Positions 1 to 64,000 of a stretch of DNA of 64,000 nt are shown piece by piece. The stretch lies in NCBI RefSeq assembly GCF_002896875.1, contig NZ_CP023278.1, forward strand, positions 5,154,501 to 5,218,500, in the 5' to 3' direction. How positions within the stretch are numbered: the stretch's first letter is position 1; each line of letters begins with the position of its first letter. Origin of the DNA: Nostoc sp. CENA543 (GTDB lineage Bacteria; Cyanobacteriota; Cyanobacteriia; Cyanobacteriales; Nostocaceae). The notes below the pieces were generated by a model, which was given only the letters and a program-made list of their open reading frames with translations, did not search any database and was not told where the DNA came from. Position numbers and translations under genes: made by a program.

Positions 1-577
1 ACCTGATGCTGAAGTTCACTTTATTTCAGCCGTTACCGAAAACATGATTAGCGGTCACGCTATGCACCCAGGAGACATCCTTACTGCATCTAACGGCAAA
101 ACTATCGAAGTTAATAACACCGATGCTGAAGGACGTTTAACTTTAGCAGATGCTTTAGTTTTTGCTGACAAATTAGGCTTAGATGCCATTGTCGATTTAG
201 CCACCCTGACTGGTGCCTGTGTCATTGCCTTGGGTGACGACATTGCCGGGTTGTACTCTCCTGATGATGCTTTAGCCAAACAGCTAGAGCAAGCCTCAGC
301 CACTTCAGGCGAAAAAATTTGGCGAATGCCAATGGAAGACAAATATTTTGAAGGCTTAAAATCCGGTATTGCCGACATGAAAAACACCGGCCCCCGTCCT
401 GGTGGTTCAATTACCGCCGCCTTATTCCTCAAACAGTTCGTCAAAGACACAGCCTGGGCGCACTTAGACATAGCCGGGCCAGTTTGGGCAGACAAAGACA
501 ACGGCTACAACAACACCGGCGCAACCGGCTTTGGCGTGAGAATGTTGGTTGATTGGGTACTGGAGACTGGGGAATAG
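1..577 (+). CDS. pepA: Leucyl aminopeptidase (PepA), C-terminal part
   Basis: Cytosolic M17 metallo-aminopeptidase that removes N-terminal residues from peptides. The frame is open from base 2 (base 1 is the last base of a split codon), so the gene begins before the window; the first ATG at 44 is internal. The signature NTDAEGRL is seen, which in the family holds metal and active-site residues (Asp, Glu, Arg), followed by the conserved [13 protein letters not shown] stretch and a normal family C-terminus ending near MLVDWV. The reading frame is intact to its stop. About 190 residues are visible of an expected 490 or so. It is the gene upstream of plsX but is separated from it by nearly 300 bp of repeat-rich DNA, so joint transcription is not evident. 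Confidence 0.95.
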
Positions 578-870
578 GAATTTTAGATTTTGGATTTTGA
601 ATTTTGGATTGGATTCAATCTCAAATCCAAAATTGAAAGGTTGGGTACTGGAGACTGGGAGGCAGAGGGGCTGATGGGAAAAATCTCATCCCTAATCCCC
701 AATCCCTAATCCCCAATCCCCGATCCCCAATCCCCAATAATTCGTGCTATTGTTGGCTTACCGTCATCAGTTGTTGCAAAAGTAACAAGACTAACTTGAC
801 GGTAAGAAAGTTAAGGTTTTTCAGCAAAGCCATCTGGTAAAATTTGTAAGGTTTCTAGAAGCTCTAAGCA
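578..870. repeat. Intergenic repeats between pepA and plsX
   Basis: About 290 bp without a gene. Bases 580-640 hold degenerate copies of GATTTTGGATTTTGAATTTT, partly as an inverted repeat. Bases 690-738 are a run of heptamers of the CCCCAAT/CCCTAAT type, the short tandem repeat class common in Nostoc and Anabaena. The last ~130 bp before plsX are unique sequence and would have to hold its promoter; I see no convincing -35/-10 pair. Confidence 0.75.
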
Positions 871-1896
871 ATGGGATCGACTGGCGTGCGGATAGCAATT
901 GATGCAATGGGAGGGGATCACGCTCCCGGTGAAATCGTTACTGGCGCGGTGCGAGCCAGTGAAGAATTAGGTGTAAAAGTTCTATTAGTGGGTGATCCCC
1001 AAAAAATTAAAGCTGCCTTGCCCCCAAAAACCAATTTGGAAGGAGTGGAAATCATTCCGGCTGAGGATGCGATCGCAATGGATGAAGAGCCTTTAAATGC
1101 GGTGAGACGCAAACGCAAGGCTTCGATTAATGTGGCGATGGATTTGGTCAAGCAACAACAGGCCGATGCGGTATTCTCAGCAGGTCATTCTGGCGCGGCT
1201 ATGGCATCAGCCCTACTCCGCTTGGGAAGATTGCCTGGGGTTGACCGTCCAGCTATTGGCACAGTATTTCCGACAATTAAAGCAGGTAAGCCGGTTCTCA
1301 TCTTGGATGTAGGAGCAAATGTAGATTGTCGTCCTAAATTTTTAGAACAGTTTGCCGTCATTGGTTCGATTTATAGCCAATACGTCCTCGGTACTGACGA
1401 ACCGAAAGTGGGTTTGCTCAATATTGGTGAAGAAGATACCAAAGGCAATGAGTTAGCTTTGCGGACTCATGAACTGTTGCGGGAAAACCGTTATATCACC
1501 TTCATCGGCAATGCGGAAGGCAGAGACGTACTGTCTGGCGAGTTTGACGTAATTGTCTGTGATGGCTTTGTGGGTAACATCTTACTCAAGTTTGCAGAAG
1601 CTATAGGTGGAGTTATTTTGCAAATCTTACGGGAAGAATTACCCCAAGGACTGCACGGACAAATCGGCACAGCACTATTAAAGCCAAATCTCAAGCGCAT
1701 CAAACAGCGTATGGATCACGCCGAACATGGCGGGGCTTTGCTGTTGGGTGTTTCAGGAGTTTGTTTGATTGGTCATGGCAGCTCTCAAGCACCTTCAGTG
1801 TTTAACGCCATTCGCATGGCGAAAGAAGCTGTCGATAACAAAGTCATGGAGCAACTGCAATCTCAATATGAGATGCTACAGAGTGAGAGTAGTTAG
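871..1896 (+). CDS. plsX: Phosphate acyltransferase PlsX
   Basis: Converts acyl-ACP to acyl-phosphate for phosphatidic acid synthesis, acting at the cytosolic face of the membrane. The N-terminus carries the family signature IAIDAMGGDHAPGE (residues about 9-22), and the internal stretches GHSGAAMASALLRLGR and VGANVDCRPKFL are typical. Length (341 residues) fits the family (330-350). The ATG at 871 is chosen because the signature begins just after it. It is followed by fabH, fabD and plsC on the same strand, a common bacterial grouping of phospholipid and fatty acid initiation genes. The gaps of about 90-120 bp here are filled by short tandem repeats. Confidence 0.96.
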   Translation: MGSTGVRIAIDAMGGDHAPGEIVTGAVRASEELGVKVLLVGDPQKIKAALPPKTNLEGVEIIPAEDAIAMDEEPLNAVRRKRKASINVAMDLVKQQQADAVFSAGHSGAAMASALLRLGRLPGVDRPAIGTVFPTIKAGKPVLILDVGANVDCRPKFLEQFAVIGSIYSQYVLGTDEPKVGLLNIGEEDTKGNELALRTHELLRENRYITFIGNAEGRDVLSGEFDVIVCDGFVGNILLKFAEAIGGVILQILREELPQGLHGQIGTALLKPNLKRIKQRMDHAEHGGALLLGVSGVCLIGHGSSQAPSVFNAIRMAKEAVDNKVMEQLQSQYEMLQSESS

Positions 1897-2010
1897 CAAT
1901 CAGCCATCAAACTAGCAATAGCTAGTAACAAGTCATTGGTTAGCAGTTAGAGACTAATGACTAGTGACTGATAACTAATGACTAACAGCTGATAGCTTGG
2001 GAGATTAGGA
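1897..2010. repeat. Degenerate TGACTAA-type heptamers between plsX and fabH
   Basis: The 114 bp gap contains scattered, imperfect copies of TGACTAA/TTAGTCA-like heptamers (for example around 1951-1985). Nothing else is recognised. Confidence 0.5.
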
Positions 2011-3003
2011 GTGCAAAATTTAGGCATAGCAATTACAGGAAGTGGTTCCGCAGTACCGGTCACTTCCCTGCACAATCAAGAACTAACCCAACTGGTAGAT
2101 ACCTCCGATGAATGGATTACTACCAGAACAGGAATTCGTCAGCGCAGGTTAGCCAACTCGACTGAGTCATTGACTACCCTAGCGACGACCGCCAGCCAGC
2201 AAGCGATCGCCGCAGCTGGAATTACACCAGCTGATTTAGACTTAATTTTGCTGGCAACTTCCACACCAGATGATTTATTCGGTAGTGCGTGTAGAGTTCA
2301 AGCTGAGTTAGGCGCGTCCCAAGCAGTAGCCTTTGACCTCACAGCTGCTTGTTCTGGGTTTGTATTTGGGCTAGTTACAGCAGCTCAGTACATTAAAACA
2401 GGCGTATATCGCAATGTACTGCTAATTGGGGCAGACATCCTCTCCCGATGGGTAGATTGGCAAGATAGGCGCACCTGCGTCCTGTTTGGCGATGGGGCTG
2501 GTGCAGTTGTATTGCAAGCCAATGATGGCGATCGCCTCTTAGGATTTGCCCTCAAAAGTGATGGCACTCAAAACCACTACCTCAACTTAGCCTATCAAGG
2601 CACCTCCCAAGAAATCATCCCCGGTGCCAACATCACTCAAGGCAATTATCAACCCATCACCATGAACGGCAAAGAAGTTTACCGCTTTGCTGCCCAAAAA
2701 GTCCCAGAAATCATCGATAAAGCATTATTTGCTGCGAATCTCACCGTTGAGCAAATAGACTGGCTCCTACTACATCAAGCTAATCAACGCATTCTAGATG
2801 CAGTAGCACAACGCCTCAATATTCCTAACGACAAAGTCATCAGCAATCTAGCCAACTACGGCAACACCTCCGCCGCCTCCATCCCCATCGCCTTAGATGA
2901 AGCCGTGCGGCAAGGCAAAATCAAAACCAACGACATCATCGCTGCATCCGGCTTTGGAGCAGGTTTAACCTGGGGTGCAGCCATCTTCCACTGGGGAAGA
3001 TAA
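2011..3003 (+). CDS. fabH: Beta-ketoacyl-ACP synthase III (FabH)
   Basis: Condenses acetyl-CoA with malonyl-ACP to start fatty acid synthesis. The catalytic triad is visible: Cys114 in TAACSGF, His in LLLHQANQRI, Asn in NYGNTSAAS. The first residues (GITGSGSAVP-like) and the end (GFGAGLTWGAA) are standard, and the 330-residue length fits. The start is a GTG at 2011 preceded by a purine-rich GGGAGATTAGGA. It lies inside the plsX-fabH-fabD-plsC block. The gene is intact. Confidence 0.96.
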   Translation: MQNLGIAITGSGSAVPVTSLHNQELTQLVDTSDEWITTRTGIRQRRLANSTESLTTLATTASQQAIAAAGITPADLDLILLATSTPDDLFGSACRVQAELGASQAVAFDLTAACSGFVFGLVTAAQYIKTGVYRNVLLIGADILSRWVDWQDRRTCVLFGDGAGAVVLQANDGDRLLGFALKSDGTQNHYLNLAYQGTSQEIIPGANITQGNYQPITMNGKEVYRFAAQKVPEIIDKALFAANLTVEQIDWLLLHQANQRILDAVAQRLNIPNDKVISNLANYGNTSAASIPIALDEAVRQGKIKTNDIIAASGFGAGLTWGAAIFHWGR

Positions 3004-3050
3004 ACGTTTCATTCATAGTCCATCGTCCATCGTCAAAAGTATGGGCTGTG

Positions 3051-3088
3051 GACTATTGACTATTGACTATTGACTATTGACTATTGAC
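3051..3088. repeat. Tandem GACTATT heptamers
   Basis: Five near-perfect copies of GACTATT directly upstream of the fabD ATG at 3091. This belongs to the cyanobacterial short tandemly repeated repetitive (STRR) class. The array ends within 3-4 bases of the start codon, so it occupies the place where a ribosome binding site would normally lie. Confidence 0.85.
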
Positions 3089-3090
3089 CA

Positions 3091-3972
3091 ATGACTAAAA
3101 CTGCATGGGTGTTTCCCGGACAAGGTTCTCAAGCACTAGGAATGGGAACTGACTTATTAGATATACCTGCGGCTCAAGAAAAGTTTGCCGCAGCCGAAGC
3201 CATATTAGGCTGGTCGGTAACAGACATTTGCCAAAACGAAGAAGAAAAGTTATCAAAGACACTCTACACACAACCTTGTCTTTATGTAGTAGAAAGCATC
3301 CTCGCTGAATTGATTCGAGAAAAAGGACACCAGCCAGATTTAGTTGCTGGTCACAGCTTAGGAGAATATGTTGCCCTGTATGTTGCGGGTGTATTTGATT
3401 GGTCAACAGGATTAGAGTTAGTCAAGCAACGTGCGGAACTGATGGATAGTGCCGCAGGTGGGATGATGGCAGCTTTGATGAACTTTGACCGTGAACAATT
3501 AGACAAAGTTATTGCCGAGACTTCTGATGTGGTCTTAGCTAATGATAATAGTCCAGGCCAGGTAGTGATTTCCGGTACTCCAGAGGCAGTACAGGCAGTC
3601 ATGTCTCAGGTTAAGGCTAAACGTGCTGTACCTTTAAAAGTTTCAGGTGCATTTCACTCACATTTAATGGCTAGTGTGGCAGATGAATTTCAGAAAATTC
3701 TCAACACCGTAGAATTTCAGTCTGCCACAGTACCAGTTTTATCTAACGTCGAGCCGATTCCCGCAGTTGATGCCGCAATTTTGAAGCAACGCCTCAGCCA
3801 ACAAATGACGGGTTCAGTACGCTGGCGAGAAATTTCATTACAACTACCAGAAAATCAAATTGAAAAAGTAGTAGAAATCGGCCCTGGTAATGTACTAACC
3901 GGTTTGATTAAACGCACAACAACTGGTTTAATCTTAGAAAACGTCCGTAATGCTGCGGAATTACCGAATTAG
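3091..3972 (+). CDS. fabD: Malonyl-CoA:ACP transacylase (FabD)
   Basis: Transfers malonyl from CoA to ACP for fatty acid elongation. Seen: FPGQGSQ (residues 8-14), the nucleophile motif GHSLGEY with Ser89, FHSHLM with the catalytic His, and the late GPGNVL motif. Length 293 fits the family. The start codon sits immediately behind a heptamer array and lacks a clear Shine-Dalgarno sequence. The gene is followed by plsC after another repeat stretch. Confidence 0.96.
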   Translation: MTKTAWVFPGQGSQALGMGTDLLDIPAAQEKFAAAEAILGWSVTDICQNEEEKLSKTLYTQPCLYVVESILAELIREKGHQPDLVAGHSLGEYVALYVAGVFDWSTGLELVKQRAELMDSAAGGMMAALMNFDREQLDKVIAETSDVVLANDNSPGQVVISGTPEAVQAVMSQVKAKRAVPLKVSGAFHSHLMASVADEFQKILNTVEFQSATVPVLSNVEPIPAVDAAILKQRLSQQMTGSVRWREISLQLPENQIEKVVEIGPGNVLTGLIKRTTTGLILENVRNAAELPN

Positions 3973-4090
3973 GGAATGGGGAATAGGGAATAGGGAATAG
4001 GGAACAGAAAGAGGATTCAGAAAAACTTTTACCCCAATGCCCCATGCCCCATGCCCAATCCCCCATGCCCAATCCCCAATCCCCAATCTT
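3973..4090. repeat. Heptamer repeats between fabD and plsC
   Basis: GGGAATA-type heptamers at 3973-4003, and CCCATGC/CCCAATC-type heptamers at 4034-4088 on the same strand. They give a spurious in-frame upstream ATG at 4037 for plsC. Confidence 0.8.
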
Positions 4091-4729
4091 ATGTCTCGAA
4101 CACGCGAACCCTTGATTAGTCTGGCTCTTTACCACGCGTTTAAGTGGTCTGTAGTTAGTCCGATGCTTCATGCTTACTTTCGGGGACGGATTTATGGTGT
4201 GGAAAATGTGCCTCAGTCTGGCCCTCTAGTAGTTGTGAGTAATCATGCTAGCTACTTTGATCCGCCCATTGTTTCTAATTGTGTTTGTCGCCCTGTAGCA
4301 TACATGGCTAAGGAAGAATTATTTGATGTTCCTGTATTGGCGCAGGCAATTAAATTGTATGGTGCTTATCCAGTCAGTCGGGGAAGTGCCGATCGCAATG
4401 CTATCCGCGCCGCTTTAGAATATCTTGAGCAAGGTTGGGCTGTGGGTGTGTTCTTAGAAGGAACTCGTACCCCCGATGGCAAGATTCATGATCCTAAGCG
4501 TGGTGCTTTACTATTAGCCGCTAAAGCTAAAGCCCCTATATTACCTGTATGTTTATGGGGTTCAGACCAAATTTTACAAAAAGGCTCATCGTTACCGCGT
4601 CGAGTTCCCCTCACAGTCAGAATCGGTAATTTAATTGATGCTCCCAGTTCTACTAATAAGGAAGAACTAGAACAGATAACACAAAAATGCGCCGCCGTCA
4701 TTAACCAAATGCACGATTTAGGACGGTGA
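4091..4729 (+). CDS. plsC: 1-acyl-sn-glycerol-3-phosphate acyltransferase (PlsC family)
   Basis: Acylates lysophosphatidate to phosphatidate at the membrane. The acyltransferase boxes are visible: NHASYFD (HX4D catalytic box) near residue 50 and the glycerol-phosphate binding EGTRTP near residue 125. I place the start at the ATG at 4091 (212 residues, MSRTREPL...). The frame stays open to 4037, but those 18 codons translate the heptamer repeat. As the last gene of the plsX-fabH-fabD-plsC run, it completes the path from acyl-phosphate to phosphatidate together with a glycerol-3-phosphate acyltransferase that is not in the window. Confidence 0.93.
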   Translation: MSRTREPLISLALYHAFKWSVVSPMLHAYFRGRIYGVENVPQSGPLVVVSNHASYFDPPIVSNCVCRPVAYMAKEELFDVPVLAQAIKLYGAYPVSRGSADRNAIRAALEYLEQGWAVGVFLEGTRTPDGKIHDPKRGALLLAAKAKAPILPVCLWGSDQILQKGSSLPRRVPLTVRIGNLIDAPSSTNKEELEQITQKCAAVINQMHDLGR

Positions 4730-4847
4730 AAAATATCTGGGGAATCTCTGCTTTGGGAAAGTAGCGATCGCCAATTTATTTATATAAATTGAAAAACAAT
4801 ATGACAACGACCTATGAACCTCATCGCATTTTGAATTTTAAATTTAT

Positions 4848-5885
4848 ATGAATGGCTTAGAAGCCAAAACTTTGTGGAATCGACTGAACAATTCCTTAAT
4901 AGTCCGTTTTTTGCTCTTAGTTGCTGCTGGCTGGGTTTTAGTCCAGCTTTTGGCATACTTTCAAACAGTCATTGTAATTTTTACATTTGCGGCAATTTTA
5001 GCTTTTTTACTCAGCTATCCTGTTAAGTGGTTGCGGCATTTTCTGCCCCACGGCATAGCAGTTGTGATAGTTTTCTTAGTTAGTATTATATGTTTGGCTG
5101 GGCTGTTAGTTACTATTGGTTTAACGGTCATTTCTCAAGGACAGCAATTAATAGATAGTATCTCTAATTTTTTAACTTCTTTATTACCTTTATTAGAAAG
5201 AATCGAGTCGGTACTGCGTAGTCGTAATTTGCAAATAGACTTAAGCTTAGTACAAGAACAATTACGCAATCAAGCAATATCGAGTTTAGTGACAAGTTTG
5301 ACGATACTACAACAAGTATTGTCTAATTTTGTGACGTTTATTATCATCGCTGTTGTGGCTTTCTTTATCTTGCTCGATGGGGAAAAGCTATGGTCTTTAA
5401 TGCTCAAGGTTTTGCCAAATCAACATCGTAGAAGATTTACAAATGTCCTGCGCCGCAATTTTCTAGGCTTTTTTCGAGGTCAATTGCTCTTGATGTTATT
5501 TCTCTCAACATCAAGTTTTATTGTCTTTCTCTTACTGAATGCCCCATTTGCTTTATTGCTAGCTTTGATAGTCGGAATATTAGATATTATTCCCGGTATA
5601 GGGGCAACTTTAGGTGTAAGTATAGTCACTTTAATTTTGTTATCTCAAAGTGTTTGGTTAGCGATAAAGGTATTAATCGCTTGTATAATTTTGCAACAAA
5701 TACAAGATAACTTATTTGCCCCTAGAATTATGCAAGGCACATTAAATCTCAATCCAGTGGTTGTGTTTTTTGCTTTATTAGTAGGTGCAAGAGTCGCGGG
5801 ATTATTGGGAATTTTTCTGTCAATTCCCATCACAGGTGTAATTGTATCTCTGTTTGAAATTGATGCCATGAAATCAGAGATTTAA
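4848..5885 (+). CDS. AI-2E/PerM family membrane transporter
   Basis: Polytopic inner-membrane protein of 345 residues with about seven or eight hydrophobic segments (for example residues 18-60, 67-90, 155-175, 205-265, 270-340). The late family motif PGIGATLG and the ending FAPRIMQG...NPVVVFFALLVGARVAGLLGIFLSIP match the AI-2E exporter family (PerM/TqsA/YdiK). Substrate cannot be told from sequence; members have been linked to autoinducer-2 export, sodium/proton exchange or stress. The start at 4848 has no strong ribosome site. It stands alone between plsC and a DUF2288 gene. Confidence 0.88.
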   Translation: MNGLEAKTLWNRLNNSLIVRFLLLVAAGWVLVQLLAYFQTVIVIFTFAAILAFLLSYPVKWLRHFLPHGIAVVIVFLVSIICLAGLLVTIGLTVISQGQQLIDSISNFLTSLLPLLERIESVLRSRNLQIDLSLVQEQLRNQAISSLVTSLTILQQVLSNFVTFIIIAVVAFFILLDGEKLWSLMLKVLPNQHRRRFTNVLRRNFLGFFRGQLLLMLFLSTSSFIVFLLLNAPFALLLALIVGILDIIPGIGATLGVSIVTLILLSQSVWLAIKVLIACIILQQIQDNLFAPRIMQGTLNLNPVVVFFALLVGARVAGLLGIFLSIPITGVIVSLFEIDAMKSEI

Positions 5886-5975
5886 GGAAGTTTATTCAAG
5901 ATATTTGGGAATTTTTAAGTTTGTGATGCTCGATTAATCGGTAAAATCAATCTATACAAGCAGAAATGGGAAACT

Positions 5976-6269
5976 ATGTCAGATTTAAGAAAGGAATTAT
6001 CAGAAACTTTAGATGAAGCTGAGTGGGAATGGTTGATTCCTCATGTGCAGAGAGATGCTGTGATTGTGGTGTCACTAGATTTAGATTTACTAGATGTTGG
6101 TGAGGCGATCGCTACTGATAATACATCATCGGTGCAGCAATGGATTGAGAATCAATTGATTACGAAACCTTCTAACACTCAAATGGGAGAATGGAATAGC
6201 GATCGCACCAAGCGATTTAACACTCTAATTCTTCAACCTTATGTTTTAGTGCAAGAGATTGCAGCTTAA
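5976..6269 (+). CDS. DUF2288 family protein
   Basis: Small soluble protein of 97 residues. The pattern LDEAEWEWL near residue 12, followed by RDAVIVV, LDLLDVGEAIA and a final FNTLILQPYVLVQE, agrees with the DUF2288 family, which I recall as widespread in cyanobacteria and proteobacteria with no established function. The ATG at 5976 starts the family's usual N-terminus (MSDLR). It is followed, in opposite orientation, by a histidine kinase. Confidence 0.85.
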   Translation: MSDLRKELSETLDEAEWEWLIPHVQRDAVIVVSLDLDLLDVGEAIATDNTSSVQQWIENQLITKPSNTQMGEWNSDRTKRFNTLILQPYVLVQEIAA

Positions 6270-6308
6270 ATTATTCTTCATAAGATTTTGCTCCATCCCT
6301 ATTCTCTA

Positions 6309-7970
6309 CTATCCTGAAATTTCACACTGGTGAACAGGGATGGCAATTATAAATTCGCTACCTTCCCCCAATCTGGATTCAAACCACATCTTACCATGAT
6401 GTTTTTCGGTGATGATTTTGTAGCTAATTGATAAACCCAAGCCTGTACCTTTACCTGTAGGTTTGGTAGTGAAAAAAGGCTCAAAAATTCGCGATCGCAT
6501 TTTTTCAGGTATACCTGTACCGTTGTCTGCGATCAAAATTTGTACCTGATTGTCAGCAATTAATTGAGTTGAAATCCACAATTTAGCTGTTGTCTGTTGT
6601 TGCGCTGATTCTTCTACCGCATCAATTGCATTCAATAGTACGTTCATAAATACTTGATTGAGTTGTGCAGGATAGCACTCAACCAAAGGTAATTGTCCGT
6701 AATTTTTAATGACTTCAATAGCAAAAGATTCTGATGTGTCCTTGAGACGATGTTGCAAAATCAGCAGTGTATTATCAAGACCTTCATGGAGGTCGACTGC
6801 TTTACATTCAGCTTCATCTAGTCGAGAGAAGTTACGGAGAGATAAAACAATTTGTCGAATTCTCTGTGTACCTACTCGCATCGATTGTAACAGTTTGCTC
6901 AGGTCTTCATACAGAAAATCAAGTTCTATATCATCTAGGATTTTTTGTAGTGTTTGGGGTGGATTGGGGTATTGATATTGGTACGCTTGTAGCAATTTCA
7001 GCAGGTCTTGAGTATATTTATCAATATGAATAATGTTGCCATAAATAAAATTTACTGGGTTGTTAATTTCGTGAGCGACCCCAGCCACAAGTTGACCCAA
7101 ACTGGACATCTTTTCAGTTTGCACTAGTTGCAATTGGGTGTTGTGCAGATCACTTAAGGCTTGTTGAAGTTCTTCAGAACGCTGTTCTTTTTCCGCCAGT
7201 AGGGTTTTTACACGTTCAATCAGATGGTTGAATGCGATCGCTAATAAGCCAGTTTCATCTTTAGTGATGATCGGGACTTTGAGGTCAAAGTTAGACTTCT
7301 GGGTGACTGTTTGGGCAACATCTGTCATAGATTGTAAGGGTTTAGCAATGCTACTGGAAATTTGCCACCCTAGAGTTAGAGCCAGAATCACACAGCTTAA
7401 GCTAGTGATAGCGATAATAATGATTGTCGGTTGAACTTGGGCGATCGCTTCTTCATACAGCGATGACCATTCTAAAATGACAGCACCATCAATCTGATTT
7501 TGATCCCTTTTGAGAGGAACAACAATTAATTCAATCCCTTGGGGATAATCGTCGCTATTTTCTAGAAGAGTTCTTGTCTGACCATCTTGTATAGTTTTCT
7601 GAACTTCCTTACCTTGTTTACCCTCAAGGATAGTTCCAATATCGTCGGGAACCACATCTGCTACAATTCGCGTTTCCCGATTGACAACTTCAATGTCTCT
7701 TCGTTGCAAATGATGCAACTGTAACACGTAGGTTTGTAGTTCGTTAGAAAAAATCGATTCTCCATGAGTAGCAGAATGGTGAACAATAGAAGTAGCAAGT
7801 ACTTGAGCAACTTCTTCAGCTTCTTTGATTGCTAGAGTCTCCGCAATTTTTTTACTTTGGGCGATCGCAACCACACCTACAACACTTGTTAATAAGGAAA
7901 TACTAACAAAGCTTAAAAGCAGTTTATGAGAAATTTTCATACCGATAGTCAGCCATAACTCAGTCAACAT
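6309..7970 (-). CDS. HAMP-domain sensor histidine kinase
   Basis: Membrane-bound sensor kinase. In order: membrane segment (about residues 15-35), periplasmic sensor region (36-180) without a recognised ligand pocket, second membrane segment (182-204), HAMP (205-258), a short coiled coil, HisKA with phospho-acceptor His300 in [12 protein letters not shown], and an ATPase domain with N box, DNGTGIP and [11 protein letters not shown]. The H-box variant EINNPVNF is the form common in cyanobacterial kinases. The longest frame starts at 7970; an internal ATG at 7940 (MKISHKLLL) directly precedes the first membrane segment and is the more usual-looking start. No response regulator gene lies next to it, so its partner is unknown. 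Confidence 0.92.
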
Positions 7971-8108
7971 TAATCTAGTCTTCCCTCCGTCCTGGGGAAA
8001 ACTGAAGCTGAACTAAGTTGAGGCGTAGACTAGGAGTAAATCTTCAAACAAACTTAACCGTAAATATAAGGGGAAAAGTCTATCTGAATATTTTACAAGC
8101 TACTGACT

Positions 8109-8681
8109 TCAACGCTGATGTTTAACCTCCTCTGCACCTGTGTAACCTGTCGCTACCCAAAATAAGGCTCTCGCTCCATCACGGATGGATTTTTCAATGG
8201 GTTCAGGAGGAGTTTGAGACGGTACTGGTACTGGTTTAAAACGAATTCCACGACTACCTAAAATGATCTCACCAATCACGCAAGCACGGCGCATATGAAA
8301 ATCTGAGGTAATTAAATAAACATTCTTAATTTTACGTGCTTGTAAATCATCTACTAATGTAGTAAAGTTTGTGACTGTATCCACCGCTTCATAGTCTAAA
8401 TGTAATCTTTTAGGACTGATACCAGCCTTCGTAAATACGCTTTTAGTGTATGTAGGGGGACTACCGCCAGAAATCATGATTGGTAAATTGGGATACTGAC
8501 GAGCAAACTGAGCAGTAAATTTTTCTCTTTCTAAGTTTTTGGTTGAGCCACCTAAAACAATAACGGCTTCTGGCGGTTCATGATTATTTTGTGCTTCCTT
8601 ATATCCCCACCACATCAATAGCGGTAGAATCAGAACTGCAAATTGAAATGACTTACCTCTAAACAATAGATTATTCTTCAA
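8109..8681 (-). CDS. YdcF/SanA-like DUF218 membrane-anchored protein
   Basis: 190 residues with an N-terminal hydrophobic anchor (about 12-26) followed by a DUF218 domain: EAVIVLGGS, PIMISGGSPP, and ITSDFHMRRA are the typical acidic/His motifs. Family members (SanA, ElyC, YdcF) act at the envelope and some are linked to peptidoglycan or lipid carrier metabolism; the exact reaction here is not known. The start at 8681 gives the basic-then-hydrophobic N-terminus expected for an anchored protein. Confidence 0.85.
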   Translation of the reverse strand: MKNNLLFRGKSFQFAVLILPLLMWWGYKEAQNNHEPPEAVIVLGGSTKNLEREKFTAQFARQYPNLPIMISGGSPPTYTKSVFTKAGISPKRLHLDYEAVDTVTNFTTLVDDLQARKIKNVYLITSDFHMRRACVIGEIILGSRGIRFKPVPVPSQTPPEPIEKSIRDGARALFWVATGYTGAEEVKHQR

Positions 8682-8893
8682 GGCTCTCTAACTTTGTCTT
8701 TTTCGGGAATAATTTTTGCAATCAGGCAGAAAAATCACAAGGACAAATTGGCAAATGCACTTAAATAGCATACTCGCAAACTTTGTTAATCTGCAATTAC
8801 ACAGATATTAGCTACAGTTTACTCAATACTTAGCAGGCAATCCCGTAATGGAAATTGCCATTGCTCACTTTTATGATGATGAGTAGTTGGCGA

Positions 8894-8967
8894 CGGGACT
8901 GGCCAGGCTCGAACCGGCGACCTAGCGCTTAGGAGGCGCTCGCTCTATCCAACTGAGCTACAGCCCC
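8894..8967 (-). tRNA. tRNA-Arg (anticodon CCU)
   Basis: A complete cloverleaf is readable on the minus strand. The acceptor stem is GGGGCTG paired with CAGTCCC (one G-U pair). The D arm contains AGTTGGATA. The anticodon stem AGCGC/GCGCT encloses loop CTCCTAA with anticodon CCT, and the T arm contains GGTTCGAGCC. The discriminator is G and CCA is not encoded. It reads AGG codons. It is a single tRNA between a YdcF-like gene and tocopherol cyclase. Confidence 0.95.
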
Positions 8968-9000
8968 AACTACGAAGCATATATAATCATAGCAGTAGTT

Positions 9001-10697
<1,697 letters not shown>

Positions 10698-10711
<14 letters not shown>

Positions 10712-10760
10712 TATCTGCCGATGGGTATTCTGCTTCATCTTCCACTAGTAAAATTCGCAT
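10698..10760 (-). pseudogene. N-terminal remnant of a response regulator
   Basis: The minus strand from the ATG at 10760 reads MRILLVEDEAEYPSADTNAI and then stops. The first eleven residues are the textbook beta-1 strand and acidic pocket of an OmpR-family receiver domain, preceded by a plausible ribosome site (CCTGGAGCA). After residue 12 the similarity ends, and the frame runs into the 3' end of the DnaJ gene. I read it as the broken-off start of a lost response regulator gene. Confidence 0.55.
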
Positions 10761-10791
10761 TGCTCCAGGAAATCAATCACGGAGCGCAACT

Positions 10792-11001
10792 TTACTCACC
10801 ACGATACTGCTTGATCGCCTCACGCATTAACTGGATATCGTCAGGAGGGATTGAACCTGCAAAACGTAGCAATTGCTGCCCTGGAGTTCCTCGAATTTCA
10901 GCTTTTACTAACGCTTGAGTAAATTCAAGTACTCGTTGTTGCAAGTGCTGCGGCATGATTTCTAGCCGTTTGATCACTTCATTGATAATGGAAACACTCA
11001 T
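10792..11001 (-). CDS. Small antitoxin-like protein (DUF2281-like)
   Basis: 69 residues; ATG at 11001 preceded by AGGAGGAGA, a very strong ribosome site. The pattern (E)VIKRLEIMPQHLQQRVLEFTQAL near the N-terminus and GSIPPDDIQLMREAI near the end resembles DUF2281-type proteins that pair with PIN or RelE toxins. No toxin-sized frame follows: the next 90 bp hold the response regulator remnant and then the end of the DnaJ gene. It may be an orphan antitoxin. Family assignment is tentative. Confidence 0.55.
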   Translation of the reverse strand: MSVSIINEVIKRLEIMPQHLQQRVLEFTQALVKAEIRGTPGQQLLRFAGSIPPDDIQLMREAIKQYRGE

Positions 11002-11164
11002 TCTCTCCTCCTTTTCTTAAGGTCGTAGATAATCGCTGCGCCAACTCCATTTACTTTATCAGGACTTATGCAAAAACTCTCTCAAACCCTTATTCGCCAC
11101 TAAAATATCTCTTCAGTCCACTCCAACAGGATTATGATGCGACCGGCAGAGCATACAAATATTC

Positions 11165-12304
11165 TTAGGTACCGCCTTGCAACCAACCTTTAATAATTGC
11201 TTTTCCAACTTTAAGATACTTATTCTCAAGGAAGAACTCTTCAATTGCTGTTTCTCCTCCCTCTTTCAAGGCAGCAATTGTTCGCTGTTTAAGGTCTGGC
11301 TTGGTAGCCACATTAACATAAACTATTTGCTCAGGTTCGGTTGCCGCAGGATTCGTTTCTTCAAGCTGCTTTAGTAGGCGCTGAATTTCACAAGCAGCTT
11401 CAGCAAGAGTTTGCTTTTTCTCGAAAATATATTGGTTCGCTTGCTGTCGCGCATTATCTTTTACTTCATTTGCAAAAGTGCCAATTGTTGTATATGTTCC
11501 TTGAAATTGATTGTTTACAGTATCCATATCGACAATTCTCCCAAAAGCTAATTGAGCAATTTCAAACACTTTGTCAAGATAAGAAACTATTAAGGGTAAG
11601 GCAAAAAGATTTGAAGCCATGAGATTATCTGAAACGTTTAAGCCTGGGTTATTAATTTGACGTTCTATGAAGAATTGATTTGTGGGTGTTTTAATTTTGT
11701 ATGTTTCTTGAACAACATGTTGATTCCAAACACTTAAGGCTCTCTGATGCTCAATCTGTTCCAAGATTGCATTAAACTGTCTCTGAATATCGTCATCAAG
11801 CAAAGGTTTCTTTTCCATAAACGAGAAGAAAGAAAAGTTTTCTAACCTCCCGTCATTCTGTAAATAAGAGATAACAAAAATAAGTAGTGCTGTCATTCCT
11901 CCTGCGGCGGCAAAAGCACAAAATATCTGAATGACTTCTTCTTCTGAAGAAATACCAAGAACTTTGTAAAGCTCTCTCATTTCCTCAGAGATGCCTAGCT
12001 CCTTATTTAAATTTCTAAGGTCTTGTCCAGCAGGCTTAATGAGGGTCTCATTTACTGACTCCAAGAAGATATCAATTTGATTAAGAGTAGGTCGAGCAAT
12101 CTCGTCAATTTCATCAACCATTTGACGCACGAATACTCCCAGGTCTCTAGACCATTTAGATGCAAGATCCCCAAAATCTTCATTTATAGGTCGAATAGCA
12201 TCCTCATGAAATTCAGTCGCAAGCTTATCTAATTTGTTGAGAACAAGCTCACCATTTCGAGTAAAACTTTGGCTAGCGTCGTCTAGAAATTCCTCAAAGT
12301 TCAT
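11165..12304 (-). CDS. Unknown protein with one membrane segment
   Basis: 379 residues, not recognised. Residues 1-120 are charged and helical with several Asp/Glu/Ile heptad-like stretches. Residues about 126-148 (IFCAFAAAGGMTALLIFVIS) form a likely membrane helix. Residues 165-300 are again helical, with a short segment of moderate hydrophobicity near 228-250, and the C-terminus is Lys/Glu-rich. No catalytic motif is seen. It stands alone between repeat-poor intergenic stretches. It could be a scaffold or sensor at the membrane, but no function can be given. Confidence 0.6.
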   Translation of the reverse strand: MNFEEFLDDASQSFTRNGELVLNKLDKLATEFHEDAIRPINEDFGDLASKWSRDLGVFVRQMVDEIDEIARPTLNQIDIFLESVNETLIKPAGQDLRNLNKELGISEEMRELYKVLGISSEEEVIQIFCAFAAAGGMTALLIFVISYLQNDGRLENFSFFSFMEKKPLLDDDIQRQFNAILEQIEHQRALSVWNQHVVQETYKIKTPTNQFFIERQINNPGLNVSDNLMASNLFALPLIVSYLDKVFEIAQLAFGRIVDMDTVNNQFQGTYTTIGTFANEVKDNARQQANQYIFEKKQTLAEAACEIQRLLKQLEETNPAATEPEQIVYVNVATKPDLKQRTIAALKEGGETAIEEFFLENKYLKVGKAIIKGWLQGGT

Positions 12305-12420
12305 ATGCTTTTAACCTACGGAGAAAAGTAATGCATACAGTCATAGCTTATCTTAAATGCTCTTGCGGTAATCCTCCCAGCACAAGTTGAGCCGCATAAC
12401 TATATTATTATACGGAAACT

Positions 12421-13575
12421 TTATACTAAAGGTTTTTGGAGTTGCGATCGCAGTGCTTGTGCTGTATCTATAACTACACCTGAATAATCTCGACTCACTA
12501 AGACTGGTTCATTGTTTGATTGTATATCTGGCCACAATAACCAACGGCTACCTTGAGGTAAAGAAGATATACTGAGAGGATTCTGGGTGAGCCAAATCAG
12601 GGGATGCTGTTCGTCATAATCGCTGATATCTTCGTGATATTGGGTGGCGGCTAGAGTTTCTAAAACTGAGCGATCGCCTCTGACTAATCCTGTGGCGGCT
12701 GTTAATAGTTGCACCTGTAATTGCTGATGCTGTGCGTAAAAATACATTGATGCTGCGGCAATTACAGCTTGCTCAAAATTGTCCGCTTCCCAATTACCAG
12801 CAGTATCTAAAGCAATAATTACTTGCTGTCCACTGGTAATCATTTCTAATTCGCGCACACGTAACTCACCATAGCGCGCACTAGTCCGCCAGTGAATCAA
12901 GCGGGTGGGGTCGCCAATGCGATAGGGACGCAGCGATCGCACTAATCCCGATGTGGCTGTTTGCAAAGGTCTACCATGATACTCATTCCTTTGACTTTCT
13001 TCTTCCCCGATTTCATCCACGAGGGGACAAGCACTCAAGGTTAAAACCGTGGGATACACAATAGCTGTTGCTTCACAGTGGTGCTGACGACGCGACCAAA
13101 ATAAACCTAAAGGCGCGCCTGTCGCCAATTCAACAGAGTGCCAGCGATAAATGCCCCGCTTTTCGGTAGGGTGATAATATACCCAACGGTAAGTTTCTCT
13201 GCTAGCAATAGTTTCAATACCGTGTTTCATGGGTTTTCCCAGCACAAACGGTAAGATATCTTCAACCTGCAATAAAGTGACAGATTGCTTAGTGGGGTTA
13301 TAGATTTCTAATTCTAAAGTTAATTCATCCCCAGCCGAGACAGGTGAAATCTGACGACGAGTCACAGATAGACCAACAAGCGATCGCGATGCTAAAAATG
13401 CAGCTATCCCCAATAAAGCCAGAGTTACGCCACTAATAGCGTAAAGCCAACCAGCCATCGTATTAATCGCCGCACCAAAAAAACAAACAGCAATTCCTGC
13501 TAACACCCAACCGGCGTATGTGGGGGAACTAGCATGAATTTCTAACCAATTAGTGATGAGTTTGATGATTTTCAT
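12421..13575 (-). CDS. DUF58 domain protein
   Basis: 384 residues. Two hydrophobic helices near the N-terminus (about 20-65) precede the DUF58 core, with LRPYRIGDPTRLIHWRTSAR and LRVREL as the family signature and a vWA-like fold expected around ALDTAGNW. DUF58 proteins usually sit beside MoxR-type AAA ATPases and transglutaminase-like membrane proteins. Neither is next to this copy, which instead precedes a heptamer array and ureG. Function unknown; a role in envelope protein assembly is the usual guess for the family. Confidence 0.88.
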   Translation of the reverse strand: MKIIKLITNWLEIHASSPTYAGWVLAGIAVCFFGAAINTMAGWLYAISGVTLALLGIAAFLASRSLVGLSVTRRQISPVSAGDELTLELEIYNPTKQSVTLLQVEDILPFVLGKPMKHGIETIASRETYRWVYYHPTEKRGIYRWHSVELATGAPLGLFWSRRQHHCEATAIVYPTVLTLSACPLVDEIGEEESQRNEYHGRPLQTATSGLVRSLRPYRIGDPTRLIHWRTSARYGELRVRELEMITSGQQVIIALDTAGNWEADNFEQAVIAAASMYFYAQHQQLQVQLLTAATGLVRGDRSVLETLAATQYHEDISDYDEQHPLIWLTQNPLSISSLPQGSRWLLWPDIQSNNEPVLVSRDYSGVVIDTAQALRSQLQKPLV

Positions 13576-13600
13576 GTTTCTTTTTTAACTCATCACTAGG

Positions 13601-13840
13601 GGGATTGGGGATTGGGGATTGGGGACTGGGGATTGGGGATTGGGGACTGGGGATTGGGGACAAGGAAGACAAGGTAGGAGGGGAGAAAAACTAATGACTA
13701 ATGACTAATGACTAATGACTATTGACTATTGACTAATGACTAATGACTATTGACTAATGACTAATGACTATTGACTATTGACTAATGACTAATGACTAAT
13801 GACTATTGACAATGACTATTGACTATTGACTATTAACAAT
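13601..13840. repeat. Long array of heptamer repeats
   Basis: Bases 13601-13660 are GGGATTG/GGGACTG heptamers. After a short spacer containing GACAAGGTAG, bases 13691-13840 are about twenty copies of TGACTAA/TGACTAT. The array runs into the 3' end of ureG: the last codons and stop of UreG are read from repeat-like sequence. It is by far the longest STRR array in the window. Confidence 0.92.
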
Positions 13841-14426
13841 GACTACAGACAAATTCGATAACTTCCTTGAGTCCTTGTTGGGTTTTTAGGTTGGTGAAAA
13901 TAAAGGGTTTATCACCACGCATTTTTTTCGCGTCTCGTTCCATGACGCTTAAGTCTGCGCCTACGTAGGGTGCGAGGTCGGTTTTGTTAATTACTAGTAA
14001 ATCGGATTTTGTAATACCGGGGCCGCCTTTGCGGGGGATTTTATCACCGGCGGCGACATCAATCACGTAAATTGTGAGATCTACTAATTCAGGACTGAAG
14101 GTAGCGGCTAAATTATCACCACCGCTTTCTAAAAAGACTAAATCTAATTGCTTAAAACGCTGTTCTAGTTGTTCAATGGCTGCTAAATTCATAGAAGCAT
14201 CTTCCCGAATGGCAGTGTGGGGACAACCTCCGGTTTCTACTCCCAAAATGCGATCGCTAGCTAAGGCTTGAGAACGTACCAAAAACTGAGCATCTTCTTG
14301 AGTATAAATATCATTTGTCACTACAGCAATTTGATAGCGATCGCGCAGTGCTTTACACATTGCATCCACTAAAGCTGTTTTCCCTGAACCAACTGGCCCT
14401 GCTACCCCTACTCGAAATGTATTCAT
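13833..14426 (-). CDS. ureG: Urease accessory GTPase UreG
   Basis: SIMIBI-class GTPase that powers nickel insertion into urease, working with UreE, UreF and UreD. The P-loop GPVGSGKT is at residues 10-17, the conserved metal-binding CPH motif lies in [26 protein letters not shown] follows, and the base-recognition VINKTDLA is present. 197 residues is normal. The gene lies downstream of ureE-ureF on the same strand but is separated from ureF by a small gene pair. Its final codons (VCSHC) overlap the heptamer array. Confidence 0.97.
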
Positions 14427-14457
14427 AAGTCAATAAAAATCAATTATTAATTCATAA

Positions 14458-14667
14458 TTATTCAGTCTGAATTTGTTCTATTTTCTGCCTAACTAAGCTA
14501 TCCACTTCTGCAATTTCTGCTGGTGATTGAGGCATCGCAAATGTTTCAGTGGTTGCTCCTGCTGTGAAACGATCAACAAAAGCATAAAACGCCGCTTGAT
14601 CGTTTGGATGAGCAACTACATAAGCCCTTAGTTCAGCTTTTGTCATTTTGTTAAAGTCAGTTTTCAC
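14458..14667 (-). CDS. DUF6887-like small protein
   Basis: The GTG at 14667 overlaps the stop of the upstream small gene by one base (TAGTG) and has GGAGA upstream, so I prefer it to the TTG at 14682 that also opens the frame. The 69-residue product contains MTKAELRAYVVAHPNDQAAFYAF, a pattern I associate with DUF6887 proteins found paired with DUF6888 proteins in cyanobacteria. The coupling to its partner is typical of toxin-antitoxin-like pairs, but no activity is established. Confidence 0.65.
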   Translation of the reverse strand: MKTDFNKMTKAELRAYVVAHPNDQAAFYAFVDRFTAGATTETFAMPQSPAEIAEVDSLVRQKIEQIQTE

Positions 14668-14816
14668 TATATAAATCTCCAACGACCATTGCGATATATC
14701 TCTATTTGTATATTATCTCCTGCCAAAATAAAGACATTACCTGTTCGCTCATCTAGACGCACAATAAAAATAGGCTTAAAAGTATTTGTTAGAGATTGGC
14801 ACAGTGTAACGCACAT
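14667..14816 (-). CDS. DUF6888-like small protein
   Basis: 49 residues. Read from the ATG at 14816: MCVTLCQSLTNTFKPI, then VRLDERTGNVFILAGDNIQ, ending in a strongly basic/aromatic YRNGRWRFI. This matches my memory of DUF6888 proteins (CVxLCQxLTN ... RLDERTGxxFILAG), which precede DUF6887 genes in cyanobacteria. In-frame sequence upstream (residues like PTSEQGI before the Met) also looks like family sequence, so the true start could be a rare codon further upstream or the gene may have lost its first few residues. Confidence 0.6.
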   Translation of the reverse strand: MCVTLCQSLTNTFKPIFIVRLDERTGNVFILAGDNIQIEIYRNGRWRFI

Positions 14817-14906
14817 AATGCCTTGTTCAGAAGTTGGTAAAATTGTCCCACCTCAATCAAATAGTCTGGTATCAGATTAGCAGGTTTACACTTGACTAAA
14901 GTATGC

Positions 14907-15596
14907 TCAACTTCTAAACAGCCTTGTGTATTGTGTTTCATGCTGCATACTAGCTAAAGATAAACCCCAACTACAACAACTCAAATCATCATCTTCTAAA
15001 TCCATTATTTCCATTGTGGCAACACTGACTAATGGTTGTAAATTGAGTAATATTTCTTGTCCGGCTGTTTGACCGAGGGGAATGATTTTAATTCCAGCCG
15101 TAATTAAATTAGTTGCCCAGCTATGCAGATATGCTAATAAAGCGGCTTGTGGATCAATTTGCCAATGGGTAGCCGCTAGAGCAAAAGCGATCGCATAATT
15201 ACAAGGATTACCCACAGCATGAGCTAAATCAGATATTTGCGGTTGTAGTTTCACCAGTAATTGTAGAAGCGATCGCCCCATTTGCCAGCTAGAATTACGT
15301 AATTCCTGGGTTTCTCGCGCCGCCGATAACCATAAATTCCAATAGCGTAATTTCTCTAAATCCCCTTGATTTACAGCCTCATATATTCTCACAATCATTG
15401 CTGTTTCTAGACGAATCGCCCCATAACGCAGTTCGGCTTCTAACCAATGCTGTAGACTTTCTTGATCAGTAATTGTGCCATTTTCTACTAGAGTTTCTAA
15501 TCCTTCGGAGTAGCTGTATGCTCCCACCGGCAAAGCAGAACTCGCTATTTGCAATAGGTGTAACAAATGACTATGAGTGAGAGTGATGGTGTCCAT
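14907..15596 (-). CDS. ureF: Urease accessory protein UreF
   Basis: Part of the UreD-UreF-UreG complex that loads nickel into apo-urease. Seen: [17 protein letters not shown] near the N-terminus, [12 protein letters not shown], and the later [42 protein letters not shown], all family-typical. I choose the ATG at 15596 ([10 protein letters not shown], 229 residues); a GTG at 15602 would add two residues. The first 26 bases overlap the 3' end of ureE, and the same DNA encodes the His-rich tail of UreE. Confidence 0.95.
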
Positions 15597-16017
15597 AAGC
15601 ACCTAATTCTGGTTGAAATGGGACAATTTCTTCCGTAATTTCTAGCCCCATCTGTGCTAACAGGGTACGTAAAACGGGGTCTGGAGATAGGCGTAAATAG
15701 TTGGGGGTAATTTCTACAGGTACGTGACGATTCCCTAAATGGTAAGCTGCCCGCATTAATAAAAGTGGAGTAGCAGCGACGACCGTAAACACTGGTTCTG
15801 GTTTAGCGGCTATTCTCATCAGACTACCATTAGTTTCATCTTGCAAAATATCTCCATCCCACAACACCGTCCCTCTAGGTAAGCGCAGAAATACTACCTG
15901 ACCATCTTCTGTTTCAAAACGGTGACGGCTGCGAGTGCGTTCTTCGGCGGTGAGTTGCAAGGTCAACGCGACCTTTATTTCTGGGTTTGGTGGTTTACGT
16001 TGCGTCAACGTCAGCAT
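15571..16017 (-). CDS. ureE: Urease accessory protein UreE (nickel chaperone)
   Basis: Delivers nickel to UreG/urease. Seen: N-terminal domain with [28 protein letters not shown] and the second domain [13 protein letters not shown], which holds the conserved metal-site His. The protein ends YGHHHSHS, a His-rich nickel-binding tail. The start at 16017 (MLTLTQRK, 148 residues) matches the family; the frame stays open to 16083, but the extra residues translate AATTACGAATT-type repeats. First gene of the ureE-ureF-(small pair)-ureG set; ureABC and ureD are not in the window. Confidence 0.93.
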
Positions 16018-16111
16018 AATTCGTAATTCGTAATTCGTAATTACGATACAAGAAAATAGGGAGGAGAAACTATCAATTCCCACTCCCTAGTGTTCTACCA
16101 TCCAAAAATTT

Positions 16112-16226
16112 AGGGACTTCCAACTAAAAAAATATACAATCGCTGTGGTGGGCAGGGGGCAGGGAGCAGGGGGAAAAATCAAAATCTTCTCTCAGAAATT
16201 GGATAATTTATTTTCTGGAAGTCCCT
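16112..16226. mobile_element. MITE-like element with AGGGACTTCCA termini
   Basis: Perfect 11-bp terminal inverted repeats AGGGACTTCCA (16112-16122) and TGGAAGTCCCT (16216-16226) that continue imperfectly for about 28 bp (A-rich, ending ATACAA / ATCCAA). About 115 bp in total with no coding capacity; the interior carries GGGCAGGGAGCAGGG repeats. This terminus type resembles small non-autonomous elements of cyanobacteria. The parent transposase is not in the window. Confidence 0.6.
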
Positions 16227-16303
16227 TAATTTTGAGCAAGTTTGAGAGCGCAATTAGAAACGTAGTCTCCCCCTGCTCCTCCGCTCCCTGCTCTCTACCT
16301 CTT

Positions 16304-16924
16304 TTAAGTCCATTCCAACCAACCTTGATAACCGGTGACAATGCGATTCCCATCTTTGAGGATGTGGACTTCGATTTGGTCACTAGCCCAAGTAATTTTG
16401 TCAGCAAAGGCAGGGTTGAGGACGTGAACTTTTTGATTACGGGAAGAAACGGGGGAATCTGGCGAATTAATGGCTAAATTTTGGACAAACGGCCCATCTA
16501 TTAAAATATCTAGTTGTGCTAAGAGTTCTTGAGAACCTGGAGGCGCGGAGGGTGATTGTAGTTCCTTGAGAGTAAAGCCTGTAAAGGACATGACATTAAG
16601 ACCCGCAGCTTTGAGTTTACGTGCTAACTCAGCCAAAGCGGATGCCTGCCAAAAGGGTTCTCCACCAGAGAATGTTACGCCTGTATTTTTGGGTTTGCTT
16701 AAAATTTGCTCGACTAAACTATCAACACTGACTAGTTGATTAATTTCAAATGTCCAGGAATCGGGATTAAAACAGCCGGGACATTCACGAGGACACCCTT
16801 GTACCCAAACAACTGCACGACAACCAGGGCCATTCACTTCTGATTCATCAATGTAGCCCATGATGTTGAGATAGCCGGAGGGAATTTCTGAATGAATGGA
16901 TGGGTTGGTTAGCTTAGTTTCCAT
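16304..16924 (-). CDS. NrdG-like radical SAM activating enzyme
   Basis: 206 residues. The cluster motif CPRECPGC (Cys44, Cys48, Cys51: CX3CX2C) binds a 4Fe-4S cluster and SAM. VTFSGGEPFWQ is the family GGE motif, followed by MSFTGFTLKEL and DILIDGPFV typical of NrdG/activase-type enzymes. The usual target is the class III anaerobic ribonucleotide reductase, but no nrdD is nearby. A glycyl-radical partner elsewhere, or another target, is possible. A second radical SAM gene lies 26 bp upstream on the same strand, so the two may be co-transcribed. Confidence 0.85.
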   Translation of the reverse strand: METKLTNPSIHSEIPSGYLNIMGYIDESEVNGPGCRAVVWVQGCPRECPGCFNPDSWTFEINQLVSVDSLVEQILSKPKNTGVTFSGGEPFWQASALAELARKLKAAGLNVMSFTGFTLKELQSPSAPPGSQELLAQLDILIDGPFVQNLAINSPDSPVSSRNQKVHVLNPAFADKITWASDQIEVHILKDGNRIVTGYQGWLEWT

Positions 16925-16950
16925 CTATGTTTATTCCTTTCAACAGTTAA

Positions 16951-17769
16951 CTATGACAAAGCTATCGGGACGCAACGCACAGGAATTTTAGTTGTAGTCT
17001 GGATGGCATCAGCTAAAATACTGAGGACATCAGCACTAACACATGGGAGTTGGCGAAAATCACCACAGCCGGATTTAACTGCATTATTCCCCCTAGCATC
17101 CAACTGACGCACTAAAGCGCGGGGTCGAGATGGAACATTGAGATGAATTTCATCAGGACGAAGACGCTGTAACAGTTGGATGTAATCTTCTAGCATTTCT
17201 GTTGTCCAGGGAGACAAAACCATTGTTTGGATAGCGAGGGTTCCTGAATATTCCCGCCGCAATTTGACAATACCTGCCAAAATATCAGGTAGATTTATTG
17301 TCTCTACAGGTCGATTAATACGCTGCCATTGATGTGACGAAATTGCATCTAGTTTCACGGCGACGATATCAGCAAATCGCAAGGCTTGGCGTACCATGCG
17401 ATCGCCTAAAAGTGTACTGTTAGTTAATACTATCGTGGGTAAGCGGGTTAACTGTTTGGCGATCGCTAAAATTTCCTCTAAATTTAAGGCTAAAGTTGGT
17501 TCGCCACTACCACTAATTGTCACTACATCGATTTGCTCATAGGATGCAAGCGATCGCAATTCCTCCGCGATGCTGCTTGTAGGAACAAAAATTTGGCGTT
17601 GCAGAGTCTGGACTTCCATCTGTCCTAATTGACAATAGATGCAATTAAATGAACAAGTTGATACTTCCCCAATAGGATCAATACCTAGCGACTGACCAAA
17701 TCGCCAAGATTTGACAGGCCCGTAGACAAAGGAACGATGGGAATTTTGTGCAGACTCTATGGCGTTCAT
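16951..17769 (-). CDS. Radical SAM protein
   Basis: 272 residues. CSFNCIYC (Cys39, 43, 46) is the CX3CX2C radical SAM cluster motif. SGSGEPTLA is the GGE-like motif, and VLTNSTLL and AVKLDAISSHQWQRINRP are typical of the Fe-S oxidoreductase family sometimes compared with wyosine-synthesis enzymes (COG0731-like). Three further cysteines lie near the C-terminus (SGCGDFRQLPC, RCVP) but do not form an obvious second cluster motif. It shares direction with the NrdG-like gene 26 bp downstream. Substrate unknown. Confidence 0.85.
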   Translation of the reverse strand: MNAIESAQNSHRSFVYGPVKSWRFGQSLGIDPIGEVSTCSFNCIYCQLGQMEVQTLQRQIFVPTSSIAEELRSLASYEQIDVVTISGSGEPTLALNLEEILAIAKQLTRLPTIVLTNSTLLGDRMVRQALRFADIVAVKLDAISSHQWQRINRPVETINLPDILAGIVKLRREYSGTLAIQTMVLSPWTTEMLEDYIQLLQRLRPDEIHLNVPSRPRALVRQLDARGNNAVKSGCGDFRQLPCVSADVLSILADAIQTTTKIPVRCVPIALS

Positions 17770-18353
17770 ATTCGTCCTCTCGCTGGAGTGGCGATCGTCT
17801 AGCTTTTACCATCTAAAATCTATCGCGAGAAGATGAGGAACTTGTGAAGAATTGACACTCCCCTGTTTATAACATGGGAGATTCTTGAGTCAACCAACGT
17901 CAGGATTATAATCAAGACTGACGCAAAAATAACGTAACTCCGTCATTACGAGCGATAGCGTAGTAATCTCCCCTGATGCTGGGATTGCTTCCCTAAACTT
18001 CACTCCGGTCGCAATGACATTATTGACGTTGCGTAAGTCCTAATAATTTTCGGCTCTCCCCGCTCCCTTCCCTACCCCCTTGCCTAAATAGTAATGGGAT
18101 ATTTTTAGTTAGAAGTCTCCTGCTCACTATTTTCTCTTAAGATTTACCCATTTCCTTTTAATCACGAATAAGTGATTTTAGGGATGTGTTTGTAGCAAGC
18201 GCGAGTTATATTTAAGCATAAGTGATTAATTGTATAAGTAATTTATTGGCTTTCAGATTACGCAATCTCACTGTAAAGCATAGGTATTTAAGTTTTAAAT
18301 ATGATGGAAATTCAACTAAGATACTAAAAAACTTGTCCATAAATTATCATAAT
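17770..18353. other. Non-coding region upstream of the giant kinase, with an inverted-repeat element
   Basis: About 580 bp. Bases 17915-18041 form a long imperfect inverted repeat: AGACTGACGC...GTCATTACGA on the left, TCGCAATGAC...GCGTAAGTCC on the right. The outer AGGACTTACGC-like end recurs as AGGACTTATGC near 11071. The rest is AT-rich without a recognised gene. A GTG at 18222 could extend the downstream kinase frame but is not favoured. Confidence 0.6.
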
Positions 18354-21300
18354 ATGAAACTGATTAATGACACAATTAAGATTCTCTTAATTGACGATGA
18401 AGTAGCTACTTATAATTCCTTATTAAATATTTTTGCTTCTGAGAATTATCAAATTGAAAGATTATCCTTCCAGCAATTAGACAACAATTCTGTATTAGAT
18501 TTTATTCCAGATTTAATTATTATAGATATTTCTATAGCTCGACTCCATTATAATTTAGTTAATAAAAAGTTAAAATTTAAAGATGAAAAATTAGATGTAC
18601 CAGTTATCGTACTAGTCCTTATAGAAGAAATTAACCTAGATTTTGAGCAACTAAAAATAAACTTTGCTGACTACCTGATTAAACCATTCAGAACCCAGGA
18701 AGTTTTAATTAAAGTTAAAAATCAACTCAAAATTCAAAAACTAAGAAAAGAATTATTTGCCGAAAGAAAAAAGAGCCAAAATTTAGTTGCAGAGATAGCA
18801 CGAAAAAATCAACAAATAGAATCTATATGTAATATTAGTTACCCGGAAAATGGGCATAAAAATCATGATAAGCTCAAAACTCCAACAGTTGATGCGATCA
18901 AATTATGTAGCTATAACACAGTATTAAGTAGACTCACAAAACATCAGTCTCTATCTCAAGGAAATTTATCTGCTGCTTTTGGCGAAGTCACAGAAGCAGG
19001 AGCGATCAATATTGGTGTCGAAAGAGCTAGTATTTGGGTAACAGAAACAACATATAATCAAATTCATTGCTTGGATTTATTTGAGAAAACAACCCACAAA
19101 CACAGTTCAGGCTTAACATTATCGGCTGGTGAATATCCCGCATATTTTCAAGCTTTGCAGCAAAACGAAGTGATAGCGATCGCCGATTTAGTTTCCCAAG
19201 ATCCACGCATACAGGAACTATCTTCAACTTACTTCATTCCCTGCAATATCACGTCCATCCTATATATTCCTATCCGTCTGGGAGAGAAAACAGTAGGGGT
19301 ATTTTGTTTAGAATCAGTAGGTGTAGTTCATCATTGGACAGAAGAAGACCAAAACTTTGCCCGTGCTTTAAGTAATTTAGTTTCTCTAGCATTAGAAGCC
19401 AGAGAACGCCAACGAGCTGAAGCTGCACATCGCACTTCCGAGAAGAAGTTAGCCTCAGCCTTTCGCGCCTCACCAGACCCCATTGCCTTGTGTACTTTTC
19501 CTGAAGGACGCTACATAGAGGTGAATGATAGTTTTTGTCGATTCTTTGGTTATACTCGCGCCCAGATAATCGGTAACACTAATGCAGAGTTGAAAATCTG
19601 GATAAATCCCCAAGAATGTCATTTTCTTTCCCAAATCCTCAAACAAACAAAAACTTTACGCAACCATGAGGTTGATTTTCGCGCTTGTAGCGGTGAAATT
19701 AAGACGGTGCTGCTGAGTGCAGAAGTAATCGAAATCGATGGGCAGAAAATTGTCTTGGCTACTGCTAAAGATATTACGGAACGCAAGCAAGCGGAAAACG
19801 AAAGCCGCCTATTGTTGTTGACTACCCAAGCCATTACCCGTGCCATAGATGTCAGAAGTGCTTTGACGTTGGTTTTGCGGCTGATTTGTCAAACCATCGG
19901 TTGGGACTTTGGCGAAGCATGGATACCCAGTGATGACGGTAGTGTTTTAGAGCATAGTTTAGTTTGTCACTGTGAAGAAAGCCGCCTCGAAGAATTTTGC
20001 GATCGCAATCAAACTCTCACCTTTACAATGGGCATGGGACTACCGGGACGAGTCTGGGAAACAAAAAGACCAGAGTGGATTGAAGATGTTTCCCTGGTCA
20101 ACCAGTCAAAATTTTTACGCTCTTTTCAGGCTGCTCAAGTCGGTTTCAAAGCTGGTTTTGCTGTGCCGATTCTGGCAGGACGGGAAGTAGTAGCTGTTTT
20201 AGTATTTTTTAAACGCACTGCTATGTCAGTAGATAAGCGATTACTGATGTTAGTGGGGACTGTAGCTACCCAACTAGGTAGTTTAATTCAACAGCAAATG
20301 ATCGAAGCCGCCCACAGAAAAAGCGAAGAAAGATTACAACTAGCTTTATCAGCGAGTGAATTGGGATTGTGGGATTGGAATATCCAAACAGGTAAAATTT
20401 ATTGTGATTGGAAATGGCGAGATGTACTAGGGTACACAGAATCCGAGATTGATCCACATCAGCTTGTGAGAAAACAGTTAATTCATCCTGAAGACTGGCG
20501 CGCCCTCAAATCATCCATTCAAGACCATCTAGAAGGGATAACATCTGTATACGAGATGGAATTTCGGATGCGTTCCCCCTCTGGGGAATGGAAATGGATA
20601 CAGTCTCGCGGCCAAATTGTAGAGCGCGATGAACAGGGTATACCGTTACGGATGACTGGTACTAATAAAGACATTACAGAGCGCAAAACTCTAGAAAAAC
20701 AATTAAAACTGCGGGAAGCCAGACTCAACGCCTTTTTTAGTGGTGCGCCCGTAGGTATGAACATCCTTGACCACAAAATGCGCTTGGTGCAGATTAATGA
20801 CTTGATGGCAGATATTTATGGTAAACCATCAAAAGACCTCATCGGCAAAACACTCAGAGAAATCGCTCCTCATATTGACCCACTATTAACACCTTTTTGT
20901 CGGCAGGTATTATCAACTGGGGAAGCAATTTTAAATCGGGAACTCAGTATTACTGCTCATGATGTGCCTAATGGTCTGCGTCATTTTTTGGTTTCTTATT
21001 TTCCCATTCCTGGTGAAGATAACAGCCCCTCTGGTGTAGGTACCGTCATGTTGGAAATTAGTGGACTCAAACGTGCAGAGACCGCCTTGAGGGAAAGTAT
21101 AGAACGAGAAAGAGCGATCGCTCAAGTAATTCAAAGGATGCGCCAAACCTTAGATTTGGAAACTATTTTTACCGCCACCACCGCAGAATTACGGCAAGTA
21201 TTGAATTGCGATCGCGTTGTTGTCTATCGCTTCCATCCTGATTGGAGTGGCGAATTTGTTGCTGAATCCGTTGGTATGGGTTGGACTTCACTCATGGAAT

Positions 21301-23411
21301 TACATCAACAAAGTCCCAATCTCACCAAAGATGCCTTGAGAAATGGTAAATGTCTCCAGAAAATGCTGGATACTCAAGACATTCATTTGCAAGATCATTA
21401 CATACCAGCCACAGCCAGCACCAGCTTTTGTTGTGTCTCAGATATCTACCAAGCGGGTTTAAATCCTGACTACATCAGTCTCTTAGAAAATTTCCAAGCC
21501 AAAGCCTACGTTATCGTCCCCATCTTATGTGGTAATCAACTTTGGGGATTATTAGCCAGCTATCAAAATTCTACTGCTCGTCAGTGGAAGACGGGAGAAA
21601 TCAACATTGTAGTGCAGATTGGCAACCAGTTGGGAGTAGCTTTACAACAGGCACAACTACTAGCGCAAACTCAACAACAATCACAAGCTTTACAAGCTGC
21701 TGTCACAGCCGCAGACACCGCCAACCGAGCCAAAAGCGAATTTTTAGCCAACATGAGCCATGAATTGCGAACACCCTTAAACGCAATTTTGGGATTTACG
21801 CAACTGATGAGTCATGACAACAGCCTCTCCTCTGATCATCAACAGAATTTAGCGATCATTAACCGCGCCGGAGAACATCTGCTCAATCTCATCAACGACA
21901 TTTTAGAAATGTCGAAAATCGAAGCTGGCAGAACTACCTTAAATCTCAACAGTTTTGATTTAATTCGGATGTTAAATAATGTCCAAGAGATGTTACAAAT
22001 TCGGGCAACCGGCAAAAATCTGAATTTGGTATTTGAATATGCTCCTAACTTGCCAAAATATATCAAAACTGACGAAAGCAAACTACGTCAAGTTCTACTC
22101 AATATTGTCGGCAATGCCATCAAGTTTACATCGGCTGGCAGTGTGACTCTGCGCGTTAGTTTAGGAACTAACGACTGGGAACTCACAGCACAACAGCCGA
22201 AAGAAAAAAATACCATTCCCAATGTCCGCCTGATTTTTGAAGTCCAAGATACTGGCATAGGGATTGCCTCTCAAGAACTAGAATTATTATTTGAAGCCTT
22301 TGGGCAAACTGAAAGCGGCAGACAATCACAACAGGGGACAGGATTAGGATTGGCAATTAGTCGCAAATATGTGCAGATGATGGGGGGAGAGATTCATGTA
22401 AATAGTAATTTGGGACGAGGAAGTCAATTTACCTTTGATATTCAAGTCGGGGTGGTTCTCCCCTCTGAGATACCCGTCTCATCAGTATCTCGTTGGGTGA
22501 TAGGTTTAGCACCACAGCAAGAACAGTATCGCATTTTAGTTGTGGATGACATCCCAGATAGTCGTTTACTATTAGTGAAACTCCTCTCATCTGTTGGTTT
22601 TACTGTCAAGGAAGCTGCTAACGGCAAAGAAGCTGTTATTTTGTGGGAAACATGGCATCCCCACCTAATTTTCATGGATATGCGAATGCCTGTCATGGAT
22701 GGCTATCAAGCTACTCATTTGATTCGCTCTTTGGAGTTAAAACAACAAAAAGAATGCTCTATCATGTCCATGACTACGGTAGGAGTAAGTACAAAAAAAA
22801 CTGACTTCAAGTTGAAGAAATCTTTGACGGAAGTTTGTGTCAATCATCAACCAATTTCTAGTTCATGCCATCCCCAAACAATTATTATTGCCCTGACTGC
22901 TAACGCCTTTGAAGAACAACGAGAGGCAATAGTTCAAGCTGGTTGTGATGATCTGATTAACAAACCTTTCCAGAAAGCGCAAATTCTCGAAAAGCTTAAT
23001 CAGTATTTAGGTGTACGCTATCTTTATCAAGAAGATATCCATCAACAATTTAATATTCAATCGTCTTCAGAAAAATTACTCAATACTGATGATGTCTTAG
23101 ATTCACTATTGAAAATGCCCCAAACATGGGTAGCAGACATATATCAAGCTGCTGCCCAAGGTAGTGATGATTTGATTTTAGATTTAATTCATCAAATGCC
23201 TACTACAAATTCGCTATTACAAGAATGTTTAAGTTGTTTAGCGAGTAATTTTCAGTTTGAAAGAATTATGGCATTAACTCATGATGTGGGCAACAGAAAA
23301 AAGAGAGAAATCGGCACAGACGTTTCCCCCGTAGACGCGCCAGCATCTTGCCGGAGGCACTCAAATGTACCTGCGGCAAACCGTCAAGGAGTACGGAATA
23401 ATAGGGAATAG
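18354..23411 (+). CDS. Giant hybrid sensor histidine kinase (REC-GAF-PAS-GAF-PAS-PAS-GAF-HisKA-HATPase-REC)
   Basis: Soluble multi-sensor kinase of 1685 residues from the ATG at 18354 (MKLINDTIKILLIDDE). The frame is open from a GTG at 18222, but that extension lies before the receiver strand. Approximate order: receiver 8-130 (IDDE, IIIDIS, IKPF); GAF 188-356; PAS 367-482 ending DITERKQAE; GAF 486-650; PAS 659-780; PAS 783-908; cyanobacteriochrome-like GAF 926-1100; HisKA with His1136 in NMSHELRTPLN; ATPase with DTGIGI and GTGLGLAIS; receiver with Asp1442 in FMDMRMPVMDG. The third GAF has DY (1039-1040) where bilin-binding members have Cys-His. The last receiver has a roughly 45-residue insertion before IIALTANAF. 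The C-terminal ~30 residues come from repeat DNA. Confidence 0.9.
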   Translation: MKLINDTIKILLIDDEVATYNSLLNIFASENYQIERLSFQQLDNNSVLDFIPDLIIIDISIARLHYNLVNKKLKFKDEKLDVPVIVLVLIEEINLDFEQLKINFADYLIKPFRTQEVLIKVKNQLKIQKLRKELFAERKKSQNLVAEIARKNQQIESICNISYPENGHKNHDKLKTPTVDAIKLCSYNTVLSRLTKHQSLSQGNLSAAFGEVTEAGAINIGVERASIWVTETTYNQIHCLDLFEKTTHKHSSGLTLSAGEYPAYFQALQQNEVIAIADLVSQDPRIQELSSTYFIPCNITSILYIPIRLGEKTVGVFCLESVGVVHHWTEEDQNFARALSNLVSLALEARERQRAEAAHRTSEKKLASAFRASPDPIALCTFPEGRYIEVNDSFCRFFGYTRAQIIGNTNAELKIWINPQECHFLSQILKQTKTLRNHEVDFRACSGEIKTVLLSAEVIEIDGQKIVLATAKDITERKQAENESRLLLLTTQAITRAIDVRSALTLVLRLICQTIGWDFGEAWIPSDDGSVLEHSLVCHCEESRLEEFCDRNQTLTFTMGMGLPGRVWETKRPEWIEDVSLVNQSKFLRSFQAAQVGFKAGFAVPILAGREVVAVLVFFKRTAMSVDKRLLMLVGTVATQLGSLIQQQMIEAAHRKSEERLQLALSASELGLWDWNIQTGKIYCDWKWRDVLGYTESEIDPHQLVRKQLIHPEDWRALKSSIQDHLEGITSVYEMEFRMRSPSGEWKWIQSRGQIVERDEQGIPLRMTGTNKDITERKTLEKQLKLREARLNAFFSGAPVGMNILDHKMRLVQINDLMADIYGKPSKDLIGKTLREIAPHIDPLLTPFCRQVLSTGEAILNRELSITAHDVPNGLRHFLVSYFPIPGEDNSPSGVGTVMLEISGLKRAETALRESIERERAIAQVIQRMRQTLDLETIFTATTAELRQVLNCDRVVVYRFHPDWSGEFVAESVGMGWTSLMELHQQSPNLTKDALRNGKCLQKMLDTQDIHLQDHYIPATASTSFCCVSDIYQAGLNPDYISLLENFQAKAYVIVPILCGNQLWGLLASYQNSTARQWKTGEINIVVQIGNQLGVALQQAQLLAQTQQQSQALQAAVTAADTANRAKSEFLANMSHELRTPLNAILGFTQLMSHDNSLSSDHQQNLAIINRAGEHLLNLINDILEMSKIEAGRTTLNLNSFDLIRMLNNVQEMLQIRATGKNLNLVFEYAPNLPKYIKTDESKLRQVLLNIVGNAIKFTSAGSVTLRVSLGTNDWELTAQQPKEKNTIPNVRLIFEVQDTGIGIASQELELLFEAFGQTESGRQSQQGTGLGLAISRKYVQMMGGEIHVNSNLGRGSQFTFDIQVGVVLPSEIPVSSVSRWVIGLAPQQEQYRILVVDDIPDSRLLLVKLLSSVGFTVKEAANGKEAVILWETWHPHLIFMDMRMPVMDGYQATHLIRSLELKQQKECSIMSMTTVGVSTKKTDFKLKKSLTEVCVNHQPISSSCHPQTIIIALTANAFEEQREAIVQAGCDDLINKPFQKAQILEKLNQYLGVRYLYQEDIHQQFNIQSSSEKLLNTDDVLDSLLKMPQTWVADIYQAAAQGSDDLILDLIHQMPTTNSLLQECLSCLASNFQFERIMALTHDVGNRKKREIGTDVSPVDAPASCRRHSNVPAANRQGVRNNRE

Positions 23412-23430
23412 GGAATAGGGAATGGGGCAT
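23395..23430. repeat. GGGAATA heptamers at the kinase 3' end
   Basis: Four copies of the GGGAATA/GGGAATG type begin within the last codons of the kinase; the gene's TAG stop lies inside the first repeat units. Confidence 0.75.
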
Positions 23431-23531
23431 AGTTTCCCTCTTACTGTCACCTTTTTTTAGAATTAAGTAGCCATCATAAATTGTGTACACAAGAAAACCT
23501 GAAAAAGTCTTTCCCTTACACCCCTATACCC

Positions 23532-24221
23532 TTATACCCCTATACCCTTTGTCAAGAAAGTGACTGTCTCTAAGGTTGAATTTAATAATTTCCATAGCTG
23601 CAAATCGGTAAAGTCTGGAATTGCCATAAATGCACCAAATTTTTGCAATTCTTGAGGATCATGGGTAGAAGCAATACCAATAGTACGAATACCAGCCGCC
23701 ACTGCTGCACGAATACCTGAAGGGGAATCCTCTAAAGCATAAGCTTGTTCTGCGGCAATTCCCAACTGCTCTAAAGCCACTTGATAGGGTATTGGTTCGG
23801 GTTTTGCGGCTGTGCAGTCTTCTGCAATGACAATTGTATGAAAAATATTTTTGATGTTTAAAAGCTCTAGCATAAACTCTACATTTGCTCTAGGGGCATT
23901 TGTAACTAAAGCTCGTTTTAATTGATGTGTCTTTGTCCAATCTACTAGTTCAGTAAAGCCAGGCAATGGTTTAAGATGGTAAGCAAGTTGACGAAATATT
24001 GCTTCTTTTTCATCAGCAAACTCTTGACTTGCTGCTGGTGATAAATTTGGCAAAATATCCTCGATAATTTCTGGATTTAATCGCCCACTAATTCTAGATT
24101 TATAAAATGCTTCATCAATTGCAATGCCATAATTTAACAACATTTTTCGCCATACTTGGTAGTGTATGGGGTCAGTGTTCACAATAGTGCCGTCTAAATC
24201 AAAAAGAATTGCAGCAAGCAT
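23532..24221 (-). CDS. HAD-family phosphatase (beta-phosphoglucomutase-like)
   Basis: 229 residues. Motif I FDLDGTIVNTD (nucleophile and acid/base Asp), motif II LVTNAP, motif III Lys in AAKPEP and motif IV ALEDSPSGIRAA are all in place, with a helical cap between residues 15 and 85. This set fits the beta-phosphoglucomutase/phosphatase subfamily. Substrate is not predictable. It is transcribed away from the kinase and diverges from nagB across about 200 bp. Confidence 0.9.
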   Translation of the reverse strand: MLAAILFDLDGTIVNTDPIHYQVWRKMLLNYGIAIDEAFYKSRISGRLNPEIIEDILPNLSPAASQEFADEKEAIFRQLAYHLKPLPGFTELVDWTKTHQLKRALVTNAPRANVEFMLELLNIKNIFHTIVIAEDCTAAKPEPIPYQVALEQLGIAAEQAYALEDSPSGIRAAVAAGIRTIGIASTHDPQELQKFGAFMAIPDFTDLQLWKLLNSTLETVTFLTKGIGV

Positions 24222-24430
24222 AATTTGGGGTTCAATGTAAATAATTGTTAATTTAACATCAACAGTTTACATTGTTTTAGGTGTATTGCGCGCTGACTTG
24301 GGACAGGTAGTATTGTTGAGAGATTTTGCAATAGCTTATGAATCTAGGCTTTTAATCCAAAATCTGTAGCTAAAAACTAAAATCGGATGATTTCTGCTGA
24401 TAATTATCGCCACCATTCTACTGACAGCAA

Positions 24431-25210
24431 ATGATAGCCACCACAAAAGTTTTTCATGTCGATCGCCTGGCAGTACAGGTTTACCAATCGGAGTCAGATA
24501 TGGCTCAAGATGTGGCCATGATTGCCCAAAAGCATTTACAGTCAGTTCTCCAATATCAGGAAAAGGCTGCGGTTTTATTAGCAACAGGTAATTCTCAACT
24601 GAAATTTTTAGAGGCTTTGATTGGTTTAGGTGGTGTAGACTGGTCAAGAATTACTTTATTTCATCTAGATGAATATTTAGGCATTAATGCAGATCATCCT
24701 GCAAGTTTTCGGCACTATATGCGAGAACGAGTAGAAAAGCGGGTATCTCCCCACCAATTTCACTATATTGCAGGTGATACTTTAGAGCCATTGACAGAAT
24801 GCGATCGCTACACCAAACTACTCCAAGCACAACCTATTAACCTATGTTGTCTGGGCATAGGTGAAAATGGACACTTAGCTTTTAATGATCCTTCTGTAGC
24901 TAACTTTCAAGATCCTTACAGTGTCAAAATAGTCAAATTAGACGCGGCTAATCGTCAACAACAAGTAAATACAGGACAATTTCCCCATCTAGATAATGTG
25001 CCTCAGTATGCTTTTACTGTCACCTTACCTTTGATTTGTTCTGCTCAAAAAATCCTTTGTCTCGCACCAGAACAACGCAAAGCCCAAATAGTAAAAAGAA
25101 TGTTGTCTGGTTCAATTAGTACAGATTGTCCTGCGTCTATTTTGCGTCAACAATCACAAGCAACTTTATTTTTAGACGCTAATTCTGCGGGGTTAGTCAT
25201 TAGTCATTAG
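24431..25210 (+). CDS. nagB: Glucosamine-6-phosphate deaminase-like protein
   Basis: Would convert glucosamine-6-phosphate to fructose-6-phosphate and ammonia. Seen: LATGNSQLKF near residue 51, FHLDEYLGI with the catalytic Asp, SFRHYM, and LGIGENGHLAFNDP with the active-site His; 259 residues fits. The related 6-phosphogluconolactonase family has a different HIAFNEP context, so NagB is preferred. The last codons (LVISH) and the TAG stop are read from a TAGTCAT heptamer array, so the original C-terminus may have been replaced or trimmed. Confidence 0.85.
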   Translation: MIATTKVFHVDRLAVQVYQSESDMAQDVAMIAQKHLQSVLQYQEKAAVLLATGNSQLKFLEALIGLGGVDWSRITLFHLDEYLGINADHPASFRHYMRERVEKRVSPHQFHYIAGDTLEPLTECDRYTKLLQAQPINLCCLGIGENGHLAFNDPSVANFQDPYSVKIVKLDAANRQQQVNTGQFPHLDNVPQYAFTVTLPLICSAQKILCLAPEQRKAQIVKRMLSGSISTDCPASILRQQSQATLFLDANSAGLVISH

Positions 25211-25350
25211 TCATTAGTCATTAGTCATTAGTCATTAGTCATTAGTCATTAGTCAGCACCGACTAAACGACACGCTACTGCTAACAAAACTCAGCACCGG
25301 CTAAACGCCGCGCTACCGCTAACAGCACTCAGCACTCAGCACTCATTACT
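25193..25350. repeat. TAGTCAT heptamer array and AGCACTC repeats
   Basis: Eight copies of TAGTCAT (25193-25254) starting inside the nagB stop region. They are followed by two ~40-bp direct repeats of the form GCACCGACTAAACG...CGCTACTGCTAACA / GCACCGGCTAAACG...CGCTACCGCTAACA, and then AGCACTC heptamers (25325-25345). Confidence 0.85.
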
Positions 25351-25376
25351 CATCCTAAATCTCTACTACAAAAAGC

Positions 25377-25574
25377 CTACACCACAGACCACCGCACCCA
25401 TCTTGATACTTCGTCTTCTACTATGAAAACTTGCTTTTGTGAATTAGCAGTTTCAGTTACAATAACTCTTAAGGTAGTTATATCAACATTATTGGCTAGT
25501 GAATTGCCGTAACCAACTACTTTACCTAAATGCCCCGTTTTTTGATTTAGTACGTAATCTCCAATGGAGAACAT
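25377..25574 (-). CDS. Small conserved-looking protein
   Basis: 65 residues with the pattern FSIGDYVLNQKTGHLGKVVGYG and an ending VEDEVSRWVRW. It looks like a single small beta-barrel (KOW/SH3-like spacing of Gly and hydrophobic residues), but I do not recognise the family. The ATG at 25574 has a weak purine stretch upstream. It could be a real small gene because codon use is normal and both flanks are non-coding. Function unknown. Confidence 0.55.
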   Translation of the reverse strand: MFSIGDYVLNQKTGHLGKVVGYGNSLANNVDITTLRVIVTETANSQKQVFIVEDEVSRWVRWSVV

Positions 25575-25765
25575 AACAGCACTTCAACATTGCAAAATAT
25601 ATCTCCTATACCCAATTAATTTTCTGTGAGAATAAAAATAAAAACTTCATACTTCTAGAGAGTTTAATTTGTCACTTGGGAAATATTCTAGAGATGATTC
25701 ATCTCTTACTAAAGATAGAAGAGATATCTGAAAAACTATTATTTTACTGTTAATTTTTTCTCTTT

Positions 25766-27835
25766 TCAGATATGTCGCATGACTTCGGCTATTGACCAAG
25801 CTTGTGCTACTGCACCTCTGGGATAATGTGGTGGTTCGCCATCAAAAATTTCGGAAATAGAACCAATACAAGCATCATGCCATAGGTGATCTAACAAAGG
25901 TTGCCAACTAAAAGGTATTGGTTGTTCTGGGAGAAAACGTTGCCAACCACGAATAAAAGCACCAATTAACCAAGTCCAAACAGTGCCTTGATGGTAAGCG
26001 CGATCGCGTTTCTGACTATTACCGAAACATCTACCAATATATTCTGGATCTGCTGGGTCAAGACTGCGAAGACCATAAGGTGTTAACAAGCGATCAGTGG
26101 CTAATTCTAATATTTGACGGCCTTGGGATGGTAAAAACCCACAATGATGTAAGGACACTGCTAATACTGCATTAGGACGAATTTGGGCGTTGCGGCGATC
26201 GTCAAAGTCGATGGTGTCGTATAAATAACCTAGTTGTGGATTCCAGAATTTTTGTAGAGAAGTTTTTACTTGTTGTGCTTGTTGGGCATAACGCTTACCT
26301 TGATTGGCTAAACGTACTTTATCGCCTGTTTCTAGTTGGCTTAAGTGTTCTGCCCATTGACTCATCCAGCATAAAGCTGAATACCATAAGGCATTGATTT
26401 CAACGGGTTTACCGGAACGGGGTGTGATGGGTTGTCCCTCGACTACAGCGTCCATCCAAGTCAAGGCTACTCCTGGTGCATCCCAACCCAATAGCCCATC
26501 TGTCGCATCTACTTGGATGTTATAACGTGTACCACCGATAAATGCTTTATGAATTTGCTGTACTACGGAAAACTGTGCAGCTAAAAATTGCCAGTCTTGG
26601 GTAGCTTCGAGATAAAGTCCTAGAGTTTCAATCCACCACAAAGCTGCATCAATACAATTGTATGCTGGCTCAGTGTCTGTATCTGGGAAAGTATTGGGGA
26701 TAAGACCATGACGACAATAACGCCCAAAAGTTTGCAGGAGATTTTTGGCTAACTCAAAACGTCCAGTTACTAAGGTTAACCCAGGTAAAGCAATTAAGGT
26801 ATCTCTTCCCCAATCATTAAACCAGTGATAACCAGCCATCACCGTAGGGTTTGCAATGGAAGCCCGATAAACAATAAATTGATCACTGGCTTTGAGTAAT
26901 TGTTGCCAAGTTTTGGTACTAGGGGGAAACAGAGGAGACAAGGGAGACAAGGTATAATTTTTTGCTTGTCCACCTTGTCCCTTTATCCCAGATTCCCAAC
27001 TGCCAATCTGGGATAGTCGCTCCTGTTCTGCTTCTACTGCTTCTGCAAAGGTGTCCGGGGTTAGGGAATCTATTGATTGTTCAGGGAAACCTATACGAGC
27101 TTCTAGGGTGACGGCATCTCCTGGTTTGAGAATTACTGTTAGATAACCTGGGCTAAACAGGTCTTCGCGATCGCCTAGTCCTCGTTGTGTCTCTTCGGGA
27201 AATTCGTAATTCCAGTACCATACGGGATCTGCTCGATATTCCCCCTGTGTCCAGCGCAATCGCCAAGGTGTACCAAAGCCATCATTACTCATGGCTTGTA
27301 AGTAGATTTGCCGATAACCGAGTAACTGTGAAAATTGTAAGTCGGAACTCTGAGTCTGTTGACTATGAAAATTGCGATCGGCAATCAGCAATCTCAGCCT
27401 TAAAATCGCGGTTTCTCTACCTTCATAGCGATATTGAATTAACAGGCGATGACTAACTAAAGAGTCTTGAAGATTTCCGCTATTGTGGCTAGTTTCTAAC
27501 CCATAAGGCATAATTAATTGTCTACTCAGTTGCCAATCTTGTTCCCCCCAAATCCATTTAGGAACGGGGTTAATATCGAAGGAGTGCAGCAGTTTGTAGC
27601 CAGTTGGCTCGATATTACCTGTACCCCAAATATTTGTCCCTAGTGGCACAACTTTTTTTGAGACTTCCAGGCTAGCTTCTAGGTGGGAGAACAATAGGGT
27701 TCGCCCATTCGGTGGATTTGTCGCCGCAAATAGCCAACCGTGATAAGTTCGGGTGCGGACATCCGCAACAGTACCACTGGCAAAACTACCTAAGCCATTG
27801 GTTAATAACCATTCTCTTGTATCTAAATCAACCAT
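25766..27835 (-). CDS. Glycogen debranching enzyme (amylo-alpha-1,6-glucosidase type)
   Basis: 689 residues. The N-terminal bacterial GDE domain starts at once (REWLLTNGLGSFASGTV, RTRTYHGWLFA), followed by the (alpha/alpha)6 catalytic domain with GYHWFNDWGRDTLIALPGL, RHGLIPNTFPD, AALWWIETL and late YHQGTVWTWLIG. This is the archaeal/bacterial GDE_N-GDE_C (GH133-like) architecture that removes alpha-1,6 branches of glycogen. Between the two domains, bases about 26925-27005 encode Gly/Gln/Ser/Pro-rich residues from GACAAGG-type repeat DNA, an in-frame insert in the linker. It diverges from the peroxiredoxin gene over 140 bp. Confidence 0.9.
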   Translation of the reverse strand: MVDLDTREWLLTNGLGSFASGTVADVRTRTYHGWLFAATNPPNGRTLLFSHLEASLEVSKKVVPLGTNIWGTGNIEPTGYKLLHSFDINPVPKWIWGEQDWQLSRQLIMPYGLETSHNSGNLQDSLVSHRLLIQYRYEGRETAILRLRLLIADRNFHSQQTQSSDLQFSQLLGYRQIYLQAMSNDGFGTPWRLRWTQGEYRADPVWYWNYEFPEETQRGLGDREDLFSPGYLTVILKPGDAVTLEARIGFPEQSIDSLTPDTFAEAVEAEQERLSQIGSWESGIKGQGGQAKNYTLSPLSPLFPPSTKTWQQLLKASDQFIVYRASIANPTVMAGYHWFNDWGRDTLIALPGLTLVTGRFELAKNLLQTFGRYCRHGLIPNTFPDTDTEPAYNCIDAALWWIETLGLYLEATQDWQFLAAQFSVVQQIHKAFIGGTRYNIQVDATDGLLGWDAPGVALTWMDAVVEGQPITPRSGKPVEINALWYSALCWMSQWAEHLSQLETGDKVRLANQGKRYAQQAQQVKTSLQKFWNPQLGYLYDTIDFDDRRNAQIRPNAVLAVSLHHCGFLPSQGRQILELATDRLLTPYGLRSLDPADPEYIGRCFGNSQKRDRAYHQGTVWTWLIGAFIRGWQRFLPEQPIPFSWQPLLDHLWHDACIGSISEIFDGEPPHYPRGAVAQAWSIAEVMRHI

Positions 27836-27975
27836 TTGCTACTCAAAATCGTTATGACTATGATATAGTCGTAACAGATCGTAATCAAACTGTGAGCAAG
27901 CGTGGATGGGTAAGATTTACCTGACCCCAACTCCAACGCTAGTAAACGGATATAAGTTGAAGGAGATAATAGTAA

Positions 27976-28587
27976 ATGTCCATCACTTACGGAATAGAAG
28001 GAAGCCTCCGCGTTGGTCAACAAGCTCCCGATTTTACCGCAACAGCTGTAGCGGATCAGGAATTCAAAACAATCAAACTTTCCGACTATCGTGGAAAGTA
28101 TGTTGTTCTGTTCTTCTACCCCCTAGACTTTACCTTTGTTTGCCCCACTGAGATCACAGCATTTAGCGATCGCTACGAAGAATTTAGTAAACTTAACACT
28201 GAAGTTCTGGGTGTTTCCGTTGATAGTGAATTCTCTCACCTAGCTTGGATTCAAACAGATCGCAAGTCTGGCGGTGTTGGCGACCTCAACTATCCCCTAG
28301 TTTCCGACATTAAAAAAGAAATTAGTGCCGCTTACAACGTATTAGACCCAGCAGCAGGTATTGCTTTGCGTGGTCTATATATCATTGACAAAGATGGTAT
28401 CATTCAACACGCTACCATTAACAACCTCGCTTTTGGTCGTAGCGTTGATGAAACATTGCGGACATTGCAAGCAATTCAGTATGTGCAGTCTCACCCAGAT
28501 GAAGTTTGCCCTGCGGGTTGGCAACCTGGTGATAAAACCATGAACCCTGATCCAGTCAAGTCCAAAGTTTACTTCTCTGCCGTTTAA
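27976..28587 (+). CDS. Typical 2-Cys peroxiredoxin
   Basis: Thiol peroxidase that reduces hydrogen peroxide and organic peroxides using thioredoxin. The peroxidatic Cys56 lies in FTFVCPTEI and the resolving Cys178 in DEVCPAGW; the [10 protein letters not shown] (GG(L/V)G type) motif and a C-terminal YF-containing tail (VYFSAV) are the features of the eukaryote-like, overoxidation-sensitive AhpC/Prx1 class. 203 residues. A good ribosome site (GAAGGAGAT) precedes the ATG. The short divergent region with the debranching enzyme gene holds its promoter. Confidence 0.95.
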
Positions 28588-28823
28588 TCAGCATCATAAT
28601 TTTAGATTTTAGATTTTGGATTCTGTTAATCATCTCAATCTGAAATCAAGAACTAAAAGCGATGACGCTGGCTTTAGCGGTTGTAGAAACTAAAACTCAA
28701 AAATCATCCATACCACAGATGAACACACATATACACGAGATATAAAATCAGTGTTAGATGGAGTGTTGATCTGTGGTTTTATAATTTTGTAGCTTGCTTC
28801 CCGTAGGGTATTTTGAATTTCCT

Positions 28824-29360
28824 ATGCTGACATCAACAGATTTTAGTGGCTTATTTAATGAACGCTTTTTGCGGAATTTTCTCCCGATTCCAGCTAGTAA
28901 CGAATTGAGACTGGAAATTGGAACACCAGATTTTCAATTACCAGACATTACGAATGGAAAGCTGGTTAAACTATCGGATTATCGAGGTAAACAACCCGTC
29001 TTATTAGCGTTTACCAGAATTTTTACAGAAAAACAATACTGCCCATTTTGTTTTCCTCACATCAAAGCTTTAAACGAAAATTATGAGCAATTTCAACAGC
29101 GTGATATAGAAGTTTTACTAATTACTAGTACCGATGAAAAACAAAGTCAAATAGTTGTGAGAGATTTAGGCTTAAAAATGCCATTACTGAGTGATTCTAG
29201 TTGCCGAGTATTTCGCACCTATCGAGTAGGACAAGCTTTAGGCGCACCTCTACCTGCTCAATTTGTCTTAGATAAAAATGGCAAACTCCGCTACAAACAT
29301 TTATTTTCCTTCCTAGACCATAACGCTACCGTAGAAACGTTACTATCACAATTTGATTAA
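28824..29360 (+). CDS. Peroxiredoxin-like (AhpC/TSA) protein
   Basis: 178 residues from the ATG at 28824; the frame also opens at a TTG at 28794, which is less likely. A thioredoxin-fold AhpC/TSA domain is seen: [26 protein letters not shown], then QYCPFCFPHI with Cys73 and Cys76 as a CXXC pair, and FVLDKNGKLRYKH. The CXXC spacing differs from the typical 2-Cys protein upstream and is more like a thiol:disulfide oxidoreductase or atypical peroxiredoxin. The 236 bp between them contain only GATTTTAG-type repeats and AT-rich DNA. Confidence 0.8.
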   Translation: MLTSTDFSGLFNERFLRNFLPIPASNELRLEIGTPDFQLPDITNGKLVKLSDYRGKQPVLLAFTRIFTEKQYCPFCFPHIKALNENYEQFQQRDIEVLLITSTDEKQSQIVVRDLGLKMPLLSDSSCRVFRTYRVGQALGAPLPAQFVLDKNGKLRYKHLFSFLDHNATVETLLSQFD

Positions 29361-30256
29361 GATTTAGGGAAAACACTGTTTCTTCTCGTACAATCCTATA
29401 CCTCTGCATCACCGTATTTTTCAAGAGAAAACCCCTTTCCCCCTACTGATTAGCTTGTAAGAGCAATCCCTTGAGTTGATTTTCCAGCCACTCCACGCGC
29501 TAAAAATCCTGAAATATCGGTTTCTGGGATTGATTTCAGTATCCACTCATTTAACAAACCCAGTATAAATACAGATTTATTAAAGACATCAACTCAACTA
29601 GACTAAACAGTTGTGTATACCTTCTAGCGGCAAAGGAGGTCTTAAAGCTGATTCGGAAACGCTTTTTCGTGCCACACTGGTGAACTAAATTTTAAAGACT
29701 ACATCTTCATACCAGCGATCGCATCCGTGTAATCTTCGGAAATCACGGAATTTCCATAGAAAAAACAGCATCAAGATGATAAGTAATACTGGCTTGACAT
29801 AAGTGTCAAAATGCACTTTACTTACCTTAAGTGTTTACTATGGTGTTAATATGCAGTAGCTTGATTTATGGAGAATATCTATAGCTGGTATAGATAACTT
29901 CATGAAGAGTTAACAATCTTAACAAAGTAACTAAAGTAAATTGAAAATAAGTGAATTACAATGAAGCGGAAAATTTGTGGCTAAATAAGGTTAAATGCGG
30001 CTCAAATGTAGATTATTTCTAGGTTTTAGTCTTGATTAAGCTTAGGATTTAAGCTTTTCTCAAATTTGGGTATTTTACTGATTTGGCGATAAATTCTCTG
30101 AAACACTGCACTTGGCTTTGCTGGATGGTAGCCAACTTTGTGCAGATATTGTCCTGCAAATATTGGCTAAAGTTCAGATCAAAGTGAATATCAAAATATT
30201 GATATTAACTATCAGTATTTACGAATTCGTGTTCCTTAGATTACTGGTGTAATATT
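29361..30256. other. Long non-coding region
   Basis: Almost 900 bp without a convincing gene. Near 29443-29500 the minus strand has a short open stretch reading RVEWLENQLKGLLLQANQ and a stop, possibly the end of a lost gene. A HIP1-like site lies near 29716, and a perfect TTGACA-N4-TGTCAA dyad lies at 29795-29810. The remaining sequence is AT-rich and precedes the HTH-AAA gene. Confidence 0.5.
29795..29810. promoter_or_regulatory. Perfect dyad TTGACA-TAAG-TGTCAA
   Basis: A 16-bp palindrome (6-bp arms, 4-bp spacer) inside a long intergenic region, about 450 bp before the HTH-AAA gene. The left arm also matches a -35 consensus hexamer. It could be an operator; there is no supporting second copy nearby. 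Confidence 0.25.
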
Positions 30257-31708
30257 ATGCTACACCAAGTAGATTTTGTTGTCAAACAAACTTTTGTGAC
30301 AAAACCTATGACTTTAAAACAAATTAAGACAAAGAGAAGACGGGGTGTGATTTTATCTCCCAGAGGATTGCAAAGATTAAAAGATGCAATGCTATCTTGG
30401 GAGATATTAGAAAATCATGGCGATCGCATCACACTTGATCAACTATCACAGCAGACAAATCTTTCTGCTAAAACTCTCAGCCGATTATGGTCTGCAAATA
30501 AAGGTGTAGATCAAAAAACCCTGAAATTATGTTTTAATGCTTTCAACTTAGATTTACAAAAAGAAGACTACATCTTTATCCAAGAAGACAATGAAATAGA
30601 GTCTCTGGATTTTCTATCAGATAGTTCGTATCTAGAAACAGAACGTTTATCTACATGGTCATATCCAGATGGCCCAGTCCCGTTAAATTCCACCTTATAT
30701 ATTGAACGTCCACCGGTAGAAGAGTTAATTTACCGTGAAGTCACTCAACCTGGTTGCGTCATTCGGATTCGTTCCCCTAGACAGATGGGGAAAACATCTT
30801 TGGTACTGCGGCTTTTAGATTTTGCCGAAACACAAGGATATCACACAGTTAATTTAAGTTGTTCCCAAATTGATGATCAATGTTTAACCAACTTGAATAA
30901 ATTGTTGCGTTGTCTTTGTCATCAAATTGCGACAAAATTAGGGATTGAACCCAATATTGATAATAAATGGGATGAAGAAGTAGGATATAAACTAGTTTGT
31001 AGCTTTTACTTGCAAAATTATATTCTCAAGCAGATTAACAATCCGATAGTTTTGGTATTGAGTGAAGTTGATCACTTTTTTGCATACCCTCATATAGCTC
31101 AAGAGTTTTTTGCTTTATTACGTTCCTGGTGTGAGGAAGCACGACAAAATCGGCTATGGCAAAATTTGCGTCTAGTCGTGGTTTACTCAACAGAAAAGTA
31201 TGTTTCTCTAGATATTAACCATTCTCCATTTAATATTGGATTGCCGATTCGACTCAATGAATTTACTCATCAACAAGTAGAAGAATTAGCCAGAAGATAT
31301 GGGTTAAAGTGGGGTGTGGGGAAAGAATCTTTACAGTTAATGTCTCTGATTGGTGGTCATCCAGCCCTGATACAGCTAGCCTTGTATTATCTCAGTTCTG
31401 GGACTATGAGTTTAACAGAGTTAATTAAAGATGCGATCGCCAACGGTGGTATATACCGTCATCATTTACAATGCCACTGGATCAAACTACAAGCTAATCC
31501 GCATCTGATCAGAACCTACACAGAACTAGTATCAACGAAACAAGGTGTAGTCCTTGATCCTATGGACACTTACAAACTAGAGAGTTTAGGATTAATTACT
31601 TTTGAAGGCGATCGCGTTTTACCTCGTTGTGAATTATATCGCACCTATTTTGCTAGACAAATATCCACACTGGGTTTACAAAGTTTGTCTTATGTGAATC
31701 TGAGCTAA
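30257..31708 (+). CDS. HTH-AAA-like ATPase protein
   Basis: 483 residues from ATG 30257 (an alternative ATG at 30308 begins MTLKQIKTKRRRG). The N-terminal ~100 residues are a helix-turn-helix-like domain (GVILSPRGLQRL, ITLDQLSQQTNLSAKTLSRLW), of a kind seen in front of cyanobacterial AAA and WD40 proteins. Then follows an AAA_35-type domain with the P-loop SPRQMGKTSL (from residue 173). The Walker B region reads VLVLSEVDHFF, with Ser269 where Asp is expected. After the C-terminal winged-helix-like part the protein ends without an effector domain. The same ATPase type opens the AAA-WD40 protein 640 bp downstream, so the two may be functionally related. Confidence 0.8.
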   Translation: MLHQVDFVVKQTFVTKPMTLKQIKTKRRRGVILSPRGLQRLKDAMLSWEILENHGDRITLDQLSQQTNLSAKTLSRLWSANKGVDQKTLKLCFNAFNLDLQKEDYIFIQEDNEIESLDFLSDSSYLETERLSTWSYPDGPVPLNSTLYIERPPVEELIYREVTQPGCVIRIRSPRQMGKTSLVLRLLDFAETQGYHTVNLSCSQIDDQCLTNLNKLLRCLCHQIATKLGIEPNIDNKWDEEVGYKLVCSFYLQNYILKQINNPIVLVLSEVDHFFAYPHIAQEFFALLRSWCEEARQNRLWQNLRLVVVYSTEKYVSLDINHSPFNIGLPIRLNEFTHQQVEELARRYGLKWGVGKESLQLMSLIGGHPALIQLALYYLSSGTMSLTELIKDAIANGGIYRHHLQCHWIKLQANPHLIRTYTELVSTKQGVVLDPMDTYKLESLGLITFEGDRVLPRCELYRTYFARQISTLGLQSLSYVNLS

Positions 31709-32344
31709 CAATTCAGTGATTTGTCAGTATCAGTCATTTGTACTCATTCATCAAACTTCCTAGTTTCATGATGGATTTTTGGCTACTCTACATTACCCAA
31801 TAAAATCGCACTATAGGAGTTTGAAAGCCTTAGCTTTTTCCTAAAAAATTCTTGTTTCCAAAATACACTCAACATCATAACTTTTACTTTGTTGGGCATA
31901 CAAATTTCTGCTCACAAGGAAATAGGAATTTGATTCTAGTTCCCTCCTTTTTCAAGGGAGGGTAATTCGACGTGTAAGTAATTCTAAATGCTATATATTT
32001 ATTGAAAGTGATACATCAAATTTACCCTTTTTAAAAAAATGGGGATATTGAGGAAAATTAGTTGATTCAATAGCAATTTTTGACAATAAGGTTAGGTAAC
32101 AAAAAGGCTAGATAATGCTAGCAGCTAATCATATAGATAATCTATATAAAACACAACGACAGATAGGACAATTAGAAAAAAAATTGGGTTAAATAATAAC
32201 TAAATAAGACATTTAGAACATTTAAGTAATTTTGCCAAAATGACCAAGCAACGGCAAAAAAAATATTTGATGGTGATATGCTGGGGAGATATTACTTGTT
32301 CTCAAGGGTGAAATTTCTCTCCTATTTAAAATGCCTCAAGTAAC
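31709..32344. other. Non-coding region between the two AAA genes
   Basis: About 640 bp. A small hairpin CCCTCC/GGAGGG (31942-31962, 9-base loop) lies about 230 bp after the HTH-AAA gene. Near 32207-32226 AAGACATTTAGAACATTTAAG repeats with a 9-bp period. No gene seen on either strand. Confidence 0.5.
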
Positions 32345-35300
32345 ATGAAATACCAAGTTGGCGGCAGTCTTCATAGTGATGATCCTAGCTATGTTATTCG
32401 TCAGGCAGATAAAGAACTCTATACCAGCCTCAAAGCTGGTGATTTTTGTTACGTCTTTAATTCCCGCCAAATGGGAAAATCTTCTCTATTACATCGCACT
32501 AGAGAGCTTTTGACCAAAGAAGGATATAGTTGTGTTTACATAGATGTGACGCGCTTAGGTAGTGAAGATACAACTACTGAACAATGGTACAAGGGAATTA
32601 TTATCAGTCTTTTTTATGGCTTTAATTTAGCTGAAAAAGTCAATTTCAAGGAATGGTGGGAAATGCAAACAGGTCTTTCCCCCATTCAAAAACTCAATCA
32701 GTTTTTAGAAGAAATCGTCCTATCTCAGCAACAAAGCCAGCGTATCTTTATCTTCATTGATGAGATTGATAGCTTATTAAGCTTGAGTTTTTCTACAAGT
32801 GATTTTTTTGCTTGGATTCGTCACTGCTATAATCAAAGAGCGCATGATGTCAAATTTCAACGCTTAAGTTTTGCCATCTTTGGGGTAGTGAGTCCATCTG
32901 ATTTAATTACCGATAAACGGCGCACACCTTTTAATATTGGGACAGCAATTCAGTTATACGGTTTCAAAGTAGATGAAGCCACACCTTTACTGCAAGGTTT
33001 AGAACCTGTCATCAGTCAACCGCAGGCAGTATTAGAAAAAATTATTGCCTGGACTGGTGGACAACCTTTTTTAACTCAAAAACTTTGTCAATTAGTTGTC
33101 CAAACTGCTTGGCAAGCACCCCACAAAAAAATTGATTTACCACCAGCGACAGCCGGCTATTGGGTAGAGCAGCTAGTACAAAAGTACATTATCCAGCACT
33201 GGGAAGCCAAAGACGAACCAGAACATTTGCGGACAATTCGCGATCGCCTCCTCTTTGATGAACAACGAGCTGGGAGGTTATTGGGGATTTATCAGCAGAT
33301 ATTACAAGCCGAGATGGGAAGTCTACCTGTAGCCATCAACGACAGTCGAGAACAAACAGAACTATTACTATCTGGTTTAGTAGAAAAACACAATGGCTAT
33401 CTCAAAATCAAAAATCCCATTTATCAGTACGTTTTCGATGCTTTATGGGTAACTAGACAATTAGATAATCTGCGTCCTTACTCACAAATTTTTAATGCTT
33501 GGGTAGCATCAGGTTATAAAGATGAGTCACGGTTATTGCGGGGAAAGGCTCTCAAAGATGCTCAAAACTGGTCACTGGGAAAAAGTCTCAGTGATTTAGA
33601 TTATCGGTTTCTCAGTGCGAGTCAAGAATATGAGCAACTGACAAACCAAACAGCAATGGAAGCAGCACAGGCCAAAGAAGCAGCAGTGAGACTAGCAAAG
33701 GAAAAAAAAACTGCTCAATTCCAAAGATGGCTGCTCATTGGAATGTTGATTAAGTTAGTCACTTCTATCGCTTTGGCTATTGGCATTTATATTTTGTATC
33801 GCCAATCCCAAAAAAGCGAAGTTCAAGCTAAAACTAGCGAAATTCGCGCCTTAATCTCCGCATCCGAAGGGATGTTTGCCTCTAATCGCAGGTTAGATTC
33901 CCTGGTAGCCGCAATCAAAGCCCAAAAAAGACTCGAAAAACTAGAAGCACCCAATGCCAAAATTGAACATCAAGTCAAAGATGTCTTACAACAGGCAGTT
34001 TATGGTGCAGATGAATACAATCGGTTTGCCGGCCACACAGCAGCTGTCATGGCAGTAGATATCAGTCCTGATAGTAGTTTGATCGCTTCAGCCAGTATGG
34101 ATAAAACTATCAGACTTTGGCGGCGTGATGGTACAGCTGTGGCGACTCTCAAAGATCATCAAGGCGCAGTTAGAGCAGTTAAATTTAGTCCTGATGGCCA
34201 GTTTCTCGCCTCAGCCAGTGAAGATGGTACTGTGAAACTCTGGAAGCGGGGAGATACAGACGCACAGTGGCTGGTGACTCGCAGCTTTAAAGGTCACACT
34301 GCTTCCGTTTGGGGAGTCGCCTTTAGTCCCGATGGTCAATTTTTAGTCTCTACTGGTTGGGATCGCACAGTCAGACTGTGGCAGCAAGATGGTAAACTCC
34401 TGAAAACATTTGCAGGCTACAAATGGGGCTTTTGGGGAGTAGCATTTAGTCCCGATGGTAAAACTATTGCAGCCGCCAATCTAGATGGAACGGTAAAACT
34501 TTGGCAACGAGACACCACAGGCTGGCAAAACTCCCAACTCCTGCAAGTTCTCTTAGGTCATCAAGCTTGGGTTCAAGGAGTAGCATTTAGTCCCGACGGT
34601 CAAACCCTAGCTTCCGCCAGCGAAGATAAAACAGTAAAACTGTGGCGACGTAACCGCCAAGATGGTAACTATCGCCTAGATAAAACTCTGCAAGGTCATA
34701 CGGCGGGAATTGTAGGAGTGGCATTTAGTCCCGACGGTCAAACTATTGTTTCTGCTAGTCTCGATAAAACGATGAAGTTGTGGGATATCGACGGTACAGA
34801 ACTCAGGACACTCAGAGGACATAACGCTTCCGTTTGGGGAGTGAGTGTTAGCCGTGATGGTAGGTTTATTGCTTCGGCGGGTGCAGAAAATCTCGTCCGA
34901 CTCTGGCAAAGTCAAAATCCCTTTCAAACCAGTGTAATTGCCCATAGTGCGGGAATGTGGTCAATTGATATTACTGCCGACAGTTCTAGCATTGCGACAG
35001 CCAGCCACGAAAACGTTGCGAAATTTTGGAGTCGTCAAGGCAAATTACTGCAAACATTGACGGAAAAAAGTGTAATTTTCGATATTTCATTTAGTGAAGA
35101 TGGTCAGTTAGTGGCATTGTTTGCAGATGACGCTACAGTGAAAATCCGACGGCGAAATGGTAGTTCTGTTGCTAATTACAAAGACACCAATGGTAAAATC
35201 ACAGATGCCGCTATCAGTCCCAATGGTCAAGCGATCGCGATTGCTAATGTCGAAAAAATCGCTCAAATATGGCAACGTGATCAACCAAAATCGCGCATTC

Positions 35301-35887
35301 TCCAAGGACATCAAGCCGAAGTTTGGCAGGTTGTCTTTAGTCCTGATGGAAAAATGCTAGCTTCAGCCAGTGCTGATGGTACAGCTAAAGTTTGGACAAT
35401 AGAAGGTAAATTACTCGCCACCTTGAGGGGACATTCCGCTAGTGTGTGGAGAGTTGCCTTTAGTCCTGACAGTAAAATGGTAGCCACAGGTAGTGGTGAC
35501 AATACTGTCAAGTTATGGACAGTAGATGGAAAGTTATTGCAAACATTCATCGGTCACACCGCCGCAGTCTGGGGTGTAGGGTTTAGTCCAGATGGTAAAA
35601 TGATAGCCTCTGGGAGTGTGGATGCTACCATCAAACTTTGGCGACTAGATGGTACAGAAATTACCACGCTTCGGGGTCATACCGCCGCCATTCGCAAAAT
35701 TGCCGTCAGCCGTGATGGTACTTTTGTAGCCTCTGGGGGTGATGATAACACCTTAATTATTTGGAATTTGCCTGCTATTCTCAAACTCAATGCCCTAGCT
35801 GATGGTTGCGCTCTGGTAGACGATTATCTGAGAACTAATATAACAGTGGAAGAAGGCGATCGCTCCCTTTGTCAAAACGGCCAGTAG
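32345..35887 (+). CDS. AAA-ATPase/WD40 repeat protein with one membrane segment
   Basis: 1180 residues. An N-terminal AAA_35-type ATPase domain (P-loop NSRQMGKSS at 39-47, Walker [10 protein letters not shown] near 135-145) is followed by a winged-helix-like region to about 390 and a short coiled coil. A hydrophobic helix lies at about 462-486 ([20 protein letters not shown]). Then come 14 WD40 repeats (about 563-1145) of the GHxxxVxxVxFSPDG...ASxDxTVKLW type, enough for two seven-bladed propellers. Repeats 8-10 are the most degenerate. The design is that of a signal-transduction NTPase: repeats sense or bind, the ATPase switches. Such proteins are frequent in Nostoc; the ligand is unknown. 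Confidence 0.9.
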
Positions 35888-35894
35888 CTTTATA

Positions 35895-36045
35895 GGCAAG
35901 GGAGCAGGGGGTAGGGAGCAGGGGAGACAAGGTAGACAAGGTAGACAAGGTAGAATTTCTTACCCAGTCCCCAGTCCCTAGTTATTCTTAAATTTTGAAT
36001 TTTGAATTTTGAATTTTGAATTTTGAATTTTGAATTTTGAATTGA
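35895..36045. repeat. ACAAGGTAG and TTTTGAATT tandem repeats
   Basis: Bases 35925-35955 carry three copies of ACAAGGTAG; bases 35992-36040 carry about five and a half copies of the 9-mer TTTTGAATT. They fill the 165 bp between the converging AAA-WD40 and patatin genes. Confidence 0.85.
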
Positions 36046-36052
36046 TAAGTCC

Positions 36053-38044
36053 CTATTCCAACAACAAACTACACAACTCTTCAATCATCTGGCTATTTTG
36101 AGCAATCATCTGGTGAGCTGTAGCTTGTAGCTGACGAACATTTTGTAGTGTGGTGTTATCTATTTCTTCTAATTCCGCATCTAAAAATGTTTGAAATCGG
36201 TAATAACTAGTTTTAGCGTCTGGCTGACTAGGTGCAAACAACCTTTCTAATTGTCCTGCTACCACTTCACTACCACCATCAAACACTATATTTAACAGAG
36301 GTCTACCCCATTGTAATAATCCCCAGTTTTTGACTTCACTATAGGGGTAGGCACTTGTTAATGAACCTGTACCTAAAGAAACTACTAAAATATCTTCTAA
36401 ATTCAGCACTCTATTTTCTAATCGCTTACTACTCATTTGCGCTTCTAAAATAGCCAAATGGGCTGGATTATTCGCAAACACACCCCCATCAACTAAATTA
36501 TAAAAGCCGTTAGTATTGTGAGAAGTTACAATCCGATGGGGAGGAAAATAAGTGGGAGTCGAACTAGTAGCTAAGGCTGCATCTAAAAGCGAAAAACCTC
36601 TAGATAAATTGCGAAATTTCTTAGATTCTATCTGTTGTTTTTCCGGTTTGTTCGTAAAAAATATGGGAATCCGTTGTTCAATATCGTAACTAGTGACGAA
36701 AACTTCTTTGAGATTATTTTCTAGTAGCGCATCACCGAAATACTGTTTTAAAATTTCTTCTCTACTACTAGAAGCATATTTTGGTTGTAGAAATATATCT
36801 TCAATGGGGCCAAGTATTTTCTCAAATAATGGCTCATAAAAGATTTCCACACCATACTCTACAAATAGTTCTAACAAATCCTCCGCCGTATGTGCAGCTA
36901 GGGGTGAGTGATCAGATTCATTGATATTAACTTGAGGTTTAGTGAGTCCTAGTGCTAAAATTCCGCCACTGGAAGTCCCAGAAATTAAATCAAATAAACT
37001 AAATATCGGCTTTTGTGTACGTTTTTCAATTTCTGCGAGCAGGATAGCAGGAATAATACCGCGAATTCCACCCCCATCAATAGCCAGAATTTTATATTTG
37101 GGATGAGTTGTTGTATTCATGGTTGTTGGTGACTCCTGTGGTTGTGGTGTTGATACGGGTTGGCTTTCTGTTTCCTCGGATGTGAAATTGATGAGAGTTT
37201 GGCTGGTTGCGGTTTCTGCGTTAGCTGTTGCTGTGGGTTGTTGTTCTTCTTGTGGCGTTACTAATACAGTCGTTGCGGGAGTGGGAATATCTGCGGGAGA
37301 ACTAATTGCTGTTTCAGTTTGAGGTTCCCTTTCTGGGGATGATGGGACTACAAATGGAATGCTTGCTAAACCCCAAATAGGACTACCGCGCAAAGTTCCA
37401 TGATAGGAGTCTCCTAGATGATTTTTGACAGTTTTCCCTCCGCCTTCATCTAACTTCCAATAAGCTACTAATCCAGCTTCATCGCCAACTATTATTCCGG
37501 CTCGATGGGTTTGAATTTCTGCTTGATTACAGGCATAATTCCAAACACTAATACAAGCTAATTGCCCTGTGAAATATATGCGATTATGTAAAGTCGCACC
37601 CAAAGTAATGGGACTTGTCGCTTTATTTAAAGCTGTCCCTTGAAACGCATCAACATATTCATGATCATCAAGATATACAGTCAACTGACCTTGATTAAAA
37701 ACAATAGCGAAAAAATGCCATTGGTTAATCGTTAATTCTCTATTACCAATTGTTCTGACAAATTTGCTAGCATTTTCATCAATATAGATGTCTAAATTAC
37801 CTGCTTCACTAATACCGAATTCAAAATTATCACTGTATCTGTCTGAAGAACGGGCAAAAAATACATTGCGCGCCCCGTATGTGGTAGCTTTATTTGTAAG
37901 TTTGTGTGGGTTGATCCATCCTGAAATTGTCAAGGCTGAACTTCCCTCAGCAAAAACACCACCAAGGTCATTTCTACCAAAATCTATATAATCATCTTGA
38001 CCATCAAATGTCAGAACTGATTGCTCAACTCCTTGATTTGTCAC
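36053..38044 (-). CDS. LamG-patatin-like phospholipase fusion
   Basis: 663 residues. Residues about 8-215 form a LamG/concanavalin-like domain (VLTFDGQDDYIDFGR, ALTISGWINP, GLVAYWKLDEGGG). A Thr/Pro/Gln/Glu-rich linker runs from 225 to 310, and a patatin domain from about 316 to 600: oxyanion loop DGGGIRG, nucleophile elbow GTSSGG, and the catalytic Asp in VDGGVFANNPA. Patatins hydrolyse membrane lipids with a Ser-Asp dyad. No signal peptide or membrane segment is seen, so the enzyme should be cytoplasmic unless exported otherwise. The LamG part may bind carbohydrate or position the enzyme. The gene converges on the AAA-WD40 gene. Confidence 0.9.
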   Translation of the reverse strand: MTNQGVEQSVLTFDGQDDYIDFGRNDLGGVFAEGSSALTISGWINPHKLTNKATTYGARNVFFARSSDRYSDNFEFGISEAGNLDIYIDENASKFVRTIGNRELTINQWHFFAIVFNQGQLTVYLDDHEYVDAFQGTALNKATSPITLGATLHNRIYFTGQLACISVWNYACNQAEIQTHRAGIIVGDEAGLVAYWKLDEGGGKTVKNHLGDSYHGTLRGSPIWGLASIPFVVPSSPEREPQTETAISSPADIPTPATTVLVTPQEEQQPTATANAETATSQTLINFTSEETESQPVSTPQPQESPTTMNTTTHPKYKILAIDGGGIRGIIPAILLAEIEKRTQKPIFSLFDLISGTSSGGILALGLTKPQVNINESDHSPLAAHTAEDLLELFVEYGVEIFYEPLFEKILGPIEDIFLQPKYASSSREEILKQYFGDALLENNLKEVFVTSYDIEQRIPIFFTNKPEKQQIESKKFRNLSRGFSLLDAALATSSTPTYFPPHRIVTSHNTNGFYNLVDGGVFANNPAHLAILEAQMSSKRLENRVLNLEDILVVSLGTGSLTSAYPYSEVKNWGLLQWGRPLLNIVFDGGSEVVAGQLERLFAPSQPDAKTSYYRFQTFLDAELEEIDNTTLQNVRQLQATAHQMIAQNSQMIEELCSLLLE

Positions 38045-38275
38045 GATTTTTTAATCTCCAATTATTTAAGTGCAAGCACGGGAAGTATTAAATATTCGTC
38101 AATTGGTTAAATTTTACACCTTAATTTAAAAATAAATCCAATATAATTACAAGGATTCTATTAAATATTATCTGTTAGATAAGTTAATCAAAAAGGCTTA
38201 ACGAAGTGACAAGACAGTTAAGCTATTTAAAGATAGATAAGAAGAAATTTAAACTGAATATAAGACAGTTAAGAC
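38045..38275. other. AT-rich upstream region of the patatin gene
   Basis: About 230 bp, very AT-rich. Contains AAGACAGTTAAG twice (38201-38222 region and 38262-38273) and ends at an inverted-repeat element. No gene is seen; the patatin promoter should lie here. Confidence 0.4.
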
Positions 38276-38454
38276 ATTTATAGGAATCTGGTTTTATTCC
38301 TAGTGGCGTGGCAAGGCTAAAATCGTGCATTAAATTTGATAAAAACGCAGATAAACGCGGATAAACGCAGATAAAATCGATTTTTTAATGCAGCATTTAA
38401 GGCTTGCCACGCTACTAAGTGTCTATTCAGAAATTAAGTAGGAATCCTATAAAT
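38276..38454. mobile_element. MITE-like inverted-repeat element
   Basis: Arms TAGTGGCGTGGCAAG... (38301-38332) and ...CTTGCCACGCTACTA (38386-38417) are 32-bp imperfect inverted repeats. Outer ends ATTTATAGGAATC (38276) and GAATCCTATAAAT (to 38454) extend the symmetry. The loop holds three tandem copies of GCAGATAAAC/GCGGATAAAC. No coding capacity; it may be a folded non-autonomous element or a composite of repeats. Confidence 0.55.
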
Positions 38455-38461
38455 TTAGTTC

Positions 38462-38535
38462 GTAGTAAGGACTTTAGTCCTGTTTTGTTCGCGGAGCGTC
38501 TCGTAGAGATAACTAAAGTTCTCTTTTAATTACTT
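38462..38535. repeat. GTAGTAAGGACTTTAGTCCT repeat
   Basis: Contains the perfect 14-bp palindrome AGGACTTTAGTCCT (38468-38481), followed by GCGGAGCGTCTCGTAGAGA and an inverted ACTAAAGTTC, a pattern I have seen repeated in Nostoc-type genomes. It lies just downstream of the 140-residue gene's stop. Confidence 0.55.
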
Positions 38536-38564
38536 ACCCCGCTATACTTAATTATGGTATTAAC

Positions 38565-38987
38565 TTAACGCCTAGCAGGATTGATTTTAGCACCAATGAT
38601 AGATTCATCTTGATATTTAATGAGAAATTGCGAATTATTGATTCTCATAACATCATAAATTTCTGGTGTAAAAACAGAGTTGATTGAAGCTATTGCATCA
38701 GCAATGGAAATTTTAAAAGCCAGGGGTATTTTAAAATTAAGCACTGATTTTGGCATGGCTTTCACATTTAAGTGTAGTTTCTTGTTAGTGACGTACCACA
38801 CTCCAGTAAATTTGTTACCTGTTATTAGTTCCTGAGCTTTATAGAACAAAGATGTTTGAATCTTAATTTCCTCATAAGTCATATCATCTTTAAATTCAAT
38901 AGTGACTTTTTCTAAAGACGTATTAAAACGCCACTTACCGATGAGTAAAACCTCGATTTCAATATCAGAATGTTTACTACTATCCAT
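38565..38987 (-). CDS. Unknown protein, 140 residues
   Basis: Not recognised. Soluble, with alternating hydrophobic strands (EIEVLLIGKWRFN, KVTIEFKDDMTYEE, TGVWYVTNKKLHLNV) that suggest a beta-barrel or lipocalin-like fold: GKWRF...TGVWYV echoes small lipocalin-like stress proteins, but I would not assign it. It follows the GUN4-domain gene on the same strand after 62 bp and may belong to the same transcription unit. Confidence 0.55.
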   Translation of the reverse strand: MDSSKHSDIEIEVLLIGKWRFNTSLEKVTIEFKDDMTYEEIKIQTSLFYKAQELITGNKFTGVWYVTNKKLHLNVKAMPKSVLNFKIPLAFKISIADAIASINSVFTPEIYDVMRINNSQFLIKYQDESIIGAKINPARR

Positions 38988-39049
38988 TTTAAAAAATTAA
39001 ATAAAGTTAATGTTAGAAGACACAAAATTAACTAAAATTTTCATTTGAT

Positions 39050-40729
39050 TTATAAAGAATTTTCATAACATTTTTTGACACGAGAAAAAAATAAGTGCAT
39101 TTGCCAAACTAACCAAGACTTGACTCGCCAAGCAGCCATTGAAAGGGTATCTGATGATGATTGTGGTATAAGTTTTGGACTTTGTGGTTCATAGTTTAAC
39201 CATTTTGCTGGTAGATGTCCCATTGGTGTCATTGGGGATAGTTGAAAGGTTAGTTGTTCATAGTCTAACCAATTTCCATCTTTTCGCCATCCTAAGCGAT
39301 CGCCCAGTTTTTTTTCTGTTTCATAATCTACTTGACCACCCATTTCACTCCAGATAGTCTGCTGAATTCTAAAGCCAAAATAACCATAACTGTATTGTTC
39401 CCACAGTTGATCAAGAATCTGGAGAACTTGACAAGGGAAGTTTTCAATATCTTCTTGATAAACTTCATCCCAATAATTTTTTTTCATAACTTTTAACATT
39501 AATTTTGCTGTTTCAATATCAGCTTCTTGCCATTTGTGCTTTGCTAGCAAATCACGCAATAGAGTATAATTAACGTCTTGATTAATAATAAATTCTTGCT
39601 TACCAGGAGGATGATTATTTGTCAGTTCTATTAATCCTGTTGCTTCCACAGCAGATAAAGAGGGTGGAGAGACAAAATTAACTTCTGCTTGGTCAAGGAT
39701 TTGGATTTGATCGGTGAGTTCCTGAGATACGTAATTAGAGATTAAATCGATGCCTTGCTCTAAAAATACCCCATCTTTGCTAATATCGAAATTATGGGTT
39801 TGCCAGTCTAATAATTGAGATTGAGTCAAAGCATCTTTTAATCTGGCATTTTTTTCATAAATTTTTACCATCAAATCGATGAAATTGGCAGCTACCGAAT
39901 TATTTTCCTCAATTTCTAATGAATTTGACTGGTACTTTAAAATATTATCACCAAGATTTTTAATGTCTCCGACAGTTGCATAAAAATATTCGTCCACTTT
40001 GACGACTTCATCTATTAAGGATTGAAAGGGACTAAAGTATCCTTGGATAGAATCTTCAAAATTAATAGCGTTGTAGGCAATCTTAGCAATTTCTTGCCGA
40101 ATTTTATGGGCTTTTTGCTGATATTCGTAAATTTCTTGATAAACTGCTAAATCTTTAACTATTTGCTGGACAACTTTCCTTTGATTTTTCGTATCCTCTG
40201 CTAGTTTACTAATGCCGCTACTAATGACTTTAATTTTATCTAAGGTTAATAAATAAGCATTACTCAATACAATAACCGCTTTGTAATTTTCTTTTTTTTC
40301 CCACTGAAGTTCGTGTAATATTTTAGGATTCTGATGATTTTTCAGTTCTAATTTACTTCTAGTGTCTTCTAATCTTTTGATTTCTAAATATTTCTCTTGA
40401 AATAATTTCTTGAGATTAGCCATCAGGCTCAATAAAAAATCGTGATAACTATCTTGATAGTTTTCGAGGAAATCAATGATATAATTATAATCTGTAATAA
40501 ATAGCTGAATTTCTGCTAAAATTTCTCCCTGATTAATTGCTTTTTTCCGTTTAATTATCCCACCAAAGTTATCATAACGAACACCTTCCTTAATAGATGT
40601 TTGGCGTTCTCTAATTTTTTTTTGAAATATTTTAACAGCGTGATTTTTCAGTACAGGTAATTGGTAAGTGCTTTCGTAAATTTTAACTTTCTTGTAGGTA
40701 ATAAATCTTTTTTGGTTTTGAGTCAGCAT
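39050..40729 (-). CDS. Coiled-coil protein with C-terminal GUN4-like domain
   Basis: 559 residues. Residues about 60-340 are charged, Lys/Glu/Gln-rich helices likely to form coiled coils. Residues about 386-515 read like a GUN4 domain: NYTLLRDLLAKHKWQEAD, ETAKLMLKVM, DIENFPCQVLQILDQLWEQY, FGFRIQQTIW, GDRLGWR, LTFQLSP and GHLPAKW appear in family order. GUN4 binds porphyrins and activates Mg-chelatase, and GUN4-like domains also occur in other cyanobacterial multidomain proteins. The gene starts 27 bp after the stop of the upstream ABC exporter on the same strand, which links it to the graspetide locus. The N-terminal part is not recognised. Its role in that locus is unknown. Confidence 0.78.
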   Translation of the reverse strand: MLTQNQKRFITYKKVKIYESTYQLPVLKNHAVKIFQKKIRERQTSIKEGVRYDNFGGIIKRKKAINQGEILAEIQLFITDYNYIIDFLENYQDSYHDFLLSLMANLKKLFQEKYLEIKRLEDTRSKLELKNHQNPKILHELQWEKKENYKAVIVLSNAYLLTLDKIKVISSGISKLAEDTKNQRKVVQQIVKDLAVYQEIYEYQQKAHKIRQEIAKIAYNAINFEDSIQGYFSPFQSLIDEVVKVDEYFYATVGDIKNLGDNILKYQSNSLEIEENNSVAANFIDLMVKIYEKNARLKDALTQSQLLDWQTHNFDISKDGVFLEQGIDLISNYVSQELTDQIQILDQAEVNFVSPPSLSAVEATGLIELTNNHPPGKQEFIINQDVNYTLLRDLLAKHKWQEADIETAKLMLKVMKKNYWDEVYQEDIENFPCQVLQILDQLWEQYSYGYFGFRIQQTIWSEMGGQVDYETEKKLGDRLGWRKDGNWLDYEQLTFQLSPMTPMGHLPAKWLNYEPQSPKLIPQSSSDTLSMAAWRVKSWLVWQMHLFFSRVKKCYENSL

Positions 40730-40756
40730 GATGGTGATTTGCTAAAGTGATGGAGT

Positions 40757-42541
40757 TTAAGATATAGCAAGAGAAACTGATTTCTGCTGTCGGTACTCCT
40801 CCACAGGGACGAGTCGCCAATGATAATTGTCTGTAAGTTCTAAAACCCATTGATGATAATTAAACAAACTTTCTCTGTGTCCCACGCTAATGAAAGTTTT
40901 GTTTGTAGCTTGTAATTGCTCATACAAACTTTGTTCATTTTTTAAATCTAAAGCACTCGTTGCTTCATCTAAGATCGTGAAGCTAGGTTGGGCGATTAAT
41001 AATCTTGCAAAAGCTAAACGTTGCTGTTCTCCCAAAGATAGGATATTTTCCCAATTTACTTCTGTGTCAAAACTTTTCACACGGGTAAGTAAGTTTTGCA
41101 GATTAACTTTGTGGAGGATGGCTTCTAGTTCGCGATCGCTCATTTTCCTATCTGTGTGTGGATAAAGTAGCTGTTCGCGCAGAGTCCCCAAGATGATATA
41201 AGGACGTTGGGGCAGAAATAACATTTCTTTTAAGGCTGGTCTAACTAACCTACCAGTTCCCGCATTCCACAAACCGGCGATCGCTCTCAACAGAGAACTT
41301 TTACCCCTTCCACTAGAACCAACAATTAACAACCCTTCCCCTGGTGGAACTGCTAATGACAAGTCTTTAACTATGACTTGTTCATAATTGGGTGTGTTTA
41401 AGGTGATATCCTCAAACGCTAAACGCGGTTCTTCTAACACTCTAATAGTGCTGACATTCTCAGGTTTTTGACTCACTAACGCTAACGCATCCGAAAACTC
41501 GGCTAAACGCTGGACGTAACTAGAAAATCTGCCTGAATTGCCAAATTCTGCAATTAATACGCCTAAAGCATTAGAAAACATAAAGCTACAGAAGGTAGCT
41601 TGACTAATTTCTCCATAATTAATTTTATCCTGAATGAATAATGGGGTGAGAATAAACATAGAAAAAATACTAATTGCAGACTGATAAGCACTATTAAAAA
41701 TATCTTGACCTCTTTCCCAATTCAGTCTGCGTTCGGCATTTTTCAAGACATTATCAAACCTGCGCTGAATAATATTGATTTCTTCTGTCTCCCCCTGAAA
41801 AAAAGCTATTGATTCGGCGTGGTTTCTTACATGAGTCAAGCAATAATTAAAGTCAGCTTTAAATGCTAATTCTTCTCGATTAATTTTTGCTAATTCTTGG
41901 CTTAAAAAAACCGCCACAAAATTCCCGACGATTGTATAAATTACCAGGTATATGGTAATTTGCTGAGAAATTGTCCAGAGAATAATTAAAGCAGCAATCA
42001 TATCCATGAACTTTTCTAAGAAGGTCGTGGAAAATCTGATAGCATTAATTGTAATAGGTTCAATTTCCTGGGCTATGCGTTGGTCTGGGTTAGCAATATT
42101 AGACTTAAAATTGATTTTATAGTAGGCTTGATTGCTAAAATATTTCGTTAAAATATGATTATTTAACCACTTGTACCAATCTATAGCAATTTTCTTTTTG
42201 ATATATTTAGAAAATGCACTGAGCAGGACAGTAACGACAATAAAAAGGATAGATATCCAGATAGTATTGAGATACTTTTCTAGATTTCTCTCTTCAATGA
42301 CGATATCAAAAACATAACGATTCCAAAAACTACTAACAGTATTGACACCTACAACAGAAATGATTAATATGAGCAAAAACAGAAACATTCCCCAGGAGTG
42401 AATCACTTCAGAAAATGCCCTTGTTCCTACTTCTGTCGGATACCAATAGGGGCCAGCAACTAATTTTAAATCCCGCCAAAGTTGTAAGAGAGTAGAAAAA
42501 GGATTGATTGGTGCTTGCTGATTAGCAATTCGAGTTTGCAT
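40757..42541 (-). CDS. BacA/YddA-type ABC exporter (permease-ATPase fusion)
   Basis: 594 residues. An N-terminal membrane part (about residues 30-340) has five or six hydrophobic helices and the EELAFKADFNYCLTHVRNHAESIAFFQGE stretch typical of the SbmA/BacA/YddA and ABCD-type permease fold. The C-terminal ATPase has GSSGRGKSSLL (Walker A), the signature LSLGEQQRLAFARLL and FTILDEATSALD (Walker B). Such transporters move peptides or fatty acyl molecules. It lies between the ATP-grasp ligase and the GUN4-domain gene, and is a close paralogue of the gene at 44425. Likely exports the graspetide. Confidence 0.88.
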   Translation of the reverse strand: MQTRIANQQAPINPFSTLLQLWRDLKLVAGPYWYPTEVGTRAFSEVIHSWGMFLFLLILIISVVGVNTVSSFWNRYVFDIVIEERNLEKYLNTIWISILFIVVTVLLSAFSKYIKKKIAIDWYKWLNNHILTKYFSNQAYYKINFKSNIANPDQRIAQEIEPITINAIRFSTTFLEKFMDMIAALIILWTISQQITIYLVIYTIVGNFVAVFLSQELAKINREELAFKADFNYCLTHVRNHAESIAFFQGETEEINIIQRRFDNVLKNAERRLNWERGQDIFNSAYQSAISIFSMFILTPLFIQDKINYGEISQATFCSFMFSNALGVLIAEFGNSGRFSSYVQRLAEFSDALALVSQKPENVSTIRVLEEPRLAFEDITLNTPNYEQVIVKDLSLAVPPGEGLLIVGSSGRGKSSLLRAIAGLWNAGTGRLVRPALKEMLFLPQRPYIILGTLREQLLYPHTDRKMSDRELEAILHKVNLQNLLTRVKSFDTEVNWENILSLGEQQRLAFARLLIAQPSFTILDEATSALDLKNEQSLYEQLQATNKTFISVGHRESLFNYHQWVLELTDNYHWRLVPVEEYRQQKSVSLAIS

Positions 42542-42580
42542 ATTTCAAATGTATATCAATGCCATGATTGTTGAGAGTTA

Positions 42581-42609
42581 CCTAACTAGCAGTAGCCAAG
42601 GTAGTTAGG
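42581..42609. promoter_or_regulatory. Small hairpin between ligase and exporter genes
   Basis: Perfect 8-bp arms CCTAACTA/TAGTTAGG with a 13-base loop, in the 96-bp gap between the ATP-grasp gene and the exporter gene. No U-run follows on the minus strand, so a terminator is unlikely; it may stabilise or attenuate the transcript. Confidence 0.3.
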
Positions 42610-42637
42610 AAATTTAATGATGATCAAACTTAAAATC

Positions 42638-43618
42638 CTAATTTTTACCTGTCAGGAGAACTTCTGCGATCGCCTGGGAAATGGGAAAGTGTGGTGCAAA
42701 AATCTCTAGCCAGAAAAATTCCCCCACGGGGTTAAGTTCCAAAAATACATATTGACCATCTGGTGTGACAATCATATCAATTGCCCCATAGTTTAAACTA
42801 AAATTAGCCATCATTTGTAGGAGCTTTTTCTCAATATTTTCAGGTAAATCATAGGGTTTCCAAGCGTCTTTTAATGCTCTTCCTTGTTTACGCCAGTCAT
42901 AATTAGCACCGGCACAATTTTGGGAATCTACGGCGGCGGTAAATACACGATGTCCAACAATAGTTATCCGCAACTCTAAAGCCTTGGGGATGTTTTCTTG
43001 AAATGTCATCGGACAAAAACGTAGTCCTTCCAGATTTTTTAAATCCTCATCTGTAACTGGACTTGTGAATACAAAAAACTGCTCTCCCTGTTCGCCAAAA
43101 ATAGCAAAGGAGGAAAGCATTTTTGTGACGATACCTTGTTGATGACAATCTAACGCAAATTGCTTAACTGCTTCTGGATTATTAGTAGTCAGAGTGCGTG
43201 GAGTCAGCAGTCCTAATTTTCGTGCTACTTGCAACTGTAGTTGTTTGTTATGAGTTCGTTCCACATTTGACATTTGATCAAGGTGAAAGCCTGGAAGACT
43301 AGCAATCATACCGCGAACCGTGGCGCGAGATTCTTTAATTGATGCTTCTTTATATTGCTTGTCCATCGTGTCGGGAATTCTCTCCCCGTAACGCATCCGC
43401 CGATACCAAACCGAGGACACCTCGTTTAAATCCAGTTGCTGTTCACCGTCAGTAATAATTACCCGTTCTGTGTCGCCTTGGTAAATATCCAGTTTCACTT
43501 CCGTAGGATATCTATCAGTATCAAAGCGAAATGCTTTTTCGCCTTGAGATTCAATAGCTTTGATGACTAGAGGAATGCTGTCATTGTCATTACTATATGT
43601 AATTATTAATACTGTCAT
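42638..43618 (-). CDS. mdnC: Microviridin-type ATP-grasp ligase (MdnC/MvdD-like)
   Basis: ATP-dependent ligase that forms omega-ester (lactone) rings in graspetides, acting on Thr/Ser and Asp/Glu side chains of the precursor core. 326 residues. The N-terminus MTVLIITYSNDND, the VSSVWYRRMRYG, LGLLTPRTLTTNNPEAV and ITKMLSSFAIFGE stretches, and the metal/ATP site FLELNPVGEFFW (from about residue 292, ELNP at 294-297) agree with the MdnC/MvdD branch rather than the MdnB/MvdC branch as I remember them. The precursor gene lies about 540 bp upstream on the same strand. No MdnB-type lactam ligase follows. Self-contained frame, ATG at 43618. Confidence 0.9.
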   Translation of the reverse strand: MTVLIITYSNDNDSIPLVIKAIESQGEKAFRFDTDRYPTEVKLDIYQGDTERVIITDGEQQLDLNEVSSVWYRRMRYGERIPDTMDKQYKEASIKESRATVRGMIASLPGFHLDQMSNVERTHNKQLQLQVARKLGLLTPRTLTTNNPEAVKQFALDCHQQGIVTKMLSSFAIFGEQGEQFFVFTSPVTDEDLKNLEGLRFCPMTFQENIPKALELRITIVGHRVFTAAVDSQNCAGANYDWRKQGRALKDAWKPYDLPENIEKKLLQMMANFSLNYGAIDMIVTPDGQYVFLELNPVGEFFWLEIFAPHFPISQAIAEVLLTGKN

Positions 43619-44154
43619 AAATATACGATTTTCATTAAATTAGTTTGTTGTTGGTGACTATAGAATCAGAATATCAGCGATCGCGGCCGCATTAAGCAAG
43701 TCTCAATTTTGCTTCAACATCCCCTACTGGCCTATAGGGTTAATTTTTCAAAACACATATTTACAGATGGTGTGACGATAAAATCTCATACTCCAAACAA
43801 CAACCCCCATTTATCCATAAAAACTTTTTTATTTAAATTTGTAGCTGCTTCATTTTAAATCCCCGACTTCTTATAGACATCGGCATAGTAGCTTGCCTAG
43901 ATGTGAGAATTCGGGGATATTAAGACAGTCATCAGTTATCAGTTATAACAGCGTCTAGTGATGTATTTGGCGGATGCAGCAACGCTTTTCACCAATTAGT
44001 TTGGTGCTTCCCAAATGTGATTTTACCCAACACAGTTTACTGTTCACTGTTTACTGTTAAAGTAGCAGCGATCGCCTAACTATTGTTAATACTTGAATCA
44101 GCAGTGTCGAGCTATTTGAACCTGCTATTTTTTTCACTTGTGAATTTACTATAT
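43619..44154. other. Non-coding region between precursor and ligase genes
   Basis: About 540 bp. An inverted repeat ATCCCCGACTTCT (43859-43871) / AGAATTCGGGGAT (43906-43918, one mismatch) can form a hairpin that might end or weaken transcription from the precursor. HIP1-like sites lie near 43678 and 44069. CAGTTAT and TTACTGT heptamer-like repeats occur at 43930-43950 and 44035-44060. I searched for a second short precursor and saw none. Confidence 0.5.
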
Positions 44155-44310
44155 CTAGCGATCTTCCCAGTCAGAAGGCCACTTAAAAGTCCAGATTGGT
44201 GGTGGTGTTGGCTCTGGTTCTGGTGTTTCTGGTGGCTCTTCTTCTACCAAGAAACGGGTAAAGAATGGCATTGCGTCGTTATTTCCTAATTTTGGTATTT
44301 TTGTGGACAT
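44155..44310 (-). CDS. mdnA: Microviridin-like graspetide precursor peptide
   Basis: 51 residues starting MSTKIPKLGNNDAMPFF. The leader has the ligase-docking motif PFFTRFL (residues 15-21; canonical PFFARFL). A strongly acidic, Pro-rich linker follows (residues 22-38, EEEPPETPEPEP type). The core IWTFKWPSDWEDR (39-51) contains the full TxKxPSDxED pattern: Thr41 and Ser46 for lactones with Asp47 and Glu49/Asp50, and Lys43 for a possible lactam. AGAGGAAA lies about 6 bases before the ATG, a good ribosome site. There is no Gly-Gly cleavage site, which many peptide leaders have. The gene sits 114 bp after an ABC exporter and upstream of the ATP-grasp gene. Confidence 0.93.
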   Translation of the reverse strand: MSTKIPKLGNNDAMPFFTRFLVEEEPPETPEPEPTPPPIWTFKWPSDWEDR

Positions 44311-44376
44311 TGCTGTTTTCCTCTGAGGAATTTTTGTTAGTCACTTAAGGTATAACAGCAAATTTTCGTATAAGCA

Positions 44377-44398
44377 AGGACATTTAAGACATTTAAGA
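44377..44398. repeat. 9-bp-period AGACATTTA repeats
   Basis: GGACATTTA AGACATTTA AG lies upstream of the graspetide precursor (minus-strand gene). Similar units occur at 32207-32226 (before the AAA-WD40 gene) and 38262-38280 (near the patatin gene). Confidence 0.5.
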
Positions 44399-44424
44399 TA
44401 TTACGAAATTTCATGGTTATCAGC

Positions 44425-46542
44425 TCACTCAAATACCTTGAGCCACTTCATAACCTTTGCATCTTTATTATAGCGGTAGGTAAAACCATCTTTAGCAGCA
44501 ATGGGTTGACCTTTGCTAGCTTTACTTCTCACAGTCCCCAGTGAATAGTTAGTTAACTTTTGCATTTCCTGATGAGAAAGTCCTACATTTGTAGCTATAT
44601 CTACTACTGCTATTTCTGGTGAATTTATGGATTCTTCATCAGTCGCAGAATCTGTGGTAACTTCTGCATTTTCAGGGGATATATTTAATGTTTCTGGTTG
44701 CATGGTAGATTGACTATTAGGTGTCAAATCTATTGTGATATTTGCAGTTGCAAAGATATCAGTAGCAATCTCTGGTGCTTTTTGCTGGCGATATTCCTCT
44801 ACAGTCAAAAGTCGCCAAGTAGAATCGTGTGCAAGTTCCAATACCCACTGATGGTAGTTAAATAAGCTTTCTCGATGTCCGACGCTAATGAATGTTGTGT
44901 TTGTCTGTTGTAATTGTTGATATAAATTACCTTCATTATGTAAGTCTAAAGCACTCGTAGCTTCGTCTAAAATCGTGAAGCTAGGACGGGTCACTAATAA
45001 GCGTGCAAATGCTAGACGTTGTTGTTCTCCTAATGAGAGGATATTTTCCCAAGGAAGTTCTGTATCAAAGCCATTGATGCGACTTAATAAGTTTTCTAGA
45101 TTAACTTGTTGCAAAATAGCTTCTAGTTCGCGATCGCTCATTTTGCGTTTCGTATGCGGATAGAGTAACTGTTCACGCAAAGTCCCTAAAATGATGTAAG
45201 GACGTTGAGGTAAAAACAATACTTCTTCTAAAGGAGGCCTCACCACACGACCACTTCCTGAGTTCCATAAACCTGCGATCGCTCTCAATAAAGAACTTTT
45301 TCCGCGACCACTCGGCCCTACAATCAACAGACCCTCTCCTGGTTGCACAGATAGAGACAATTCTTCGACAATTACCTGCTCATAATTGGGTGTTTGTAGT
45401 GTGACATTTTCAAAAGCTAGTCGCTTTTCTTCTACGGTTTTAATGATGCTGACATTCTCTGGTTCTTTAGTAACAATTGCTAAGGCATTCGACAGTTCCA
45501 CTAAACGTTCAATATAACTAGAAAAACGTCCTGAAGTGGCAAATTCTCTGATTAATTCTGCCATCGCCGTGGCGAACAGATTACAAGCTAAAGCCGCTTG
45601 AGAAAGTGTGCCGAAATCAATGTCCCCTTGAATCTGTAAAGGCCCAAATACTATAAATGGAAATATTTGAATAACCGCCTGATATCCTCGATTAAAGATG
45701 TCCTGACTTCTCTCCCAATCTATCTTACGTTTAACACTTTGCACAATCTTATTGAATCTACGCTTAACTATGTCTAATTCTTCCTCTTCTCCCTGGAAAA
45801 AAGCTATTGATTCTGCATGATTGCGAACATGAGTTAAACTGTATGTATAATCTGCTGATGATTCAACTTCCTCTTGTTTAATTTTGTTTAATTCCTGTGC
45901 CAAATAAATCGCAATTAAGTTACCAATTACAGTGTAACAAACCAAAGCAATTGCCACAAAACTGGACAGAGTCCACAACAGGACTAAAAAAGCTGTCATT
46001 TCTAGAACTTTTTCTAAAAACGTAGCTGAGAAACTCAAAAAATCTTTAGTCAAAGGCTCGATTTCTTGTGATATCTGTTGATCGGGATTGTTAATATCTG
46101 ATTTAAAATTTATTTTATAATAGGCCCGCTTCTTGAAATATTTTGCTAAAATCTGGTCGTTAAGCCATTGATACCAATCTAGAGCTATTTTCTTTCTAAC
46201 AAACTTAGAAATGCCTACTAAAAACGTTACCACAATGAGAGCAGCCCCATAAAGCAATAACAGTTCAGTGAATTTTTTGGCATCTTTGTCAACAGTAATC
46301 ACATCTAGTAAATAGCGGCTAACAAAGCTATTAAAAACCGTGACCGCCACAAGCGCAACAATTAATATGATTAAGAGAGCGAGCATTCCCCATGTGCGAA
46401 TCACATCTGAAAATGCGCGCTCGTTGGCATCTTTAGGATACCAATAGGGGCCGATGATCGTCTGGAAATTTTGCCAAAAATTATTAGCTTCCGTAGCAGA
46501 ATTATCTTTCCCAGAGTTATTAATAAAAGTTGTAGCTTGCAT
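44425..46542 (-). CDS. BacA/YddA-type ABC exporter with extra C-terminal domain
   Basis: 705 residues. Residues 1-590 match the neighbouring exporter closely over both membrane and ATPase parts (GPSGRGKSSLL, LSLGEQQRLAFARLL, FTILDEATSALD, SVGHRESLFNYHQWVLEL). Residues about 600-650 are a Thr/Ser/Glu/Pro-rich linker. The last ~50 residues form a small domain (LSHQEMQKLTNYSLGTVRSKASKGQP...) resembling a helix-turn-helix or wing, unusual on an exporter. The gene ends 114 bp before the graspetide precursor and begins after a hairpin behind the HphA-like gene. It may export the graspetide, the anabaenopeptin-type peptide, or both. Confidence 0.85.
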   Translation of the reverse strand: MQATTFINNSGKDNSATEANNFWQNFQTIIGPYWYPKDANERAFSDVIRTWGMLALLIILIVALVAVTVFNSFVSRYLLDVITVDKDAKKFTELLLLYGAALIVVTFLVGISKFVRKKIALDWYQWLNDQILAKYFKKRAYYKINFKSDINNPDQQISQEIEPLTKDFLSFSATFLEKVLEMTAFLVLLWTLSSFVAIALVCYTVIGNLIAIYLAQELNKIKQEEVESSADYTYSLTHVRNHAESIAFFQGEEEELDIVKRRFNKIVQSVKRKIDWERSQDIFNRGYQAVIQIFPFIVFGPLQIQGDIDFGTLSQAALACNLFATAMAELIREFATSGRFSSYIERLVELSNALAIVTKEPENVSIIKTVEEKRLAFENVTLQTPNYEQVIVEELSLSVQPGEGLLIVGPSGRGKSSLLRAIAGLWNSGSGRVVRPPLEEVLFLPQRPYIILGTLREQLLYPHTKRKMSDRELEAILQQVNLENLLSRINGFDTELPWENILSLGEQQRLAFARLLVTRPSFTILDEATSALDLHNEGNLYQQLQQTNTTFISVGHRESLFNYHQWVLELAHDSTWRLLTVEEYRQQKAPEIATDIFATANITIDLTPNSQSTMQPETLNISPENAEVTTDSATDEESINSPEIAVVDIATNVGLSHQEMQKLTNYSLGTVRSKASKGQPIAAKDGFTYRYNKDAKVMKWLKVFE

Positions 46543-46669
46543 TTGGATAAGGGTAAATTTATTTTTTCCTTTAGATAATAGATATCAATCAAATAATGCT
46601 AATAGATATGAGCCTGGTGTCAGCGTCAAAGCAAAGCTACACCAACAAAAATTTGACAAAATATCTCTA

Positions 46670-46727
46670 TCAATACTCAAGGTTGACGAACTATTTAGGT
46701 GTTCGCCAACATTATCTTGAGTATTGA
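46670..46727 (-). terminator. Long hairpin after the HphA-like gene
   Basis: Perfect 12-bp outer arms TCAATACTCAAG/CTTGAGTATTGA and 10-bp inner arms GTTGACGAAC/GTTCGCCAAC (one mismatch), with a 5-base bulge. It begins 39 bases after the stop of the gene at 46766. There is no strong U-run, so termination is plausible but not certain. Confidence 0.5.
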
Positions 46728-46765
46728 ACTATGGGTAATTTTAAGTTGTCAATCAGCACAGTAGA

Positions 46766-47944
46766 TTATTCAAAGATACCATCTTTCCATAGTTTTAAGA
46801 CTTCGTTAGCTGTAAAATAGCGTTCTTGTTCTGCTGCCAGAGATTTGATTACAGAACGCATTTTCTCATACTTTTGTCTAGGTTGAGGATTTTGTAATTG
46901 CTTTTCAAATAGATATTGGAAATTACTGACTCCACTCCATTTCCCAAATACTACATCTATCTTGTTGTGAGGAAATATGGCATAGCTTTTGGGGTCACGA
47001 AACAAAGAATTGACATGGATACCTGATTCGTGACTTTGTGCAGTTTGAGAATAGGGTGGTGCAGGACGAATCCCCATTTGCTGAATATAGTTAGTCACTT
47101 TGGTAATTTCGTCGTAGTCGATCCCCTCTACCTCAATGCCAAACCGGACTCGCAACCCATCCAATACCTGCTCAAGCGCAACATTTCCGGCTCGTTCTCC
47201 CAAACCACAAAATGTCCCCGACACTAAAGTAGCTCCCGCCATCAGAGACTGGAGAGTATTTTCTAAAGCCAAGCCCATATCGTTGTGATAATGTACTCCC
47301 AACGCTACCCCTGCGGTAGATTGGAGTAAATCATTAATCCAGATATAACTTTTGTCTGGATTAAGTACCCCCACCGTATCGCACAGTAAGAAGTTTTCGA
47401 TATAAGGACTGCACGAGCGAATACATTCTACTAAAAAGTCAAAATCGGCTCTAGAAGCATCTTCCGCCGCAAAATCTACTCTCATTCCAGCCACGTTTGT
47501 AGCGTAGTGGAGATTCTCTACAATCACATCAAGAGCATCTTGACGAATCTTATTGATGATGTGGGATGGGATATCGTCATCAATAGTTTTCCCTTGAAAT
47601 TCACTCATGAGGCGAACTTGGGGATTGCGTAAAAACAGCAGTCGATCAGAAACTGCATGGAATAGAATCAGGCGTTTTACACCGTAGCTTTTTGCCTGAT
47701 CAATGTGTTCTTTTCCCATCATCGTATCAGCCGTAATCAGCTCGTCCCATCCCTCTAATACTAAGGATTCGAGTAGCTCTGCTTCTTGTTCGCAGACACT
47801 CGGCATGATGGCAAATCCATCAACTCCTGTTTGTGCAATCAGACGGGCAAGTTTGTGTTTATTGGGATATGAGAAGAAAATGTCTACTTGTTGTTCTCCA
47901 TCCCGCAGGGTTTCATCGTAAATTTTGATCGGAAGAGTTTGCAT
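46766..47944 (-). CDS. hphA: HphA-like benzylmalate/homocitrate synthase family enzyme
   Basis: DRE-TIM metallolyase of 392 residues. YDETLRDGEQ (from residue 8) carries the metal and catalytic residues. The metal site HYHNDMGLALENTL and GLGERAGN follow. It lacks the regulatory LeuA dimer domain, as homocitrate and benzylmalate synthases do. In anabaenopeptin producers HphA condenses acetyl-CoA with phenylpyruvate (or its hydroxy form) as the first step to homophenylalanine/homotyrosine. The position directly after aptD-like NRPS, and a homo-aromatic code in AptC, support that role. Homocitrate synthase (NifV-like) is the alternative. No HphB or HphCD gene is in the window. Confidence 0.78.
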   Translation of the reverse strand: MQTLPIKIYDETLRDGEQQVDIFFSYPNKHKLARLIAQTGVDGFAIMPSVCEQEAELLESLVLEGWDELITADTMMGKEHIDQAKSYGVKRLILFHAVSDRLLFLRNPQVRLMSEFQGKTIDDDIPSHIINKIRQDALDVIVENLHYATNVAGMRVDFAAEDASRADFDFLVECIRSCSPYIENFLLCDTVGVLNPDKSYIWINDLLQSTAGVALGVHYHNDMGLALENTLQSLMAGATLVSGTFCGLGERAGNVALEQVLDGLRVRFGIEVEGIDYDEITKVTNYIQQMGIRPAPPYSQTAQSHESGIHVNSLFRDPKSYAIFPHNKIDVVFGKWSGVSNFQYLFEKQLQNPQPRQKYEKMRSVIKSLAAEQERYFTANEVLKLWKDGIFE

Positions 47945-48013
47945 TTTTTTATACCAATTTAAATTTACAATTCAGCAAATTAGGTTAATGATTGTAGTTA
48001 ATTGATAGGTTAA

Positions 48014-51000
48014 TTAAGTGATCATTAACCGTAATTGCGAGGCTAAGATTTTTACATTCGGTTCATAAAGCATTCGACCGTGGTTTCCTGGTACAGATAC
48101 GACTTTGACGGGGTTTTGAGTATATGCTTGCCATCCCCAATCCGATAGCTCGTAATTAGAAATAGCTCGGAGTTCTTGCAAAACAATTTCATGCACTTCT
48201 GAGGCGCGGAATAAAACAATTGGCGCAGCAATTTGATGACGAGGCTGATAATTTGCGTAATTAATTGTCAGCTGTATCATGACCTGCATATTGGTTTTGA
48301 GTAAATCAAGACTTGAGTATTCTGGTAAGACATTCTTTTTGTATAAATACTCTGCCGCTAAATCCCAACGGGCTTGGTCATCACTTTGAGCAGTTAAATC
48401 AGCGTATGTTATACCCAGAGGAATTCCCTTGACAGCTTCAACTCGTTGGATTAATTGCCAAATCCAATCAATCTCTGCCCTATTAGTTAAATATTCAGGG
48501 TGAATTACCAATCCAGAATCTAAGATAACTAGTAATTCTACCTTTTCACCTTGCTGTTCTAGTTGGGCAGCCATTTCAAAAGCGACAGCACAACCTGATG
48601 AATATCCTGCTAATATGTATGGACTTTTTGCTTGCTGCTGACGTAGTAATTTTAGGAGTTGACTAGCATGAAGCTCTACTGACTTTGGAACCTTATTAAT
48701 TCCATCTCTCCCTGGAGTTTCTAGACTATAGACTGGATGATTTTCTAAGTTGACAGCCAAATCTTGAAAATAGAAACCATGTCCGTTAGCACCAGGTACA
48801 CAAAATAGAGGAGTGGCATTTCCTTGAGGCTGGAGTGAAAGCAAATCGGAATGAGATTTTCGTACCTGACTATCAGAGAGTTGTTCGGCTAATTGAGCAA
48901 TGGTTGGATTTTGAAATAAACTGCTTAAAGCCAGTTTTTGTCCAAATACTTCTTGAATATGATTAAGTAATTTGATGGCTAATAAAGAATGTCCACCCAA
49001 ATCAAAAAAGTTATCATGAATACCAATTTTTTGACGTTCGAGTACAGCAGACCAAACCTTCTCTAATTGTTGTTCAACTGCGTTGCGTGGTGCTGTATGT
49101 AAATTCGTCACCGTAAAATGAGGAGTAGGTAAAGCTTTACGGTCTGTTTTGCCATTAGGAGTTAAAGGTAATTCATCTAAGACAATGATCTGAGTAGGAA
49201 TCATGTATTCAGGTACTCTTGATTTGAGATATTTTTTCAAATCACTACAAAAATCATCATCAATTCCCATTACATAAGCAATTAAACTTTGGTTGCTCTC
49301 CGTTTTATATAAAGTGACAACCGCTTCTTCCACAGATGGATGTTGTAATAATAGTGACTCAATTTCACCTAATTCAATTCTAAAACCGCGTAATTTTACC
49401 TGCTCGTCAATGCGCCCCAGATATTCTAAATTGCCATCATCTCGCCATCTGGCTAAATCACCAGTTTTATAAATGCGCTCAACTTTACCGAATAATTCCA
49501 CTTCCAGAAATTTTTGAGCAGTAGTTTGGGGACGATTTAGATAACCTCTGGCTAAACCAACTCCAGCAATGCACAATTCTCCTGGTATTCCTGGGGGTAA
49601 AGGTTGATTTTGTGCATCTAAAAGATAGATGCGAAGATTAGATAATGGTTTACCAATAAGCGGTTTTTTACCATTGGGTTGACAAAGAGCAATGCTGGCA
49701 CAAACTGTAGATTCCGTAGGCCCGTAGCCATTGAAAAAACGCCGTTCTTTTGCCCATCGGGTAACTAATTCTGTAGGGCAAGTTTCACCCCCAGTCACCA
49801 AAACTTGCAAATCAGGTAAGGTGGCTTGGGGTAAGAGAGATAAAACTGAAGGGGGTAGAGTGACGTGGGAAATTTGGCACGCTTCTAAAAAGTTGACTAA
49901 GTCTTGACTAGGTGACAAGGTATATTTTTGGGCTAGATATAAACAAGCACCCGCACTCAAGGTAGTCGCAATTTCCCACATGGAAGCATCGAAACTGAAA
50001 GAAGCAAATTGCAGGACACGGCTTTGGGGTTGAATTTGCAAGACTTCATCAACTGCCAAAGTCAGATTTACCAATCCTCGATGCTCAATCATTACACCTT
50101 TAGGTCTACCCGTTGAACCAGAGGTGTAAATTACATAAGCTAAATGATCGGGCGTACTTTGAGGAGTGGGATTTGCTGTTGATTCTCCAGTAAAATTTTC
50201 TGCATCTAAACAAATTACTTGTAGGGAGTTGGTCAGTTCAGTTAATGGTAATTTGTGTAAGAGAAAGCTTTGGCTTAACAATATAGATATCCCAGAATCT
50301 TCTAACATGAACTGAATTCTTTCTGGGGGATAATTAGGGTCAATCGGTACATAAGCACCACCGGCTTTGAGGATACCCAATAACCCAATAATCATTTCTA
50401 AGGAACGCTCAACACTAATACCAATGAGGGTATCTGGTTGAATTTGGTGATTGTGAATTAAATAATGCGCGAGTTGGTTGGCTTTTTGATTTAGTTGCTG
50501 ATAAGTGAGGCTTTGAGATGCAAAAACTAAAGCAATATGATGAGGATTTTTGGCAACTTGTTGTTCAAATAAGTCAATTAAAGTTTGATCTTCAGGATAA
50601 TCAGTTTGAGTTTGATTCCAGCATTGTAGTTGTAGTAGTTCGGCTGCTGTCATCAAAGGCAAAGTATTGATTGATTGGTGCGGATGATCAAGAATGCCCT
50701 TGAGTAGCACTTCAAAGTGTTCTGCCATTCGTTGGATAGTAGCCCTGGCAAATAAGTCGGTAGCGTATTCCCAAGTGCAATTTAACTGGTTGTCAGACTC
50801 AGTGATCAATAGGGTTAAGTCAAACTTAGCGATCGCACCCTTGACTCCCAGCAATTCAATGTCTAACCCTGATAAATCCAAATCTGGACTTTCATTATTT
50901 TCTAGAGCCAACATCACTTGGAATAAGGGGTTATAGCTCATACTGCGTTCTGGACGTAACTTTTCTACCAACACCTCAAAGGGAACGTCTTGATGAGCAT

Positions 51001-52195
51001 ACGCATCTAAACAAGTTTGGCGAGTTTGCTGTAAGAACTCAATAAAATTTTGCTCTGGTTTGATTTGCTGACGCATTACCAAAGTATTGACAAAAAAGCC
51101 AATTAACCCTTCCGTTTGGCTATGGGTGCGGTTAGCAATGGGAGAACCAATACATAAGTCTTCTTGGCGACTGTAACGAGATAGTAAAATACTCAACGTA
51201 GCCAACAACGTCATATATAGACTTACGCCTTGTTGTTGACTAAAAGCATTAACGGCCGCAGTTAATTCCGGTGAGAGAGAGTAGCAATAGCGATCGCCTT
51301 GATAACTTTGCTGTGCAGGACGAGAATAATCAGTAGGTAATTCTAGTAATGGGGAAACGTCGCTGAGTTGCTGTTTCCAGTAATTAATCTGCTTTTCTAA
51401 TACTTCCCCTTGTAACCAGTGGCGTTGCCAATGGGCATAGTCACTGTATTGAATCGGTAAGGGAGCCAGATTTGGCGTTTGACCTTGAGAATAAGCAGCG
51501 TAAGCTTGCCGTAACTCCCGCACAAATACACCCATTGACCAGCCATCACTGATAATGTGGTGCATATTAATTGCCAACACAGATTTTTCCCCTTCTAATT
51601 GCAGCAGTTTGGCTTTAAACAAAGGGCCAGTATTTAAGTCAAAGGGTTCTTGTGCATGAGCATCAATTAAATCTTGGATATTTGGACATTGTAAAAATTT
51701 CTCCCCAGCTTCTTCCCAGTCCCCAGTCCCTAGTACCCAGTCCCCAGTCCCTAAAGCTATTTGGGGTTCTCCTGCCACCGTAGGAAAATACATCCTCAGA
51801 CTCTCATGGCGATTGAGCAGATAAGCCAGACTAGAGCGCAGGGCATCAATATCTAGTTTGCCGTTTAATTGGAGAGCGATCGGCATATTATAAATAGCTG
51901 ATGAACCCTGGAGTTGTGCTAAGAGCCAGAGGCGTTGTTGTGCAAAGGAAAGCAGTTTGGGAGAGTCGGGACTTAAAGCCGGAATTTCTGCTGTTGAGAC
52001 AACTTGCGTTTTAGCAGCTTTTAAGAAGGTGAGAATCTCGGCTTTGTGATTTTGAATTTCCTGCTTGAGTTCCGCCGTCAGGGCATTTTTGCTAGTACGA
52101 ATCCGTAACTTATCATCTTCAGCCCAAATTCGACAGCCCAGATTCTGCAAACGAAGTATTAAAGAAACTACTTGTTGATTTTGTGTCATGGTCAT
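48014..52195 (-). CDS. aptD: NRPS, AptD-like: docking-C-A-PCP-TE
   Basis: 1393 residues. An N-terminal docking domain of TubC type (1-62) precedes a condensation domain (HHIISDG from His212), an adenylation domain (YTSGSTGRPKG near 686), a PCP with Ser1070 in LGGHSLLA, and a thioesterase with GYSSG nucleophile Ser1199. The TE releases or cyclises the peptide, so this is the last module. Hand-aligned specificity residues D-A-W-T-V-G-G-V-C resemble Phe codes. It overlaps aptC by 4 bp (ATGA). At 51714-51754 heptamer repeats are translated in frame (GTGDWVLGTGDW) inside the condensation domain, before the His motif. Confidence 0.93.
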   Translation of the reverse strand: MTMTQNQQVVSLILRLQNLGCRIWAEDDKLRIRTSKNALTAELKQEIQNHKAEILTFLKAAKTQVVSTAEIPALSPDSPKLLSFAQQRLWLLAQLQGSSAIYNMPIALQLNGKLDIDALRSSLAYLLNRHESLRMYFPTVAGEPQIALGTGDWVLGTGDWEEAGEKFLQCPNIQDLIDAHAQEPFDLNTGPLFKAKLLQLEGEKSVLAINMHHIISDGWSMGVFVRELRQAYAAYSQGQTPNLAPLPIQYSDYAHWQRHWLQGEVLEKQINYWKQQLSDVSPLLELPTDYSRPAQQSYQGDRYCYSLSPELTAAVNAFSQQQGVSLYMTLLATLSILLSRYSRQEDLCIGSPIANRTHSQTEGLIGFFVNTLVMRQQIKPEQNFIEFLQQTRQTCLDAYAHQDVPFEVLVEKLRPERSMSYNPLFQVMLALENNESPDLDLSGLDIELLGVKGAIAKFDLTLLITESDNQLNCTWEYATDLFARATIQRMAEHFEVLLKGILDHPHQSINTLPLMTAAELLQLQCWNQTQTDYPEDQTLIDLFEQQVAKNPHHIALVFASQSLTYQQLNQKANQLAHYLIHNHQIQPDTLIGISVERSLEMIIGLLGILKAGGAYVPIDPNYPPERIQFMLEDSGISILLSQSFLLHKLPLTELTNSLQVICLDAENFTGESTANPTPQSTPDHLAYVIYTSGSTGRPKGVMIEHRGLVNLTLAVDEVLQIQPQSRVLQFASFSFDASMWEIATTLSAGACLYLAQKYTLSPSQDLVNFLEACQISHVTLPPSVLSLLPQATLPDLQVLVTGGETCPTELVTRWAKERRFFNGYGPTESTVCASIALCQPNGKKPLIGKPLSNLRIYLLDAQNQPLPPGIPGELCIAGVGLARGYLNRPQTTAQKFLEVELFGKVERIYKTGDLARWRDDGNLEYLGRIDEQVKLRGFRIELGEIESLLLQHPSVEEAVVTLYKTESNQSLIAYVMGIDDDFCSDLKKYLKSRVPEYMIPTQIIVLDELPLTPNGKTDRKALPTPHFTVTNLHTAPRNAVEQQLEKVWSAVLERQKIGIHDNFFDLGGHSLLAIKLLNHIQEVFGQKLALSSLFQNPTIAQLAEQLSDSQVRKSHSDLLSLQPQGNATPLFCVPGANGHGFYFQDLAVNLENHPVYSLETPGRDGINKVPKSVELHASQLLKLLRQQQAKSPYILAGYSSGCAVAFEMAAQLEQQGEKVELLVILDSGLVIHPEYLTNRAEIDWIWQLIQRVEAVKGIPLGITYADLTAQSDDQARWDLAAEYLYKKNVLPEYSSLDLLKTNMQVMIQLTINYANYQPRHQIAAPIVLFRASEVHEIVLQELRAISNYELSDWGWQAYTQNPVKVVSVPGNHGRMLYEPNVKILASQLRLMIT

Positions 52196-55100
52196 AGTTC
52201 GATTTCCTCTTCGTCTGAATTTAAAGCTTCTATATCTGCTGTGGCAGAGTTCAGCCAGAGGCAGCTGTCTATATAATTTGCCAAGTCAATCAGGTTGGGA
52301 GTCTCAAAGACTTGACGCAGTGGCAGTTCTATATTGAAAGTGTCGCGGATGCGATAGCTCAGTTGGGTAGCCAGTAATGAATGTCCTCCCAAATTAAAGA
52401 AATGATCTTGTCGAGCTATGACTTCATATTTCAGTAGCTTTGCCCATATCTGCGCCAGGGATTTTTCTGTCTCCGTTAAGGGTAATTCAATATCTGTGGC
52501 TGCAACTTTTGTGTCTGGTGCAGGTAAGGCTTGACGGTCTATTTTGCCATTGGGTGTGAGTGGTAGTTTATCCAAAACCACAAAATGGCTAGGAATCATA
52601 TAATCAGGCAGAGTGTTACTTATAAAATCGCGCCATTGTGCCAATAAAGCTGGATCAACTTGACTGCTGTGATCTTGGCAAGGTTGATTGGCGTAATCTG
52701 ACCAAGGTTTCCATTGCCAAGCGTCTTTGGTAGCAAATCGCCCTGAGTCAGCGCGGTCTTGGAGGTCTCCCCCATGAGCGACTGACGAACCCCGAAGGGT
52801 AGTTTTTGCCTCTCCAGAGATATGCCGTTGAAAAACGACATGATAATCGGCGTATCCTGTGGAGCTATATTGAATAAATACCGTATATGGCAAATCTCGC
52901 GCTAAAGTACGAAATGCTTCGGGTTCTATGCCTGATTTGGTTTGGGCGATCGCAGTTTTTAAGTCGGCGACAGTACCATTTAATTGGGCAATTTGTTCTA
53001 ACAACGCCATTTCTGAAGTGAGACGGGCATTAGGAATCTTTTTAATCCCTAATAAATCTGGTTGCTCAGTTGTTAAAATTCTGGCAATGGTTTCTATATG
53101 CAACTGTTGTTCGTGCCAATCTAACCATTCAGGTTCGGTTAAGGGAGCATCTACCTGATCTAAATGTAAAACTACGTCATAACGAAAACGGCTCATTTCC
53201 GTGTGGCTGTAACCCCGTTTCAATTGAATGTGAACGTGACTAATCCGAGGAAATCTTTGCTGGAGGGCGATAAAGAAATCAGGGTCAATTAATAATTCTT
53301 CTTCGGTGCGAATGCTTTTTTTAATCTGTTGGCGCAATTCCTGAATTGATAAGTCATCAGGGGCGCGATAAAATTCGGCGGCGGTGTGGAAAGCCTCTAA
53401 TAAATGGAGATTTCGCACATCCCCAATAAATATTTTGCCTTGATTCTTGGTAGCGTTAATTGCCCCTGCAATGACTGACAACAAGTAATCCCAAGAGGGG
53501 AAATATTGAATTACAGAATTCATGATCACCAAATCAAAAGCATTGGCTGCAATGCCATCGAACTGGTGAGCAGAGCTATGTTTTAGGGTAACTTTGTCTT
53601 GGAGTGACTGCTGTTCTAGATGTTGTGCTATGTACTGCAATGCCTCCGCAGACAAATCTGTGCCAAGATAATGCTGACAATGCGGCGCGACTTTAAACAA
53701 TAACATCCCTGAACCGCAACCAATTTCCCAGACTTTTTGGGGTGCCAGTTCGAGAATTTGCTCAACGGTTGTATCTCGCCATTCTTGCATCGCGCTTTGG
53801 GGAATGGGTTGGCCTGTGTAGCTATCATTCCAACCAACTATATTCAGGGTGGGATCAGGGGTGGGGGTAGATGACTGAGAGTAGCTATTGTTAAACACTT
53901 GTTCCCACAATTCTACTTGTTCACTTTGGCTAGTATTGTCTGTAGCTGTGGGAACAACATAAGCTACTAGCTGTCGATCGCGCTTGTCGTTAGGCGTGAC
54001 GCAGGTATCGCTATCTTCCCGCACGATGACAACTGCTTCCTGAATTTGGGGATGTTTAACTAATGAAGCTTCTATTTCGCTTAATTCAATGCGAAAACCA
54101 CGCAGTTTGACTTGGTGATCGATTCGTCCCAGATATTGCAGATTACCATCAGGTAGCCAACGCGCTAAATCGCCAGTTTTATAAATTCGCTCGCTTTTAC
54201 CAAATAATTCTACTTGCAGAAATTTTTCGGCGGTAGTTTCAGGACGATGCCAATAACTCTGCGCTAAACCTGCGCCAGCAATGCAGAGTTCCCCTGGTAT
54301 TCCTGGGGGCAGGGGTTGATTGTACTGATCTAAAATATAGATGCGAGTGTTGGCGATCGCCTTACCTATACTTGGCTCATCCTGGGCATTTTTGGCAACT
54401 TTTGTAAATGTCGAGTAAGTTGTATCTTCTGTAGGGCCGTAGAGGTTATAAATTTCTTTGACAGCTGTGGTTTGATATAAAGCCTGTACCAAACTATTTT
54501 TTAATGGTTCGCCAGCTAAATTAATTACCTGCACACTGGACGGAATCGTATTCATATGCAGCATTTCCGCCGCAGCACTCGGTACAGTATTAATCAAAGT
54601 TATTGGTATAGAACCGGTATTTGCTTGCTCAATGTAGAGTGCATTTTCTACTAAAATCACGCTACCACCTTGAGTCAAGGGAACAAAAATTTCAAAAATC
54701 GAGAGGTCGAAACAAATAGATGTGGATGCTAGAACACCTGCCAGTTGTTCTCCACTAAAGACTGAATGCGCCCATTTGACAAAGGCGACGGCACTAGAAT
54801 GTGCGATCGCTACTCCTTTGGGTCTACCTGTAGAACCTGAAGTATAAATTACATAGGCTAAATCATGATCATCACTAGTTATTGGGGGATCATCGGTTGG
54901 TTGCCCACACCACGTTTTTTCATCCAGAAATACTACTTGAGTCGTATTTTTGAGCTTCTCTAAAGACAGTTGCTGTTTCAGGGATTTGGTTGTGAGTAAT
55001 ACCAGAGCCTTACTATCTTCCAGCATTAAATGTATGCGTTCTTGGGGATAGGTTGGATCAATTGGTACATAAGCCCCGCCAGCTTTGAGGATAGCAAATA

Positions 55101-58100
55101 ACCCAATAAGCATTTCCAAAGAACGATCCAGACAAATCGCCATCAATGGTTGCTCAGACTGACTTGTCAGTTGTCGTAGATGATGCGCCAGTTGATTAGC
55201 TTTTTGATTGAGTTCTTGATAACTCAGGCTGTGATTAGCAAAGACGACTGCAATTTTATCGGGGGTTTTTGCTACTTGTGCTGCAAACAGAGTCGCCAGG
55301 GTATGATTTTGAGGATAATCTGCCTCTGTTTGATTCCAGAGTTGCAGTTGCTGGATTTCTCTGGTGGTGATTAAGGGCAGTGTACTGATAGCCTGTTGAG
55401 GATTTTGGGTGATTGCTGTGAGCAGAACTTCAAAATGTCCTGCCATGCGCTCAATTGTATCCGCCCTAAATAAATCGGTGGCATATCCCCACATACAGTC
55501 TAATTGACCGTCTTTGTCCCACAGGTCTAGTGTCAAATCAAACTTAGCAAAGGGATAGCTTTGTTTAAACTCTTGAATCTCCAGCCCGGTTAAATTAACG
55601 TGTTTCCCTGCACCTTCCAGGTTTTGCAACACTATCATCACTTGGAATAAGGGATTATAGCTCAGGCTGCGTTCTGGTTGCAGTTTTTCAACCAAATACT
55701 CAAAAGGAATGTCTTGATGAGCATAAGCTTCTAAGCAAGTTTGGCGGGTTTGTTGGAGTAGGTCAATAAATCCTTGCTCTGGCTTGATTTTGCTCCGCAA
55801 TACCAAAGTATTGACAAAAAAGCCGATTAACCTTTCTGTGTCGCGATGGGTACGGTTGGCGATCGCTGTACCAACACATATATCTTCTACACGACTGTAA
55901 CGCGATAATAAAATATTAAAGGCTGTCAATAGGGTCATAAACAAACTGACCCCTTGTTGTTGACTTAAAGCTTTGAGTTTATACGTCAGTTCACTGCTTA
56001 AACGCTGTTTATATCCCTTACCTTGATAACTTTGTTGGGCGGGTCTGGGATAATCGGTAGGTAAATCTAGTAAGCGCGGTGCGTCACTCAGTTGTTTTTG
56101 CCAGTAATTTTCCTGAGTAGCTAAAGTTTCTCCTTGTAACCAGCTACGTTGCCAGGCGGCAAAATCACTGTATTGAATTGGCAATGGTAACAAGTTTGGT
56201 TCAGAACCCCCAGCATAAGCATTGTATGCCTTTTCCCATTCCCGTTTAAACACACCCATTGACCAGCCATCACTGATAATGTGGTGCATATTAATTAGCA
56301 GGACATTTTTCTGGTCACTTAATTGTAGTAGTTTGGCTTTGAACAGGGGGCCAGTATTTAAGTCAAAGGGTTCTTGAGCATGGTAATCAGCTAATCTGCG
56401 TACAGCTGCTGCTTGCGTGTTGGGATCGAGTGCTTGTAAATCAGCAATTTCCAGAAATTCTATATCTGCTATATCTTTAACTACTATTTGCGGTTCTCCC
56501 TCTAAGGCTGGGAAATAAGTGCGTAAACTGGTATGTCGTTCTAGCAAATAGGTTAAACTTTGCCGCAGAGCCTCTACATTGAGTTGGCCTTCAAGTTGGA
56601 GTGCAAACGGCATATTGTAGGTAGCCGATGTTCCTTTACCTTCCAACTGGGCTAAAAACCAAAGTCTTGATTGGGCAAAAGATAGGGTTTTCGGCTCATT
56701 TTTTGGTTGGGGTGCGATCGCAGGTAGAATCACACTCGCAGATGCTTTATCAATTTCCCGTGCTAATTCCGATAAAATACTCTGCTCAAATACCTTACGT
56801 ACAGGTAGTTCTACTTTGAAACTATCACGAATTCGGGTAACTAATTGCGTTGCTAATAAAGAATTTCCGCCCAGTTCAAAGAAGTTATCACCACGACTAA
56901 TAGACTGAACCTTTAACAAACTTTGCCATAAACTAGCGAGTAATTCTTCAGTGGGAGTTACAGGTATTTCCAAATCAGCAGTATTACCTGTATTTGGTTC
57001 TGGTAAGGCTCGACGGTCTATCTTACCATTAGCAGTAAGTGGTAATTTTTCCAAAACCATAATCTGGCTAGGAATCATATAATTAGGCAAGCGATCTTTC
57101 AGGTAATCTCTAAGTTGACTTGCTAAACTTACTGATTTGTCGGCTGCTGTAATATAAGCAATTAATCTAGGGTTGCTGTCAGTTTTATATAAAATTACTA
57201 CCGCTTCTTGAACTGATGGATGTTGTAACAATATTGCTTCAATTTCTCCTAGTTCAATTCTAAAGCCTCGCAATTTTACTTGCTCATCAATCCGTCCCAA
57301 ATATTCTAAATTCCCGTCAGTGTTCCATCTGGCTAAATCGCCTGTTTTATAGATACGTTCAGTTCTACCAAATAAACTAATTTCAATAAATCTCTCGGCT
57401 GTAGTTTCGGGACGGTTGAGATAACCTCTTGCTAAACCCACTCCCGCCACAGATAATTCCCCTGGGATTCCAGGGGGTAAAAGTTGATTGTCTGCATCTA
57501 AAATATAAATCCGGAGATTGGGCGAAGGTTTACCAATTGATGGTTTTTTGCCATTAGGTTTACAAGGAGATATTGCTGCAATAACTGTGCATTCCGTCGG
57601 CCCATAGCAGTTATAAAAACGTCGTCCTGTTCCCCACTCACTCACTAATTCCGCCGGACAAGCCTCACCACCAACACCGATGGATTGTAAATTGCTGAGA
57701 TTGGCTTTTGGTAATGTTGCTAAAGCCGATGGTGGTGAAAAAAGATGAGTAATTTTGTGTTCATTTAAAAAATCAACTAAGGTTTGACTAGGTAATAAAG
57801 TTTCTTGATGAGCTAGATATAAACAAGCACCTGCGGATAAAGCAGTAGCAATTTCACCAATAGACAAATCAAAACTAAAAGAACCGAATTGCAGCAAACG
57901 ACTGTGGGGATGAAATTTAAATGTTTCCACCCAACCCAAGGCTAAATTCACAATGGCTTGATGCTCAATCATCACACCTTTTGGTTTTCCAGTAGAACCA
58001 GAAGTGTAGATAACATAAGCTAAATTATCAGGACGAACGTGATTTTTACTTAGTTCTCTGTGCTTTTTACTTTGCGTCTTTGCGTCTTCGCACGAAACAT

Positions 58101-59976
58101 CATCTAAATAAACAACTTCAACAGGATTTTCTAAACTATCTAAATGTAATTTATCTACTAAAAAACTTTGAGTTAATAAAACCGATATTCCCGAATCTTC
58201 TAACATGAAGCGAATCCGTTCTTGGGGATAATTGGGGTCAATTGGTACATAAGCACCACCAGCTTTGAGAATACCAAGGACACCAATGATCATTTCTAAT
58301 GATCGTTCAACAGAAATACCTATTAATGTATCTGGTTGAATTTGGTAATTTTCAATTAAATAATCAGCTAATTGCTCGGCTTTTTGATTTAATTGTTGAT
58401 AAGTTAGACTTTCAGACTCAAACACCACAGCCAAATTATCAGGATTTTTGGCAACTTGTTCTTCAAATAAATCAACTAAAGTTTTATCTTGAGGATATTC
58501 TGTTTGAGTTTGATTCCAAATTTGTAGTTGCTGAATTTCATCTTCAGTCAGCAAGGATAGATGATTGATAGATTGATGAGGATTATCAATAATTTGCGTC
58601 AGCAGGACTTCAAAATGTCTCACCATCCCTTGGATAGTTTCAGCTGCAAATAAATCTGTTGCGTACTCCCATTCACCTGTTAAACCTTGGGGAGTTTCCC
58701 GGAAAATTAATGATAAATCAAATAGGGTGGTGGTGTTTTCCCACTCAAAGCGGGTGAGAGTTAAACCAGGAATTTCTAGTTTCTCTGGAGTTCCACTTTG
58801 TAAGCCAAAAGCGACTTGAAATAGAGGATGATGAGAAAGCGATCGCTCTAATCCTAACTCATCTACTAGTTTCTCAAAGGGTAAGTCTTGATGGTCGTAA
58901 GCATCGAGGGTTACTTGCTTCACCCTTTGCAGCAATTCTATAAAACTGGGATTTCCTTCTAGGTTGGTACGCAAAGCCAATGTATTGACAAAAAAGCCAA
59001 TTAATGGTTCTATTTCTCTACGATTACGATTAGCGATCGCAGAACCAACGACAATATCCTTTTGTCTACTGTAGCGCGACAGTAATAGCGCAAATACCGC
59101 CAGTAAAGTCATAAACAAAGTAGTTCCTGACTCCTGACTTAACCGCTTTAATTTTTGTGTTAGTTCTTGATTGATTGCTAAAAACTCACTGCTTCCCCGA
59201 AAACTCTGGACTGAGGGACGCGGTTGATCTGTCGGTAATTCTAACAGTGGTGGGACATCGGCTAATTGTTTTTGCCAGTAATTGAGTTGATTTTGCAGTA
59301 CCTCTCCCTGTAAGTATTGTCTTTGCCAGTGGGCGAAATCGGCGTATTGTAGAGACAACGCTGGTAAAGGAGACGATTCCCCAGCACAAAAAGCTTTGTA
59401 GAGAGTGAACAATTCTTGACGGAAAATATCCATTGACCAACCATCACAAACTATGTGATGAATGACCAATAGCAACAGATGAGATTTTTCACCTAGTTTT
59501 AACAGCTTGACTCGCAGTAAAGGCGGATTTGATAAATCAAAAGGCTGTTGTAATTCTGTTATTGCTAAATGTTGCGCCTTGCTTAACTGTTCTGCTTCTG
59601 GGACTTCTCGCCAGTCTATAACCTGTATTTTCACTTGGGGATGAGCATGAATTACCTGTATAGGTGACTCATCAACCATAGAAAAACTAGTGCGTAAAAC
59701 CTCATGACGCTGGACAATTTCTAAAATGGCTTTTTCTAAAGCATTGATATTTAGTAAACCTTCAATTCGCCAGAAAAACGGAACATTATAGACACAATTT
59801 TCGCCCTCCAATTGGTCAATAAACCATAATCTTTGTTGAGCAAAAGACAAAGGAAGATTTTGTTCCCTTGATACCGATGTGAGTATGGGCGATCGCTGCT
59901 GCTTTTTGAGTTTTTGTAGAACTAATTCTCGTTTTTCTGGTGATAGGCTTTCAAGACGCTTTAGCAAATCGCTCAT
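52192..59976 (-). CDS. aptC: NRPS, AptC-like: C-A-PCP-C-A-NMT-PCP
   Basis: 2594 residues, two modules. Module 1: C (HHIVCDG from His173), A (YTSGSTGKPKG near 656), PCP Ser1039. Module 2: C (HHIISDG from His1231), A (near 1709) with an N-methyltransferase inserted between A8 and A9 (EIGCGSGM near 2080; roughly 2030-2330), PCP Ser2533. Hand-read codes: module 1 D-L-G-F-G-G-C-V-I (matches what I recall for homotyrosine/homophenylalanine); module 2 D-L-F-N-N-A-L-T-Y (Ala, here N-methylated). No docking partner motif is obvious at the N-terminus. In-frame repeat-derived inserts lie near residues 628-643 and 2388-2413. The downstream gene overlaps by 4 bp. Confidence 0.95.
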   Translation of the reverse strand: MSDLLKRLESLSPEKRELVLQKLKKQQRSPILTSVSREQNLPLSFAQQRLWFIDQLEGENCVYNVPFFWRIEGLLNINALEKAILEIVQRHEVLRTSFSMVDESPIQVIHAHPQVKIQVIDWREVPEAEQLSKAQHLAITELQQPFDLSNPPLLRVKLLKLGEKSHLLLLVIHHIVCDGWSMDIFRQELFTLYKAFCAGESSPLPALSLQYADFAHWQRQYLQGEVLQNQLNYWQKQLADVPPLLELPTDQPRPSVQSFRGSSEFLAINQELTQKLKRLSQESGTTLFMTLLAVFALLLSRYSRQKDIVVGSAIANRNRREIEPLIGFFVNTLALRTNLEGNPSFIELLQRVKQVTLDAYDHQDLPFEKLVDELGLERSLSHHPLFQVAFGLQSGTPEKLEIPGLTLTRFEWENTTTLFDLSLIFRETPQGLTGEWEYATDLFAAETIQGMVRHFEVLLTQIIDNPHQSINHLSLLTEDEIQQLQIWNQTQTEYPQDKTLVDLFEEQVAKNPDNLAVVFESESLTYQQLNQKAEQLADYLIENYQIQPDTLIGISVERSLEMIIGVLGILKAGGAYVPIDPNYPQERIRFMLEDSGISVLLTQSFLVDKLHLDSLENPVEVVYLDDVSCEDAKTQSKKHRELSKNHVRPDNLAYVIYTSGSTGKPKGVMIEHQAIVNLALGWVETFKFHPHSRLLQFGSFSFDLSIGEIATALSAGACLYLAHQETLLPSQTLVDFLNEHKITHLFSPPSALATLPKANLSNLQSIGVGGEACPAELVSEWGTGRRFYNCYGPTECTVIAAISPCKPNGKKPSIGKPSPNLRIYILDADNQLLPPGIPGELSVAGVGLARGYLNRPETTAERFIEISLFGRTERIYKTGDLARWNTDGNLEYLGRIDEQVKLRGFRIELGEIEAILLQHPSVQEAVVILYKTDSNPRLIAYITAADKSVSLASQLRDYLKDRLPNYMIPSQIMVLEKLPLTANGKIDRRALPEPNTGNTADLEIPVTPTEELLASLWQSLLKVQSISRGDNFFELGGNSLLATQLVTRIRDSFKVELPVRKVFEQSILSELAREIDKASASVILPAIAPQPKNEPKTLSFAQSRLWFLAQLEGKGTSATYNMPFALQLEGQLNVEALRQSLTYLLERHTSLRTYFPALEGEPQIVVKDIADIEFLEIADLQALDPNTQAAAVRRLADYHAQEPFDLNTGPLFKAKLLQLSDQKNVLLINMHHIISDGWSMGVFKREWEKAYNAYAGGSEPNLLPLPIQYSDFAAWQRSWLQGETLATQENYWQKQLSDAPRLLDLPTDYPRPAQQSYQGKGYKQRLSSELTYKLKALSQQQGVSLFMTLLTAFNILLSRYSRVEDICVGTAIANRTHRDTERLIGFFVNTLVLRSKIKPEQGFIDLLQQTRQTCLEAYAHQDIPFEYLVEKLQPERSLSYNPLFQVMIVLQNLEGAGKHVNLTGLEIQEFKQSYPFAKFDLTLDLWDKDGQLDCMWGYATDLFRADTIERMAGHFEVLLTAITQNPQQAISTLPLITTREIQQLQLWNQTEADYPQNHTLATLFAAQVAKTPDKIAVVFANHSLSYQELNQKANQLAHHLRQLTSQSEQPLMAICLDRSLEMLIGLFAILKAGGAYVPIDPTYPQERIHLMLEDSKALVLLTTKSLKQQLSLEKLKNTTQVVFLDEKTWCGQPTDDPPITSDDHDLAYVIYTSGSTGRPKGVAIAHSSAVAFVKWAHSVFSGEQLAGVLASTSICFDLSIFEIFVPLTQGGSVILVENALYIEQANTGSIPITLINTVPSAAAEMLHMNTIPSSVQVINLAGEPLKNSLVQALYQTTAVKEIYNLYGPTEDTTYSTFTKVAKNAQDEPSIGKAIANTRIYILDQYNQPLPPGIPGELCIAGAGLAQSYWHRPETTAEKFLQVELFGKSERIYKTGDLARWLPDGNLQYLGRIDHQVKLRGFRIELSEIEASLVKHPQIQEAVVIVREDSDTCVTPNDKRDRQLVAYVVPTATDNTSQSEQVELWEQVFNNSYSQSSTPTPDPTLNIVGWNDSYTGQPIPQSAMQEWRDTTVEQILELAPQKVWEIGCGSGMLLFKVAPHCQHYLGTDLSAEALQYIAQHLEQQSLQDKVTLKHSSAHQFDGIAANAFDLVIMNSVIQYFPSWDYLLSVIAGAINATKNQGKIFIGDVRNLHLLEAFHTAAEFYRAPDDLSIQELRQQIKKSIRTEEELLIDPDFFIALQQRFPRISHVHIQLKRGYSHTEMSRFRYDVVLHLDQVDAPLTEPEWLDWHEQQLHIETIARILTTEQPDLLGIKKIPNARLTSEMALLEQIAQLNGTVADLKTAIAQTKSGIEPEAFRTLARDLPYTVFIQYSSTGYADYHVVFQRHISGEAKTTLRGSSVAHGGDLQDRADSGRFATKDAWQWKPWSDYANQPCQDHSSQVDPALLAQWRDFISNTLPDYMIPSHFVVLDKLPLTPNGKIDRQALPAPDTKVAATDIELPLTETEKSLAQIWAKLLKYEVIARQDHFFNLGGHSLLATQLSYRIRDTFNIELPLRQVFETPNLIDLANYIDSCLWLNSATADIEALNSDEEEIEL

Positions 59977-60076
59977 AATATCTATTGTGAAAATTTAATT
60001 TTTAAATGAACAATCAAGTATAGGAAACAAAGAGAATTTTAAAGTTATTGAGGATGGCTAATATATTTCTTATAAC

Positions 60077-60457
60077 TTACACTGCTGGTCTAAAAAAGTA
60101 ACTGCGTCGAGTTTTAAATTTACCATTTTCAAATGAATAAACATCCGCAAAACGCTCATTAATTTTTGAGCCATTTTTATGTGTACCAATAAAATTGCCC
60201 CAGCAAGCACCATAATTATTATCAATTGCAATATATTCAATGTGATGTTTTCCAGAGGCAATAATTCTCTCATACTGATAAAATCTGAGTAGTTTATCAA
60301 GCCCGATAAAAGGCTGATAACCAGGACGTTCGTAAATAATATTGTTGTCAAAACAATTTTTAAGTAAATTCCAGTCAGAGGAATCAACAGCAGAGAATAA
60401 AGTAACTATCAATTCCTTTTTGTCCGCAACATTCGATAATGTAATAGTCTGTGACAT
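60077..60457 (-). CDS. NTF2/SnoaL-like protein between NRPS genes
   Basis: 126 residues. KKELIVTLFSAVDSSDWNLLKNCFDNNIIYERPGYQPFIGLDKLLRFY, then WGNFIGTHKNG and FADVYSFENGKFKTRRSYFF: the cone-shaped alpha+beta NTF2/SnoaL-like pattern (polyketide cyclase-like, ketosteroid isomerase-like). The ATG at 60457 is preceded by AGGAT. It lies 55 bp from aptB and about 100 bp before aptC, on the same strand. Such proteins act as isomerases, cyclases or binding proteins. I do not recall it as a standard anabaenopeptin gene. Confidence 0.75.
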   Translation of the reverse strand: MSQTITLSNVADKKELIVTLFSAVDSSDWNLLKNCFDNNIIYERPGYQPFIGLDKLLRFYQYERIIASGKHHIEYIAIDNNYGACWGNFIGTHKNGSKINERFADVYSFENGKFKTRRSYFFRPAV

Positions 60458-60512
60458 ATTCTAAAATCCTGAGAATTTTGCATTTGTTAGATTAAATTTC
60501 TATAGCTAGTTG

Positions 60513-63500
60513 TTAAAACATTAATTGCTGTGTCACCTCATCTTCTGATAACTGATCTACCTCTGCCAAAATTCTCGCCAAATCGTCATTTTCTGCTTGC
60601 TCAATTTGTTGTTCCATCACTTTTTGAGCAAGTTCAGCAATAGTAGGATTGTCAAACAAATAACGCAAAGGGAAATCTAGATTAAAAACTTCTCTTAACC
60701 GAGAAATCGCTTGAGTAGCTAGTAAAGAATGTCCCCCTAACTCAAAAAAGTTATCGTGAATTCCTACCTGTTGTAATTTCAGCACTTCAGTCCAAATTGT
60801 GGCTAATTCTTTTTCGATTGGTGTGCTGGGAGCAATAAAATCAATCTCTAGATTTCTTTGCGTATAGTCAGGAATCGGTAAAGCGCGCCGATTAACTTTA
60901 CTGTTAGAAGTTAGAGGTAAAGCTTCCAGAAAGACAAAAGCAGTCGGAATCATATAATCTGGAAGCTTTTCCTTGAGGAAATCTCGTAAACTCTTAGGAG
61001 TTGGTGTATTATCTTCAACCACTAAATAGGCTACTAATAATTTTTTCCCTGGTTCATCTTCCCGCGCCATTACTACAACTTGCTGAATGTCGGGATGCTG
61101 AATTAAAATCGCTTCAATTTCTGCTAATTCAATGCGAAAACCACGAATTTTTACTTGTGTATCAATTCGTCCAATAAATTCCAAATTTCCATCAGGTAAA
61201 TGACGAACTAAATCCCCAGTTTTGTAAAGTGTATCTCCCGGAAGGAAAGGATTAGGAATAAATTTTTCACTAGTTAATTTTGGTTGATTTAAGTAACCTC
61301 TAGCAACACTCGCGCCACCTACATACAGTTCACCAACTACACCTACAGGAACTCTATGTAAATTTTTATCTAGGATGTAAGCTGTGCGATCGCCAATGGG
61401 TTTACCAATAGGAAGAGAGTTAATGTTTTCAGCCCGTTGTTGAGGAATAGGATAACAACAGGTAAACACTGTACATTCCGAAGGCCCATAAGCATGAACA
61501 ATTTGGGTTTTCGGCAATAACTCTAAGGCTTTGCGAACATGAATTAGAGAAAATGATTCTCCTCCAAATATCAGTTGTTTAATTTCTGATAAACCTGCTG
61601 GCATGATATCAATCATCAGATTGAATAATGCTGTAGTGAGAAATAAAGTATTAACTTTTTCTCCTTGAATAATTTGACTTAAACCTTCTGGTGTGGGAAT
61701 TTTTTCTGGATATAGAACACAGCGTCCACCATACAGCAGTGCTGGCCACATTTCTAGGGTGAGTCCATCCCAAGAAATTGATGAATGTTGTAGCCAAACC
61801 TGGTTTTCATCAAAGTGAATGTAATCCACTCCAAACATAAAACCGATGAAACTACGATGGGGAACTTCTGTCCCTTTTGGTGTTCCTGTTGAGCCAGAGG
61901 TGTAGATAATATATGCTAAATTTTCTGGAGTAACTTCAGTTAATAAATTATCTTGTGAATTTTGAGAGATAATTTCCCAATCTGTATCAAAATTCACTAC
62001 AGTTTGATTATTAATTGGGAGTCTATTTTGTAAATCAGTTTGAGTGAGTAAGATTGGTGTTTGTGTATCTTCTAGAATTAAAGCTATTCTTTCAGTGGGA
62101 TAAGCTGGATCTATGGGGACGTAAGCACCACCAGCTTTGAGAATTGCGAGGATTCCAATAACCATTTCCAAGGAACGCTCAACACAAATTCCCACTCGGA
62201 TTTCTGGTTTAACTCCTAGTGATTTTAAATAATGAGCTAATTGATTAGCGCGGTGATTTAATTCTTGATAAGTTAAATTTTCTTGTTTATATGTTATTGC
62301 TATTGCATTAGGTGTTTTGTCTACCTGTTCTTCAAATAACACATGAAGACATTTGTAATCAAGAGCATCTGATTTTTGATGGTTCTCTAGCTGAATTAAT
62401 TGCGCTTCTTCTTCTGCGCTGAGTAATGATAATTCAGCAATCTCTTGTTGTATATTAGCTACTATGTTTGTGAGCAATGTTTGGAAATGCCCAATCATCC
62501 GGTTAATAGTTTGCTCATCAAAGCAGCTAATATCGTAAACAATTCTGCCAGAGAATTGAGCAGCAGGATTAATTACTAAAGTCAGAGGGTAATTAGTCTG
62601 TTCAAAACAACTAATCAGCTTAACTTCTAAAGTTTTTTGGGTTGCTTGTTTAGAATCTACTGGATAATTTTCAAATACCAAAAGACTATCAAATAGTGAC
62701 ATTCCTGGGGGAATATCACTCATTTGTTGAATTTCTGCTAGAGAACAATAAGCATACTGTTCCTGTTCTAAAGCTTGGGTTTGTAATTGTTGGAGATAGG
62801 TTAATAATTCTGTCTTGGCTGTAATTTTTAATCGGACTGGTAGGGTATTAATTAATAGCCCTACCATTGCATCTACTTTTTCTAGGGTTGCAGGACGGCC
62901 GGATACAGTTGCACCAAAAACTACATCATTTTCCCCACTGTAGCGAGAAATTAATAATCCCCATGCGCCCTGCACTAAATTATTCAAAGTTAAATGGTGC
63001 TGTCTCGCTACAGATTGCAATTTTTCAGTTACCGATGGTGATAATTGAAAATGTTGCTCCTGATATATTCCGCTTTTTATGTTCCTTCCCAATAAACTAG
63101 GAACTTCTAAATCTTGAAGAGTTTTGCGCCAAAAGTTTTTCGCTTGCTCAATATCCTGTTGCTGTAACCACTCAATATATTCTCGATAGGGGCGAACTCC
63201 TGGGAGGCGTAAATCTTCACCTCGCTGATTAGCTTCATACAAAGCTAAGACTTCTTTGAGAACGATTTGCATTGACCAGCCATCAAAAAGAATGTGATGA
63301 TGACTCCAAATAAATTGGTGAGTTTGCTCCCCTAATTGAATGATGGTAAAGCGCATCAGGGGGGCTTGATTAAGAGTAAATCCCTTTTGGCGATCGCTTT
63401 TTAACCACTCTTCTAACTGCTGCTGTTGTTCATCAGGTGCAAAATTCCGCCAGTCCAGCCTCTCCCACGGAAGATCCACCTGCTTACTCACCACTTGCAA

Positions 63501-63719
63501 GGGTTTTTCTATCTCTTCCCAATAAAAGGAACTGCGTAACACGGAATGTCTCGCCACAACCTGTTCCCAAGCTGTTTGGAACGCCGGAAAATTCAATTCC
63601 CCAGAGAGTATGCAAACTAATTGCTCAAAATAAACTTCTGACTCTGGTGCATAAAGGGTATGAAACAACATCCCTTGTTGCATAGGTGAAAGTTCATAAA
63701 GGTCTTCGATGTTTTGCAT
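60513..63719 (-). CDS. aptB: NRPS, AptB-like single module: C-A-PCP
   Basis: 1068 residues. Condensation domain starting at LYELSPMQQGMLFHTL, with HHxxxDG at 141-147 (HHILFDG). Adenylation domain about 460-960 with YTSGSTGTPKG and YGPSECT. PCP with Ser998 in LGGHSLLA, then an acidic tail (QAENDDLARILAEVDQLSEDEV) that may be a docking helix for the next synthetase. Hand-read code D-G-L-F-I-G-A-V-F suggests an aliphatic residue (Val/Ile in anabaenopeptins). It follows the epimerase-ending gene upstream and precedes the NTF2-like gene and aptC. Confidence 0.93.
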   Translation of the reverse strand: MQNIEDLYELSPMQQGMLFHTLYAPESEVYFEQLVCILSGELNFPAFQTAWEQVVARHSVLRSSFYWEEIEKPLQVVSKQVDLPWERLDWRNFAPDEQQQQLEEWLKSDRQKGFTLNQAPLMRFTIIQLGEQTHQFIWSHHHILFDGWSMQIVLKEVLALYEANQRGEDLRLPGVRPYREYIEWLQQQDIEQAKNFWRKTLQDLEVPSLLGRNIKSGIYQEQHFQLSPSVTEKLQSVARQHHLTLNNLVQGAWGLLISRYSGENDVVFGATVSGRPATLEKVDAMVGLLINTLPVRLKITAKTELLTYLQQLQTQALEQEQYAYCSLAEIQQMSDIPPGMSLFDSLLVFENYPVDSKQATQKTLEVKLISCFEQTNYPLTLVINPAAQFSGRIVYDISCFDEQTINRMIGHFQTLLTNIVANIQQEIAELSLLSAEEEAQLIQLENHQKSDALDYKCLHVLFEEQVDKTPNAIAITYKQENLTYQELNHRANQLAHYLKSLGVKPEIRVGICVERSLEMVIGILAILKAGGAYVPIDPAYPTERIALILEDTQTPILLTQTDLQNRLPINNQTVVNFDTDWEIISQNSQDNLLTEVTPENLAYIIYTSGSTGTPKGTEVPHRSFIGFMFGVDYIHFDENQVWLQHSSISWDGLTLEMWPALLYGGRCVLYPEKIPTPEGLSQIIQGEKVNTLFLTTALFNLMIDIMPAGLSEIKQLIFGGESFSLIHVRKALELLPKTQIVHAYGPSECTVFTCCYPIPQQRAENINSLPIGKPIGDRTAYILDKNLHRVPVGVVGELYVGGASVARGYLNQPKLTSEKFIPNPFLPGDTLYKTGDLVRHLPDGNLEFIGRIDTQVKIRGFRIELAEIEAILIQHPDIQQVVVMAREDEPGKKLLVAYLVVEDNTPTPKSLRDFLKEKLPDYMIPTAFVFLEALPLTSNSKVNRRALPIPDYTQRNLEIDFIAPSTPIEKELATIWTEVLKLQQVGIHDNFFELGGHSLLATQAISRLREVFNLDFPLRYLFDNPTIAELAQKVMEQQIEQAENDDLARILAEVDQLSEDEVTQQLMF

Positions 63720-63739
63720 TATTACCTCTGGGTTGGGGA

Positions 63740-63840
63740 CTTATCAATTCAAAATTCAAAATTCAAAATTAAAGAAGGATTGGGGACTGGGGAAAAGTAG
63801 ACAAGGGGGACAAGGGGGAAAACTATTGACTATTGACTGT
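63740..63840. repeat. Repeats between aptA- and aptB-like genes
   Basis: TTCAAAA 8-mers (63748-63770), GGGGACTGGGG, AGACAAGGGGGACAAGGGG and TTGACTATTGAC heptamers fill most of the ~124 bp gap. They would lie in the leader of aptB if it is co-transcribed with the upstream NRPS gene. Confidence 0.8.
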
Positions 63841-63843
63841 TGA

Positions 63844-64000
63844 CTACTTCTTGCTAATTTTGGTGAGAAATTTGTCTAGTTGTTTTTGGTTGAGTTTAGC
63901 GGCGGAAAAATCGGAGGGGGTGTAGCTTTGGTTGTCTTTTGATTGACAGTGAAAGATGAGATTTTTTAGGGCTTCTATGAATTGTGAAGCTAATTTCTCA
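63844..64000 (-). CDS. aptA: NRPS C-terminal end (AptA-like, epimerisation-type end), partial
   Basis: The minus strand from the window edge reads EKLASQFIEALKNLIFHCQ, then YTPSDFSAAKLNQKQLDKFLTKI and a stop at 63844. The YTPSDF...LxQxxLDxF tail with the preceding LKNLI-HCQ is the usual end of NRPS modules that finish with an epimerisation domain. This agrees with an AptA-like two-module starter synthetase that installs a D-residue (D-Lys in anabaenopeptins). Only ~52 codons are in the window; the rest lies beyond base 64000. Confidence 0.85.
   Translation of the reverse strand, partial: EKLASQFIEALKNLIFHCQSKDNQSYTPSDFSAAKLNQKQLDKFLTKISKK

Follow-up and report, generated by a model that had tools for sequence, protein, structure and literature searches.

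A class I microviridin locus that appears to have lost its lactam ligase, and an orphan class II lactam ligase elsewhere in the same genome

Introduction

Class I microviridins (Microcystis mdn, Planktothrix mvd and Nostoc clusters) are made from precursors with a single core and no Gly-Gly site. Class II is represented by AMdnA, AMdnB and AMdnC of Anabaena PCC 7120. Marinostatin and clusters without MdnB form a third group, with two lactones and no lactam, and the absence of MdnB from microviridin clusters is already in print (both in an excerpt of a review, PMC7823629). According to the same excerpt, the lactam ligase MvdC needs both lactones to be formed first. A single change within the PFFARFL leader motif stops amide formation while the lactones still form, and MvdD, the lactone ligase, tolerates changes. 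Bicyclic microviridins can still be matured and can inhibit proteases (PMC7823629, in excerpt).

Results

A class I precursor and a lactone ligase in the window

We analyzed a stretch of 64,000 nucleotides (the window) from a 7.2 Mb genome in 6 contigs that is listed as 100% complete. We found that it contains a microviridin precursor gene and a lactone ligase gene side by side, as in class I (Table 1). The precursor has a PFFTRFL leader, a Pro-rich linker and a single core ending in TFKWPSDWEDR, which is the class I arrangement of a PFFxRFL leader and one TxKxPSDx(E/D)(E/D) core. AGAGGAAAACAGCA lies immediately 5' of its ATG. The precursor scored 34.6 bits with PF12559 (Pfam; cut-off 21) and 30.9 bits with NF033738 (NCBIfam; cut-off 26), confirming a preliminary description of this DNA that had reported a 51-residue precursor with a PFFTRFL leader and a TFKWPSDWED core. 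Its statement that the linker between leader and core contains no Gly-Gly site was also borne out by the precursor sequence, whose leader has none, and this too is as in class I. The precursor of the sister genome, Nostoc sp. CMAA1605, is likewise 51 aa.

The same description regarded the acidic, Pro-rich linker as unusual. We rejected this view because linkers of this type are common: among 72 class I-like precursors adjoining an MvdC, the segment joining leader motif and core contains at least five prolines in 14, the linker of Anabaena sp. 4-3 (VEEEPPQTPEPEPVPPPIW) is nearly identical to that of the window (VEEEPPETPEPEPTPPPIW), and a Pro-rich leader group has been described for Microcystis microviridins (PMC13039773, in excerpt). 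NosP, the leader protease of the other group, is encoded in trans (same excerpt).

The window ligase scored 561.4 bits with the MvdD profile TIGR04184 (cut-off 475), versus 302 bits with the MvdC profile TIGR04185 (cut-off 425). Its nearest solved structure by sequence was 5ig9 (522.8 bits; PDB), which is MdnC (PMC7823629, in excerpt). It is 95% identical to the MvdD of CMAA1605, and because that genome carries the same pair, the pairing of precursor and MvdD is not a chance one. The cluster also contains an ABC transporter, as in class I. The transporter 3' of mvdD stands in what we take to be the MdnE/MvdA position; the second lies upstream of the precursor, as in Sphaerospermopsis.

Table 1. 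Features of the microviridin locus and its surroundings in the window
Feature	Position	Strand	Basis and occurrence
Laminin-G/patatin-like phospholipase	36053-38044	(-)	PF01734, PF13385; near 30/80 MvdD loci
140-aa protein, no Pfam match	38565-38987	(-)	near 20/80 MvdD loci
GUN4-domain protein	39050-40729	(-)	PF05419; near 29/80 MvdD loci
ABC transporter, ABC_membrane_2 domain, located 3' of mvdD, a placement shared by many class I-like clusters	40757-42541	(-)	
MvdD/MdnC-type ATP-grasp ligase (two lactones), 326 aa	42638-43618	(-)	TIGR04184, PDB 5ig9
Remains of the 3' end of a decayed mvdC/mdnB (lactam ligase), ~56 C-terminal residues, interrupted by stops and breaks in frame	about 43661-43831	(-)	
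Microviridin class I precursor, 51 aa	44155-44310	(-)	PF12559, NF033738; homologue in CMAA1605
Second ABC transporter, 705 aa, paralogous (60% identical to the first)	44425-46542	(-)	Pfam, comparison

Neighboring genes were compared across 80 MvdD loci, which we divided by the look of their precursors into 55 class I-like loci (L047-L101) and 25 class II loci (L102-L126). All 30 loci with a patatin-like phospholipase were among the 55 class I-like ones (0/25 class II). Our literature search, of mostly open-access papers, found no paper that treats microviridin together with patatin. GUN4 next to microviridin genes is already in print (PMC4558948, in excerpt). A hydrophobic small protein of 134 aa (L059 13434-13838) is conserved at 34/80 MvdD loci; searching the window for it at E 0.1 gave nothing. 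Directly upstream of the cluster (46766-63719) are NRPS genes and a homocitrate/isopropylmalate synthase-like gene, the nearest of which are syntenic in Sphaerospermopsis.

A decayed mvdC between precursor and mvdD

Whole-genome searches found no intact MvdC/MdnB gene in the window, which gave only the MvdD gene and one 56-position MvdC fragment. Where class I has an adjacent lactam ligase, this locus has only the decayed fragment. It lies between the precursor and mvdD, spans 43664-43831 in the profile match, corresponds to positions 262-317 of the 318 in TIGR04185, scored 26.3 bits in the whole-genome profile search and contains 5 stops. Residues 270-325 of the MvdC of Sphaerospermopsis kisseleviana NIES-73 matched it in tblastn with an Expect(2) of 4e-11 when the gap alone was searched and 2.7e-10 when the search covered the 16-kb locus. 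This remnant is also present in CMAA1605 (E 1e-10).

In S. kisseleviana NIES-73, MvdC is intact in the same neighborhood. The order there is NRPS, homocitrate-synthase-like gene (last two thirds only, without its first third), ABC transporter, precursor, MvdC, MvdD, ABC transporter and GUN4, and the window has this order minus MvdC. Because the remnant is present in both Nostoc genomes and an intact MvdC stands in the matching Sphaerospermopsis order, MvdC was most likely lost before the window lineage and CMAA1605 split. These comparisons indicate that the cluster is a class I microviridin locus that lost its lactam ligase through decay, and we hold this anatomy of the locus with high confidence. 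With the remnant in place, the lone-ligase state is best read as a secondary loss and not as a separate single-ligase design.

Using the GNAT encoded in the Anabaena sp. 4-3 cluster as the single query, we found no MdnD-like acetyltransferase, a feature of a subset of class I, in the window. The query had four weak matches in the genome, the best with 36 bits over 79 aa, all outside the window. A GNAT close to the orphan MvdC described below (L005 12211-12735) scored 17.9 bits with this query and was rejected as MdnD. The preliminary description had reported a lone ligase, with neither an MdnB-type ligase nor an acetyltransferase nearby. This holds for intact genes in the window; it does not hold as an original design, and the MvdC remnant had been overlooked.

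An orphan MvdC in a decayed class II cluster

We found one full-length MvdC in the genome, at C1:1872826-1873779 (TIGR04185, 489.4 bits; cut-off 425), ~3.32 Mb from the window ligase. A genome search for an MdnB-like ATP-grasp gene had been proposed along with the idea of a second ligase acting in trans, and that idea now has a real candidate. The preliminary description had named a co-regulated MdnB homologue just outside the island as a finding that would refute it; this was not borne out, since the MvdC that we found sits 3.3 Mb off. Its best PDB match was 7m4s, AMdnB, with an alignment from end to end.

At the same place in CMAA1605 is a class II cluster of a C39 transporter, a precursor with three cores, MvdC (interrupted where the contig ends), MvdD and HlyD. 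All five genes are present in another genome of the same genus (G102). The flanks of the orphan locus are 93-96% identical to CMAA1605 (87% in one stretch of 347 bases). Relative to CMAA1605, ~2.8 kb is missing, comprising most of the C39 transporter and the precursor, and 873 bp is missing in frame from MvdD, of which a 34-aa reading frame remains. MvdC (331 aa) and HlyD (503 aa) are intact. The alignments show, at the level of sequence, that the class II cluster lost its precursor, transporter and MvdD in the window lineage while the two relatives kept them. In gene content, the losses of the two clusters are complementary: one full-length MvdD and one full-length MvdC remain.

The deletion by the orphan mvdC includes the DNA 5' of the class II precursor, so the operon promoter has probably been lost too. 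We counted 11 promoter-like sites in 1.7 kb before and within the orphan mvdC, compared to 6.6 ± 2.5 in shuffled sequences, and 6 around the window genes, compared to 5.7 ± 2.4; scans of this type are weak evidence.

We compared substitution rates pairwise. The orphan MvdC and its G102 counterpart gave a dN/dS of 0.108 (26.5 nonsynonymous and 53.5 synonymous changes, 329 codons). Values for comparison were 0.15 for the class II MvdD (CMAA1605 versus G102), 0.16 for the window MvdD (versus CMAA1605), 0.046 to 0.102 for HlyD and 0.045 for the transporter ABC1 (0.045-0.102 for the two taken together). The orphan MvdC thus gives no sign of relaxed selection in this comparison, although a recent loss of its partners would show none either.

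Elsewhere in the genome, no sequence exceeded the PF12559 cut-off; the window precursor was the sole match. Six other matches to the PFFxRF pattern did not resemble a precursor. The class II precursor of CMAA1605, used as a query, matched only the window precursor, and weakly (E 1.28). On the strength of these searches we rejected a second intact precursor for the orphan MvdC. A third graspetide-type locus (L003 1079-2400; G000:C1 about 1344726-1346047) encodes a ligase and a 75-aa precursor with three TTLALGEEGG-like repeats. We rejected this ligase as the missing MvdC, since it scored 103 bits (cut-off 425) and has this repeat precursor of its own.

Pairing of MvdD and MvdC in the family

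We searched 217 family genomes for MvdD (E up to 1e-135) and scored a match as paired if an MvdC match (E up to 1e-115) lay within 5 kb. There were 148 MvdD matches in 117/217 genomes; one of the matches is an incomplete gene that scores below the cut-off. MvdC was within 5 kb of 118 and absent from that range for 30. Among the unpaired matches, four were at a contig edge, two had a frameshifted MvdC, one had an MvdC broken in pieces, one was itself a broken MvdD and one had no precursor found. Seven, the window included, had a truncated or remnant MvdC, and one had a trace of ~20 residues. No MvdC was detected nearby at E 0.01 in 13/30.

Across the 217 genomes, a single full-length MvdD and a single full-length MvdC at separate places, off contig edges, occurred only in the source genome and in G048. 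The MvdC locus of G048 has its own TxKxPSD-core precursor and no MvdD, and the core at its MvdD locus has R for Lys (L206, L174). In G159, MvdD is in two pieces ~455 kb apart, the N-terminal one adjoining MvdC (L203, L210); this cluster was probably broken by rearrangement. Nostoc sp. FACHB-152 (G216) has an MvdD with no precursor found nearby (L187) and also a paired cluster. On another of its contigs there is an MvdC with a precursor, and no MvdD in the remaining 4 kb of the contig (L211).

The lactam lysine and the lactam ligase

We compared cores at loci with and without MvdC. Loci with MvdC were 72 of the 80 MvdD loci, 66 of which gave 95 precursors and 137 cores. Loci without MvdC were 22 of the 30 unpaired ones (the four contig-edge, two frameshifted-MvdC, one broken-MvdD and one precursor-less loci were left out). 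Lys occupied the lactam position in 136/137 cores at loci with MvdC and in 38/47 cores at the 22 loci without it, window and CMAA1605 included; the remaining 9/47 had R or A. Without these two genomes, Lys was lost in 9/45 cores at 20 loci. By locus, 8/22 had R or A for Lys in one or more cores, and one more had lost the second acid. At the class I-like locus of Nostoc sp. FACHB-973, which has no MvdC, Lys is kept and WEN replaces the second acid.

Fisher tests gave 2e-5 by core and 3.8e-5 by locus, values that are indicative only because two different searches were compared, the genomes are related, the classes were split by look, and the motif expressions used to find cores and leaders leave strongly altered ones uncounted. 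The counts suggest that the lactam residue and its ligase tend to disappear jointly. This is no strict rule, since many loci without MvdC still have Lys. Lys43 and Asp50, which are required only for the lactam, are retained in the window and CMAA1605 precursors, and this fits either an MvdC acting in trans or a short time since the loss.

The leader motif is PFFTRFL in both of these precursors and PFFARFL in all 72 class I-like precursors that our motif expression located next to an MvdC. At the position of this T, one of 23 class II precursors adjoining an MvdC has S and another has V, so the class II ligase may be more tolerant there. The window and CMAA1605 precursors differ by 8 nonsynonymous and 8 synonymous codon changes. 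Most of the nonsynonymous ones are in the linker (5/8 residues in stretch 28-35); the core is changed at the free X position only, and the leader motif not at all.

Probable product of the locus

We propose that MvdD would bind the PFFTRFL leader and close the Thr-Asp and Ser-Glu lactones, that the leader would be cut off by a protease not seen within the cluster, and that the peptide would not be N-acetylated. Formation of the Lys-Asp lactam would require both expression of the orphan MvdC and its acceptance of the PFFTRFL leader. Since the lactones would be made by MvdD, the local mvdC is a pseudogene and the sole MvdC is the orphan, a bicyclic (bis-lactone) microviridin would be the default end product, and we give this reading an even chance. 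It is consistent with the type of the local ligase and the state of the local mvdC, with the intact MvdC in the same neighborhood of S. kisseleviana, and with the decay of the orphan's home cluster, whose upstream stretch is deleted. The leader argues for it too, given that MvdC is strict on PFFARFL in the reviewed work (PMC7823629, in excerpt). However, Lys43 and Asp50 are kept in both sister species, compared to the 9/45 losses elsewhere, the full-length orphan MvdC aligns with AMdnB over its whole extent and has a low dN/dS, and promoter-like sites, weak evidence as they are, precede it. Retention of the lactam residues may merely reflect a recent loss.

A serious rival, which we consider tentatively, is that the class II lactam ligase of the dead cluster acts in trans on the MvdD bis-lactone. 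The product would then be a normal tricyclic microviridin that owes its rings to enzymes from two classes, with one pathway encoded at two distant places. No other full-length MvdC was found in this genome, which is listed as 100% complete. MvdC and HlyD survive where three of the five genes of their cluster were lost, and the dN/dS of MvdC is below both ligase values, though above those of HlyD and ABC1. The kept lactam residues and the S or V in 2/23 class II leaders also point this way, as does the processing of the class I precursor MdnA by the class II lactone ligase AMdnC in vitro (PMC5934393, in excerpt). Against trans action stand the reported strictness of MvdC, the deletion upstream of the class II operon and the mismatch of classes; cross-class activity of a class II MvdC was not found in the literature examined. 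Partner loss may also be too recent for decay to appear. The preliminary description had offered both outcomes, lactone-only product and second ligase in trans. Both still stand, the latter strengthened by a named gene.

It is improbable, in our judgment, that both clusters are dying, with no mature product from either and the intact genes as relics not yet broken. Two decayed clusters in one genome and the 8 nonsynonymous changes beside 8 synonymous ones in the precursor would fit, but those changes avoid the leader motif and all of the core except its free position, and the sister comparisons of MvdD and ABC1 gave low dN/dS. An original lone-ligase system with an unusual linker and never an MvdC is very unlikely: it is not unusual for MvdD to lack a full MvdC nearby (30/148), but the remnant is in place with a chance expectation of 2.7e-10 in the 16-kb locus, syntenic relatives carry MvdC, and the linker type is common.

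We calculated [M+H]+ values for unacetylated peptides with three N-termini, each of them a guess. The values for loss of two and three waters were 1729.812 and 1711.802 for IWTFKWPSDWEDR, 1616.728 and 1598.718 for WTFKWPSDWEDR, and 1430.649 and 1412.638 for TFKWPSDWEDR.

Discussion

For the loss of MvdC, this locus provides the pseudogene itself, and comparison is possible with a sister genome, with a relative in which the gene is still intact and with the one ligase that survives elsewhere. The locus allows a clear test of whether a class II ligase serves a class I precursor inside a cell. Trans action, if true, would mean that reciprocal gene loss had split a RiPP pathway, and would be a natural instance of cross-class ligase use. 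Our literature search, of few and mostly open-access papers, found no report of split or complementary microviridin clusters. If residue and ligase do tend to be lost jointly, sequence would become a better guide to the number of rings. Both the remains of a gene and its possible replacement can escape a survey limited to 20 kb.

The orphan MvdC belongs with class II by its match to AMdnB and its synteny with the CMAA1605 cluster, and its locus differs from class II in the deletion of precursor, C39 transporter and MvdD. Like marinostatin and the clusters without MdnB, the window has no intact lactam ligase; unlike them, it keeps a usable lactam pair in Lys43 and Asp50. The closest systems are the class I microviridins, with which the window shares the leader helix motif, the TxKxPSDxED core, MvdD/MdnC, the ABC transporter and membership of the Pro-rich linker group. 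It differs from them in that MvdC/MdnB is a fragment, no MdnD-like acetyltransferase was found, and the leader reads PFFTRFL in place of PFFARFL.
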